Assembly: GCA_015143295.1 (NCBI GenBank)
Contig: CM026564.1
Span: forward strand, 14,620,416-14,684,415
Direction of reading: 5' to 3'
Length of the DNA: 64,000 nucleotides
Origin: Tetracentron sinense
Lineage: Eukaryota > Streptophyta > Magnoliopsida > Trochodendrales > Trochodendraceae
A program made the position numbers and the translations under genes. Each line of letters begins with the position of its first letter. Position 1 is the first letter of the stretch. The notes beneath the pieces were generated by a model, which was not told the DNA's origin, made no database searches, and saw only the letters and a program-made list of their open reading frames with translations. Shown one piece after another: positions 1 through 64,000 of the stretch.

Positions 1-257
1 TTCCTTCACCTCTCATCTGACGGGGACACGGTTGACAAACAAAGGAGTTAGACCTTTAGCCTTAACACACACAAGACCCTTGCCTTGAGAAATCGCTCGT
101 CCACCTAGACACTACTCGATCTGGTTACCCGACTCCTCAATTCAGGGACCAAGACCCCTGACCCGTTGTCCACACTTCTACCGCTGACCCAACTCTTATC
201 GCTTACCCACCGGCTGAGGGATAAGACCCAAGGAACAGAGGAATGACGGCCGAATTG
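1..257. other. Unassigned sequence left of L1
   Basis: This is a pyrimidine-rich stretch with no open frame that resembles a known protein. It shares no obvious similarity with the LTRs, LINEs or satellite elsewhere in the window. It ends where the LINE endonuclease sequence begins abruptly. I see no poly(A), TSD or terminal repeat in it. It is probably part of another repeat continuing to the left. Confidence 0.4.
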
Positions 258-261
258 ATGC

Positions 262-2224
262 TAGGTGGCATTCCCTTTCAACCTAGTAAGGTCCGCGACT
301 TCCTTGACTGTCCGCAAACCATTGAAGTGTTCGACCTCAAAAGCAAGGGCCTCTTCTTCACTTGGAATAATTCTTCTCATTCATGCCTTAACAGAATCCA
401 ATGTAAGCTTGACAGGGTTCTCATTAATATCCCCTGGTGCAGCAAATTTGATGCTTCTGAAGCAAATTTCTTGCCTTCTGGAATATCTGACCACTCTCCA
501 ATGTTGGTATCTCTTCGGGAATCTTATCCTAAAGGGAAAAAACCCTTCAAATTCTTCAACTTTTGGACGCAGCATCTAGATTTCAAATCTATAGTGTTTG
601 AAATTTGGCAAACGCCTATCAGAGGCAATCCTATGTTTCAACTTACTCAAAAATTACGGACTCTGAAAGGTCAACTCCGACATTGGAGCAAGCTCCAATT
701 TGCTAACATCTCGACTCGATCTGCTTCCATCAAGCAGTCTTTTGAAGACATTCAGACACAAATTCACAACAATCCAAATGATGATGGCCTTCTGGCGACT
801 GAGAAACAACTCCTTGCTGATTATATCTCCTTAGCTTCTTCTGAGGAGGCGACCATTAAGCAAAAATCCCGGATCCAGTGGCTTTCTCTTGAGGACCGCA
901 ACACTAGTTCCTTTTATAAAAGCCTTATATCTCTCAGAAGCTTCAATAGAATATCCACCATTGCAGTGAACAATGTTCCTACTTCGGATGATGAAACCAT
1001 TAAGTTTGAAGCAGTGCAGTTTTTCAAGAATCTTCTAACCAAGCCTGAAGATGAACCCTTGTTAGACTTCTCCAACTTTCCAGCTCTTACCAGATTATCT
1101 AGTGAAGAAGGCCAGCAGCTCCTTTCAGAAGTCTCTGAGGAGGAAATTAAATGGGCTATTTTTGACATGAAAGATGATAAATCCCCAGGCCCAGATGGCT
1201 ACTCTGCCTTGTTTTTTAAATTCTGCTGGGACATAGTCAGATTGGACGTGATAAAAGCTATCAAGAGCTTCTTCAAAACCTCCTATCTCCTTGCCGAATT
1301 GAATTCCACACTCATCACTCTGATCCCTAAGGTGGCTAGACCCCCAACTCATTTGCTGAATTCCGACCAATATCCTTATGCAATATCGTCTACAAGTGCA
1401 TATCTAAGATCCTAGCTAGTCGAATCAAAAAGATTTTGCCCTCAGTGATTAAAGAGAACCAAGCGGCTTTCATTCTTGGACGCAAGATCTCTGATAGCAT
1501 TCTGCTCACGCACGAGTTGGTCCGGAATTATCACAGAGACAAAGGGAAACCCCGCTGTGCTATAAAGATTGACCTCCTCAAGGCTTTTGACACTGTTAGA
1601 TGGGATTATCTGATTAAGATGCTGGAACATTTGGGATTCCCTAGCACTTTCATCAACTGGATCATCCCCTGTATGACTACTCCTAAGTTCTCAGTGGTTC
1701 TAAATTGTTCTCCAGAAGGTTACTTCAATAGCTCCAGAGGCCTCCGGCAAGGCGATCCTCTCTCCCCCTTCTTATTCGTTATTGCTATGGAAGGTTTTTC
1801 AGTTCTTCAGGATCAGGCTTTCCATTTGGGCTATATCACTCCGCATTTCAAATGTGAGAATCCTCTCATATCACATATTAGTTTTGCTGATGATCTTTTT
1901 GTGTTTCTTAAAGCAGATCCAAATTCGGCATTGGCGCTTCGACAAGTCCTTAACCACTTCTCCTCCATCTCTGGACTTTTGCCTAACCCTTTAAAGAGTC
2001 AGATGTTCTTCGCAAGAACTCCTTTGCTTTCTCAACAAGCTTTCAAAAATGCGTTGCATTTCAACATCGGGAAGCTTCCGGTCAAATATCTTGGAATTCC
2101 TCTCATTACAAGCAGACTCTCGGCCTTGGACTGTCAACCTCTTCTGGACCGCATGCTCGCCAAAATTCATAGCTGGAAAGCAAGCTGCTTATCTTATGCC
2201 GGTAGAGTGGAACTAATAAAATAA
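262..2224 (+). pseudogene. L1 ORF2, endonuclease C-terminus and reverse transcriptase
   Basis: The first frame (to 1415) holds the end of the APE-type endonuclease, with the SDHSP motif near residue 82, then the linker and the RT start with KSPGPDGYSALFFK. Reading shifts to another frame near 1360-1436. That frame carries QAAFILGRKISDSILLTHELVRNYH in pieces, LRQGDPLSPFLF and the catalytic SFADDLFVFL (about 1881-1910). It stops at TAA 2222-2224, where relatives read ELIKSVLNS, so a Ser codon became a stop. The catalytic DD pair is present, but the frameshift and stop mean no functional protein is made. Family: plant L1 clade. Confidence 0.88.
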
Positions 2225-3962
2225 GTTCTCAACAACCTCCACATCTACTGGGCCAGGCTTTTTCTTATTCCAAAAAAGATTTTAAAGGTTGCAGAGCAAC
2301 TATGCAGCAAGTTCCTAAGGGCTGGCCAAGACTTGAGAAAAAAAAATCCATCCTATTGCATGGAGTGAAGTTTGCAAAACTAAAGAAGAAGGTGGTCTGG
2401 GATTGCGAAAGCTCTCGGACTTGAATTCAGAATCCTCCATCTGATATGGGACATTGTTTCCAAATCTTCCTGCCTCTGGACCAAATGGTGCTATTCAAAG
2501 CTCATCAAGTCTCAAAACTTTTGGACTATGAAGATCCCTGTGGACTGCTCTTGGATCTGGAGAAATCTGCTCAAGTTAAGAGGCTCGACTGAAGAGTTCA
2601 TCTCGCACTCCATAGCAAATGGAAACTGTACTTCGCTTTGGCATGACCCTTGGCACCCGTTGGGGATCTTCTCTGAGGTCTTCGGTCAACAAATTCAATA
2701 CGACTCCGGTCTATTTAATACTGCCACTATCTCTGAGATCATCTCAAACTCAGCATCGGTTCCTCCCCCCCTCCATCTCAATAGATTTAATGACGGTTTG
2801 GAATGACCTTCACAAAGTCAATTTCAATTCTGAGCTTCAATCAAATTGTGTAATCTAGAAGCCTCACAGTTCAGGTATGTACTCAGTCAAGTCAGCATGG
2901 TCTTGCATTCGTTCATCGGCTCTCCCAAATCCTGGCATTCTTTAGTTTGGGGCTCCAACAATATCCCTCGCCACTCCTTTATCTCTTGGATGGCTGTCTC
3001 GAATAGGCTTCTTACCCAAAACAGGCTGTGTCATCTCAATATTATTCTTCAATCCAACTGCATCTTCTGTTGGGCTCACCCAGAAAATAATTTTTTAACT
3101 GCTCTTTCACCAATCAGATCTGGAAAGCCATCCTCTCCTAGTGCCGCTATTCTACCAGAAACATTTAGGCCTTCGAAGATGAAATCGCATGGGTGTCTAC
3201 AGAATTCAGTGGAAAGAACCTTATTAACAACATCAAAAGAATTGCTCTTTGTGCTTCCATCTACTTCATATGGTGGGAACGGAATAAACGAATCTTTACC
3301 AATACTTTCAAACCCCAACATCACATCATTCAAAATATTTTGAGGGACACCTGGATGAAGTTTCTTGGCCACTCTCCTCCAATCAAAGATACAGCGGCAA
3401 ACCGTGATTTTCTGGCTCAATGGCAGATTAAAGGCACTTTCTTCTTCAAGCCTTCGATCTGGTGCACCTAGGCTCCCCTGCCAAGAGACAAATGGCTACT
3501 AAATTGTGATGGCTCAATTCGACTGACCTTAGCAGGGTATGGAGGTATATTCCGAGATCATCAAGGCACTCCCCTTTTCGCTTTATTTGATTATGATGTT
3601 CTGAAAATGGAAAGAATGGTTATCAACCATGGTTTGGACTTAGTCAAAGAGCATGGCTTCTCCAACATTGCTATAGCTTCTGATTCTCTAAATGCTTCCA
3701 AGAGCCTCTCCAAGATAGCCCCCCCCCCCCCCCCCCCCCTTGGCATCTCCGGAATCTGGTGGTAGCCACGCAAAGGAAAATGGAAGAATTAGAATTCTTC
3801 ATGGTGCAGCATGTTTGGCGAGAAACTAACATGGCAGCGGATTTTTTGGCAAACTTTTGTAACTCTATATCCTCCTTAGTTCTATCTCCTCAAGATTTCC
3901 CCTTGACCCTTCTTTCCCTTGTAGATAAAGACAAATTGGGACACAAATATCTTCGCATGTAA
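2225..3962 (+). pseudogene. L1 ORF2, zinc-binding region and RNase H domain
   Basis: Downstream of the stop, pieces in several frames match the conserved post-RT part of plant LINE ORF2. FWTMKIPVDCSWIWRN lies near 2518-2566, and a region with SFISWMAVSNRLL and a Cys-rich patch (about 2960-3100) is the RT zinc-binding domain. About 3490-3962 is RNase H: CDGSIR with the first catalytic Asp, then a SDSL-like second site. The C-terminus reads ADFLANFC and ends DKLGHKYLRM, 28 nt before the 3' hairpin. Several frameshifts and a long C homopolymer break it. Confidence 0.75.
3719..3740 (+). repeat. Poly(C) run of about 22 bases in L1
   Basis: An uninterrupted C run lies inside the RNase H region, where related LINEs have a short C-rich Pro-Pro-Trp codon stretch. 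It is either a homopolymer expansion or a sequencing or assembly artefact. A shorter C run occurs at about 26555-26571 in L8. Confidence 0.9.
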
Positions 3963-3990
3963 TTCGTTTTTGAGTTTTATATATCCGGTA

Positions 3991-4007
3991 GGGGTCTGCC
4001 TAACCCC
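3991..4007 (+). other. LINE 3'-terminal hairpin (L1)
   Basis: GGGGTCTGCCTAACCCC can pair GGGGT with ACCCC around a seven-base loop. It is followed by a short pyrimidine-rich stretch and poly(A). The same hairpin ends most LINEs in the window. It probably marks the RNA 3' end recognised by the element's reverse transcriptase. Confidence 0.8.
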
Positions 4008-4031
4008 AACTTACCTTCCAAGAAAAAAAAA

Positions 4032-6349
4032 GAACCAATGGGATAGTCTAGTTACAAAGCACTTGATCTCTCCGATCCAATATCTAAACCAGCTTTTCCA
4101 CCAAAGTGAGATCTTCTCGGATTTCCAACGATTCCAAGTCTATGTCATGCGAAGGATCTGAAATGTATTTCTGGAGCATCAACACATGGAACACATTGTG
4201 GACTGCGGCCATATGAGTTGGAAGAGCTACCCAGGTAATCAACTTCACCAACTCGCGCGATAAATCTCAAAGGGGCCGATGTACCGAGGACTGAGCTTGC
4301 CTCGCTTACCAAATCTCATAATCCCCTTGCTAGGAGATACCTTCACAAAGACTTGATCCCCAACCTGAAATTCTAAGTCCCTACGGCGAGTATCAACATA
4401 GCTCTTTTGACGATCTTGAGCAGCTTTCAATTGATCTCGGATGATCTTAACTTTATTTGCAGTTTGCTCGGTCAGCTCGGGGCCCAACACTTTTCTCTCT
4501 CCTACCTCATCCCAGTAGAGAGGAGACTTGCAACTTCGCCTATACAAGGCCTCAAATGGTGCCATTTGGATGCTCGTCTGGTAGCTATTGTTATAGGCGA
4601 ATTCAACCAAAGGCAAGTGCTCTTTCCAGCTGCCCTTAAAATCTAACATACATGTCCAAAGCATGTCCTCGATGATTTGGTTTACCCTCTCAGTTTGTCC
4701 ATCTGTTTGTAGATGAAAGGCGGTGCTAAAGTCTAGTTGGGAACCCATAGCGCTCTGAAAGCTCTTCCAAAACCTGGATATAAATCTTGGATCCTGATCT
4801 GACACAATACTGACTGGCACCCCGTGCAACCGTACCACTTCTTTAATATACAATGTCGCAAGTTGGTTCGAGTTGAACGTAGTCTGACAAGGTAAGAAAT
4901 GTGTAGACTTCTTTAAACGGTCTACCACAACCCATATTGCATCAGAGTTCTTTACCATCTTTGCCAAGCCAACAATGAAATCCATGGAGATGTACTCCCA
5001 TTTTCACTCGGGAATAGGGAGAGACTGCAATAGACCCGTCGGTCGCATGTGCTCTGCCACATACTCTGCAACATCGCTCTTCATATTTTGCCACCAAAAG
5101 TGCCCCTTGAGGTTCCGGTACATCTTCATACCCCCAGGATGCACTGTATACTTCGAACGATGGGCTTTATCCATAATCTCCCGCCTCAACACTGCATCGA
5201 TGGGGACACACAGCCTTCCCATGAATGTGATAGCACCTTGGCTAGTCAAAGAAAAGTCTTCACTGCCCTTGGCAACTTCCTTGTCCCGGAAAGCTAACAA
5301 GTCAGCATCTGAGGCCTGCAACTCTTGGATCTGATCTATGATGTATGGTCGAATTGTGATATTTGCCATCACTGGACTGCGGATGGAAGTATTGACACTG
5401 ATGTCCAGATTTGCCAAATCTTCCAATAGCTTTCATTCCCGCATCAACATGTGAGCCAACAACTTAAGAGGTCTTCTACTTAAAGCGTCGTCCACTACAT
5501 TTGCTTTGCCTGGGTGATACTGAATGGAGCAATCATAGTCTTTCAGAAACTCAATCCAACGCCACTGCCTCAGATTTAGCTCCTTTTGGGAAAAGAGGTA
5601 CTTGAGGCTCTTATGGTCCGTGAACACATAGAACTCCTTCCCATAAAGGTAATGGTACCAAATCTTGAGTGCAAATATGACTGTAGTAAGCTCCAAGTCG
5701 TGCGTGGGGTAATTCTTTTCATGCTCTTTCAATTGTCTTGACGCATAAGCAATGACCTTCTTGTGCTGTATGAGAACACACCCAAGCTTGACATGTGAGG
5801 CATCACTGTACACCTCATAACTACCACGCCCTGATGGCATTGTAAGGACGGGGGCCGTGGTAAGCCTCTTCTTCAACTCCGTGAAGCTGATCTTGCACTT
5901 ATTGTTCCCTGTAAACTTTGCATTCTTCTTGGTCAGATAAGTGAGCGGCGTTGGAAGGCTGGAGAACCCCTCAACAAATCTCCGATAACAATCTGCCAAC
6001 CCAAGAAAACTGCGGATCTCTGTGACACTCTTGGGCCTCGCCCAACTCATGTTTGCCTCTATCTTCTTCGAATCTACTAAGATGCCTTCTGCAGAAACAA
6101 CGTGGCTTAGGAATGCCACTTCCTCAAACCAAAACTCATGCTAGCTTAGTTTGGCATTGAGTTTGTGCTCTCTCAGCATTTCCAACGCAAGGTGAAGGTC
6201 TCGAGTGTGATCTTCCCGGTCTGGGAATAGACCAGAATGTCATCGACAAACACTATCACACATCGATCTAGGTATGGTCGGAACACCTGGTTCATCAGAT
6301 CCATGAAGGCTACCGAAGCGTTCGTGAAACCAAAAGGCAACACTAAGAA
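4032..6349 (-). mobile_element. Broken Ty3/gypsy pol fragment
   Basis: On the minus strand this matches the pol of the intact element at 41159-46340. Moving leftward from 6349, it covers the second half of reverse transcriptase (with an FVDDILVYS motif), RNase H and integrase, ending in the integrase C-terminal region near 4032. Gag, protease, the first half of RT, the very end of pol and the 3' LTR are absent. It is a fossil, truncated at both ends and broken in about four or five places. It is clearly older than the intact copy, judging by its divergence. Its right side joins a LINE scrap and then an LTR of the same family. Confidence 0.9.
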
Positions 6350-6397
6350 CTCGTGCCATAAAGAGATTGAAGCACCATTGGCAATAGATTGCATGAT
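6350..6397 (-). mobile_element. LINE scrap of about 45 bp between pol and LTR
   Basis: Read on the minus strand this encodes a SIANG...SLWHE peptide. It matches the LINE ORF2 motif SIANGNNTSLWHDPWHP found, for example, near 63540-63590. It is probably a leftover of L2, whose sequence resumes at 8585 on the other side of the LTR with several hundred bases missing between the two pieces. Confidence 0.6.
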
Positions 6398-8584
6398 ACC
6401 CACCCTAGGAGTTAGAGTGAACTTTGGACGACTAATCATGGCTTACATGACTTGCTTGACAAACCAACCTGCAAAAACCCACAGAGCATATACAATAGAG
6501 GATATAAACAGCGGAAGCATAACTATAAGACACAGCGGAAGTCTAACAAACCTCTAAGTATATACACATGGTCCAAGTTTTAATACAAAGAAATCAAAAC
6601 AAAGAAAGTGCGGACATGCCCGCCAAAATACATGGATATAATCACTCATGCTCACCCACAGCTAATCCACTCAGAATCTAACACCACCTACTGATAACCC
6701 TCTACGGGAGGTTCCTCCAAAGGCTCCTCGACGTACTCCTCCTCCACCCATGGACCAGGAGCACAAACATCAAATGGAGCAGCAGCTCCCTCAGAACCTG
6801 CCGACATAAGAAGTACGGCTGAGCATGGAATACTCAGCGGGTACTAAGCACTAACCAACAGTCATAGCATACGGATAGCATACATAAAGCAGGAAACAAT
6901 TCACGCATATAAAGCAGGAATGATTCATATCATGACAATAAGGTAAAGCAATATAGTTCATCATATTGCATTCATAAAAGCCGGTAAAACCCTTGAAATC
7001 TTATGCACTTGACTTGACTGAAATTACCCTTTTTATGCTTGAAACCTTGTCTACCGCGTCATGCGTGTATCATGCTTGCTTCATGCGTGTATCATGCTTG
7101 TTTGTTCTGAAAAGTAATCTACTTGTGAGGGAAGGGAGACCCTTCTTCCTAGAATGCTCATGCTTGTCCTTCCACTTGTGAGATTCACTTGTGAGATGTC
7201 CTTGTGAGATGCACTTGTGAGGGAAGGGAGACCCTTCTTATGATATGTATGCACTTGCGAGGGAAGGGAGACCCTTCTTATGAAAATGCATGATTGTCTT
7301 GTCCTTGCCAAAAGCGAGGTAAAACATATCGTAGGATATGCCCCACCTCTAAATCTCATTCTTGAAAACCTTAGTAAATCATGTCATGTATGCGTGCTTA
7401 TGAGGTCGTGTGCATACTTGCATTTGGAATTAAATATGGCATTTGAGTAATTCATAACACATAACATCAATGATTTGAGCAATTTAGTATTCATATCATT
7501 TAGGGAAAGCGAACAATCACACTATCATGACCCTAGCAATTTCCATAAACCTTAAACATGCAATTTCTTAATTTATTATTCATTTCATTCACCTTGGCAT
7601 TTCATCAAACATGGTGCATTCATTATTTATTAACCCTACAACATGTTTTTCTAGGTGGGTTATGCTCACATCATACGTGTTTGTTCATTATGGATACAAT
7701 GCCCTCCCCATTTCATTCATCACATCATTTCACCTGGCATCCAATCGCCAATTCCGTCTCCATTCACCATTCACACCCATCCATCTCATAGCACATGTGT
7801 AAATGAAAGAAAACAATGAGAAATAAAGGAAAAGAATGAACTATAACTAGGAGGGTAGCAAGAAGTACCGACCTTGAAGAAATGAGGAAGAAACCCTTTC
7901 CAAAAACGACCGTGAGGTGCTGCCCTAGCTTGGGGAACGTTCTCCACGGGTGCTTGAGCCGTGATCTTGGAGAAAAGCCGGACTTGAAGTGATCTAGGGT
8001 CTCAAAACCCCTTTGATTCTTCTCTAAAAGCAAAACCCTAGCTTAGGAAACCCTTTCTCCTCTCTTCTAATCCCCCAAATCTTCTAAGTGTTGAGAATGA
8101 CCCTAAAGGCTCGGGCGATCTTATATAAGAAAGGGTATAACACCCGAATGTCGAAAATGCCCTTAGTGAAAATTCTGTAAAATGCGAGAACCGAGCGATC
8201 GGTGTTTATGACCGATCGATCGGTTGCCTACCGAGCGATCGGTGTGTTGATCGAGCTCTCGACCAAAAATCAACTCTTTGGAAAATTTCCCCATACAAAA
8301 ATCTTGACCAGTCGATAGCTACCGATCGATCGGTTTTGGACCGATCGATCGCTCTATGGACCAAGCGATCGGTTGCCTGTAGGTCCAGACTGTTTTGGCC
8401 ATATCTTTTGACCCGCTCGTCAGATTTTGACGATTCAACTTGCGTTGGGTTCGTACTTCGAAAGGAACATTTCTAACGTTTCGAAATTTCCAATTTCTTC
8501 CTTATTTATTAATTGTACTACTTTAAATGCAAAATGGCTATGAAAGTGTCATGCATTAAATGTGAAAAGGTCCGGGGCTCTACA
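6398..8584 (-). mobile_element. Gypsy LTR, slightly truncated at its left end
   Basis: This matches the 2407-bp LTRs of the intact element from the ACCCACCCTAGGAG stretch to the terminal GGGGCTCTACA at 8584. It lacks roughly the first 16 bases seen in complete copies (TGTCGCGACCC...). Element sense is minus, as for every LTR in the window. It carries the promoter-type TATATAAG (8122-8129), the palindrome array (8190-8373) and three leader hairpin units (7127, 7219, 7259). No TSD is visible because the left flank has been deleted. It is best read as an old solo or near-solo LTR inside L2. Confidence 0.88.
8190..8373. promoter_or_regulatory. LTR palindrome array (copy at 6398-8584)
   Basis: Seven 14-bp sites related to the palindrome ACCGATCGATCGGT start at 8190, 8211, 8230, 8250 (degenerate), 8321, 8340 and 8360. 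The spacings are 21, 19, 20, 71, 19 and 20 bp. In element sense the array is upstream of the TATA-like box at 8122-8129, so it belongs to U3. Confidence 0.7.
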
Positions 8585-10718
8585 GCCAAGCTCCGAAGCC
8601 GAGACTGAATCTACTTTAAGAAAGACAAATAGATCGTCAGCAAAACTTAAATGTGATATGTATGGATTGGCACACCGAGGAAGAGGTTTAATGAGGCAAG
8701 AGCACATCACTTGGTTTAAAAGGCTAGAGAATCCTTCCATGGCAATAACAAACATAAAAGGGGAGAGAGGGTCTCCCTGCCGAAACCCTCTAGAGCTTCT
8801 GAAATACCCTTGCGGCGAACCATTTATAATCACTGAAAAGGTAGGGGATGTGAAGCAAGGAACAAGTTAGTGGATAAAGGTTGAGGGAAACCCCACCATC
8901 TACAGCATGGTGATTAAATAATCCCATCGGACCATGTCAAAAGGCTTCTTGAGATCAATCATAATAGCGCTTCACGGGGTCCCTTTATCACGATGATAGT
9001 TTCTTACAAGCTCATGAGTGAGAAGGACACTATCAGAGATGTTGCAGCCTTATATGAAGGCTGATTGGTTGTCACTAATAATGGATGGAAGAACATGCTT
9101 CATTTTGCGAGCAAGAATTTTTGAGATGCATTTATATACGATGTTGCAAAGAGATATGGGCCAATAGTCCGAGAATGAGTTAGGCCTAGCCACATTTGGG
9201 ATCAGAGAAATCAGAGTGGAATTCATCTCGAACAGCATGTTGGATGATCTGAAGAAGTTTTGCACTGCCATGATCACATCAGCGTGTATGATGTTCTAGG
9301 AAACCTTGAGAAAAAGCAAGCAGAAAAGCCATCTGGGTCCGGGGCTTTATCATCGTGACAGTAAAAAAAAAGCCCATTTTATTTCATTCGGAGTAATAGG
9401 ATTGATGAGCGTAGGAATATCCAGGGGATCTATAGTGCGTAGCCTGGGAAAAGCATCATAATCCAGCTCAAGGTCATCGAGAAGCCGAGTTTTTAGGTGT
9501 TCAAAATACCTGACTCCTGCAGCACTGATGTCTTCATTTGTATGGAGCATGGCATCATCAACTTGGATAGAAGAGATTCGATTGAATCCACGCCTGGAAG
9601 AGAGGCTGCTATAGAAAAACTTGGTGTTGCTGTCACCCAAAGAGAGCCATGACAGTCTGGATTTTTGACGAATAGAGGCCTCTTCCGCTCGAGCTAAACA
9701 ATCATAATCATGAAGGAGGCGTTTCTCTTTGGCAATGAGGGCTTCATCAAGAGGGCTAAGACTGAGTTGAGATTGAGCTACATCAAGAGCTTTGTTTGGC
9801 CGAAGTGACTCGGTTATTATTATTGCTGAAGTTTTCTTTACTCCAAGCATGGAGTTTGGTTTTGAGAGCTTTGAGTTTTTGAACTAGCTGGAACATTGGG
9901 TTGCCGTGCACCTGTGTCTGCCAAGAATCCGAGACAATAGTCTTGAAGTCAGCATGGTCACACCAGAAATTATAGAACTTGAAAGGCTTCCTTCTATTAG
10001 GTGAGGGAGGTGACAAAAGCACAACCATTGGAGCGTGATCAGATACACCAGGCGAGAGGAATTCTGCTTCAGAAGCAATGAAGTTGGTACACCAATGAAT
10101 AATGATGAGGACACTGTCAAGTTTGCATTGGATGTGGCGGCTGCCAGAGGAGGACGAGTTGATCCATGTGCAGAAGAGACCTTTGCTTTTAATGTCTAAC
10201 ATGCCAATCTATTGAAGACAAATATTAAAAGGCCGAGAGTTGCGGGCTTGGTAAGGGGCGCCACCAATTTTTTCATTTTGAAAGCGGACCACATTAAAGT
10301 CCCCAAGCATTGTCCAAGGTTGAACAGGGCTGGCGATGGATATCAACTCTTGCCAAAGAGAGAGACGATCTGCAGCATTATTGGAGGCATAGACAAAGGT
10401 GACAAGAAATTATGAAGTTGATGCGATGTTGGTCAATCTACAATGTATGAGTTGATAAGAGGTTTTGAGGATCTGAGCGTGACAAACAGTAGGATTCCAG
10501 AGAACCCAAATTTGGCCAAGCATAGAGTGTTCATAATTATCAGCATAGCTCCAATCTCTGGCTATTTTTTTGATAATATTCAGAGAATTTACTTTCCGAA
10601 CACAAGTTTCGAGAACGGCTTTCATAGAAAGACGTTGAGCAACAATAATTTTACGGATCTCCGCTTGCTTGAGCGGATCATGGAGGCCGCGGATGTTCCA
10701 GGCAGTAATCTTATTCAT
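8585..10718 (-). pseudogene. L2 ORF2, endonuclease and reverse transcriptase (partial)
   Basis: ORF2 starts with ATG at 10716-10718, 15 nt after the ORF1 stop, giving MNKITAWNIRGLHDPLKQAEI. This is the APE endonuclease N-terminus, and L3 starts in the same way. Further domains follow leftward in shifting frames: an SDHAPM-type motif (about 10025), the linker, and RT blocks NSTLISLIPNVARPNSFSDY and FRQGDPLSPFMFVIAMEGF. The catalytic SFADDLFVFL is at about 8640-8670. The frame changes at least four times, and the sequence ends at the LTR junction. It is non-functional. Confidence 0.82.
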
Positions 10719-12160
10719 CAGTATGACTTGAGCTAATGGGAGGTGGATTCCCCATTTGGGCTAGTCATCACCGCACGAGTTTGATGAGTTGGATCATCTG
10801 CTGAAATAGCATGCTGCATCTGAGATGGACCCATAGGTAGCATGCAATCCGTGTGTGCTAAAAAGTGATCACTGGTGTGGCTAGCGTTGAGATCTTTGGA
10901 GATGTTACTTAATGCATCAAAATGATTTGGGCTCGAGAACTGGCCAACAGGGTTTGGAGCGGCAAGCTTGGAACCTAGATAAGAAGTCTTTCCGGACACA
11001 GTATTTGGATATTGAAGGAATCGAAGCTTATCAAGGCTGGTGGCTTGCACACAAGATAAATCATCATCTGGACCAGAAGGGTGCTGAAGCTCCCACTCAA
11101 TTAGGGGGGTTACGTTCAATAGCCTCATTCCTCGCATTGATAGAAGCAAACAGTCGAACAGGTGATGGGCGATAAGAAGCAAAATGCCCAGGAGCTCCCA
11201 AACTATCATCAATGTAGTCATCTTCCTCCACATGGCCACAAGAGGCCCCACCATCATCTTTCTGTCCCTTAGACACAGCATCGAAAGCATCCTCACCAAC
11301 AGAGACATCATCCACAACCTCATCGCTACCTGAAGATGGATCACTCATCACAGAACGAGTTCAGGTATGTTCACAGTCCTCCTCAACAAAAAGGGAAGGA
11401 TCAATTTTTACAGGAGTAAGACTTATCTTTTGGCACCAAAATCTGTTCCGTATCCCAATTGGACTCTGTGTGTCCAAAGGACGAGCATCTGGCGCACCGA
11501 AGAGGTTTCCAATTGTATTGGACTTTTTGCTAAAAGATGGAGCCATCAGGCCTTTGAATGGCAACAGAATCTGGAAGATCCTCATGAGCAGAGACCTCCC
11601 CGCAAATCCTCGCATAAGAAAGCCTACCCCTGTCTGTTGTCACTTTATCATGCGCTGGCCCCAAAGATGGAGCTGAAGCCCAGGAAGCTTGATCCATAGG
11701 GGGATTGAAGAGACAAGGGGTTTCTCTAGCTTAAGAAGGGGAGACCAAGGTTGTAGGATCAGCAGCTTTTGATTGAAGAACCAAGGGTCAGCCTTTAAGA
11801 TACGCAGCTTATCTTCTTCGCAGCTGAAATCAAAGATGAAGATGTTGTTATCCAAAGATGAAATAGTCAGATGACCTTTTGGCGCCCAAGTTTTCGGCAC
11901 AAAATTTTTGAGACACTGAAAATAGGGCTTAGGGCCAAGGACAAATCCAACCAGCGCTTAGCGTCTACAACTGTATCAGAGGTAGGGCATAAAACAAGCT
12001 TCTTTCCTTTAACAAATCGGGGACTAATGAACTCTAGGGTTAAGCCATTGGCTATTAACTCTATTCGAAGCAAACAGAGCGGACCAAGAATGCGCAGGGG
12101 TGGTAGATCCTCTAGCAAGCGAAGAGGGGGCCTCTGCTGGAGGAGAAGCAGAGCCACCAA
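8585..12160 (-). mobile_element. L2: LINE with ORF1 and part of ORF2, minus strand
   Basis: Read leftward from about 12165, this has ORF1 (to 10733), then ORF2 with endonuclease and RT, until the LTR cuts it at 8584/8585. The 3' half is gone except for the scrap at 6350-6397. It belongs to the same family as L3. The 5' end meets the older remnant LX near 12150-12170, and the exact boundary is blurred because the ORF1 start overlaps the region of similarity. Confidence 0.88.
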
Positions 12161-12169
12161 ACGCCATCT
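10733..12169 (-). pseudogene. L2 ORF1, DUF4283-type RNA-binding protein
   Basis: The likely start ATG (12167-12169) reads MAFGGSASPPAEAPSS, followed by SWSALFASNR, which matches the ORF1 start of L3. The central region (11640-11900) has the DUF4283 core, with IFIFDFSCEEDKLRIL and WFFNQKLLIL. The C-terminal part is acidic, followed by SYRPSPVRLFAS near 11150, a motif shared with L3. The ORF1 product of plant LINEs binds element RNA. At least three frame changes break it. Confidence 0.78.
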
Positions 12170-12291
12170 AGAAAAGAAGCTCAAAAAGGAAAAGGGAAAG
12201 ACCCACTCAACACCCAAAATAACTAAGAAAGAAGTCTAACTTGCCTTCCTTGATTTGAAGGTCTAGGTCTGGTCTGATTCTCAATCCATCC

Positions 12292-13793
12292 ATGGCTGCC
12301 ACTGCCGGCCAGCCGGCAGGGGCCCCAGGCGTTGATGCTGCTCGAGTTGATGTCCCACCTGTTCGCCCTTGGTCTGCTCTGTTCGCCTCTAACCGAGCAA
12401 AATCTAATGGCCTTTCTCTTGATTATATCTGCCCTACTTCGGAAAATGGAGTGAAAGTCGTGCAGTGTCCTTTCGAAACTGAGGAAGACATTTCGCGCTG
12501 GTCTGGCGTGCTGGTGGGGTTTGTTCTCAGTCCAAAGCCCTATTTTCAGAGCTTAAAGAACTTTGTTCTCAAAGCTTGGGCTCCAAAAGGAAATCTCATA
12601 GTCTCTTCTCTGGACAATGGAATCTTCATCTTTGATTTCAGCTGCGACGAAGATAAACTCCGAATCCTTGAAGCTGGGCGTTGGTTCTTTAACCAAAAGC
12701 CCCTAATCCTCAGGCCCTGGACCCCCCGTCTCAAGCTGGAGAAACCCCTGATCTCTTCGATTCCCCTCTAGATAAAGCTCCCCGGCCTTCAACTTCACCT
12801 TTGGGGCCACCGTATGCTTAGTTGTCTGGCCAGTGCCATCGGGAACCCTCTTTTCACCGATAAAGTTACCGCGGACATGGAGCGTCTCTCTTATGCTCGA
12901 ATCTGTGTTGTGGTCTAATCTTCTGCTGAGCTTCCTGACTCTATCGTAGTCCAGAATCCTGATGGATCCAAGTTTAATCAACGAGTGCAATATGATTGGA
13001 AACCTCTTTGATGCGCCAGGTGCTCGACCTTTGGCCACATTGAAACGAATTGTACTACGAAGCAAATCTTGGTCCCCAAAAATAAGAGCGATGATTTCCC
13101 AGCTGCTTCAAATGTGAATATTGAACCCCCCCCTCCGATGGGATCGTTCAGCAGCCTCGATGTCGCTCTCTCATGAGTGAGCCCTCTTCTTCAATTGTAA
13201 ATTCAGATGGGGAGGACGAAGCTATCGATGGGAATGATGGTGAAGGACTTGATGATCTCATATCTGCCTCAAAGGGTGATGTTGTAACTCTGGATGTGGA
13301 GGATGAGGATGACATTTCTTTTGAAGTTGGCTTCACCTCTTATCGCCCATCCCCTGTTCGACGGTTTGCCTCTTACAAAGATCGTGATGAAGCAATCAGT
13401 AAAAACCCGCTTATTGACTGGGAGCTTCAAGAAAATACTGGCTCTGACTTTGAACAACATGCTCTTCTCTCCTCAACTCCCAACAAGCCTCGTTTTTCAC
13501 CATCCAAGGACCTTGACCCAAATGCCTACCTAGGTCCAAATCAAATGAATCTGAGTCATGACTGTAGTGTTTCCAGCCCCAACCGCTTTGATGCTTTGAA
13601 TACTCTGGGTGAAGATGATATTTCCAGTTTAAGCCAACCTCCTTCTTCAAGGTCGCATAAATTGAAGCCTCGGCCTAGCAATGACTGTACTATCTTGGTT
13701 CCTGATCCTATGCCTCAGCTTGGCCTTATCATCTCACTCAGTACAAACCGATCTTTGCACAATAGCCCCCCTGGGGGGGTCAACTACTCTTAA
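12292..13793 (+). pseudogene. L3 ORF1, DUF4283 and zinc knuckle protein
   Basis: The start ATG has a good plant context (CCATGGCTG). Residues 1-30 are Ala/Pro-rich, and about residues 35-155 form the DUF4283-like domain (PWSALFASNR, IFIFDFSCDEDKLRIL). In-frame stops lie at 12769, 12916 and 13009. Immediately after the last one is a zinc knuckle, CARCSTFGHIETNC (13012-13053). A frameshift precedes the acidic C-terminal part (13173-13793), which contains SYRPSPVRRFAS. In its intact form the protein would bind LINE RNA. This copy is dead. The ORF1 stop lies 14 nt upstream of the ORF2 start. Confidence 0.85.
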
Positions 13794-13807
13794 TTTGTCT
13801 CGTTCTG

Positions 13808-14689
13808 ATGAATAAGTTCGCAGCCTGGAACATTCGTGGTTTAAATGATCCTTTGAAGCAAGCTGAGATCAGAAAACTTATTGCTCTGCACCGACTCTCA
13901 CTGATGGCTATTCTGGAATCGCGGGTCCGAAAGATCAATTGCTCAAAAACTCTCACTAAGGTTGCGAGAGGCTGGTGTATCGCTGCAAACTATGATCATT
14001 CCCCTCTGGGGAGAATATGGGTGATATGGGATCCCTCAGTTCTTCAAATGCAGGTCCTTAGTGTGTCTGATCAATATATTCACTACCATGTTTTTGTGCC
14101 CAGCACACAGCCTCTGAATTTCTGGTCACTTTCATTTATGCTTCAAATAGGGATTCCGACCGAAACAATCTCTGGAGAGATCTCTCACTCATTGCTAGCA
14201 CCCTCTCCTTGGATGATCCTTGGTGACTTCAATATTGTTAGATTTCAAGAAGAAAAGATTGGTGGAGCCCCTTACCAACCTCGTAACTCCAGGTCTTTCA
14301 ATGATTGTCTTCAGCATCTTGGAATGTTTGATATCAAAAGTAAAGGGTTGTACTGCACCTGGAGCAATTCATCATGTATTGGCAGTCGTCGCATCCAATG
14401 CAAACTTGGCCGAGTCCTTTGCAACATAGAATGGTGCACTAAATTTCTAGCTTCAGAAGCGAATTTTCTTCCCCCTGGTGTCTCTGATCATTCCCCTATG
14501 CTAGTTACCATCCACCCCCCGCCCCCCAGAGGGAAGGCGCCCTTCAAGTTTTTCAACTTCTGGACCCAAGACCCCGAGTTTTTGCCTCTGGTCGAGGAAG
14601 TCTGGAGAACTAGAGTTGATGGTAACCCGATGTTCAAGGTTGTGCAAAAACTAAAAGCTCTCAAATCCCCGGCTTTGAAGTTGGAGTAA
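13808..14689 (+). pseudogene. L3 ORF2, APE-type endonuclease
   Basis: The protein starts MNKFAAWNIRGLNDPLKQAEI, where the Asn of WNIRG is the first catalytic position. The Glu site follows in ILESRVRK (about residue 38), the GDFN motif at about residue 138, and SDHSPM at about residue 228. These are the conserved positions of LINE apurinic-type endonucleases, which nick the target to prime reverse transcription. The frame runs off into a stop at 14687-14689 after KLKALK, and the linker continues in another frame. Length to the break is 293 residues, so the domain itself is complete. Confidence 0.88.
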
Positions 14690-14744
14690 GCTCAAGTTTA
14701 GCAACATCTCCCTCAGAGTTCCTCAAGCAAAACACGACCTTGAC

Positions 14745-17171
14745 ATGGCTCAATCGAATCTACACCAAAACCCTTCAAATGAAGATCTCATTGCCGCTGA
14801 AAAAAGATACTCTCGAGAGTATAACACCCTGGCCAGAGCAGAAGAAGCTACTCTAAGAAAAAAATCCAGACTTCTCTGGCTCTCCTTGGGTGACAACAAT
14901 ACAAAATTTTTTCACAGTAGTCTTTCCTCTAGACGTGGTTTCAACAGGATTTCTGAAATTCTGGTTGATGGGGCAACTCTGACTCAGGAAAATGAGATTA
15001 AGGATGTTGGTCTCCACTTCTTTGAACATCTGCTGACCAAACCTCAGACTGATGATGACCTCGATCTCTTTGGCTTTCCAAGTCTTCGCACTATGGATCC
15101 TCAAGATTTCCATTTGCTCGTCGCTCCCATCACTCCTTCGGAAATCAAGTGGGCATTCTTTGATAGCAATGATGACAAATTCCCAGGCCCAGATGGCTAC
15201 ACTGCTCATTTTTTCAAAATCTCTTGGGATATAATTGAACATGATATAGTGCATGTTGTCCAGAATTTTTTCCACTCCTCGAAACTATTGACTGAGATAA
15301 ATTCAATGCTGATTACTCTAATCCCCAAGGTGCCACGCCGTAATGCCTTCTCGAATTACCGGCCCATCTCTCTTTGCAATACAGTTTATAAGTGCATTTC
15401 CAAGATCTTAGCGCATCGGCTAAAGGCTGTGATCCCTTCCATTATCAGTGAAAACCAATCAGCATTCATCAAGGGGCGAAATATTTCTGACAGTGTTCTC
15501 CTTACTCATGAGTTGGTTCGAAATTATCACTGCGACACGGGGCCTCCGAGATGTGCGATCAAGATTGATCTCCGAAAGGCCTTTGGCACAGTTCGATGGG
15601 ACTACCTTATTAGCTTGCTAAATCTCATGGGGCTTCCGTCCACTTTTATCCGCTGGTTGATTCCTTGTTTTACAACCCCTAGGTTCTCGGTGGTGATAAA
15701 TGGTGCCCCTCATGGTTACTTTAAAAGCTCTCGTGGTCTTCGAAAAGGAGATCCACTATCTCCTTATTTATTTGTCATTGCCATGGAAGGGTTTTCAGCT
15801 CTGCTCAACCAAGCTATGCGCACAGGCCTCTTATCTCCTCATCCCAGGTGCAGAAATCCTTTGATTTCTCATATTAGTTTTGTTGATGATCTTTTTGTTT
15901 TCCTAAAAGCAGCTCCATCCTCAGCTCATGAACTCCACAAGGTGCTGTCACACTTCTCATCTATCTCAGGCCTTGACCCAAATCCTCTTAAGAGCCAGAT
16001 GTTCTTTGCTGGAACCGCCTCAAGCACTCAATCGACTTTCAAGCGCATCCTGCACTTTCGTATTGGAAGTCTACCTGTTAAATACTTGGGGCTTCCCCTC
16101 ATCTCAGGGCGACTCTAAGCGTCAGCATGCCAACCTCTGATTGATAGGCTCACGTCCAAAGTGCAAAGTTGGAAAGGTAGATTCCTCTCATATGCTGGGC
16201 GTGTTGAGCTCATCAAATCTGTCCTGAACAGTCTCCACATCTTTTGGACCAAGCTCCTTATTCTACCTAAGTCCATCACCAAAAAGATTGAACAGATCAG
16301 CTGTAAATTTCTATGGTCAGGGCCCGATTTGCTGAGAAAAATGCACCCATTAGCATGGTCTTCTATCTGCCGACCAAAAGATGAAGGTGGTTTGGGTATT
16401 AGGAAGCTCTCTGACTGGAACAAAACTGGAATCATTCGCCAACTCTGGTCTATTGTTACCCATACTGATAGCTTGTGGGTTAAATGGTGTTACCAGTACC
16501 TAATCCGCAAGAAGCACTTCTGGACCCTTAAAATACCTTCTGACTGCTCCTGGGTTTGGAGGAAGATTCTTCAAGTTCGAGATCTCGCCAAAGACTATAT
16601 CACCTACTCCATTGCAAATGGACCATCCACGGCCCTATGGCATGACCTGTGGCATCCCCGCGGCATTCTATCTGAAATCTATGGTGACCATTTACAATAT
16701 GACTCAGGGCTGTCCCGTGAGGCGAAAGTTGTTGAAATTTTGTCCAGTGCTACTTGGGATCCTCCTCCAGCTCTCTCTGCTGATTTGATGACGGTTTGGG
16801 GTGAACTTCCCTTCATAAAAATTAACTCCTCTCTTCCATCAGATCGTGTAATCTGGACTCCCAACAGCAGCGGTAATTACTCGCTTAAATCAGCTTGGGA
16901 CAACATCCGCGCTCGATCTTCCCCTGTGACGTGGTGGAATCTGGTTTGGTCTTCTACAACATCCCGAGGCACTCGTTCATTGTCTGGCTTGCTATATCCA
17001 ACAGCTTGCTTACCCAGGCTCGCCTGCTTCGTCTCAACATCATCCCTCACTACCGTTGTTTATTCTGCTGGGCAAATGATGAGAGCACAAGCCACCTTTT
17101 CTTCGACTGTCCCGTCCCTTGGTAGATATGGACTCACATCCTTGCTCTTTGTGGTCACTCAGGAAGGCTGA
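14745..17171 (+). pseudogene. L3 ORF2, reverse transcriptase and connection region
   Basis: One frame with a single TAA at 16116-16118 covers the linker (LLWLSLGDNNTKFFHSS), the RT fingers (FPGPDGYTAHFF, FSNYRPISLCNTVYKCISK), the palm (SENQSAFIKGRNI, GDPLSPYLFVIAMEGF) and the catalytic SFVDDLFVFL (about 15880-15905). Val replaces the usual Ala before the Asp pair. Thumb sequences (LPVKYLGLPL) follow, then the conserved WVKWCYQYL and SIANGPSTALWHD blocks. At about 16970 the correct frame passes to 16895-17125, which holds the zinc-binding region. It would copy LINE RNA at the nicked target if repaired by selection, but this copy is inactive. Confidence 0.88.
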
Positions 17172-17971
17172 TCCTTCCTTGGCACCGTGAAGCTGAATGG
17201 GCGGCTAAGGAATTCCATGGTAATTCTCTTCCTCAAAGCATTAAAAGAACGGCATTTTGCGGAACCATCTATCACATATGGTGTGAAAGGAACAACCGCA
17301 TATTCTCCAATATCTCCCGTCCAACTGATGCCCTTATCAACAGCATTATTTCGGACACCCGACTCAGGTTTGAATCAGGAAATTTCCTTGTTCCTGATTC
17401 TGTTTGAAACCGTATTTTTATGGCCCGATGGCAAATCAAATGCAACTATTTCTCTAAGCCTGATCAATGGTGCTCGTGGACACCTCCGCCACAAAATCAC
17501 TGGGTGCTCAATACTGATGGTTCTATAAGGAACGGGGCGGCAGGCCTAGGCGGTATTTTGAGGGATAGCCATGGGACTCCCCTTTTTGCTTATGCCGAAG
17601 GGATTATAGACACTGACATTCTCAAAATGGAAATTCTGGCCATTGTTAGAGGGATCGAAATTGCTCTTCAGCACAACATCCAAGACATTATCATTGATTC
17701 AGATTCCCTTCTAGCCACGTGATATCTGAACTCCTTGAGCGAACCTCCTTGGCTCCTTTGTAACCTTATCTCGCACTATAAGCATTTACTCAATGGTTTC
17801 CGTTCGCATGCCATCAACCACATTTGGCGAGAAAGCAACAGAGGTGCTGATTTCTTAGCAAAGTTCTGTGTCCCAAACTCTTCTATTATTTTTCATCCTA
17901 GGGAGTTTCCTTTGGCTCTTTCCTTTATCTTAGAAGAGGACAGATCTGGTTGTAACTACCATAGAATGTAA
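16895..17971 (+). pseudogene. L3 ORF2, zinc-binding and RNase H domains
   Basis: The zinc-binding stretch (16895-17125) has SFIVWLAISNSLL, CLFCW and the ESTSHLFFDCP block. RNase H follows at about 17420-17722: the first Asp is in LNTDGSIRNGAAGLGG, Glu in KMEILAIVRGI and the next Asp in IIDSDSL. A stop (TGA at 17720-17722) interrupts it before the final part, which has HIWRESNRGADFLAKFC and ends DRSGCNYHRM at 17971. RNase H in plant L1-clade ORF2 is an add-on absent from mammalian L1. Confidence 0.85.
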
Positions 17972-17997
17972 TCTCCTTTATTTTTATATATCTGGTC

Positions 17998-18014
17998 GGG
18001 GTCCGCCTAACCCC
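17998..18014 (+). other. LINE 3'-terminal hairpin (L3)
   Basis: GGGGTCCGCCTAACCCC lies 26 nt after the ORF2 stop and is followed by the CCAGCTTACCCTCC stretch and poly(A). The loop differs by one base from L1, but the stem is unchanged. Confidence 0.82.
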
Positions 18015-18186
18015 AGCTTACCCTCCAAAAAAAAAAAAAACTAAGAAAAAGCCCAGAACCGACAAACAACCAGACAATGTAGGAGTAGATGATTCACTGA
18101 CTCTTCTGCATTCAGGCACAAATAGCAGCAATTAGCTAAATTCCGTCCTCGCCTCTTCCAATGATCCAAAGTAAGAATTTTATCTA

Positions 18187-18346
18187 TATCCTCTTCTGTT
18201 CTATCTCCTCAAGATTTCCCTTTGGCTCTTCTCTCCCTTGTGGATAAAGACAAATCGTGACACAAATATCTCTGCATGTAATTTGGTTTTTGTGTTTATG
18301 TCTCTGGTAGGGGTCTACCTAACCCCAGCTTACCTTCCAAAAAAAA
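18187..18346 (+). mobile_element. L4: 160-bp 5'-truncated LINE inside LX
   Basis: This is only the last part of ORF2 and the 3' end of an L1-family LINE. It matches the region 3870-4031, with the hairpin at 18310-18326 and a short A tail. It is flanked by TTTATCTA at 18179-18186 and 18347-18354. The intact target is seen in LX copy c near 53010. Confidence 0.88.
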
Positions 18347-18842
18347 TTTATCTAATGCAGCGAACCAAAAGAAGAAAGATACCTTAGAGGGAACATGATT
18401 AGTAGAGACAACATTTGAGGAAATGAGTGTAAAGGTAAGTGTTAAAGGACTGTAAGAGTGATCTCATTGAAAATCGACCGCTGAGGCGTCAGGACCAAAC
18501 CCAACCATCTCTAAGCTGAGATCTTCGACAGAAGGAACATAACCTAGCTAGAAGCCTTTCCATCTCCTCAATTCCCCAATCAGTTAAATCCCTCCTAAGT
18601 CTAGGACACCATATTGAATCGTTTCCCAACCTCTCAACACTCTTAGCTTTGGAGGCCCATCTATTGGTGGCCAGAAGAAAGATGGAACTGAAGTCATCTC
18701 TAAGTTCTGATAGACCACACTAGACATCATTCCAAAACTAGATGTCAACCCCATTTCCCAACTTAAACCTAGTGACTGGCTCTAAGGATGAAGCTACCCT
18801 CTTGATTCCTTTCCTAAGGCCCACCCCATGGGGACCTCCAAC

Positions 18843-18960
18843 TTTAAGAATTAGTTTCCCTCAATTCAGTCCATGTATCCAGATTTGGACAACGAGGTTC
18901 ATAAGTTGCTTAAGTTTCAAACTACTAAAAAAGTAACCTAGCGCTATGCAGAGAATCCTA
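18843..18960. repeat. Satellite fragment, left of L5
   Basis: About two thirds of one 179-bp satellite monomer follows LX copy a. It is recognisable by GGTTCATAAGTTGC and AAACTACTAAAAAAGTAACC. It ends at AATCCTA (18954-18960), which is the left TSD of L5. Confidence 0.82.
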
Positions 18961-20259
18961 GTGGCCTCTATTATATTGGATTTCACCTAGACTCCTCCTC
19001 CAGCAATTTCCGTAGATCTGCTAATAGTGTGGAATGAACTTTAGTTAGTGGATATTAATGTATTTTGATCGAGTAATTTGGAAGCCCACCAGTAAAGGAT
19101 CCTACTCTCTCAAATCAGCCTGGGATAGCATCAGATTGTGCAATCCTCTTGCGTCTTGGTGGAGCCTTGCATGGTCGGGTCATCACATCTCAAGACAATC
19201 CTTTATCTCCTGGTTAGCCCTTTCAAACAAACTACAAACTCAGAATTGCCTTCTCTCCCTAAACATCATCTCTCACTCCCACTATATCTTCTGTTGGGCT
19301 TCTTCAGAAAACCTCCAACATATGTTTTTTGAATGTCACTTCACAAATCAAATATGGAGATCAATTCTTAGCCTATGCCGATATTCATCCAAACAAATCC
19401 TTCCTTGGAATCGTGAGGTTGAATGGGCTGCCAAAGAATTTCATGGTATGCAACTAATTCAAAACATCAATAGAATTACTTTCAGCGCTACAATATATCA
19501 CATTTGGAGTTAAAGAAATAACCACATGTTTTCCAACTCCTTCAAGCCTGTGGGTTCTCTTATAAGCTTCATCATTGCTGATACCAGGCTTAAGATTGAG
19601 GCCCTAAATGCTCTAGTGGATGGCACAGCCTTCAACAGAGAATTCCATTATCTTCGCAGATCAACTGGAAGTTCTTCATGAAACCTGAAATCTGGTGCTC
19701 TTGGTCTCCGCCCCCTCCGGATCACTGGGTTTTAAACAGTGATGGTTCGGTTCGAAATGGTGCACTGGGTTTTGGGGGGTCTTCTTAGAGATTTTAATGG
19801 ACATCCGTTATTAGCCTACGCGGAAGGCGTGGCAGAAACAGACATTTTACAGTTGGAAATTATGGCAATAGAAAGAGGTATTGATCTAGCAATTGCTCAT
19901 GGCATCCAGCATATTTCCATTGACTCAAACTCACTGCAAGATACTCGTTTTTTGAAGACTACAAGCGATCCACCTTGGTATCTTGTGAATTTAGTTACCA
20001 AATGCTCTCAAAAGTTGTCTAGATTCTCTTCTCACTCCATACATCACATCTAGAGGGAAAGTAACTCAGGAGCAGATTTTTTAGCTAAATTTTGTAATCT
20101 TAATTGTTCCTCTATTCTCTTACCAAGGGATTTTCTCCCCGATCTCTCCTCCATTTTGAAGGACAGATCTGGTTGCAAATACCTTAGATTGTAATTTTTC
20201 CTCTTTTTAATTTATATGGTCGGGGTCCGCCTAACCCCAGCTTACCCTCCAAAAAAAAT
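18961..20259 (+). mobile_element. L5: 1.3-kb 5'-truncated LINE in satellite
   Basis: L5 contains the 3' part of an L3-family ORF2: the zinc-binding region (19058-19513, QSFISWLALSNKLQ, HYIFCWASSEN), RNase H (about 19725-20190), the C-terminus DRSGCKYLRL, the hairpin (20222-20238) and an A tail. The TSD AATCCTA is at 18954-18960 and 20260-20266. L10 (36186 onward) begins at the same base in an equivalent satellite monomer, so both come from one insertion that was later duplicated. Stops and frameshifts break the reading frame. Confidence 0.92.
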
Positions 20260-20266
20260 AATCCTA

Positions 20267-21013
20267 ACCGGGACTACTTTTTGGACAAGGTCGACTACGA
20301 CGCATTAGATCAATGTATCCAAACATTTTGGGTATTGTGGAGTAGACCCCAAAGTGCTTCTCTTTCGGCCAATAGAAATTTCTTTTTTGCAACATGGTTT
20401 ACTCCGACACATTTGTTTCAATCTATCTTAATTTTTGAAGTGGTTTCATTTAGTTTACACCTCGTTTGTCCGATTTAGGCAACAAGGTTCATAAGTTGCC
20501 TAAGTTTCAAACTATTAAAAGAAGTAACTAGAGCAGCAGACAGAATCCCAACTGTGACTCCTTATTCAACGCGGTCTGCTCTGACTCAGTTTCAATCTAT
20601 CAAAACTTTTACAATTAGTTTCATTCAGTTTAGACCCAATTTGTTGTTTGTCCAGTTTGGGCAACAAGGTTAATAAGTTGTCTGTTTAAAACTATTAAGA
20701 AAAGTCACTTAGAACTACGCACAGAATCCCAACAGTACTCCTTTTGGAAGACGTGTGTTCCAACGCATTTGTTTCAATTTATCATAACTTATAGAATTGG
20801 TTTCGTTCAGCTTAGACATCGTTTACCTGATTTGGGCAATAATGTTCATAAGTTACCTAAGTTTCAGACTCTATGAATTGCAACTGAGACTCCTTTTTCA
20901 ACGCGGTCTACTATGACGCATTTGTTTCAACGTATCCTACCAACTAGAATTGGTTTTTTTTTTCAGTTTAGACCTCGTCTGCCCAATTTGGCAATGAGAT
21001 TAAGTTGCCTACG
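20267..21013. repeat. Satellite array, about four monomers
   Basis: These are degenerate tandem copies of about 179 bp, marked by a recurring GACTCCTTTTT block, GTTTCAATCTATC, and GGTTCATAAGTTGCCTAAG. The order of variants matches parts of 49797-52433 and 53508-55573, but with an internal deletion. It is cut off on the right by L6. Confidence 0.85.
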
Positions 21014-21934
21014 TTTTTTTTGGAGGGTAATCTGGGGTTAGGCAGACCCCGACCAAATAAATATAATAAAAAAAAGGATTACAATCTAAGGTAATTACAA
21101 CCAGATCTGTCCCTTTCAATTATGGAAGAGAGATCAGGGGGATAGTCCCTTGGCAACAAAATGATGGAACAATTAAGGTTACAATATTTAGCTAAAAAAT
21201 CTGCTCCAGAGTTACTTTCCCACCATATATGATGGATAGAGTGAGATGAGAAGCTGGACAATTTTTGCTTACAAGTAACAGCCAGTCTCGTGAGGTACCA
21301 TGGGGGATCACTTGTGGCCTTTAAAGTTCAAGAAGCATGCAAAGAATCAGTGTCGATTGAAATATGTTGAATGCCATGCTCGATGGCTTTGTCAATACCT
21401 CTATCTATAGCCATGATTTCAAGTTTCAAAATATCGGTTTCATCAACACCTGCCGCATATGCTATTAAAGGATTGCCATTGCAATCTCTTAGAATACCCC
21501 CCAGTCCCGCAACTCTAGGGCAAACTGATCCATCACTATTTAAAACCCAATGATGTGGAGGAGGCGAGGACCATGAGCACCATCTTGGAGGAGTAATAAA
21601 GTATCTCACATTAATATGCCACCTACAAAGGAATTCTCTATTGGAGGCCGAATCTTCCACCTCAGCATTTAGGCTCTCGATCTTGTGCCTAGTATCCGAA
21701 ACTATAAGAAGGATAAGAGAATCCAAAGGCTTGGAACCGTTTGAGAAAATACGGCTGTTCCGCTCACGTCGAATGTGATAGATCGAAGCTCAGAAAGCAA
21801 GGCGCTTGATGTTTTGAATTAAAGTCTTACCCGAAAATTCTTTAGCAGCCCATTCAAGTTCACTGTCCCAAGGAAGAATTTGTCTGTTTGAGTAGCGACA
21901 GAGATTGAGGACATGTTTCCAAATTGTGTCCAAT
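21014..21934 (-). mobile_element. L6: 5'-truncated LINE, minus strand
   Basis: The T run at 21014-21021 and the hairpin at 21034-21050 mark the 3' end. RNase H follows: 21328-21726 with LNSDGSVCPRVAGLGG and HISIDTDSL, and 21079-21261 with HIWWESNSGADFLAKYC ending DRSGCNYLRL. The last 200 bp correspond to the zinc-binding region. It belongs to the L3 family. Its 5' end meets the 5' end of L7 at about 21934. I see no TSD. Confidence 0.85.
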
Positions 21935-21974
21935 TATCACTCACTTGTGCTTCGCCGATGACCTTCTCATATTA

Positions 21975-22195
21975 TTTATTTATTTATTTTTTTTTAATTT
22001 TTTTTTGGTGACGAGGGTATCCGGGCCTCTTAGAGCACCCGACTAGTTCCCCCGGGCACGTGCAGAGCCCTCTCTCCACACGCACCAGGAAAGTCGGGAT
22101 AAATCCGGAGGGTGGCCAACGAGAGCAGGGAATCGAACTCAGGACCTCCGCTTTGTGAGGCGTGGTCCTGGCCATCAGCCCCAACCCCCGTTGGT
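21975..22195 (-). mobile_element. tRNA-derived SINE with a perfect 16-bp TSD
   Basis: The flanking duplication tgaccttctcatatta occurs at 21959-21974 and 22196-22211. On the minus strand the 221-bp insert starts near 22195 and ends in an A-rich tail (the T-rich 21975-22006). A box-B-like motif GAGTTCGATTCCC lies at about 22126-22140 and a weaker box A at about 22167-22182, consistent with an RNA polymerase III promoter inherited from a tRNA. It interrupts the RT of L7. The perfect TSD implies that it is fairly young. Confidence 0.88.
22126..22182 (-). promoter_or_regulatory. SINE internal Pol III promoter (boxes A and B)
   Basis: Box B (22126-22140) fits the GGTTCGANTCC consensus with one change. 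Box A (about 22167-22182, GGGCTGATGGCCAGG in element sense) is a looser match. Their spacing of about 30-40 bp is typical of tRNA genes and tRNA-derived SINEs. Confidence 0.65.
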
Positions 22196-24329
22196 TGACC
22201 TTCTCATATTATCCTCAAGCACAACTAGATCCATCTCTTCTATTGCTCACAATTTAGACAGATTCAAGAAATCAGGTCTGCACATTAACCTCGACGAATC
22301 CTTGATCTTCTTCGGCAACATTCCAGCATCTAGAAGGCGAGCAATTCTCAATCTATTGGGTTTGAAGCAGGGCTTGTTTCCGTTTAAATATCTAGGTTTG
22401 CCGCTCTCAACGACTCGTCTCTCTAAGACTAAGGGCCAACCCCTCATTGAGCTATGCTTCATCGTATTTTGTCTTGGAAAAACAAGTGGCTCTCATATGG
22501 GAGTCGAGTTGCTCTTATCAAAAGTGTGCTCTGTTCTTTCCCCCTTTATTGGTGTAGTGTTTTTCTGCTACCTCGGTCTATTGTTCTTGCTATTGAGCAA
22601 ATTCTGGTGCGTTTCTTTGGACTGGCCCCAAATTTAAAAGGACTTCTCACAAGGTGCCTTGGGCTATATAGTTTGTGGCCCCATGAATGAAGGGGGGTTG
22701 GGTCTTTGTCGCATTGCTGACTGGAAAGACTGTATTCTCATGAAGAGAGTTTGGGAAATTGCCTCGAAAGATAACTCGCTCTGGGTAACCTGGTTCTATA
22801 AAAGATACCTCAAAACAAGCTCTATTTGGACCATAAAGATGCCTAGCTCTCCGTGTTGGGGCATCCGTAGTATTCTAAAAACTAGAGGGCTTACGGCGAG
22901 AGGGGTAAGACACCTCATTGGCGAAGGTAGAGGAACTAAGCTTTGGGCAGAACCTTGGCAGCCCCAGGGATTATTATGGAACCATATATCCGTGGATGGA
23001 AACTATGTGGTGGGGTTGAACCGTGAAGCGCTTATGGAATCCATTCGGCAAGGTGCTGGGTGACACTACTTTGCCCCCAGTTCCTATGAAGCCTGGGAAG
23101 AGATTAGTTCAGTTGAGATTCTCATTAACCAATATGATACTATAGTATGGACATTCTCGTCGAATGGTTCCTTCTCGGTGAAATCATCTTGGGATGCGAT
23201 TAGACCGAGGAGGACTAAACCTAGCTGGATTGATATAGTCTGGTTCCCTCAAGCAATTCAGAAACACTCATTGATCTCTTGGATGGCTGTGAAGCATGCC
23301 CTGATGACTAAAGATAAGTTGGTGCGTTGGGGTCTGGTTGCTCAGGTTCAATGTATTTGCTATAGAAACACCCAAGAGGATCATGACCATCTCTTCCTTT
23401 TGTGCACTTACACAACCAGTGTTTGGGATAGTATCTTGTCGAAACTTCGGTTAGTGAATTGTCAATTCGGGGCTTGGAATCAGATGGTCAGGTGGTTCTC
23501 TCGTAAAGCCAAGGATCGTGGGGTTCAAGGAACTATAAGAAGGCTGGCTTTCAATGCCCTTATTTATCACATTTGGGCTGAAAGGAATCAAAGGGTATTT
23601 CGCAACGAATTCCTCCCCTATCAATGTATAGTTTAGAAGATTGCTGAGGATGTCCATATCAAAGCTAATGCTCTCCAATTGTGCATTCCAGATAATGTGC
23701 CTAATTGTGAAATCGTGGATGGTTGGAGCTTGAATGTGAGCTGGGGTAGCAGAGCTATTCGGTGGGTTTCTTGGATTCCGCCTGATGTCGGGTTTGTAAG
23801 GCTGAACACGGACGGTTCATTCAGCTAAAGTAGAGGTGGCTATGGCCTTATTTTAAGAGATGTGGGTGGCTATCCATTGGGTGCCATGGTAGGTTGTTCC
23901 AGGGGTGATTCAATGCTTTAGATGGAGCTCATAGCCGTCCTTCATGGGCTGGAGGTGGCTCTGAGTATGCGGTTCCATAGGCTTCAAGTCTCCTCTGACT
24001 CTAAATGGGTTGTGTCTTGTATTTCAAACACTTGTGATTGACCTTAGAAGCATAGATTTATGTTGTTTCGTATCATGAACTAGCTAGGCTTGATAGGTTT
24101 CATATATGTTTCACTCATAGAGAACCTAACCAAGCAGCTGATTTTCTAGACAAGCATTGTTCTGCCCCAGGTGAGCTTGACCTTGGCTCGCTTAAATTAC
24201 CCTCCTCCGCTAGCTCTAATCATTAGTAAAGATGCTAGTGGATGTAAGTTTAGTAGAATGTAATAGTTTCTTTGGTAATGCAGGTTAGGGTCTGCCTTAA
24301 CCCCATTCTTTCCTCTTTCAAAAAAAAAA

Positions 24330-25136
24330 GAAAATAGTTTCGTTCAATTTTGACCTCGTTTGCCCGATTTAGCAACAAGGGTCATAAGTCGTGTAACTTT
24401 CAAAGCACTAGAAAAGTAACCTACTGCTGCGGATAAAACCCCAATTGGGACTTCCTTTTTCAGTGTGATCTGCTCCGACCCATATGTTTTAACCAAGAGG
24501 ATTTTACAGTTTGAAGGCTCATTGGACCGTAGACGTCTCACTCTTACCAATTTGACAAACATTTAGGAGAGAAGACACAGTCTTCTTCGACGCATTAGTT
24601 CAATCTATCCTAACTTTCAGAATTGGATTCGTTCAGTTTAGTCATCATTCTCCCGAATTTACCAACAAGGTTCATAAGTTGGCAAAGTTTCAAACTATTA
24701 AATATATAACCTAGAGTTGCACACAAAATCCCAACAGGGACTCCTATTACGACATGATCTGCTCTGAAACAATTGTAACAGACTTTGTTAATTGAATTAG
24801 TTTCGTTCAGTTTTGACCTCGTTTGCCCTATTTAGCAACGATGGTCATAAGTTGTGTAACTTTAAGCACTAAAAAAGTAACCTACAACTGCAGACAAAAT
24901 CCCAATTGGGACTCCTTTTTCGGCATGATCAGCTCCGACCCATATGTTTTAACTAAGAGGATTTTACAGTTTGTAAGCTCAATGGTTCGTAGATGTCCCA
25001 CTCTTACCAGTTTGACACATTTCGGGTTTGGGGGAGCCCACCCTAGCGTGTTTCTCTTTCTGCCAAGATAGTGGAGGCTTATATGGATAAAAATCCCTTT
25101 AGTTAAAGTGGGCCTATATGTCACTCCGACACATTT
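24330..25136. repeat. Satellite array between L7 and L8
   Basis: About four degenerate monomers. It includes the special variant containing GAGGATTTTACAGTTTG and the GGGAGCCCACCC stretch, which also occurs around 50200-50330 and 54060-54190. This shows that it derives from the same higher-order unit. Confidence 0.85.
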
Positions 25137-25213
25137 TTTTTATATTTTTTTTTTCAGAGGAAAGCTGGGGTTTGGCGGACCCCGACCAGCTAAAATAAAT
25201 GATCAATAAAGAA

Positions 25214-28200
25214 TTACAATCTCATAGTTCTACATCCCCTAGCATCATCATGAACCAGGTCCCTAAAACAAGTAGGAAATTGCGAAAGGGTAAAATTCCT
25301 CTCACCATCACTCACACACATTTTGGATAGTAAGTCTGCTTGTCTATTTGCTTCACGGGGGGCATGGCACAAGCCCATCCACAGCCCATTTGGAGTCCAA
25401 AACCAACTGTATGCGCGAGTAACCAAGCTGGTTTGCCACTTGAAGGCCCCGTTGAATCGCCATAAGCTCCATTTGAATAACTGAAAGGCTGGTAGAACCA
25501 TCTGCTAGAGCATAGATAGTTGTCCTCGTGTAGTCCTGAATGACAAAACCATACCCACCTCTAGTTCCTTTGTGAGCACCATCGGTATTAATGCAAAACC
25601 AGCCAATGTCTGGAGGTTTCCAACATACTCATAATGGCTGCTTAATGTAACCATTGAGCCTGAATGTTCCATAAGCTAGCTAACGTTCTGTTGTTGGAGT
25701 TATCCTCCAAATTATGCAAAAAAGATTTCAGCTTGAGGTTAACATTGGAGATAACAATCTGATCAAGGAAATCATGGCCCAAGAATTCCGTCTGAAAAAT
25801 CCTTCGATTGCGCTTGGCCCGGATATGATAAATAATCGCACATAAGGCAATTTTCCGTATAGACGCATCGTGGTCTTTCATCTTACATAGTTGACCCATC
25901 CAAGATTTAAGGTGGTTCCAGTCCGAATGAACCTGAAATTGCAGCATCAACTTGGGACAAATGGAAGACCAAAAAAAAACTTGGGACAAATGGCTTGCCA
26001 AAGAGAAATAGTATATGGGCATGTCACAAACAAGTAGCTTCGATCTTCAAGGGATCTTCTACATAACACGCAATAGTCAGTGCTTAGGATACCATGTCGC
26101 ACTAACTTATCCATGGTAAGCAAAGCATTTCTACAACCAAGCCAAGCAATCACAGAATGTTTAGGCACGTTATCATTAAACCAAACCAACCCCGACCAGT
26201 GAACCAGAGGGATATGAGCTCGAAAGACTAGCCAACTTCAGGGGCTCCAACATGGAATTCGAGGGAGCATGGGGAAGGAGAAGGCCCCAAGGGTGCCAAG
26301 TGTCCAACCAAAATTTAATACGTTGCCCATTTCCAATCAGGTACAAGATCCCTGTTATGATAGGAGGTCTGATCTTGAGTAAGCTCCTAACACTCCATGA
26401 TATCGAAGAGGTGATCCTCATACTCCAAATGGTGTCCTTTTGGAGGTAATGATGGTTGAACCACGAGACCCAGATCGAATCATCCTTACTAGCAATTTCC
26501 CAAATACGGCGAGAAAGAGCACAGAGGTTCCATTTAGTCACTCATCGAATGCCCCGCCCCCCCCCCCCCCAGCCTTAGGGCTACAAACATTGTTCCAAGC
26601 CACCTTATGACCTCCAGAACTCATGTACGGGCCCCTCCATAAGAACCGAGCCATTATCTTTTCAATGGCAGCGATAGTAGCTTTTGGCAGTAGGAAGACC
26701 CCACTCCAAAATAGCATAAAAGTGCTAAGAACTGATTTGATAAGCTTCAGGCGGCCTGCATAAGATAGCCAATTGTTCTTCCATGAAGACATCCGAGCTA
26801 GGACCTTCTCAACGAGAGGTTGGCAATGCCGACTAGTAATTCGAGTGGTAGACAGAGGGACTCCCAAGTACTTTATAGGAAACGTCCCCCGCCCAAATCT
26901 CAGCAGTGCCACAATTTTCTTTTGTTTTCGTGTTTGGGAACATTTCCAAAAAAAATACTAGATTTCCCCAGATTGGCTTCTAACCCGGAGACCTGGAATT
27001 GATCAAGGAGGCTAGAGATGCATTTAATAGAGCTCATACGTCCAACGGACAAGATGAACAGATCATCAGCAAAACATGAACAAGTGATCAAGGGGTTAGA
27101 ACATCTATGGTGTGGGCTTATCCTACCTAATTCGAGTGGTAGACAGAGGGACTCCCAAGTACTTTATAGGAAACGTCCCCCGGCCAAATCTCAGCAGTGC
27201 CACAATTTTCTTTTGTTTTGGTTCGGGAACATTTCCAAAGAAAATACTAGATTTCCCCAGATTGGCTTCTAACCCGGAGACCTGGAATTGATCAAGGAGG
27301 CTAGAGATGCGTTTAATAGAGCTCATACGTCCAACGGACAAGATGAACAGATCATCAGCAAAACATGAACAAGTGATCAAGGGGTTAGAACATCTAAGGT
27401 GTGGGCTTATCCTACCTAATGCTGCTTCCCTGTCGAGCGCGGAGGAGAGGCATTGCATCACCAACAAAAATAGGTAGGGGGACATAGGGTCACCTTGCTG
27501 GGGGCCACGACCACTTCGGAAGAACCCAACCCTATTCCCATTAATATTAATCAAGAATGAAGCCCTGTAACGCAAGCCTAGATCCATTCTATGAATCTCC
27601 AAGGGAAACCGTACCCATGAAGGACCATCGTCAAGAATTTCCAGTCCACTGAGTCATATGCCTTTCTAATGTCTACTTTGATAGCAACCCTCGAGGGGCC
27701 CTTATTCAAATGGTAACCATTGAGCAGCTCTTGACAAAGGATGACACTATCATAAATATACCTACCCTTGATAAATGCTAATAATTTAGACACACCAGCT
27801 TTTGGAGGACCTTTTGAAGCCTGTTGGTTAGCAATTTGGATATAATTCTATATAGAACATTGCAGACCGATATAGGTCTGTAATCAGCAAAAGATATCGG
27901 TTGGTCGTAGCATTTACCTCCCCCAAGAGTTTGGCCAAATAGAAGAAGCTACAAATAGCCTGAACAAGATCTATACGAATGGTGTCCCAACATGCTTGGA
28001 AGAAAGAGGCCATAAACCCATCTGGCCGGAGCTTTATTTCCATTAACTTCAAAAACCACTTCCTTTATTTCCTTCTCTGAGAAAATAGTTTGTAAAGTAG
28101 AACAATCCTCTTCACCAATGCTGATGTCCGGCTTAACAGGGAGAGGTCGTCATCCAACTCTTCGCCTTTAAGGAGGTGAGAGAAGAAATCCACAGCTAAG

Positions 28201-29330
28201 GAAGCAATCTGGCCAGGGTCACGAGTCGTATTTATAGTGGAATCCTAAATAGAATCAATTCTTTTCCTATTGTTTCTATCTCCCAACTGGAGCCATTGAA
28301 TATGGGATCTTTGGCGAAGATCAGCCTCCTCGATGCCTAAACAATGCCAAAGCTTCTATTTCTTTTCACGAACATCGGATTGAAGGCCGACACAGTGAGG
28401 GTCCCTGGACAGCTAGTGTAAAGCCTGATCTAATTCATCTTGAGCAGCAACAACTCGATGAGAGGTATTACCGAACTTCTTACTCCAATCCTTTGGCACG
28501 ATCTTTGTAGCTTTAAATTTTTGGACAAACTGAGTAGCCAAAGCCTCAGCTACTACAACTTGGAAATCAACATCTTCTGTCCAATAATTAAAATTTTTAT
28601 TGGTTTAGCTCTACCCCGAGGAGCTCTATTAAAGCTAACAATTAGCTGGTGATGGTCGGATGAGCTACTTGATCCAACCTGAGCCTCAGCATTGGGAAAA
28701 GCTTGGAGCCAATAGAAATTTACCATACATCAATCCAGCTTACAATCAATGTGACCAGCTCCTATAGCCCCATTAGTCCATGTAAAGAGGTTACCCTTCC
28801 ACTTCAAATCAAACAACCCTGCTGCGGATATATGGTTCTGGACTCTAATGAGCATGGAGTCTGGGATACTAAGGCTGCCCCGCTTTTCAAAAGATGGCGA
28901 GACTGAGTTAAAGTCGCCTAAAACCACCCATGGGCCTTTGTTCAGGCGACTCATTTGCGCCATATCGCGCCAAAGATCCTCGTGACGAATTATATCATTA
29001 GAACCACATACAATCGAAACGAGGATGTTGTTGTCCCAATAAGGAGAGGATACCCAACAATGGATAGCCTAATCAGAAATTCTAATCGGGGCAGCATTAA
29101 CCTTATCTTTATTCCATAGCACCCAGATTCTACCATTTACACAAGTAGAATAGTTATCTATATGGTTCCAGCATTCTCCAAATCGACGAGTAATCGATCG
29201 GCATGAATTGCCCTGATCTTTTTTTCAACGAGCCGAACTAAGTCCAACTTCATAGTCCTTATGAAGTGCTTTAAATCTTGTTGACAGACCCCCACCATTG
29301 AGGCCTCTTACATTCCATCATCCAAAAAAC
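25214..29330 (-). pseudogene. L8 ORF2 (endonuclease, RT, zinc-binding region, RNase H)
   Basis: Recognisable blocks from the 5' side are: an endonuclease part with GPWVVLGDFNSVSPSF (about 28900) and AGHIDCKLD; RT with KLRPDGFMASFFQACWD (27980-28050), LAFIKGRYIYDSVILCQELL, GPQQGDPMSPYLFLLVMQ and CSCFADDLFILSVG (about 27330-27370); thumb FPIKYLGVPLSTTRI; and C-terminal RNase H ending DDARGCRTMRL. About a dozen frame changes and stops separate them. A C run at about 26555-26571 adds another break. The catalytic Asp pair persists in both tandem copies. Confidence 0.82.
26838..27419. repeat. 291-bp tandem duplication within L8 RT
   Basis: Segments 26838-27128 and 27129-27419 are nearly identical, both beginning AATTCGAGTGGTAGACAG. 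They duplicate the RT segment with the FADD motif and the start of the thumb. They differ at only a few positions, so the duplication is recent relative to the element. No such duplication is seen in L9. Confidence 0.9.
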
Positions 29331-29970
29331 ATCATAGCAACCAAAAAACAACAAGGGAACGGATCCAACTAGGAACTGGCCTTGGAGCCAGGTCCCCCAC
29401 TCTTTTCCATGCTCCTCTAAACACCAACCCCTTGGGTCTTCTTTTGTAGGGAACCTACAATACGGGATGCAGAGTATTTCCTTGCTCTAGTACCAGTAGG
29501 GGGCCTCTACTCACCAATATTACCAAAACCATCGCGAAAGGAGAAGCTAGATGTCTCCGCACCCGAGGGGACCATGCTAATTTGTTCTGAGGCAACTGCA
29601 ATAGTGTCCCCACTCTGATCATCTAACGTTTCCAAAGCTCCAAATCTATTGGGTCTAAAACTTGACTGTAAGTCCGGGCAACACCGGCTAGGAGAGCTAG
29701 CCGTTTGTTTTTCTCATCTGTTTGATATGGTAATAGTTGGATGTGGAGTGGCCTCATAATTCTTAGCCATAGAAGCTACAGGACAATCATGATGATGTTC
29801 AGCTAGTATCTCATGTATCGGGTCCAGGCAATCGGTGGGATCATGATATTCAGCTGGTATCTCATGTATAGGTTCTGCGGGGTTACCTTTTTTCAGGTCT
29901 TTCTTTGGCACATCTACCGTGTTTTGTTTCTTCCTTTGGCTGTCCTTCGATCTTCTTCTCCGGTGGGGTC

Positions 29971-31335
29971 ATGAGTTCAAGAGGTCGTGGTCTTTCCCTC
30001 GGATCCCAAGGTGGTTTTGCAGGCCATAACTCTCTTGGCAATGGTTTAGCTCTTAGGGATATGGGTCTGTCTCGTGATAGCTTTCTTGTAGGTGCTGGCT
30101 CAGGCCCTGTAAGCGGAATGGGTTCTAATTTCTTGTTTGACACTCCAAGTGGAGTTGCATGCGTTGAGGTGATTCTTTGCCTCCACTAGAGAAAAGTAGA
30201 TCTGGTACTTGTGATGTGTTGTCAACTTGTGGTAATTCTTTTGGTCCTCATAGCCTAAAAGTTGCTGTTCTTGGTGGGACAAACATTTTGGACTCTAGTG
30301 GATGCCTTAATGTGGATGGAGCAGGAGGCCAGAATAAAGTTGTAGTTGGTGGCATGTCCCTTTTGGGTACCTCAGATTTGTTTCCTAGTAGATCATCTTA
30401 TGGGGAGAAGTCAGCACTTGAGGGCCAAGACGAGCATGCTTCTGGTCTCGATGGCTGTGAGGGAAGAAATCCTCTTGTATCTGGTCATGGCCCCTGGCTC
30501 GGGCTTGGGTCGTTTGATGGCTTGTCGTGGAAATCCTTGTTAGCCGGATCTTTATCCTTCTCAAAAGACTTTGTCCTTGAATACATTAAACCTTGCATAG
30601 TAATGGCCGTGTTATGATCATCTGTTCCGCAACAGAGTTAGAGGCAGATACTCTAGAGTGGAAACACTCTCGTTAGATTTTTTGTCGGCCCTAAACCATC
30701 CTTTCATGTGGTCAAGGGGTGTGTCAAATGCCTATGGGCACCTAAAAGGAGGTATGGAAGTCTTTGGCATTGAGAACAACTATTTTATTTTCAAATTGAA
30801 TTGTGCCGATGATAAGCAAAAGGTGTTGGAAGGCAGCCCATGGAAAGTTAGGTCCTCAATGCTTGTTCTTCGCAAACGGGACCACAGTCAAATCTTGGAC
30901 AAAGTTGAAGTGAAAACCATGCCTCTATGGGTTAGGGTTTATAACTTCCCCTTCTCTATGTGGAATAGTCATTACCTTAGCATCATAAGAAGTACTCTTG
31001 GTAACCCTCTATGCTTGGACAAACAAACTACAAACCGGTCTCGCTTAGGCTTTGCACAGTTATTTGTTGAGATGAATGCGGACCTTGACCTGCCCAGGGA
31101 GATCTCCGTCTGTCTAAATGAGGATGAGGAATTCAACCTCAAGGTGGAATATGAATGGTGCCCTACTAGATGGCCAAAGTGCAAGGTATTCGGTCACCGT
31201 TGCGACGAAGAGAAAGTGAAGGTCGACGTTCCAGCAAACTCCAATCGAAGAGGACGAAGTGCTAAAAGGCACTCAAATAGAAGCCGCTCCAAACCCATAT
31301 CCCTGTGTCTTGGTGGGAGGTCACCAAACCAGTGA
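29971..31335 (+). pseudogene. L9 ORF1, DUF4283 and zinc knuckle protein
   Basis: The likely start ATG at 29971 gives MSSRGRGLSLGSQGGFAG, a Gly/Ser-rich N-terminus. The frame changes near 30180 and again near 30610. The DUF4283 domain is clear in 30658-31335: VFGIENNYFIFKLNCADD, then KTMPLWVRVYNFPFSMW. A zinc-knuckle relic follows, CKVFGHRCDEEKVK, where one expected Cys is not visible. It would be the RNA-binding partner of ORF2. A proline-rich tail continues in other frames to about 31870. Confidence 0.75.
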
Positions 31336-31899
31336 CTCAGCAGAAGGATGGGAATCAAGTTAATAGTCCCAGAGAAATGGAGAAAATGGAGGCCGATTGC
31401 CCGGACCCTATACATCAGATACCAGCTAAACATCATCATGATTCTCCTGTAGCTTCTATGGCTAAGAATTATGAGGCCACTCCACATCCAGCTATGGATT
31501 GGGGGTAGCCATATCAAACAGACAAGAAAAACAAACAGCTAGCTCTCCTAGCCAGTGCAGCCCGGACTTACATACAAGTTTCCCAACAGATTTGGAGCTT
31601 TGGAAACGTTAGATGATGAGAGTGGGGACCCTATTGCGGCTGCTGCAGAACAAATTAGCACGGTCCCCTAAGGTGTGGAGACATCGGCTTCTCCTTTCGC
31701 AATGGTATTGGTAATATTGGTGAGCAGAGGCCCCCTATTGGTACTAGAGCAAGGAAATACTTTGCATCCCGTATTGTAGGTTCCCTACAAAAGAAGACCC
31801 AAGGGGTTGGTGTTCAGAGGAGCATGGAAAAGAGTGGGGGAACTGGTTCCAAGGCCAGTTCCTAGTTGGATCCATTTCCTTGTTGTTTTTTGGTTGCTA

Positions 31900-34800
31900 T
31901 GATGTTTTTTGGATGATGGAATGTAAGAGGCCTCAATGGTGGGGTCCGTCAACAAGATTTAAAGCACTTCATAAGGACTATGAAGTTGGACTTAGTTGGG
32001 CTCGTTGAAACAAAGATCAAGGCAATTCTTGCCGATCGGAATACTCGTCGATTTGGAGAATGCTGGAACCGTATAGATAACTATTTAGAATCTGGTTGCT
32101 ATGGAATAAAGATAGGTTAACGGCACCCTGTTTAGAATTTCTGATTAGGCTGTCCATTGTTGGGTATCCTCACCTTATTAGGACAACAACATCCTCGTTT
32201 CGATTATATATGGTTCTAATGATATAATTCGTCGTGAGGATCTTTGGCACGATATGGCGCAAATGAGTTGCCGAACAAGGCCCATGGGTGGTTTTCGTCA
32301 ACTTTAACTCAGTCTTCACATCTTTTGAAAAGTGGGCGGCCTTAGTATCCCTGACTCCATGCTCACTAGAGTCCAGAACCATATATCCACAGCAGGGTTG
32401 TTTGATTTGAAGTAGAAAGGGTAACCTCTTTACATGGACTAATGGGGATATAGGAGCGGGTCGCATTGATTGTAAGCTGGACCGATGTATGGTAAATTTC
32501 GAATGGCTCCAAGCTTTTCCGGTTCTAATGCTCTAGTTGGATCAAGTAGCTCATCCAACCATCACCAACTAATTGTTAGCTTTAATAGAGCTCCTCGGGG
32601 TAGAGCTAAACCCTTAAAAAATTTTAATTATTGGACAGAAGATGTTGATTTCAAGTTGTAGTAGCTGAGGCTTGGGCTACTAGGATTAGTGGAACTCCTA
32701 TGTATAGGTTTGTCCAAAAACTTAAAGCTACAAAGATCGCGCTAAAGGATTGGAGTAAGAAGTTCGGTAATACCTCTCAACGAGTTGTTGCTACTCAAGA
32801 TGAGTTAGATCAGGCTTTACACTAGTTGTCCAGGGACCCTCACCGTGTCGGCCTTCAATCCGATGTTCGTGACAAGAAACAACAGCTTCGGCATTGTTTA
32901 GGCATTGAGGACGCTGATCTTCGTCAAAGATCCCGTATCCAATGGCTCCAGTTGAGGGATAGAAACAATAGTTTCTTCCACAAGACTGTCTGCTCCCGGC
33001 ATAATAGAAATAGAATTGATTCTATTCAGGATTCCACTGGAAATACCACTCGTGACCTTGGTCTGCAATGTTCTATATAGAATTATATCCAAATTGCTAA
33101 CCAACAGGCTTCAAAAGGTCCTCCACAAGCTGGTGTGTCTAACTCAATCAGCATTTATCAAGGGTAGGCATATCTATGATAATATCATCCTTTGTCAAGA
33201 GCGGTTCAATGGTTACCATCTGAATAAGGGCCCCTCGTGGGTTGCTATCAAAGTAGACATTAGAAAGGCATATGACTCAGTGGACTGGAAATTCTTGACG
33301 ATGGTCCTTTATGGGTACGGTTTCCCTTGGAGATTCATAGAATGGATCCAAGCTTGCGTTACAGGGGCTTCATTCTCGGTTAATATTAATGGGAATAGGG
33401 TTGGGTTCTTCCGAAGTGGTCGTGGCCTCCGGCAAGGTGACCCTATGTCCCCATACCTTTTTATGTTGGTGATGCAATGCCTGTCCTCCGCACTCAATAG
33501 GGAAGCAGCATTAGGTAGGATAAGGCCCCACCATAGGTGTTCTAACCCCTTGATCACTCATTTTTGTTTTGCTGATGATCTGTTCATCTTGTCCGTTGGT
33601 CGTATGAGCTCTATTAAAGGTATCTCTAGCCTCCTTGATCAATTCCAGGTCTCCGGGTTAGATGCCAATCCGGGGAAATCTAGTATTTTCTTTAGAGCTC
33701 ATATTGAGGCACTGCTGAGATTTAGGCGAGGGACGTTTCCTCTAAAGTACTTGGGAGTCCCTCTGTCCGCCACTCGAATTACTAGTCAGGATTGCCAACC
33801 TCTCGTTGAAAAGGTCCTAGCTTGGATATCTTCATGGAAGAACAATTGGCTATCTTATGCTGGCCGGCTGGAGCTTATCAAGTCAGTTCTTAGCATTTTT
33901 ATGCTATTTTGGAGTGGGTCTTCCTACTCTGGAGTTCATAAGGTGGCTTGGAATAGTGTTTGTAGCCCTAAGGCTGAGGGGGGGCTGGGCATTCAACGAG
34001 TGACTGAATGGAACCTTTGTGTTCTTTCTCACTATATTTGGGAAATTGCTAGTAAGGATGACTCCATCTTTTGGGTGGGTCTCATGGTTCAGCCATCATT
34101 ACCTCCAAAAGGACACCATTTGGGGTATGAGGATCCCCTCTTCGATATCTTGGAGTGTTAGGAGTTTACTCAAGATCAGACCTTCTGTCATAACAGGGAT
34201 CTCGTACCTGATTGGAAATGGGCAACGTACTAAATTTTGGTTGGACCCTTGCACCCTCGAGGCCTTCTCCTTCCCCATGCTTTCTCGAATTCCATGTTGG
34301 AGCCCCCGAAGTTGGCTAGTGCTTCTGCAGTTAGAGGCCCAGAAGGGTGGGGCTCTCGTCTCCTCTCCTTTCCTGAGCTATGGAAATATGGGAAGAAATA
34401 ACCACAGTTCAAACCATTGGAAATCTCAGAAACGATTGGCTTGTTGTCTGGAAACCGTCTTCCAATGGTGGGTTCTTTTTAAAATCTGCTTGGGAGCTCT
34501 TTCGTGCTCATATCCCTCGGGTTCGCTGGTCAGGGTTGGTTTGGTTTAAAGATAACGTGCCTACACATTCTGTGATTGCTTGGCTTGCTTGTAGCAATGC
34601 TTTGCTTACCATGGACAAGTTAGTGCGATGTGGTATCCTAAGTACTAAAAACTGCGTGTCATGTAGAAGATCCCCTAAAGATCGAACCAATTGTTTGTGA
34701 CATGCCCATATACTCTTTCTCTTTGGCAAGCCATTTGTCCCAAGTTGATGCTGCAATTTGAGGTTCATTCGGACTGGAACCACCTTAAATCTTGGATGGG

Positions 34801-35563
34801 TTGGCTGTGTAAGAAGAAAGACCACGCTGAGTCTATAAGTAAAATTGCCTTTTGTGCAATTATTTATCATATTTGGGCCGAGCGCAATCGAAGGATTTTT
34901 CAGACGGAATTCTTGGGCCATGATTTCCTTGCTCAAATTTTTATCTCCGATGTTAACCTCAAGCTGAAATCTTTTTTGCATAAGTTGGAGGATAACTCCA
35001 ACAACAGAATGTTGGCTAGCTTATGGAACATTCAGGCTCAATGGTACATTAAGCAGCCTTTATAGGTCAGTTGGAAACCTCCAAACATTGGCTGGTTTTG
35101 CATTAATACCGATGGTGCTCACAAAGGTACTAGAGGTGGGTATGGTTTTCTCATTAGGGACTACACGGGGACAGCTATCTATGCTCTAGCAGGTGGTTCT
35201 ACCCGCCTTTCAGTTATTCAAATGGAGCTTATGGCAATTCAATGGGGCCTTCAAGTGGCAAACCAGCTAGGGCATTCGTGCATACAGCTGGTTTCGGACT
35301 CCAAATGGGCTGTGGATGGCATCCAAGACGTTTCCATGCGGCCATGGGCTTGTGCCCATCTTTTGGCAACTATCGATGATCTTATATTGACTTTTGAGAG
35401 CGTCAAAATTTGCCATGCCCCCCATGAAGCAAATAGATCAGCAGACTTATTATCCAAAATGTGTGTGAGTGATGGTGAGAGGACTTACCCTTTCGAATTT
35501 CCTACTTGTTTGAGAGACCTAGTTCATGCTGATGCCAGGGGATGTAGAACTATGAGATTGTAA
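31900..35563 (+). pseudogene. L9 ORF2 (endonuclease, RT, zinc-binding region, RNase H)
   Basis: The start region reads WNVRGLNGGVRQQDL (about 31918), then LVGLVETKIK, which are endonuclease motifs. RT is mostly in 33016-34161: SAFIKGRHIYDNIILCQE, GLRQGDPMSPYLFMLVMQ, FCFADDLFILSVG (about 33560-33600) and FPLKYLGVPLSATRI. Upstream, the fingers motif is lost through the deletion near 33050. The zinc-binding region is at 34380-35065, with the HIWAERNRRIFQTEFLG block. RNase H (about 35090-35563) contains NTDGAHKGTRGGYGF, QMELMAIQWGL and LVSDSKWAVDG, ending DARGCRTMRL. Several frameshifts are present. Confidence 0.85.
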
Positions 35564-35592
35564 TTCTTTTTTGATCATTTATTTTATCTGGT

Positions 35593-35610
35593 GGGGATCC
35601 GCCTAACCCC
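35593..35610 (+). other. LINE 3'-terminal hairpin (L9)
   Basis: GGGGATCCGCCTAACCCC lies 29 nt after the ORF2 stop. The stem ends match the other LINEs, although this family differs widely from L1 and L3 in protein sequence. Confidence 0.78.
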
Positions 35611-35633
35611 AGCTTTCCTCTGTCCAAAAAAAA

Positions 35634-36062
35634 GCATTATGAGGAAATGAGCGCAAAGGTAAAGGTCAAAGGACTGTAAGAGTGATTGCATTGAAAATCG
35701 ACCGCTGATGCTTCTGGACCAAACCCTCCCATCTCTAAGTTGAGATCTTCAGAAGAAGGAACATAGCCTAGCCAGAAGCCTTTCCATCTCCTCAATTTCC
35801 CAATCAGTTAAATCCCTCCTAAGTCTAGGACACCATACTGAATCGTTTCCCAACCTCTCAACACTCTTAGCTATGGAGGCCCCTCTATTGGTGGCCAGGA
35901 GAAAGATGGAACCGAAGTCGTCTCTAAGTTCCGACGGACCACACCAGACATCATTCCAAACTAGATGTCGACCCCATTTCCCAACTTAAACCTAGTGAAA
36001 GGCTCTAAGGACGAAGCTACCCTCATGATTCCTTTCCTAAAAGCCCACCCCATGGGGGCCTC
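35634..36062 (-). mobile_element. LX copy b: old LINE remnant
   Basis: This matches LX copy a (18404-18842) and copy c (53081-53507) base for base over most of its length, and passes into satellite at the same point. Its left part has been displaced by the end of L9. Confidence 0.78.
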
Positions 36063-36185
36063 TAACTTTTAGAATTAGTTTCCCTCAATTCATTCCATAT
36101 ATCACCGATTTAGACAACGAGGTTCATAAGTTGCTTAAGTTTCAAACTACTAAAAAAGTAACCTAGCACTACACACAGAATCCTA
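36063..36185. repeat. Satellite fragment left of L10
   Basis: The same partial monomer as at 18843-18960, ending in AATCCTA at 36179-36185, the left TSD of L10. The array resumes at 49797 after about 13.6 kb of nested insertions. Confidence 0.85.
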
Positions 36186-37031
36186 GTGGCCTCTATTATA
36201 TCTGATTTCACCTAGAGTCCCCCTCCAGCAATTTCCACAGATCTGCTAATAGTGTGGAATGAACTTCAGTTAGTGGATATTAATGTTTCCTTACCTTCTG
36301 ATCAAGTAATTTGGAAGCCCAGTAGTAAAGGATCCTACTCTCTCAAATCAGCCTGGGATAGCATCAGATTGCACAAACCTCTTGTGTCTTGGTGGAGCCT
36401 TGCATGGTCGGGTCATCACATCCCAAGACAATCCTTTATCTCCTAGTTAGCCATTTCAAACAAACTACAAACTCAAGATCGCCTTCTCTCCCTAAACATC
36501 ATCTCTCACTCCCGTTGTATCTTCTATTGGGCTTCTTCTGAAAACCTCCAACATCCGTTTTTTGATGTCACTTCACAAATCAAATATGGAGATCAATTCT
36601 TAGCCTATGCCGATATTCATCTAGACAGATCCTTCCTTGGAATCGTGAAGTTGATGAATGGGCTGCCAAATAATTTCATGGTATACAACTAATTCAAAAC
36701 ATCAAGAGAATTGCTTTCAGCACTACAATATATCACATTTGGACTGAAAGAAATAACCGCATATTTTCCAACTCCTTCAAACATGTGAGTTCTCTTATAA
36801 GCTTCATCATTGCTGATACTAGGCTTAAGATTGAGGTCCAAAATGCTCTAGTGGAAGACACAGCCTTCAACAAAGAATTCCTTTTATCTTGGCAGATCAA
36901 CTCGAAGTTCTTCATGAAACCTGAAATCTGGGTGCTCTTGGTCTCCGCCCCCTCCAGATCACTGGGTTTTAAATAGTGATGGTTCAGTTAGAAATGGTGC
37001 AGTGGGCTTTGGGGGTCTTCGTAGAGATTGT

Positions 37032-37230
37032 GCAGACTTCTTATCTAAATTTTGTCCCTCCTTGGGGGAAATATCTTTAGTTCCTTCGGTGTTTCCAATG
37101 GGATTATCTCATCTTGTTGCTATGGACTCTATGGGTCATAGTTATATGCGAATGTAATTGTTTTCCCTTATATATTTATTCCATTCTGGTTGGGGTCTGC
37201 CTAACCCCGCTTTCCTTCCCCAAAAAAAAA
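37032..37230 (+). mobile_element. L11: 199-bp 5'-truncated LINE inside L10
   Basis: It carries the end of an ORF2 RNase H domain (ADFLSKFCPSLGEIS, ending DSMGHSYMRM with TAA at 37155-37157), the hairpin GGGGTCTGCCTAACCCC (37192-37208) and an A tail. The TSD AGATTGT is at 37025-37031 and 37231-37237. The C-terminal peptide differs from all other LINEs here, so it represents a further family. The reading frame of this short piece is open. Confidence 0.88.
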
Positions 37231-38751
37231 AGATTGTAATGGACATCTGTGGCAGAAATAGACATTTGAAAGTTGGAAATTATGGCAATAGAAAGGGGTA
37301 TTGATCTAGCAATTGCTCATGGCATCCAGCATATTTCCATTGACTCAGACTCTTTGCAAGCTACTCGTTTTTTGAAGACTGTAGTGATCCACCTTGGTGT
37401 CTTGCAAATTTAGTTACCAAATGCACTCAAAAGTTGTCCAGATTCTCTTCTCCCTCCATACATCACATCTGGAGGGAAAGTAACTCAAGAGTAGGTTTTT
37501 TAGCTAAATTTTGTAATCTTAATTGTTCCACTATTCTCTTACCAAGGGATTTTCTGTCGCGACCCAAAACCCACCCTAGGAGTTAGAGTGAACTTTGGAC
37601 GACTAATCATGGCTTACATGACTTGCTTGACAAACCAACCTGCAAAAACCCACAGAGCATATACAATAGAGGATGACAGCGGAAACATGACTATAAAACA
37701 CAGCGGAAGTCTAACAACCTCTAAGTATATACACATGGTCCAAGTTTAATACAAAGAAAGTGCGGACATGCCCGCCAAAATACATGGATATAATGACTCA
37801 TGCTCACCCACAGCTAATCCACTCAGAATCTAACACCATCTACTGATAACCCTCTACGGGAGGTTCCTCCAAAGGCTCCTCGACGTACTCCTCCTCCACC
37901 CATGGACCTGGAGCACAAACATCAAATGGAGCAGCAGCTCCCTTAGAACCTGCTGACATAAGAAGTACGGCTGAGCATGGAATACTCAGCGGATACCAAG
38001 CACTAACCAACAGTCATAGCATACGTATAGCATACATAAAGCAGGAAACAATTCACGCATATAAAGCAGGAATGATTCATATCATGACAATAAAGTAAAG
38101 CAATATAATTCATCATGTTTGCAATCATAAAAGCCGGTAAAACCCTTGACTGAAATTACCCTTTTTATGCTTGAAACCTTGTTTACCGTGTCATGCTTGT
38201 ATCATGCGTGTATCATGCTTGCTTGTTCTGAAAAGTAATCTACTTGTGAGGGAAGGGAGACCCTTCTTCCTAGAATGCTCATGCTTGTCCTTCCACTTGT
38301 GAGATTCACTTGTGAGATGTCCTTGTGAGATGCACTTGCGAGGGAAGGGAGACCCTTCTTATGAAAATGCATGATTGTCTTGTCCTTGCCAAAAGCGAGG
38401 TAAAACATATCGTAGGATATGCCCCACCTCTAAATCTCATTCTTGAAAACCTCGGTAAATCATGTCATGTATACGTGCTTGTGAGGTCGTGTGCATACTT
38501 GCATTTGGAATTAAATATGGCATTGAGTAATTCATAACACATAACATCAATGATTTGAGCAATTTAGTATTCATATCATTTAGGGAAAGCGAACAACCAC
38601 ACTATCATGACCCTAGCAATTTCCATAAACCTTAAACATGAAATTTATTAATTTATTATTCATCTCATTCACCTTGACATTTCATCAAACATAGTGCATT
38701 CATTATTTATTAACCCTACAACATGCTTTTCTAGGTGGGTTATGCTCACAT

Positions 38752-41158
38752 TGTCGCGACCCAAAACCCACCCTACGAGTTAGAGTGAATCTTGGACGAC
38801 TTAATCATTACTTACATGACTTGCTTGACGAACCAACCTGCAAAACTCACAGAACATATACAATAGAGGATAACAGCGGAAGCATAACTATAAAACACAA
38901 CGGAAGTCTAACAAACCTCTAAGTATATATACACATGGTCCAAGTTTAATACAAAAGAAAACAAAACAAAGAAAGTGCGGACATGCCCGCCAAAATACAT
39001 GGATATAATCACTCATGCTCACCCACAGCTAAACCACTTAGAATCTAACACCACCTACTGATAACCCTCTACGGGAGGTTCCTCCAAAGGTTCCTCGACG
39101 TACTCCTCCTCCACCCAAGGGCTAGGAGCACAGACATCAAATGGAGCAGCAGCTCTCTCAGAATCTGCCGACATAAGAAGTACGGCTGAGCATGGAATAC
39201 TCAGCGGGTACTAAATACTAACCAATAGTCATAGCAAAACCATAGCAGTATAGGAAGCAGGAAGCATTTCACATATATAAAGCAGGAAACAATTCAAGCC
39301 TATAAACCAGGAATAATTCATATCATGACAATAAAGTAAAGGAGTATATAATCATGCTTGAATTCGTAATAGCCGATAAAACCCTTGAAAACACCGTGCA
39401 CTTGACTTGATTGGAAATACCATTTCCGTGCTTGAAACTTGTCATGTTGTCTTATCTTATCATATCATGCGTGTCATGCCATGTCATGCTTGCTTGGAAA
39501 GTAAACTACTTGTGAGGGAAGGGAGACCCTTCTTCCTAAATGCCCATGCTTGTCATGCCATGTCTTGTCATGCTTGCTTGTTCGGAAAAGTAATCTACTT
39601 GTGAGGGAAGGGAGACCCTTCTTCCTAAAATGCTCATGCTTGTCATGCCGTGTCATGTCATGCTTGTATCATGCTTGGAAGAGTAAACTACTTGTGAGGG
39701 AAGGGAGACCCTTCTTTCTAAATGCTCATGTCATGTCCTTTCACTTGTGAGATGTCCTTGTGAGATGTACTTGCGAGGGAAGGGAAACCCTTCTTATGAT
39801 ATGTATGTACCTGCGAGGGAAGGGAGACCCTTCTTATGATAATGCATGATTTACTTGTCCTTGCCAAAAGCGAGGTAAAACATATCGTAGGATATGCCCC
39901 ACCTCTAAATCCCATTCTTGAAAAACGTCGGTAATCCATGTCATGCATGCGTGCTCGTGAGATCGTGTGCATACTTGCATTTGGAATTAAATATGACAAT
40001 TTGGGTAATTTACAAAGCATAGCATATCACGATTTGAACAAGTAATAAGTCGCACATTTGAGAAATGTAAGAAACACACTATCATATGCCCTAACAATTT
40101 CATGAATAATTAAACATGTATTCCCTTAATTTATCCCTCATTTTATTCACCTTGGCATCTCATCAAACATAGTGTGTTCATTATTTATTAACCCTACAAC
40201 ATGCTTTTCTAGGTGGGTTTTACTCACATCACATATGTATGTTTATTATGGGTACAATGCCCTCCCCGTTCATCCATCACATCAATACACACGGCATCCA
40301 ATCGCCCACATTCATCTCCATTCATCATTCACCGTTCACCATTCACAACCCATCTCATAATATATATATATATATATATATGAAGGAAAACAAGAAGGAA
40401 TAAGGAAAGGAGAGGCTATAACTAGGAGAGTAGTAAAAAGTACCGACCTTGAAGAGATGAGGAAGAAACCCCTCTTCCAAACGACCGTGAGTTGCTGCCC
40501 TAGCTTGGAACACGAGCTCCACCCGAGCTTGAGCCGAGATCTTGAAGGAAAACGTGCTTGAGGATGATCTAGGGTCTCAAACCCCTTTGATTCCTCTTCA
40601 AAATGGAAACCCTAGATTTAGGAACCCTTTCTCCTCTCTTCTAATCTCCCAAATCTTCTAAGGGTTGAGAATGAGCCCTAAAGGCTCGGGCAATCCTATA
40701 TAAGAAAGGGTATAACACCCGAATGCCGAAAATGCCCTTAGTGAAAATTCTGTAAAACGCGAGGACCGAGCGATCGGTGTTAATGACCGATCGATCGGTT
40801 GCCTACCGATCGATCGGTTTCATAACCGAGCGATCGGTTAAAATTTCACTCTCTGGAAAATTTCTCCATACAAAAATCTTGACCAGTCGATAGCCTCCGA
40901 GCGATCGGTTTTGGACCGATCGATCGCTCCATGGACCGAGCGATCGGTGGTCTGCAGGTCCAAACTGTTTTGGCCATAACTTTTGATTCGTTCATCCGAT
41001 TTCGACGATTCAACTTGCGTTGGGTTCGTACTTCGAAAACGAACATTTCTGACATTTCAGAATTTCCAATTTCTTCCTTATTTATTAATTGCATTACTTT
41101 AAAGGAAAAATGGCTACGAAGGGTCATGCATAAATGTGAAAAGGTCCGGGGCTCTACA
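38752..41158 (-). repeat. 3' LTR of the whole gypsy element
   Basis: 2407 bp, reading TGTAGAGCCCC...GTCGCGACA in element sense. It contains the palindrome array, a TATA-like box (40697-40704), an (AT)n run (about 40359-40381) and five copies of the AAGGGAGACCCTT hairpin unit (starting at 39514, 39603, 39696, 39775 and 39815). It is identical in length to the 5' LTR. Confidence 0.95.
40765..40948. promoter_or_regulatory. U3 palindrome array (3' LTR)
   Basis: Seven 14-bp sites of the form ACCGAKCGATCGGT start at 40765, 40786, 40805, 40825, 40896, 40915 and 40935. They fall in a group of four and a group of three, with about 20 bp (two helical turns) between neighbours and 71 bp between the groups. 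In element sense they lie about 60-250 bp upstream of the TATA-like box, where enhancers are expected. The binding protein is unknown. Confidence 0.8.
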
Positions 41159-41170
41159 TCCTTCCCCCCT
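41159..41170 (-). other. Polypurine tract of the whole gypsy element
   Basis: AGGGGGGAAGGA in element sense lies directly before the 3' LTR. It is the expected primer site for plus-strand DNA synthesis. The equivalent purine stretch occurs at 60376-60388 beside another LTR. Confidence 0.88.
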
Positions 41171-41260
41171 TACAAAAATTTCGTCCTCGAAATTTGGATG
41201 AGACATGCATTACAGAATCAAACAATATTACAAGCTACATATACGAAACCTATACAAAAT

Positions 41261-44200
41261 TCATTCAAACAATTCCGGGTACTTCGCTTTGACTTCGGCT
41301 TCACGCTCCCATGTAGCTTCTTCCCGAGCATGGTGTTTCCATTGCACAAGAACCAAAGGGATTGTCTTGTTGCGAAGCACTTGATCTCTCCGATCCAATA
41401 TGTGAATCGGCTTCTCAACCAACGTGAGATCTTCTCGAATTTCCAACGGTTCCAATTCTAGTATATGCGAAGGGTCCGCAATGTACTTCCGAAGCATAGA
41501 CACGTGGAAAACGTTGTGAACCGCGGCCATGTGAGGTGGAAGAGCTACTCGATAAGCAACTTCACCAACCCGCGTGATAATCTCAAACGGTCCAACATAG
41601 CGAGGACTAAGCTTGCCTCTTTTGCCGAATCTCATAATCCCTTTGCTAGGAGATACTTTCACAAAAACTCGATCCCCTACTTGAAATTCCAAGTCCCTGC
41701 GGCGCGTGTCTGCATAGCTCCTTTGGCGATCTTGAGCGGCTTTCAACCGATCCCGGATGATCTTGACTATACTAGCAGTTTGCTCAATCAACTCCGGACC
41801 AAGTACTTTTCTTTCTCCTACCTCATCCCAGTAGAGAGGAGACCTGCAGCTTCGCCCATACAAAGCCTCGAACGGAGCCATTTGGATACTCGCCTGATAG
41901 CTATTGTTGTAGGCGAACTCCACCAAAGGCAAGTGCTCTTCCCAACTGCCTTTGAAATTCAGCATACAAGCCCGAAGCATATCTTCTATTACTTGGTTCA
42001 CCCTCTCGGTTTGTCCATCCGTTTGTGGATGAAAAGCAGTGCTGAAATCAAGTCGGGAACCCATAGCTTCCTGAAAGCTTTTCCAGAATCGTGATGTGAA
42101 TCTTGGATCCCGATCCGACACAATACTGACAGGCACTCCGTGCAACCTCACCACTTCCTTAATGTACAAAGCAGCTAACTGACTAGAGTTGAAAGTAGTT
42201 CGGTAAGGCAAGAAGTGAGCGGACTTCGTCAAACGATCCACTACTACCCATATCGCATCTGAACCCCTTGCCGTCTTTGGCAAGCCAACTATGAAATCCA
42301 TGGATATGTTCTCCCATTTCCACTCGGGAATCGGAAGGGACTGTAATAGACCTGCGGGCCGCATGTGTTCTGCTTTCACCTGTTGGCACACCAAGCACCG
42401 TGCTACATATTCCGCAACTTCCCTCTTCATATTCCGCCACCAAAAGTGACTCTTGAGGTTCCGGTACATCTTCATACCCCCTGGATGCACAGTGTACTTT
42501 GCCCGGTGGGCTTCATCCATAATCTCCCTCCGAAGATTTGCATTGGCAGGAACACACAGCCTTCCCTTGAATGTGATAGCACCTCGGCTAGTAAGAGAGA
42601 AGTCCTCACTACCTTTAGCAACTTCCTTGTCCCGATAAGCCAACAATTCAGCATCCGTGGCTTGGTATTCTTGGATCAAATCTATAATGTATGGCCGAAC
42701 CGTGACATTTGCCAGGATAGGACTACGGACAGAGTCATTCACACTAATGTCCAGATTTGCCAAGTCTTCAAGTAGCTTCCATTCCTGCACTAACATGCAT
42801 GCTAATAACCCCGGAGGTCTTCTACTCAAAGCATCAGCCACTACATTTGCTTTACCCGGGTGGTATTGAATGGTACAATCATAGTCCTTCAGAAATTCCA
42901 TCCAACGCCTTTGCCTTAGATTCAGCTCCTTTTGGGAAAAGAGATACTTGAGACTCTTGTGATCAGTGAACACATAGAACTCCACCCCATAAAGGTAATG
43001 ACGCCAAATCTTAAGTGCAAACACGACCGCCGCAAGCTCCAAGTCGTGCGTAGGATAGTTCTTCTCATGCTCCTTCAACTGCCTTGATGCATAGGCAATG
43101 ACTTTCTTGTGCTGCATGAGTACACACCCAAGTCCAACGTGTGAGGCATCACTATACACCTCGTACCCATAAGGTCCGGATGGTACCGTAAGGACAGGAG
43201 CTGTGGTAAGCCTCTTCTTCAGTTCCGTGAAACTGATCTCACACTTGTCGCTCCATACAAACTTGGCGTTCTTCCTTGTCAGGTAAGTGAGCGGTGCCGC
43301 AAGGCTAGAGAAACCCTCTACGAATCTCCTGTAGTAGCCTGCCAACCCAAGAAAACTGCGTATCTCCGTGACACTCTTGGGCCTCGCCCAATTCATGACT
43401 GCCTCTATCTTCTTTGGATCCACCGAAATGCCTTCCGCCGATACAACGTGGCCTAGGAATGCCACCTCTTCCAACCAAAATTCACACTTGCTAAGTTTGG
43501 CGTATAGCTTGTGCTCTCTTAGCGTTTCTAAAGCAAGGCATAGGTCGCGTGTGTGATCTTCCCGTGTCTGGGAATAGACCAGAATGTCATCAACAAACAC
43601 AATCACGCACCTATCAAGATATGGCCGGAACACCCGGTTCATCAAATCCATAAAGGCTGCCGGCGCGTTCGTGAGTCCAAAAGGCATCACCAAGAACTCG
43701 TAGTGTCCATATTGAGTCCTGAAAGCAGTTTTGGGAACATCTTCCGCCTTAATCTTCAACTGGTGATAACCCGATCGAAGATCTATCTTTGAGAAAAATC
43801 TCGCTCCCTTCAACTGATCGAACAAGTCATCAATCCTAGGCAAGGGATACCTATTCTTTATAGTGACTTTGTTCAATTGCCTGTAATCGACACACATCCG
43901 CATCGAGCCATCTTTCTTCTTAACAAACAACACCGGGGCACCCCATGGTGAGACACTTGGTCGAATGAAGCCAAGGCCTTGCAATTCCTCCAACTGAGTC
44001 TTCAACTCCTTGAGTTCAATAGGGGCCATTCTATATGGAGCTCTGAATACAGGAGCTGTGCCTGGTGCAAGCTCGATCATAAACTCAATCTCCCTGTCTG
44101 GAGGCAATCCTGGCAACTCCTCTGGAAATACATCCAGGAACTCACTCACAACCGGAATAGTCGATGAGTCCTTTGCCTCGGGGTTAGCTAAGCTCAACGC

Positions 44201-44659
44201 CGCAAAACGGGCAATGTCTCTACTTTTTAACCCCCGAAAGTGAAATGGTTTTCCTTTTACCGGCTTGAAGAGTATCATCTTCTCAAAGCAAGCTACATGC
44301 CCATGATGTGCTGCTAACCAATCCATTCCCAATATAATATCAAAGTCTTGGAATCCAAGGACGATGAGGTCAACCGCCAACTCGTGGCTTCCAACTTGGA
44401 CCGCACTATTTCTATACACTTTATTTGCCAATACTGTTTTGCCGAGCGGAGTCGAAATGGCTAACTCCTGTTTTAGCTGACTAGGCTCCACAGAAAAGCC
44501 TTCTGAAAAACTCGGCGAGACAAACGAATGAGTAGACCCGGTATCAATCAACACTCGAGCCAAATACTCATTGACTAGTAGGGTTCCTGAAATTTTAATA
44601 GTGGAGTTAATCCATGCATCAACAGCGTATACATGTAGGTATATATACATATAGAACAT
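41261..44659 (-). CDS. pol: Gypsy Pol polyprotein
   Basis: The open frame of 1132 residues encodes, in order: aspartic protease (DTGS at 39-42), reverse transcriptase (about 190-430, with FVDD at 355-358), RNase H (about 500-615; Asp504, Glu541, Asp566), and integrase. The integrase has a zinc finger (His718, His725, Cys755, Cys758) and catalytic Asp788, Asp849 and Glu885 (a D,D35E spacing). A GPF motif lies near 1023-1025 and a chromodomain-like segment at about 1085-1132 ([16 protein letters not shown]). The order RT-RNase H-integrase is that of Ty3/gypsy. The first 20 or so residues do not look like protease, so the annotated ATG is probably not the natural N-terminus of the mature product. 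Gag lies upstream in another frame. How Pol is expressed is not settled by the sequence. Confidence 0.95.
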
Positions 44660-45980
44660 GCCAAGTACGTACGCAGAGAATAGAGCATAACATAATAATC
44701 ACGAATAAAGAAATTAACTCTAACTGCGTACCTTGCACCACATCATCAGATGCAAGTGCATCACCCTCTGTCAAGGCAAAAACTCGCCCCTGGTTTGCCT
44801 GGCGAGACTGAGGTGTAGACCGGGTAGTCTGAGATGACGCCTGGTATGATCCTGCTGGGCGTGTCGGGGGCCTACTACCCTGAGACTGGCCTGGTAAATG
44901 CCGGCTAGGGCAATCCCTGATCATGTGGCCCTGGCGACCGCAATGATAACATCCACCAGATGCTCTTCGGCAATCTCCTGCCGGATGCCTTTTGCCGCAT
45001 GAAGTGCAGACCTCATATGTGTAGGCTGGAGGGACCGGAGGTGGTGTATACCTCACTGCCTGAGGGGTAACTGGCCGTGGGGCCGGAAGAGCCTGAGGTC
45101 GAGGTGCCTGTGGCACGTACTGCCGAGGTGCTGGAGGCGCATAAGTCGGCCTCATCTGTGGTGCTGGCCATGTATACTGATAAGGACCAGTCCGGGCCCG
45201 CCTCTCTAAAGGTACCAAACCACTAGATTGGCCTCTCGCCAATTCTCTCTTCTTGGACACGGTCTCTGAATTGGTCTCAACCAACAAGGCTTTATCCACT
45301 ACTTCGGCGTAAGTGGCGTGCCTGAAGACCGACACTTTCTCCATGATGACATCCTTGAGCCCTTGCTCAAACCTCCTCGCCTTCATTGCCTCGGTGGCAA
45401 TCATATGTGTCGCGAAGCGTGATAGCTCCGAGAACTTGGCCTCATAAGCGGCCACAGACATCGAACCTTGCTCAAGGTTGATGAATTCTCTCTCTTTCCT
45501 TTCCCGAGCTCCAACCGGGAAATACTTCTTATAGAACGTGTCCTTAAACTCCTCCCAAGTCCACGGTTGACCTTGCATGGTCAAGTCCCGTGTCCTCAAT
45601 GCGGACAACCACCAATGGTGGGCTTCGCCCTCTAGCATAAAAACTGCCCATGCCACTTTCTCTTCCTCTGTAGGAGAGAGCACCGCAAATATCTTCTCAA
45701 CCTGGAGGATCCAAGCCTCCGCAGTAAGGGGGTCCACACTCCCATGGAAGGATGGAGGCCTCAATCTCCTGAATGCCTCAACTCCAGCTGTACGATGTAC
45801 TGGAGCTGCGGGCGGTGGAGTAGGTGCCGCCGACGATGGTATAGCTTGCCGAGCCGCCAGTATGGCGAGTGTCTCAGCAATAGAGCCTAAGACCTGGGAG
45901 AGGTCAGGCTGCTCATCCTCACCCTGTGAAGAAGAGGAAGCTCTGGTATGTGGCCCACGACCCCGTGTGTTCCGTCTCAT
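44619..45980 (-). CDS. gag: Gypsy Gag protein
   Basis: The 453-residue frame starts [18 protein letters not shown]. Residues about 70-245 match the retrotransposon Gag capsid domain ([30 protein letters not shown]). Residues 260-320 are rich in Pro and Ala. Two zinc knuckles follow: a short variant [13 protein letters not shown] (325-337) and a canonical [14 protein letters not shown] (344-357), which would bind the genomic RNA. The last 35 or so residues are hydrophobic, unlike usual Gag ends, and overlap the start of the pol frame by 41 nt. The frame is open throughout. It is the 5' gene of the element, starting about 345 bp after the primer-binding site. Confidence 0.93.
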
Positions 45981-46324
45981 GACTAAAGTCCTGAGAATAA
46001 TAACACCACATGAGTCTAACTTGAAACCACCGTTTATTTCAATGTCATTTCACAATAATTCAATCTGTATTAGTTGTATAATATTAATATACAGCACATC
46101 AAGTCATCAAAGTATTCATCACATTATACTTATACTTTAGTGTTCTAGCGTACCTAGGACCGTACTTGGTTAAAGCAACCATTTTAGACTAAGACTAAGG
46201 TTTAGTCTTACACTTGGAACCAGACTCGTTCCCGACTCACTTCCTTCCTAGCTTGTTTCCTAACATATGCTCTTGTCAAGTCGTGGTATAAGATTCTAAG
46301 TGACCCTAAAGACCTAAAGCCTAA
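45981..46324 (-). other. Untranslated leader between PBS and gag
   Basis: An AT-rich leader without a substantial open frame in element sense. It presumably holds packaging signals, but I see no distinctive structure. Confidence 0.6.
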
Positions 46325-46336
46325 GCTTTGATACCA
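46325..46336 (-). other. Primer-binding site for initiator-Met tRNA
   Basis: TGGTATCAAAGC in element sense, 4 bp inside the 5' LTR. It matches the complement of the plant initiator methionine tRNA 3' end (TGGTATCAGAGC) at 11 of 12 positions. This is the usual primer in plant gypsy elements. Confidence 0.88.
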
Positions 46337-48285
46337 CTTCTGTCGCGATCCAAAACCCACCCTAGGAGTTAGAGTGAATCTTGGACGACTTAATCATTAC
46401 TTACATGACTTGCTTGACGAACCAACCTGCAAAACTCACAGAACATATACAATAGAGGATAACAGCGGAAGCATAACTATAAAACACAACGGAAGTCTAA
46501 CAAACCTCTAAGTATATATACACATGGTCCAAGTTTAATACAAAAGAAAACAAAACAAAGAAAGTGCGGACATGCCCGCCAAAATACATGGATATAATCA
46601 CTCATGCTCACCCACAGCTAAACCACTTAGAATCTAACACCACCTACTGATAACCCTCTACGGGAGGTTCCTCCAAAGGTTCCTCGACGTACTCCTCCTC
46701 CACCCAAGGGCTAGGAGCACAGACATCAAATGGAGCAGCAGCTCCCTCAGAATCTGCCGACATAAGAAGTACGGCTGAGCATGGAATACTCAGCGGGTAC
46801 TAAATACTAACCAATAGTCATAGCAAAACCATAGCAGTATAGGAAGCAGGAAGCATTTCACATATATAAAGCAGGAAACAATTCAAGCCTATAAACCAGG
46901 AATAATTCATATCATGACAATAAAGTAAAGGAGTATATAATCATGCTTGAATTCGTAATAGCCGATAAAACCCTTGAAAACACCGTGCACTTGACTTGAT
47001 TGGAAATACCATTTCCGTGCTTGAAACTTGTCATGTTGTCTTATCTTATCATATCATGCGTGTCATGCCATGTCATGCTTGCTTGGAAAGTAAACTACTT
47101 GTGAGGGAAGGGAGACCCTTCTTCCTAAATGCCCATGCTTGTCATGCCATGTCTTGTCATGCTTGCTTGTTCGGAAAAGTAATCTACTTGTGAGGGAAGG
47201 GAGACCCTTCTTCCTAAAATGCTCATGCTTGTCATGCCGTGTCATGTCATGCTTGTATCATGCTTGGAAGAGTAAACTACTTGTGAGGGAAGGGAGACCC
47301 TTCTTTCTAAATGCTCATGTCATGTCCTTTCACTTGTGAGATGTCCTTGTGAGATGTACTTGCGAGGGAAGGGAAACCCTTCTTATGATATGTATGTACT
47401 TGCGAGGGAAGGGAGACCCTTCTTATGATAATGCATGATTTACTTGTCCTTGCCAAAAGCGAGGTAAAACATATCGTAGGATATGCCCCACCTCTAAATC
47501 CCATTCTTGAAAAACGTCGGTAATCCATGTCATGCATGCGTGCTCGTGAGATCGTGTGCATACTTGCATTTGGAATTAAATATGACAATTTGGGTAATTT
47601 ACAAAGCATAGCATATCACGATTTGAACAAGTAATAAGTCGCACATTTGAGAAATGTAAGAAACACACTATCATATGCCCTAACAATTTCATGAATAATT
47701 AAACATGTATTCCCTTAATTTATCCCTCATTTTATTCACCTTGGCATCTCATCAAACATAGTGTGTTCATTATTTATTAACCCTACAACATGCTTTTCTA
47801 GGTGGGTTTTACTCACATCACATATGTATGTTTATTATGGGTACAATGCCCTCCCCGTTCATCCATCACATCAATACACACGGCATCCAATCGCCCACAT
47901 TCATCTCCATTCATCATTCACCGTTCACCATTCACAACCCATCTCATAATATATATATATATATATATATGAAGGAAAATAAGAAGGAGTAAGGAAAGGA
48001 GAGGCTATAACTAGGAGAGTAGTAAAAAGTACCGACCTTGAAGAGATGAGGAAGAAACCCCTCTTCCAAACGACCGTGAGTTGCTGCCCTAGCTTGGAAC
48101 ACGAGCTCCACCCGAGCTTGAGCCGAGATCTTGAAGGAAAACGTGCTTGAGGATGATCTAGGGTCTCAAACCCCTTTGATTCCTCTTCAAAATGGAAACC
48201 CTAGATTTAGGAACCCTTTCTCCTCTCTTCTAATCTCCCAAATCTTCTAAGGGTTGAGAATGAGCCCTAAAGGCTCGGGCAATCC

Positions 48286-48293
48286 TATATAAG
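48286..48293 (-). promoter_or_regulatory. TATA-like box of the 5' LTR
   Basis: CTTATATA in element sense lies between the palindrome array and a conserved GCCCGAGCCTTTAGGGCTC stretch about 20-35 bp downstream, where transcription would be expected to start. The same box is present at 40697-40704 and 8122-8129, but absent from the LTR copies at 37555-49668 and 55636-57840. Confidence 0.65.
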
Positions 48294-48353
48294 AAAGGGT
48301 ATAACACCCGAATGCCGAAAATGCCCTTAGTGAAAATTCTGTAAAACGCGAGG

Positions 48354-48537
48354 ACCGAGCGATCGGTGTTAATGACCGATCGATCGGTTGCCTACCGATC
48401 GATCGGTTTCATAACCGAGCGATCGGTTAAAATTTCACTCTCTGGAAAATTTCTCCATACAAAAATCTTGACCAGTCGATAGCCTCCGAGCGATCGGTTT
48501 TGGACCGATCGATCGCTCCATGGACCGAGCGATCGGT
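48354..48537. promoter_or_regulatory. U3 palindrome array (5' LTR)
   Basis: Seven sites with the same spacings as in the 3' LTR (21, 19, 20, 71, 19, 20). It lies upstream of the TATA-like box at 48286-48293. It is the copy placed to drive element transcription. Confidence 0.8.
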
Positions 48538-49272
48538 GGTCTGCAGGTCCAAACTGTTTTGGCCATAACTTTTGATTCGTTCATCCGATTTCGACGATTC
48601 AACTTGCGTTGGGTTCGTACTTCGAAAACGAACATTTCTGACGTTTCAGGATTTCCAATTTCTTCCTTATTTATTAATTGCATTACTTTAAAGGAAAAAT
48701 GGCTACGAAGGGTCATGCATAAATGTGAAAAGGTCCGGGGCTCTACACACATCATACGTGTTTGTTCATTATGGATACAATGCCCTCCCCATTTCATTCA
48801 TCACATCATTTCACACGGCATCCAATCGCCAATTCCGTCTCCATTCACCATTCACACCCGTCCATCTCATATCACATGTGTAAATGAAAGAAAACAAAGA
48901 GAAATAAAGTAAAAGAATGAACTATAACTAGGAGGGTAGCAAGAAGTACCGACCTTGAAGAAATGAGGAAGAAACCCCTTCCAAAAACGACCGTGAGGTG
49001 CTGTCCTAGCTTAGGGAACGCTCTCCACGAGTGCTTGAGCCGTGATCTTGGAGAAAAGCCGGACTTGAAGTGATCTAGGGTCTCAAAACCCCTTTGATTC
49101 TTCTCCAAAAGCAAAACCCTAGCTTAGGAAACCCTTTCTCCTCTCTTCTAATCCCCCAAATCTTCTAAGTGTTGAGAATGAGCCCTAAAGGCTCGGGTTA
49201 AACTCTTAAGGTAAGAGTGAACCGACCAAAAGACCATAATATCCTTACTGAGATTTCTACAAAAACGCGAGT

Positions 49273-49456
49273 ACCGAGCGATCGGTGTTAATGACCGATC
49301 GATCGGTTGCCTACCGATTGATCGGTTTCATAACCGAGCGATCGGTTAAAATTTCACTCTCTGGAAAATTTCCCCATACAAAAATCTTGACCAGTAGATA
49401 GCCTCCGAGCGATCGGTTTTGGACTGATCGATCGCTCCATGGACCGAGCGATCGGT
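49273..49456. promoter_or_regulatory. Palindrome array (solo LTR in L10)
   Basis: Sites start at 49273, 49294, 49313, 49333, 49404, 49423 and 49443, with the standard spacing. Two sites show CG-to-TG changes (ACCGATTGATCGGT, ACTGATCGATCGCT). Confidence 0.72.
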
Positions 49457-49796
49457 GGTCTGCAGGTCAAAACTGTTTTGGCCATAACTTTTGACTCGTT
49501 CGTCCGATTTTGACGATTCAACTTGCGTTGGGTTCGTACTTCGAAAACGAACATTTCTGACATTTCGGAATTTCCAATTTCTTCCTTATTTATTAATTAT
49601 ACCTCTTTAAAGGCAAAATGGCAACGAAAGTGTCATGCATTAAATATGAAAAGGTCTGGGGCTCTACATTTTCCCCCCGATCTCTCCACCATTTTGAAGG
49701 ACAGATCTGGTTGCAAATACCTTAGATTGTAATTTTCCTTCTTTTTAATTTATCTAGACCGGTCCACCTAATCCCAGCTTACCCTCCAAAAAAAAA

Positions 49797-52433
49797 ATTC
49801 CTAACCAGGACTCCTTTTTTGACATGGTCTATTACGACGCATTAAATCAATCTATCCCAACTTTCAGAATTGGATTCGTTCAGTTTTAGTCCTCGTGCGC
49901 CCAATTTAAGCAACAAGGTTCATAAGTTGGCTAAGTTTCAAAGTATTAAAAATGTAACCTAGAGTTGCGCACAGAATCCCAACAGGGACTCCTTTTACGA
50001 CATCATCTGCTCTAAAACATTTTTACAAACTATGTCAATAGAATTAGTTTCATTCAGTTTTGGCTTCGTTAGCCCAATTTCGGCAATGAGGGACATAAGT
50101 TGCCTAAGTTTCAAGGCACTAAAAAAATAACCTACAACTACGAACAAGACTCAATTTGGGGCTCCTTTTTCTACGCGATCTGCTCCGACACATGTTTTAA
50201 CCAAGAGGATTTTACTGTTTGTAGGCTCATTGGGCCATAGACGTCCCACTCTTTCCAGTTTGACAAACATTTCGGGTTTTGTGGAGCCCACCCCAAAGTA
50301 CTTCTCTTTCGGCCAAGATAGTGGGGGCGTATATGGTTAGCAATCCCCTTAGTTTATAGTGGGGGCATATATGTCACTCCGATGCATTTGTTTCAATCTA
50401 TCATAAAATCTAAAATTGGTTTTGTTCAACCTCGTCTGCTCGATTTGGGCAACGAGGTTAAGAAGTTCCCTAAGTTTCAAACTACTAAAAAAAAGTAAAC
50501 TAGAGCTATGAACAAAATCCCAATAGGGACTCCTTTGTCGACGCGGTCTGCTCCAAAGCATTTGTTTCTATTAATCTTAACTTTTAAAATTTTTTTCGTT
50601 GAATTTGGACCTCGTTTGCCCGATTTAGGCACCAAGATTCATAAGTTGCGTAATTTTTAACCTACTAAAAAGTAATCTGGAGTTGCGCACAGAATCCCAA
50701 CAAAGATTCCTTTTTCAATGCGGTCTACTCAGAAGCATTTGTTTCACATATCTAAATTGTTAGAATATGTTTCGTTCAATTTAAACCCCGTTTGCCGATT
50801 TAGGCAACGTGGTTAATAAGTTGCCAAAGTTTGAAAATAACAAAAAAAAGTAACCTAAAGCTCCACATAGAATCCAAACAGGACTCCTTTTTCAAGGAGG
50901 TGTGCTCTGACGTATTGGTTTCAATATATCTTAACTTTTAGAATTAATTTCATTCAATTTAGTCCTCATTTTTCCGATTTCGGTTACGTGGTTCGTTCCT
51001 AAGTTGCCTAAGTTTCAATATATTAAAAAAAATTAGCCTAGACCTGCGCACATAATCCCAACAGAGATTCTTTTTTCCGACGCGGTTTACTCCGACTCAT
51101 TTGTTTTAATCTATCTTAATTTTTGAAGTGGTTTCATTTAGTTTGCACCTCGTTTGTCCGATTTAGGCAACAAAGTTCATAAGTTGCCTAAGTTTCAAAC
51201 TATTAAAAAAAGTAACTAGAGCAATAGACAGAATCCCAACTGTGACTCCTTATTCGACGCGGTCTGCTTTGACTCATATGTTTCAATCTATCCTAACTTT
51301 TACAATTAGTTTCGTTCGGTTTAGACCCAGTTTGTTGTTTTCCCGGTTTGGGCAACGAGGTTAATAAGTTGTCTGTTTAAAACTATTAAGAAAAGTCACC
51401 TAGAACTACGCACAGAATCCCAAAGTACTCTTTTTGGAAGACGTGTGTTCCAACGCATTTGTTTCAATCTATCATAACTTCTAGAATTGGTTTCGTTCAG
51501 TTTTGACCTCGCCTGCCCGATTTCGGTAATGAAGTTAAGAAGTTGCTTAAGTTTCAAACTACTAAAAATAGTAAATTAGAGCTATGCACAAAATCCCAAA
51601 TGGGACTCCTTTGTCGACACAGTCTGTGCCAAAACATTTGTTTCAATCTATCCTAACTCTTATAATTTGTTTCGTTCAGTTTGGAACTCATTTGCTCTAT
51701 TTAGGCAACGAGGTTCATAAGTAGCATAAGTTTTAACCTACTAAAAAAAAGTAAACCTAGAGTTGCACACAGAATCCAAATAGAGATTCCTTTTTCAACG
51801 GGATCTACTCCAAAGCAATTGTTTCAATCTATCTTTAATTTTTAGAATTAGTTTCATACAGTTTAGACCAAGTTTACCCGATTTAAGCAACGAGGTTAAT
51901 AAGTTGACCAAGTTTGAAAATACTAAAAAAGTAAGCTTGAGCGACACACAGAATCCCAACAGGACTCCTTTTTCAACGAGGTGTGCTCCAAGGCATTTTT
52001 TTCAATTTATCATAATTTTTAGAATTGGCATCGTTCAATTTAGATCTTGTTTACCTGATTTGGCCAACGAGGTTCATAAGTCACATAAGTTTTAGACTCC
52101 ATAAAAAGTAACCTAGAGCTGCAGACAGAATCCCAACCGACTACTTTTTCTGCATGGTCTACTCTGACGCATTTGTTTTAACGTATCCTCACTTCTAGAA
52201 ATGTTTTTGTTCAGTCTAGACCTCGTCTACCCGATTTGGCAACGAGGTTAAGAAGTTGGCTAAGTTTCAAACTACTAAAAAAGTAGCCTAGAATTGCACA
52301 CAAAATCTCAATAGGGAATCATTTTCCGGAGCGGTTTGCTCCAAAGCATTTGTTGAAATCTATCATAATTTTTAGAATTATATTCGGTCAATATATACCT
52401 CGTTTGCTCAATTTGGGCACCAACGTTTATTTT
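49797..52433. repeat. Satellite array, about 14 monomers
   Basis: Tandem monomers with the GACTCC block at about 50525, 50703, 50881, 51062, 51243, 51425, 51602, 51783, 51962, 52140 and 52318, giving a period of about 177-182 bp. One monomer (about 50160-50390) contains extra sequence of roughly 170 bp, including AGCCCACCCC and GGGGGCGTATATGG. Monomer variants recur in the same order 3.86 kb downstream. No open frame or promoter is evident. Confidence 0.92.
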
Positions 52434-53507
52434 TTTGTTGATCAGTAAGTCAGAAGATCTATATTAAAAAGAAGAAACCTAACAGTTTACAGAGACGTAA
52501 ACTAAGTACAAGTAGATGCAAATCACTAGTGAATCAAAGAGAAAGAGAGAAAGAGAATGGTAATCAAGCTAACAGTAGACTAACAAACTAACAACTAACA
52601 AGCAGCTATAGTATCTCCTCATAGTGGTAGGGTATCCCTCACTTTCTGACCTTGCTGAGTTATGGAATTCCATTCAACAATCCGTAAATCTGGTGGTTAA
52701 GGGATACTAAATTGTTGAATATATGACCGTTACGCTAAATCCAAGTAGGCCACGATATAGCAGCAGGCAAAAATGACCATATTAGTTCTTCGGTGCCCCC
52801 CAAAGCTACTAACCGCCATCCAGATAAGAAGCTCGGAAAGGAAAAGGGAAAAACCCACTCCACATCCAAACTAACCAAGAAAAAAGCCCAGAACCGGCAG
52901 ACAACCGGGCATTGCAGGCGTAGATGATTCATCAACTCTTCCCCATTCAAGCACAAGTAACAACAATTAGCTAAGTTCCATCCCCGCCTTTTCAAATGAT
53001 CCAAGGTTAGAATTTTATCTAATGCAGCGGACCAGATGAAGAAAGATACCTTAGAGGGAACATGGTTACCCCGGACAGCCTTATAAGGAAATGAGCGCAA
53101 AGGTGAAGGGTCAAAGGACTATAAGAGTGACCACAATAAAAATCGACCGCTGATGTTTCAGGACCAAACCCTACCATCTATATGCTGAGATCTTCGGAAG
53201 GAGGAACATAACCTAGCCAGAAGCCTTTCCATCTCCTCAATTTCTCAATCAGTTAAATCCCTCCTAAGTCTAGGAAACCATACTAAATTGATTCCTAACC
53301 TCTCAACACTCTTAGCTATGGAGGCCCTCTATTGGTGGCCAGAAGGAAGATGAAACCGAAGTCGTTTCTAAGTTTCGACGGACCACACCAGACATCATTT
53401 CAAAACTAGATGTCGACCTCATTTCCCAACTTAAACCTAGTGAAAGGCTCTAAGGACGAAGCTACCCTCATGATAACTTTCCTAAGGCCCACCCCATGGG
53501 GGCCTCT
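52434..53507 (-). mobile_element. LX copy c: most complete copy of the old LINE remnant
   Basis: Read on the minus strand, 53100-52735 encodes a reverse-transcriptase zinc-binding region: VPSKVSFFIWSAALDKIL, then Cys-rich WNLANCCYLCLNGEE and MNHLRLQCPVVCRFW. About 300 bp of 3' untranslated sequence follow, ending in an A-rich stretch (T-rich on plus at 52438-52446). It lacks the hairpin of L1 to L12. It sits between satellite blocks and is part of the repeated higher-order unit. It is uninterrupted, so it shows the target sites of L3 and L4. Confidence 0.8.
52735..53100 (-). pseudogene. LX ORF2 fragment, zinc-binding domain
   Basis: The 121-residue open piece corresponds to the zf-RVT region found after RT in plant non-LTR elements. 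RT itself and RNase H are not recognisable. The frame ends where the 3' untranslated part begins. It has no promoter and would be a fragment of a dead element. Confidence 0.7.
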
Positions 53508-55573
53508 AACTTTTAAAAAAAGTTTCCCTCAATTTAGTCCATGTATCCCCGATTTGGACAACGAGGTTCATAAGTTGCTTAAGTTTCAAACTACTAAAAA
53601 AGTAACCTAACGCTACGCACAAAATCCTAACCGGGGCTCCTTTTTTGACACAGTCTACAATGATGCATTAGTAGTTTGACAAACATTTCGAGTAGAATAC
53701 TAGAAGACGTGGTCTTCTACAACGCATTAGTTCAATCTATCCTAACTTTCAGAATTGGATTCGTTCAGTTTAGTCATCGTTCGCCCGATTTAAGCAACAA
53801 GGTTCATAAGTTGGCTAAGTTTAAAAGTATTAAAAATGTAACCTAGAGTTGCGCATAGAATCCCAATAGGGACTCCTTTTACGACGTGATCTGCTCTGAA
53901 ACATTTGTTACTAATAATGTTAATAGAATTAGTTTTGTGCAGTTTTGACTTTGTCTGCCTGATTTCGGCAATGAGGGACATAAGAACCTACAGCTACGGA
54001 CAAAACCCCATTTGGGACTCCTCTTTTAATGTGATCTGCTCTGACATATTTGTTTTAACTAAGAGGATTTTACTGTTTGTAGGCTCAATGGGCCGTAGAC
54101 GTCCCACTCTTTCCAGTTTGACAAACATTTCGAGTTTTGTGGAGACCACCCCGAAGTGCTTCTCTTTGGGCAAAAATAGTGGGGGCGTATATGGTTAGCA
54201 ATCCCCTTAGTTATAGTGGGGCATATATGTCACTCCGACGCATTTGTTTCAATCTATCATAACATCTAAAATTGGTTTTGTTCAGTTTTGACCTCGTCTG
54301 CTCGATTTGGGCAACGAGGTTAAGAAGTTACCTAAGTTTCAAACTACTAAAAAAAGTAAACTAGAGCTACGAACAAAATCCCAATAGGGACTCCTTTGTC
54401 AACGCGGTCTGCTAAAAAGCATTTGTTTCAATTAATCCTAACTTTTAAATTTTGTTTCGTTCAATTTGGACCTCGTTTGCCTGATTTAGGCACCAAAGTT
54501 CATAAGTTGCGTAAGTTTTAACCTACCAAAAAGTAATCTAGAGTTGAACATAGAATCCCAACTGAGATTACTTTTCAATGCGGTCTGCTCAGAAGCATTT
54601 GTTTTAATCAATCTAAATTTTTAGAATTGGTTTCATTAAGTTTAAACCCAGTTTTTCGATTTAGGCAACGAGGTTAATAAGTTGCCAAAGTTTGAAAATA
54701 CCAAAAAAAAAGTAACCTAGAGCTCCACACAAAATCCAAACAGGACTCCTTTTTCAAGGAGGTGTGCTCTAACGTATTTGTTTCAATATATCCTAACTTT
54801 TAGAATGATTTTTGTGCAATTTAGTCCTCGTTTTCCCGATTTCGGCTATGTGGTTCCTAAGTTGCCTAAGTTTCAATATATTAAAAAAAAATTAGCCTAG
54901 ACCTACGCACAAAATCCCAACAGAGATTCTTTTTTCGTCACTGTTTACTCCGACACATTTGTTTCAATCTATCTTAATTTTTGAATTGGTTTCGTTTAGT
55001 TTACACCTCGTTTGTCCGATTTACGCAATAAGGTTCAATAGTTGCCTAAGTTTCAAACTATTAAAAAAAGTAACTACAGCAGCAGACAGAATCTCAACTA
55101 TGACTCTTTATTTGATGCGGTCTGCTCCGACTCATATGTTTCAATATATCCTAACTTTTAGAATTAGTTTCATTCGGTTTAGACCCAGTTTGTTGTTTGT
55201 CCGATTTGGGCAACGAGGTTAATAAGTTTTCTAATTCAAACTATTAAGAAAAGTAAACTAGAGCTACGCACAGAAGCCCAACAGTACTCCTTTTGGACGA
55301 CGTATGTTCCAACCCATTTGTTTCAATTTATCATAACTTATAGATTGGTTTTGTTTAGTTTAGACCTCGTTTACCTGATTTGGGCAATGTTGTTCATAAG
55401 TTACCTAAGTTATAGGCTCCAAAAAAAGTAACCTGAAGCCGAAGACTGAATCGCAACCGAGACTCCTTTTTTGACGCGATCTACTATGAAGCATTTGTTT
55501 CAACATATCCTACCAACTGGAATTGGTTTTTTTTCTATTTAGACCTCGTCTGCCCGATTTGGCAATGTGGTTA
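53508..55573. repeat. Satellite array, about 11 monomers
   Basis: The monomer order matches 49797-51500 at an offset of about 3.86 kb. It includes the special variant with extra sequence (about 54020-54245). AATCCTA at 53623-53629 is the unoccupied site of the LINE seen as L5 and L10. It is cut on the right by an LTR at 55574. Confidence 0.92.
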
Positions 55574-55635
55574 TGTCGCGACCCAAAACCCACCCTATGA
55601 GTTAGAATGAATCTTGGACGATTTATCATGACTTA

Positions 55636-57840
55636 TGTCGCGACCCAAAACCCACCCTAGGAGTTAGAGTGAACTTTGGACGACTAATCATGACTTGCTT
55701 GACAACCAACCTGCAATGACAGCGGAAACATAACTATAAAACACAGCGGAAGTCTAACAACCTCTAAGTATATACACATGGTCCAAGTTTAATACAAAGA
55801 AATCGAAACAAAGAAAGTGCGGACATGCCCGCCAAAATACATGGATATAATTACTCATGCTCACCCACAGCTAATCCACTCAGAATCTAACACTACCTAC
55901 TGATAACCCTCTACGGGAGGTTCCTCCAAAGGCTCCTCGACGTACTCCTCTTCCACCCATGGACCAGGAGCACAAACGTCAAATGGAGCAGCAGCTCCCT
56001 CAGAACCTGCCGACATAAGAAGTACGGCTGAGCATGGAATACTCAGCGGGTACCAAATACTAACCCATAGTCATAGCATAAAAATGGCAATACATAAATC
56101 AGGAGCAATTCATATATGTTAGACGGAAACAATTCATATCATACAAGGAAGTAAAGCAATTTATAATCATGCTTGTATTTCGTAGGAAGCCGATAAAACC
56201 TTTTGAAAACATCGTGCACTTGACTTAGCTTGAAATATCTTTTCGTACTTGAAAGCTTGTCGTGTTTGTCTTGCTTGATCTTGTCGAGCGTGTCGTACGT
56301 GTCATGTCATGCATGTCATGCGTGCTTGCTTGTGATCATGTAACTTGTGAGATACACTTGTGAGATATCCTTGTGAGATGCGCTTGAGAGATGCCTTGAG
56401 AGGGAAGGGAGACCCTTCTTTATGCAATGCACTTGAGAGGGCAGGGAGACCCTTCTTCATGATATGAATGTACTTGCGAGGGAAGGGAGGCCCTTCTTCA
56501 TGATATGCACTTGTGAGTGAGGGGAGACCCCTCGTGGAATGTTGGTTCTTGTTTTCTTGTGAAAAGCGAGGTAAAACATATCGTAGGATATGTCCCACCC
56601 CTAACCATGTTCTTGAAAACCTCGGTAAATCATGTCATGCATGCCGTGCTCATGGGAATCGTGTACATACTTGCATTAAATTTAAATATGACATTTGGGT
56701 AATTCACAACACATATAGCATCAATGATTGAGCAATGTAATATTCACATCATTTAGGGAAAGCAAGAAAACACACTATCATAGGCCCTAGCAATTTCCAT
56801 AATTTATTAGGCATGCATTTCTTAATTTACAACTCACTTTATTCACCTTGGCATTTCATCAAACATGGTGTGTTCATTATTCATTTAAACCTAAATCATG
56901 CTTTTCTAGGTGAGTTTACTCGCATCATAAATGTGTGTTTATTATGGATACAATGCCCTCCCCCGTTTCAATCATCACAACACAACCATTGGCATCCAAT
57001 TGCCTATTCCATCTCCATTCACCACGTTCACACTTCCAAACTCATAGCACATGTACAAAGGAAGGAAACAAAGAGAAATAAAGGAAAAGAGAAGCTATAG
57101 CTAGGAGGGTAGCAAGAGGTACCGACCTCGATCAAGTGAGGAAGAAATCCCCTTCCAAAAACGACCGTGAGTTGCTGCCCTAGCTTGAGGAGATGCTCCT
57201 CACGAGCTTGTGCCTTGATCTTGAAGAAAAATGGGCTTGAGTTGAGTGTGGGTTCACAAACCCCTTGATTTCTGTCCAAAATGGAAATCCTAGGTTTAGG
57301 AATCGCCCTCTCCTCTCTTCTTATCTCCCAATCTCTCTAAGTGTTGAAATGAAGCCCTAAAGGCTCGGGTTAAACTCTTAAGGTAAGAGTGAACCGACCA
57401 AAAGACCATAATACCCTTACTGAAATTTCTGCAAAAACGCGAGTACCGAGCGATCGGTGTTAATGACCGATCGATCGGTTACCTATCGAGCGATCGGTGT
57501 GTTGACCGAGCTCTCGACCAAAAATCAACTCTCTGGAAAATTTCCCCATACAAAAATCTTGACCAGTCGATAGCTACCGATCGATCGGTTTTGGACCGAT
57601 CGATCGCTCTATGGACCGAGCGATCGGTTGCCTGCAGGTCCAGACTGTTTTGGCCATAACTTTTGACTTGTTCGTCCAATTTTGACGATTCAACTTGCGT
57701 TGGGTTCGTACTTCGAAAACGAACATTTCTGACGTTTCGGATTTTCTAATTTCTTCCTTATTTATTAATTATACCTCTTTAAAGGCAAAATGACAACGAA
57801 AGTGTCATGCATTAAATGTGAAAAGGTCCGGGGCTCTACA
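55636..57840 (-). mobile_element. Inner solo gypsy LTR
   Basis: A complete LTR of 2205 bp, TGTCGCGACCC to GGGGCTCTACA, flanked by ACTTA at 55631-55635 and 57841-57845. No internal region remains. Its promoter part is the TATA-poor variant. The palindrome array starts at 57445, 57466, 57485, 57505, 57576, 57595 and 57615. It is inserted in an LTR of the same family. Confidence 0.92.
57445..57628. promoter_or_regulatory. Palindrome array (inner solo LTR)
   Basis: Seven sites, spacing 21, 19, 20, 71, 19, 20. The fourth site keeps the left half ACCGAG but has a CTCTCG right half, as in the LTR at 6398-8584. This points to a shared sub-lineage. Confidence 0.72.
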
Positions 57841-58188
57841 ACTTACATGACATGCTTGACAAGCCATCCTGCAAAACACACGTAGCATATACAATAGATG
57901 ACAAAATAGCAGAAGCATAAACTAAAAAAAAAAAACATGGCACAACAGAAGTCTAACCAAAACCTCTTTGTATATACATGATCCAAGTTTTTATACAACA
58001 GTGTAAACCAAAAGAAAGGTGCGGACATGCCTGCCAAAATACATGAGTACATAATCTCTTGCTCTCACCCACACTCACTTAGAATCTACCACCTAATAGT
58101 AACCATCTACATGAGGCTCCTCAGCAGGGACCTCCTCAAAGTATTCCTCTTCCTCCCATGGACCGGGAGTACAAATGTTGAAAGAAGT

Positions 58189-60375
58189 TGTCGCGACCCA
58201 AAACCCACCCTAAGAGTTAGAGTGAATCTTGGACGACTTACCAAGACCTACATGACATGCTTGGCAAACCATTCTGCAAAATACATGGAGTATATACGAT
58301 AGAGGACAATAATAGCGGAAACATACCCTACATAGCACAGCGGAAGTCTAACACAACCTCTATGTATATATATGTAATCCAAGTTTGTACAAAATGAAGT
58401 CAACAAAAAAAGGTGCGGACATGCCCGCCAAAATACATGAATATACTTTCTCAACCTCACCCACAGATCACTCAGAATCTACCACCTAATAGTACTCATC
58501 TACATGAGGCTTTTCCGTAGGTTCCTCAACATACTCCTCCTCCACCCAAGGGCCAGGAGCACAGATATCAAATGGAGCAGCTACTCCCTCAGTACCTGTT
58601 GACATAAACGTACGGCTAAGCATGGAATACTCAGCATTTACTAATTGCTAACTAACAGTCACAGCATAACAATAACAATATATAAAGCAGGAAGCAATTC
58701 TTATCATAACAGGAAAGTAAAACAGTTTATATTAATGCTTGCATCACATAAAAGCCGATAAATCTCCTGAAATCATCGTGCGCTTGAATTGACTTGAAAG
58801 TACTCTTTTCGTGCTTGAAAAATTTGTCATGTCTATCTTGCTTGATCTTGTCGAGCGTGTCATGTCATGCGTGTCATGCGTACTTGCTTGGAATTTAAAC
58901 ATGCTCATGTAACTTGTGAGATGCGCTTGTGAGATACACTTGGGAGGGAGGGGAGACCCCTATTTCAATGATATGCACTTGAGAGGGAAGGGAGACCCTT
59001 CTTTCAATGATATGCACTTGTGAGTGAGGGGAGACTTCTCATGAAAGGAAAGGAAGTGTAAACTCCCTCCTATGCAATGTTGGTTCTTGTCTTCTTGTCA
59101 AAAGTGAGGTAAAACATATTGTAGGATATGTCCCACCTCTAAACCTTATTCTTGAAAACGCCGGTAACCCATGTCATGCATGCCGTGCTCGTGGGATCGT
59201 GTACATACTTTCATTTGGAATTAAATATGACATTTGGGATTTCAACAATATATAGAATATCATAATTTTAAACAAGTAAGTATTCATGTCATTTAAAGAA
59301 AGCAATTAATCACACTATCATAAACCCTAGCAATTTTATACGCTTTTAAACATGCATTTCTTGATTTACAACTCATTTTCTTTACCTTGGCATTTCATCA
59401 AACATGTGGTGTGTACATTATTTGTTAAGGCCTACACCATACTTTTCTAGGTGGATTTATGTTCACAACATACATGTGTGTTTATTATTGGTACAATACC
59501 CTTCCCATTCCATTCATCACAACACATTCAAATGGCATCTATCGCCCAACGCCCATCTCCATCCATGCATCCCAACTCATAGCACAGTTATAGTTTAGGG
59601 AAAATAAAGAAATAAGGAAAGAAATGAGGAAGCCATAACTAGGAGGGTAGCAAAAGGTACCGACCTTGAAGAAGCAAGGAAAAGCCCTCCAAAACGTGAG
59701 TGGATTCGCTGCCCTAACTTGGAGAACGTGCTCCTCACAAGCTTGTGCCTTGGATTGAAGAATCCAAGCCTTGAACCCTTGATTTGCTTCAAGAGGGTGC
59801 TCTAGGTTATAATCCCCTTTTTTTTCGTCTCTCCCTTTCTCTCAAATAACCTAAGTATGGTGAATGAGACCCCCAAGACTCGGGCAAGCCTTAATAGGTA
59901 AGGGTGTAACGCCCAAATGACGAAACAGCCCTTAATGAAATTCTGCAAAACCCGATAGACCAATCGATCAGTGGTAAATACCGAGCGATCGGTCGCCTAC
60001 CAAGCGGCCAGTGTTTTGACCGATCGACTGGTCAAAAAAAAGCTCTCTGGATTTTTTTCCATAAAAAAAAGTGCACCAGTCGATAGCTACCAATCAATCG
60101 GTTATAGACCGATCGATCGCTACATGGACCGAGCGATTGGTGCTCTGCAAATTTCTACATTGATTCCATTTTTCACTCATTCCTATTAATTGGACTTATC
60201 CTACTTCCCTTTTGACCTTTTCTAAACATGACTAGGACTTTTTCAAGGCTATAGTTCATTACTAAATATTTTATTTAATTATTTTATAACACCATTGCAC
60301 CTTTTCTCAAATGCTCCAAATTCTCATTTTATGAACAAGGAGATTACAAGGACATCATGCCTTCGAGGCTCTACA
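58189..60375 (-). mobile_element. 3' LTR of a broken gypsy element
   Basis: 2187 bp from TGTCGCGACCC to GAGGCTCTACA. It is the most divergent LTR of the family in this window. It is followed by a polypurine tract and pol on the minus strand, so it is the 3' LTR of an element whose left part (in element sense) is gone. It lies inside the outer LTR that starts at 55574. Confidence 0.88.
59959..60141. promoter_or_regulatory. Palindrome array (most diverged LTR)
   Basis: Sites start at 59959, 59980, 59999, 60019, 60089, 60108 and 60128, giving 21, 19, 20, 70, 19 and 20 bp. Several sites are changed (ACCAATCGATCAGT, ACCAAGCGGCCAGT, ACCGATCGACTGGT), yet most keep ACC and GGT or AGT ends. Confidence 0.7.
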
Positions 60376-61137
60376 TTCTTCCCCCCTTATAAAAATTTCA
60401 TCCTCTAAATTTGAACGATATTGGCATTACAAAACCAAAACAAAATTACATGGTACCTACAAAACTCATTCAAACAACTCCGGATACTTTGCTTTAACTT
60501 CAGCCTCATGCTCCCATGTAGCCTCTTCCCCGAGCATGATGTTGCCATTGCACGAGAACCAATGAGATAGTCTTGTTGCGAAGGACTTGATCTCTCCGAT
60601 CCAATATATGAACCGACTTTTCAACCAAAGTGAGGTCCTCTCGGATTTCCATTGGTTCTAACTCTAAGACATTCAAAAGGTCCGCAATATACTTCCGAAG
60701 CATAGACACGTGGAAAACGTTGTGAACCGCGGCCATGTGAGATGGAAGAGCTACCCGGTAAGCAACTTCACCAACTCACGTGATAATCTCAAAGAGCTCG
60801 ACATATTGAGGACTAAGCTTGCCTCTTTTGCCAAATCTCATAATCCCTTTGCTAGGAGATACTTTCACAAAGACTGGATCCCCAACCTGGAATTCTAAGT
60901 CTCTGCGACAAGTGTCAACATAGCTCTTTTGACGATCTTGAGCAGCTTTCAACTGATCCCGGATGATCTTAAACTTGTTCGCAGTTTGCTCTATCAACTC
61001 AGGACCTAACCAACACCTTTCTCTCCCCTATCTCATCCCAGTAGAGAGGAGACCTGCAGCTTCGCCCATACAAAGCCTCAAATGGTGCCATGGATGCTCG
61101 CCTGGTAGCTATTGTTGTAGGCGAATTCAACCAAAGG
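60376..61137 (-). mobile_element. Broken gypsy pol 3' part
   Basis: A polypurine tract (60376-60388), then the chromodomain-like end of Pol and the integrase C-terminal half, in minus orientation. The rest of pol, gag and the 5' LTR are missing, and L12 begins at 61138. It has about two or three breaks besides the truncation. It belongs with the LTR at 58189-60375. Confidence 0.88.
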
Positions 61138-64000
61138 ATACTCGGACTCATTTCTAGCCTCATTTATATATGCCTCCACCATTGCTTCCGAGCGCCGAAC
61201 CTTCTGGATTGATCTGTCCTCGCTTGGACCTAGTATGGAACCTTGGATTCTTTTGGGCGATTTCAACTTGGTGTGCTCCCAAAGGGAGAAACTTGGAGGC
61301 ACTCCCTTCCAGCCAAACAGAGCTACTGAATTCCTTGACTGTTTGCTCCATAATGAAGTGTTTGATCTCAAAAGTACTTGCCTGTTCTACACTTGGAATA
61401 ACTCTTCTCACTCTGGAAGCAACATAATCCAATGTAAGCTTGACAGGGTCTTAACTAATATCCATTGGTGCAGCCAGTATGACGCCTCTGAAGCATCCTT
61501 TCTTCCTCACAGAATCTCTGATCATTCTCCTTTGCTGGCCACTATTAGACAGTACACTCCTGAAGGGAAAAAACCATTCAAATTCTTCAATTATTAGACT
61601 AGACGCCCAGAATTTAAGGCAACAGTGGCTGAATCTTGGCTTTCTCCTATCAGAGGCAACCCAATGTTTCGGCTCACTCAAAAATTACGTGCTCTGAAAT
61701 TTAAACTTCGCCTATGGAGTAAGGTTCATTTTGCTAATCTTTCCTCTCGTTCTGCAGATCTTAAAATCACCCTCAATGATATCCAGGTCCAACATCACAA
61801 CAACCCTCTTGATGACTCTCTTATAGCAGCTGAAAAGCAGATCCTTGCTGATTGTTCTTCTCTTGCAAGCTACGAAGAAGCTACAATCAAGCAAAAATCT
61901 CGGATTCAATGGCTCTCTCTTGGGGACTGTAATTCCAGCTTCTTCTACAAAAGCCTCCTATCTCGTCGCAGCTTCAACAGAATCACCTCTATCTTTGTGC
62001 TTGATAATCAAATTGTGGATGAGAACGTTATAAAGTCTGAGGCTGTGAACTTCTTCAAGACTCTCTTATCAAAGCCCGAAAATGAATCCATCTTAGATCT
62101 CTCCAACCTCCCATCTCTCAGCCGGCTATCAAGTGTGGAAGGCCAGCAGCTCATTTCTGAAATCTCAGAAGAGGAGATTAAATTGGCCATCTTTGATATG
62201 AAGGATGATAAATCCCCAGGAGCCGATGGATACACTGCTCTGTTCTTCAAAGTGTGTTGGGATATTGTCAGTTCAGATGTGATAAAAGCTATTAAGAGCT
62301 TCTTTAGCTCTTCCAGTCTGCTCTCTGAATTAAACTTTACCTTCATCACCCTGATTCCTAAGGTGGCTCGTCCCAACTCCTTTGCTGATTTTCGTCCTAT
62401 ATCCTTGTGTAATGTTGTTTACAAATGCATATCAAAGATCCTTGCCAATCGCATAAAAAAGACTCTACCCTCTATTGTGAGTGAGAACAAGGCTGCTTTC
62501 ATCCATGGGCGAAAGATATCTGATAGTATTCTCCTCACGCATGAATTAATTCGAAACTATCACAGAGAAAGGAAAGCCTCGGTGTGCTATAAAGATTGAC
62601 CTTCTTAAGGCTTTTGACACTGTCCGATGGGACTTTTTGCTTAAGATGCTAGACCTGATGGGATTCCCATACACTTTTATCAACTAGATCACCCCATGTA
62701 TCTCTTCTCCTAAATTCTCAGTTGTGCTAAATGGCTCCCCCGAGGGCTACTTCAACAGCTCCCGTGGTCTCCGGCAAGGCGACCCTCTCTCTCCCTTTTT
62801 ATTTATCATCAGTTTTGCAGATGATCTATTTGTGTTTCTTTCAACAGAGCCAAATTTTGCCATTGGGCTACAAAGAGTTCTTAGTCGTTTTTCCTCCATA
62901 TCTGGGCTCTCGCCAATTCCTTCTAAGAGTCAGATGTTCTTCGCTGGTACATCTTTGCTCACCCAACAAGCTTTCAAAAATGTGCTGCAATTCAACATCG
63001 GCAAGCTTCCTGTCAAGTATCTAGGCCTGCCCCTCACCTCTAGACGTCTCTCGGCCTCGGACTGCCAACCACCTTTGGACAGGATGCTATCCAAAATAAA
63101 TAGCCGGAAAGCCAATTGTCTCTCCTATGCTGGCAGAGCTGAACTCATCAAATCTGTACTCAATAGCATTCATATCTACTGGGCTCGTCTTTTCCTCATT
63201 CCAAAAAAGATCCTCAAGCTCGTGGAGCAGCTCTGTAGTCGGTTCCTCTGGGCTGGTCAAGGCCTTTGGAAAAAAAGACACCCTATAGCTTGGAATAAGG
63301 TCTGCTGCACCAAAGAAGAAGGAGGGTTGGGCTTTCGCAAACTCTCGGATTGGAACAGAGCTGGCATTCTTGGATTGATTTGGGACATTGCTTCTAACTC
63401 TCAAGGCCTTTGGGCTAAATGGTGCCACTCCAAGCTCATCAAAAGAAAAAATTTCTGGACTATGAAGATCCCAGAAGATTGCTCCTGGGTCTGGAGGAAT
63501 ATTCTCAAATTAAGGAATGTAGCTAAAGATCTCATCACTTTCTCCATTGCTAACGGTAACAACACATCTCTCTGGCATGATCCATGGCATCCGATGGGCA
63601 TCCTCATTGAAGTCTTCGGGAACAAAATTCAATATGACTTTGGCTGGCCTTAGAAGCTAAAGTCTCTGACATCATTCCCAATTTAGAATGGGACCCCCCT
63701 CCATCTGTCTCAATTGATTTACTGTCAGTTTGGAACGAGCTTCATAAAGTTACAATTAACAATGAGCTGGAGAACGACTATATAATCTAGAAACCGCACA
63801 ACTCTGGATTGTATACTTTGCAATCTGCGTGGTCTAGCATCAGAACTATGGAGAATTCTAAATGCTGGCATTCCTTAGTCTGGGGCTCCAACTACATCCA
63901 CCACCATTCTTTCATCTCTTGGTAAGCAATTTCTAACAGGCTGCTAACTCAAAACAAGCTCCAGAGCCTTAACGTTCTTTAGCAATCCACATGCTTTTTC
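61138..64000 (+). mobile_element. L12: 5'-truncated LINE running off the window
   Basis: L12 starts in the middle of the endonuclease (GDFNLVCSQREKLGG) directly against gypsy pol. It continues through RT and the connection region to the window end, where the zinc-binding region begins. It belongs to the L1 family. The 3' end and poly(A) are outside the window. Confidence 0.9.
61138..64000 (+). pseudogene. L12 ORF2, endonuclease, RT and connection region
   Basis: Endonuclease motifs are MEPWILLGDFNLV (about 61235) and SDHSPLL (about 61520). A TAG at 61595-61597 replaces a Trp codon (FFNFW in L1). The same frame then continues 61625-62599 with KSPGADGYTALFFK and the RT fingers SFADFRPISLCNVVYKC. 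A frameshift follows near 62590. The last long frame (62724-63653) runs LRQGDPLSPFLF directly into ISFADDLFVFL. About 33 residues usually found between these blocks are deleted (near 62812). It ends in FWTMKIPEDCSWVWRN, SIANGNNTSLWHD and a stop at 63651-63653, after which the zinc-binding region follows in other frames. Confidence 0.87.

Follow-up and report, generated by a model that had tools for sequence, protein, structure and literature searches.

A palindrome array in the LTR of a Ty3/gypsy element, a probable chromovirus, of Tetracentron sinense has a counterpart in a Sirevirus-like copia family

The window, a stretch of 64,000 nucleotides of Tetracentron sinense contig CM026564.1, contains a young copy of an abundant Ty3/gypsy retrotransposon, probably a chromovirus, whose LTRs carry a regularly spaced array of seven palindromes. 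The palindrome recurs, in matching layout and orientation, in a Sirevirus-like copia family of this plant. Arrays of this kind are already known as RM boxes; what is new is the occurrence of one in a gypsy element, its counterpart in a copia family of this plant, the further palindrome pair that this family has upstream of its third gene, and a different palindrome in related copia elements. Judged from sequence, this suggests that two unrelated retrotransposon types have a promoter part in common. The reading that we favour, and consider fairly probable, is that the array is an exchangeable promoter-proximal platform of the RM-box kind for a putative dimeric factor.

The gag, RVT_1, integrase and chromodomain matches of the focal element are of Ty3/gypsy type, and it has no Ty1/copia polymerase. 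The chromodomain match (pol residues 1100-1144) scored 22.1 bits, under the curated cut-off of 25.1. The element is probably a Ty3/gypsy chromovirus and may be Tekay-like. Its parts, in positions of the window, are:

38747-38751, unstranded: target-site duplication ATGTG, with a second copy at 48748-48752
38752-41158, minus strand: 3' LTR, 2407 bp, starting TGTAGAG at 41158 and ending GCGACA at 38752 (self-BLAST)
41160-41169, minus strand: polypurine tract directly before the 3' LTR, GGGGGGAAGG in sense
41261-44698, minus strand: pol ORF (stop to stop) with protease, gypsy reverse transcriptase (RVT_1), RNase H, integrase and a probable C-terminal chromodomain
44619-46049, minus strand: gag ORF (stop to stop) with Retrotrans_gag and zinc knuckle
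46325-46336, minus strand: primer-binding site TGGTATCAAAGC, presumably of the tRNA-iMet type
46341-48747, minus strand: 5' LTR, with 8 differences from the 3' LTR

The seven 14-bp palindromes of the 3' LTR start at 40765, 40786, 40805, 40825, 40896, 40915 and 40935, with spacings of 21, 19, 20, 71, 19 and 20 bp; the spacings and the overall span, reported in an earlier note on this DNA, were exact on recheck. Five of the seven sites are exact copies of ACCGAKCGATCGGT, and those at 40896 (TCCGAGCGATCGGT) and 40915 (ACCGATCGATCGCT) have one mismatch each. The G variant ACCGAGCGATCGGT is an imperfect palindrome, and the core of ACCGATCGATCGGT reads CCG and then CGG. Across both strands of the window, ACCGANCGATCGGT had 78 matches at up to two mismatches against 0.44 expected. 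In element sense the array begins about 210 bp past the LTR start, in U3 (first half of the LTR), and runs from three palindromes through a 57-bp stretch to four palindromes and a TATA-like box. The same note had placed the array upstream of such a box in the LTR promoter region, which was borne out by CTATATAA on the plus strand at 40696, the element sense being minus. The ratio of observed to expected CpG is 1.92 in the module vs 0.64 elsewhere in the LTR. Its features are:

40935-40948, minus strand: palindrome 1 in element order, ACCGATCGCTCGGT in sense
40915-40928, minus strand: palindrome 2, AGCGATCGATCGGT in sense, one mismatch
40896-40909, minus strand: palindrome 3, ACCGATCGCTCGGA in sense, one mismatch
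40839-40895, minus strand: central stretch, 57 bp, in sense GGCTATCGACTGGTCAAG...TTTGTATGGAGAAATTTTCCAGAGAG..., alignable in copia LTRs
40825-40838, minus strand: palindrome 4
40805-40818, minus strand: palindrome 5
40786-40799, minus strand: palindrome 6
40765-40778, minus strand: palindrome 7, closest to the TATA-like box
40696-40703, minus strand: TATA-like box, TTATATAG in sense, about 61 bp past palindrome 7

Further copies of the array lie in the window:

48354-48537, minus strand: array in the 5' LTR of the focal element, all seven sites
49273-49456, minus strand: older copy, seven sites
8190-8373, minus strand: older copy, site 4 lost, register kept (91 = 20+71)
57445-57628, minus strand: older copy, site 4 lost, register kept (91 = 20+71)
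59959-60141, minus strand: most decayed copy, one site absent at the threshold used, group gap of 70 bp

That the same positions recur in other LTRs thus stood in full for the copies at 48354 and 49273 and, as to register, for those at 8190 and 57445, but not for the sites lost from these two and from the copy at 59959. The single change of 70 for 71 bp that had been claimed is present in this last, most decayed copy.

Across the whole genome there are 30,033 exact occurrences of the palindrome ACCGATCGATCGGT and 3 of its letter-reversed control. Palindrome pairs with a 4-8 bp spacer numbered 13,689 forward and 13,826 reverse, where one pair may be counted on both strands, and the control gave 0. 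A palindrome-free U3 probe fetched loci with seven sites in 29 of 30 cases and six in the remaining one; these 30 were the best-scoring of 3,071 candidates, are biased to close relatives and include the focal LTR. We then considered 63 arrays (56 distinct modules), collected by requiring sites 3 and 4 within four mismatches and 66-76 bp apart with long enough flanks, so that more decayed arrays were missed. The group gap was 71 bp in 59 of the 63 and 69-70 bp in the other four, a narrow spread that is partly by construction, since steps were searched at 17-23 bp and gaps at 66-76 bp only. The motif TATA[AT]A lies 57-65 bp past the array in 34 of 48 gypsy arrays, with none within 140 bp in the other 14, and 45-48 bp past it in all 15 copia arrays. 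Two arrays (L066 and L070) have an eighth site. Conservation of the array across complete copies of one family mostly reflects shared descent, and a comparison between families is the stronger test.

The copia family, here copia B, was identified by RVT_2, integrase and gag_pre-integrs matches, and its paired LTRs are 97.2% identical. It fits the Sirevirus description in having a Ty1/copia pol, an extra gene before the 3' LTR, palindromes both in the LTR and before that gene, and more than one polypurine tract (two such tracts in each of two linkers examined). Seven palindromes per LTR were found in the copies checked; among ten LTR stretches nine had all seven and one (L078) only four. The third gene, ORF3, is a PF20167 (Transposase_32) ORF, and two more palindromes, 21 bp apart, lie upstream of it in all ten further copies sampled. 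This pair precedes a TATA-like box. ORF3 lacks internal stops in many copies. Its dN/dS values of 0.15-0.48 (34 pairs with a finite value) indicate that the protein is kept. It begins with a hydrophobic stretch, has near its N-terminus the sequence PKRRRL, which we take to be NLS-like, and in at least one copy (L073) has its N-terminal part in another frame. Against solved structures it gave chance-level matches only (E 0.52).

The gypsy and copia U3 regions align without gaps over 189 bp, from palindrome 1 to 5 bp past palindrome 7. With the palindromes masked, the centres still scored 59, vs at most 29 in 300 shuffles (shuffle tests and dN/dS values are without multiple-test correction). Identities were computed on 38 gypsy and 14 copia arrays, the 11 of 63 that lacked the full three sites ahead of the gap or the full four behind it being omitted; L088 and L094 (array too near the end) and L072 and L073 (same element as L067 and L068) were also left out. 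Copia loci were set by explicit list and the rest counted as gypsy, some of them (e.g. L066, L070 and L101) by U3 resemblance and not by polymerase. Between the superfamilies the sites were 88% identical and the centres 77%, and the spacers 24.5% vs 23.0% expected from composition, spacers and centres being compared in equal-length pairs only; the last spacer, at 56%, was above chance. The arrays represent 16 gypsy and 9 copia distinct spacer sets, and this is in effect one independent comparison over about 30 spacer positions. Spacer length was equal in 378, 518, 282, 532 and 481 of 532 gypsy-copia comparisons for the five spacers, and the differences were mostly 20 vs 21 bp. Upstream of the module the two U3 regions show no similarity beyond chance (28.6% identity over 60 bp vs 27.5% expected). 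The 60 bp downstream are 34.6% identical vs 28.8% expected (42.6% in the first 8 bp), so that the common block may extend slightly further.

The note had suggested a cooperative platform for a dimeric factor. That spacing is nearly kept between superfamilies where the spacer letters are not fits a binding platform; the dimer we infer from the symmetry of the sites only. According to the reading that we favour, the array would be the upstream part of the LTR promoter, and each palindrome would bind a sequence-specific nuclear factor in dimeric form, most likely a protein of the plant. Adjacent dimers, about two turns apart, may bind cooperatively, and the central stretch may bind something else. 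Palindromes and centre together would switch on transcription at the TATA box and might also hold the LTR open. The module could have passed between copia and gypsy elements through template switching or recombination; alternatively it could have been kept alike because the same factor reads both element types. Exchange probably took place repeatedly, because the centre of the window-type gypsy arrays is nearer to the copia centre (score 59 with copia B) than to those of four other gypsy-type LTRs (22-25), whereas the U3 start of the window type scores 62-86 with the same four LTRs and 18, a chance value, with copia. These four LTRs (L121-L124) were assigned to gypsy by U3 similarity alone, and in the stretches upstream of L121-L123 (L125-L127) the sole polymerase match was a 31-residue gypsy piece on the opposite strand of L126.

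A further claim, that all sites face one side of the DNA, fails at 10.5 bp per turn: the phase coherence of the seven centres is 0.19 there and 0.96 at 10.0. Inside each palindrome group it reaches 0.72-0.74 at 10.5, which indicates that the two groups are mutually out of phase. A layout of GGTCGACC-type palindromes in a related copia element (L114) behaves in the opposite way (0.85 at 10.5 and 0.17 at 10.0), and thus no single phase rule holds.

These GGTCGACC-type palindromes belong to related copia elements with a diverged ORF3 (34-43% identity), studied in the best 8 of 150 scored family-search matches. No ACCGATCGATCGGT-type site (up to two mismatches) was present in any of these eight 3.5-kb loci or in their six LTR stretches. 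All six LTR stretches have GGTCGACC-type sites, and six of the eight loci have them 20-22 bp apart upstream of ORF3, while 0 of 300 shuffles gave a pair in any; the two loci without the pair (L105 and L106) are near-identical. The palindromes are placed around a similar centre in four of the six LTRs. Similarity to the gypsy centre was equalled by 114 (L115) and 19 (L117) of 1000 shuffles, and similarity to the copia centre by 186 (L115), 63 (L118), 11 (L116) and 1 (L113) of 1000; in L118 the flagged palindromes lie downstream of the centre only. A polymerase was found beside the GGTCGACC-type ORF3 in one of three upstream stretches (L120, and not L112 or L119). Its identity is 80-81% in the integrase and reverse transcriptase pieces and 63% in the piece between, vs 35% for the corresponding ORF3 (L111), which indicates that ORF3 diverges faster. 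L119 bears a window-type seven-site array, perhaps an inserted gypsy LTR.

The two palindrome classes bear on an alternative that we regard as unlikely but worth weighing, in which the palindromes are read by the PF20167 product of ORF3, which would activate or de-silence its own LTR and gene in a VANC-like manner, the gypsy elements, in which no such gene was seen, riding on it. The same palindrome does lie in the LTR and upstream of ORF3, its class differs where ORF3 has diverged, and ORF3 changes faster than the polymerase and is kept, with many stop-free copies and the PKRRRL stretch. VANC6 likewise acts on an unrelated element bearing its motif (PMC5735166). However, the comparison covers two palindrome classes only, two of eight loci lack the pair upstream of ORF3, no DNA-binding activity was found for PF20167, and its structure matches are at chance level. 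The hydrophobic start is what an envelope-like protein might have, the N-terminal part is in another frame in L073, and RM boxes are listed also in LTRs of Sireviruses without an env-like gene (PMC2829016, Table 3). We consider distinctly unlikely the fuller proposal that ORF3 reads family-specific phased palindromes in the LTR and its own promoter, that palindrome and protein change together, and that gypsy elements with a captured module spread on the copia factor. If true, plant LTR retrotransposons would have in ORF3 a regulator that acts in trans through a cis-code of its own, common to superfamilies, and the literature searches showed no earlier case of this. For the Grande retrotransposon, Gomez-Orte et al. 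(2013; cited in PMC11728184 and PMC7264820) reportedly described an accessory gene that has a separate promoter. Grande is reported to be alike in that this additional gene lies in the 3' internal region and has a nuclear product, and it differs in being another element with another gene. VANDAL elements and their anti-silencing VANC proteins offer another likeness, with a short motif in dense arrays in non-coding element parts, a motif and a variable element protein that change between families, and an unrelated element that can bear the motif; they differ in being DNA transposons with DUF1985/DUF287 and a 9-base YAGTATTAY motif, for which binding is experimental (PMC5735166), whereas here it is a prediction. 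Similarity to PF20167 has been reported for a sunflower Athila ORF (PMC11728184).

Very unlikely, in our view, is that the palindromes act in RNA, as long hairpins of read-through or 3' LTR transcripts that either supply the host's small-RNA silencing machinery or have a part in the RNA cycle of the element. Folding of the 184-nt array is much stronger than that of shuffled sequences (z -5.4 for gypsy and -7.3 for copia), but such folding is expected wherever a single palindrome is repeated in an array. In maize, the palindromes of Sirevirus LTRs are hot spots of small-RNA mapping (PMC5311732), yet an array that was nothing more than a silencing target should not be preserved, and the near-constant spacing, the central stretch and the pair before the TATA-like box upstream of ORF3 would be left unexplained. 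Highly improbable is an array without function, made by tandem slippage of a unit of about 20 bp and common by descent alone. The 19-21 bp units do resemble a degenerate tandem repeat, and the eight-site arrays would suit slippage. Between the superfamilies, however, the spacers have overall lost similarity, while the sites remain alike and their spacing is almost unaltered. CpG is the fastest-decaying class in methylated DNA, but the CpG-rich sites are the best-kept part (94% identical vs 84% for spacers within gypsy, 93% vs 87% within copia).

The platform reading places the array beside the RM boxes of Bousios et al. (2010), palindrome clusters called Sirevirus-specific and described in a Ty1/copia set (PMC2829016). 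The view that no plant cis-element with such a layout had been described does not hold, since these clusters upstream of the Sirevirus TATA box were published there (PMC2829016). They are family-specific and CpG-rich, start 200-400 bp into the LTR with at least eight copies per element, precede a conserved TATA box and recur before the env-like gene; their role and binder were left open in 2010 (PMC2829016). The array here is alike in its CpG-rich palindromes repeated in the first LTR half shortly upstream of TATA. The palindromes number seven per gypsy LTR (14 over both) and, in copia B, seven per LTR plus two before ORF3. It differs in its core, CCG..CGG and not the RM signature CGG-CCG, to which one exception (Tnd-1) is listed; in its gypsy host; and in its near-fixed spacing (19-21 bp steps, 71-bp gap) and central stretch, none of the last three being mentioned in the RM descriptions of PMC2829016 as available to us. 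The Vitis RM CGGTCGACCG includes the GGTCGACC core of the related copia palindromes (PMC2829016). A search with the palindrome letters returned no plant paper by title or abstract, and a narrow literature search no report of promoter parts common to copia and gypsy. Collections of viral and prokaryote contigs, which say little about a plant element, gave no match to palindrome pairs (viral_contigs) or to the central stretch (genome_contigs).

With the same sites and spacing in two unrelated LTRs and one factor expected for both, the role of RM boxes becomes testable, and the two motif classes lend themselves directly to testing the specificity of a host factor or of the PF20167 protein. If the module truly crosses superfamilies, LTR-element promoters would be exchangeable parts, and the gypsy copies might rely on signals whose evolution went along with that of copia elements. 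The heat-responsive elements of ONSEN and the W-boxes of EVADE involve known factors and other motifs, and we know of no long palindrome array in either. Like the array they are cis sites of an LTR, and host transcription factors recognise them (PMC12786077).

A host regulon was also considered, on seven stretches that lacked an obvious exact partner. They were picked from 50 exact sites, those listed for the initial 18.5 Mb of contig C1. In this small sample no palindrome lay in anything resembling a host-gene promoter; six stretches were LTR arrays with the central stretch, and the seventh (L099) had a different context.

The seven 14-bp palindromes at 40765-40948, whose positions and spacings in the earlier note were exact on re-check, lie in the U3 region of a minus-strand Ty3/gypsy element. 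This focal element is flanked by the target duplication ATGTG and encodes gag and a pol that matches RVT_1, integrase and, weakly, a chromodomain at its C-terminus.

Long terminal repeats (LTRs) of the focal element in the window, with 8 differences between them
38752-41158, minus strand, LTR of 2407 bp
46341-48747, minus strand, LTR of 2407 bp

If substitutions accumulate at about 1.3e-8 per site per year, the 8 differences give an insertion age of the order of 0.1 million years. The element sits in an older LTR (window 37552-38751 and 48748-49668) that had an array of its own (49273-49456). Read in element sense, the LTR runs for about 210 bp before the first three palindromes; a central stretch of 57 bp (the centre) and four more palindromes follow, and about 61 bp further on comes a TATA-like box. 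The array is kept in the window copies much as the earlier note described, except that two are without site 4 and one is without another site. That description also needs correcting in that the G variant is an imperfect palindrome and that the seven sites are not all turned to the same face of the helix, their coherence being 0.19 at the 10.5 bp per turn of relaxed B-DNA.

The genome (1.16 Gb in 1479 contigs) carries the exact palindrome ACCGATCGATCGGT in 30,033 places, whereas the reversed control occurs in 3; palindrome pairs with a 4-8 bp spacer gave 13,689 forward and 13,826 reverse matches genome-wide, against 0 for the control. Further copies were fetched with a U3 probe free of the palindrome. 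Seven sites were present in 29 of the 30 loci fetched (the best 30 of 3,071 candidates, including the focal LTR itself) and six in the other. Layout was scored in 63 arrays (56 distinct modules) whose sites 3 and 4 could be recognised. Of these, 59 had a gap of 71 bp between the palindrome groups and four a gap of 69-70 bp, and 300 of 303 steps between sites were 19, 20 or 21 bp; this spread is partly set by the method, because only gaps of 66-76 bp and steps of 17-23 bp were accepted. Two loci have an eighth site, which in L066 adds a 19-bp step downstream and in L070 is degenerate and lies 22 bp upstream; the number of sites can thus change nearly in register. Among the matches to the central stretch listed on contig C1 (to 37.6 Mb), those past about 31.5 Mb lie far closer together than those before it, and this dense part is perhaps a pericentromere.

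Some arrays sit in LTRs with very different flanks. One such family is copia B, a Sirevirus-like Ty1/copia family whose third ORF (ORF3) follows pol and precedes the 3' LTR; it has a match to PF20167 ('putative plant transposon protein') with E 7.7e-29.

Features of the copia family (L064 and L076 are fetched loci)
C1:32027746-32038861, copia element with paired LTRs of about 1217 bp (97.2% identity), RVT_2, gag_pre-integrs and Pol_BBD
L064 368-402, putative internal promoter, two palindromes 21 bp apart and a TATA-like box
L064 599 to L076 655, PF20167 ORF of the copia element with the putative internal promoter

Local alignment of gypsy and copia U3 regions gave a 189-bp block with no gap, starting at the first palindrome and ending 5 bases past the last. 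When 38 gypsy and 14 copia seven-site arrays were compared (16 and 9 distinct spacer sets), identity was 88% in the palindromes and 77% in equal-length centres. Equal-length spacers reached 24.5% vs 23.0% from base composition alone, and individual spacers ranged from 1% to 56%, the last spacer being above chance. Identity was 28.6% (27.5% expected) in the 60 bp upstream and 34.6% (28.8% expected) in the 60 bp downstream. The downstream value tempers the contrast, and so do the range of the single spacers and their lengths, which for the five spacers were equal in 378, 518, 282, 532 and 481 of 532 gypsy-copia comparisons. The commonest layout in element sense, 20, 19, 71, 20, 19, 21, is the same in both superfamilies (24/48 gypsy and 7/15 copia arrays); the layout 20, 19, 71, 21, 19, 21 occurs in 6/15 copia arrays and 1/48 gypsy arrays, and 8/48 gypsy arrays have 21 bp at both variable steps. 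Thus, between gypsy and copia, spacing length is nearly kept where spacer sequence is mostly lost. This is the strongest evidence that spacing matters, although it amounts to a single comparison between two lineages.

Many ORF3 copies are without internal stops (125 scored of 2642 candidates). In all ten further copies taken from the head of this ranking, a pair of palindromes exactly 21 bp apart (allowing up to 2 mismatches) lies upstream of ORF3. The pair is followed by CTTTCGTGAA in 9/9 copies with downstream letters shown and by the word TTATAAAA in eight of these, L089 having TTTTAAAA instead; L095, for which a different site was shown, was left out of this count. The pair and the TATA-like box resemble an internal promoter. 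In the LTRs of these ten copies, nine arrays show seven sites and that of L078 shows four. The presumed ORF3 leader (L064/L076) also contains AAAAGGTAAGATT, which may be a splice donor, and a third palindrome in degenerate form.

A second palindrome class was found among the best 8 of 150 scored PF20167 loci, whose ORF3 proteins are 34-43% identical to those of the first family (best pieces). No ACCGATCGATCGGT-type site (up to 2 mismatches) occurs in these eight 3.5-kb loci or in their six LTR stretches; they bear GGTCGACC-centred palindromes with extended arms. Pairs of this type 20-22 bp apart lie upstream of ORF3 in 6/8 loci and never arose in 300 shuffles of each, and the genome as a whole has 3,124 GGTCGACC pairs spaced 22 bp apart (control 0). 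All six LTR stretches show 22-bp steps, and five have palindromes flagged on both sides of a centre resembling TTTTGTATGG..AATTT.CCAGAGAG, which scored above 1000/1000 shuffles against the gypsy centre in 4/6 copies, L115 and L117 falling short. A polymerase was visible beside ORF3 in one of three stretches tried. It is of copia type and 80-81% identical to that of the first copia family over integrase and reverse transcriptase pieces and 63% between them, against 35% for ORF3 at the same place (L111), so ORF3 diverges faster than pol. ORF3 is under purifying selection (dN/dS 0.15-0.48 in the 34 pairs, out of 36, that gave a finite ratio; the 0.48 belongs to the near-identical pair L105/L106).

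In four LTRs a U3 start of gypsy type, GTTATGGCCAAAAC, is combined with GGTCGACC-type palindromes and a centre with TTTTGTATGG. The only polymerase sequence seen beside them is a gypsy fragment of 31 residues on the other strand, so we infer their gypsy nature. Against the window element, the U3 starts of two score 62 and 67 (0/500 shuffles as high) and those of the other two 71 and 86 (scored without shuffles); the copia U3 start scores 18, reached by 281/500 shuffles. The window-element centre scores 59 against copia B and 22-25 against the four LTRs. This incongruence suggests that the module passes from element to element without the remainder of the LTR.

Palindromic repeated motifs upstream of the TATA box were described in Sirevirus LTRs by Bousios et al. 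2010 (PMC2829016), whose available text also places them upstream of the env-like gene, terms them a Sirevirus-specific feature and states that they vary between elements, with no common factor found. The window array is of the same kind, and clusters of this sort thus have a precedent that the earlier note did not know of. As far as we searched, mostly in papers open without subscription, what is new is that a gypsy chromovirus has such an array, that its layout is almost fixed and includes a central stretch, that the two superfamilies align over it without a gap, and that palindrome and ORF3 change together.

The promoter-proximal position, the symmetry, the repetition at about two helical turns, the nearly kept spacing and the reuse before an internal gene argue, with somewhat better than even probability for the reading as a whole, that the array is a platform read by a dimeric factor, by default a host factor, which would activate the downstream TATA box. 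A bolder and rather unlikely alternative is that the element-encoded PF20167 protein reads the palindromes. Each palindrome class goes with its own class of ORF3, just as the anti-silencing VANC proteins and their motifs vary jointly in VANDAL transposons in the available text of PMC5735166; however, the comparison comprises two classes only, the start of ORF3 is hydrophobic, and the palindromic RM boxes of Sireviruses are kept in env-less members (PMC2829016, available text). An RNA-level role through hairpins and small RNAs is possible, because the folding energy of the array is well below that of shuffles and the palindromes of maize Sireviruses are hot spots for small RNAs (PMC5311732, available text), but it leaves the spacing unexplained.

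Several further observations were made. A window-type seven-site array at L119 17-200, upstream of a GGTCGACC-type copia ORF3 locus, is perhaps a nested gypsy LTR. At L099 313-348, ACCGATCGATCGGT and GCCGATCGATCGGT lie 22 bp apart in surroundings unlike the families described here. Tandem repeats with units of about 89 bp and 37-41 bp, which share a core resembling GAGGGAAGGGAGACCCTTCTT, occupy window 39465-39730 and 47054-47319, downstream of the TATA-like box in the focal LTRs, and also 56391-56530 and 58930-59035. Reverse transcriptase ORFs of other elements, with RVT_1 only, lie on the plus strand at 14679-16118 and 61598-62599. Diverged satellite-like tandem repeats, also as 359-bp dimers, are interspersed with the LTR elements.

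Satellite-like repeats of about 177-182 bp in the window
50376-52430, satellite-like repeats
54232-55573, satellite-like repeats
20369-21017, satellite-like repeats
24551-25140, satellite-like repeats
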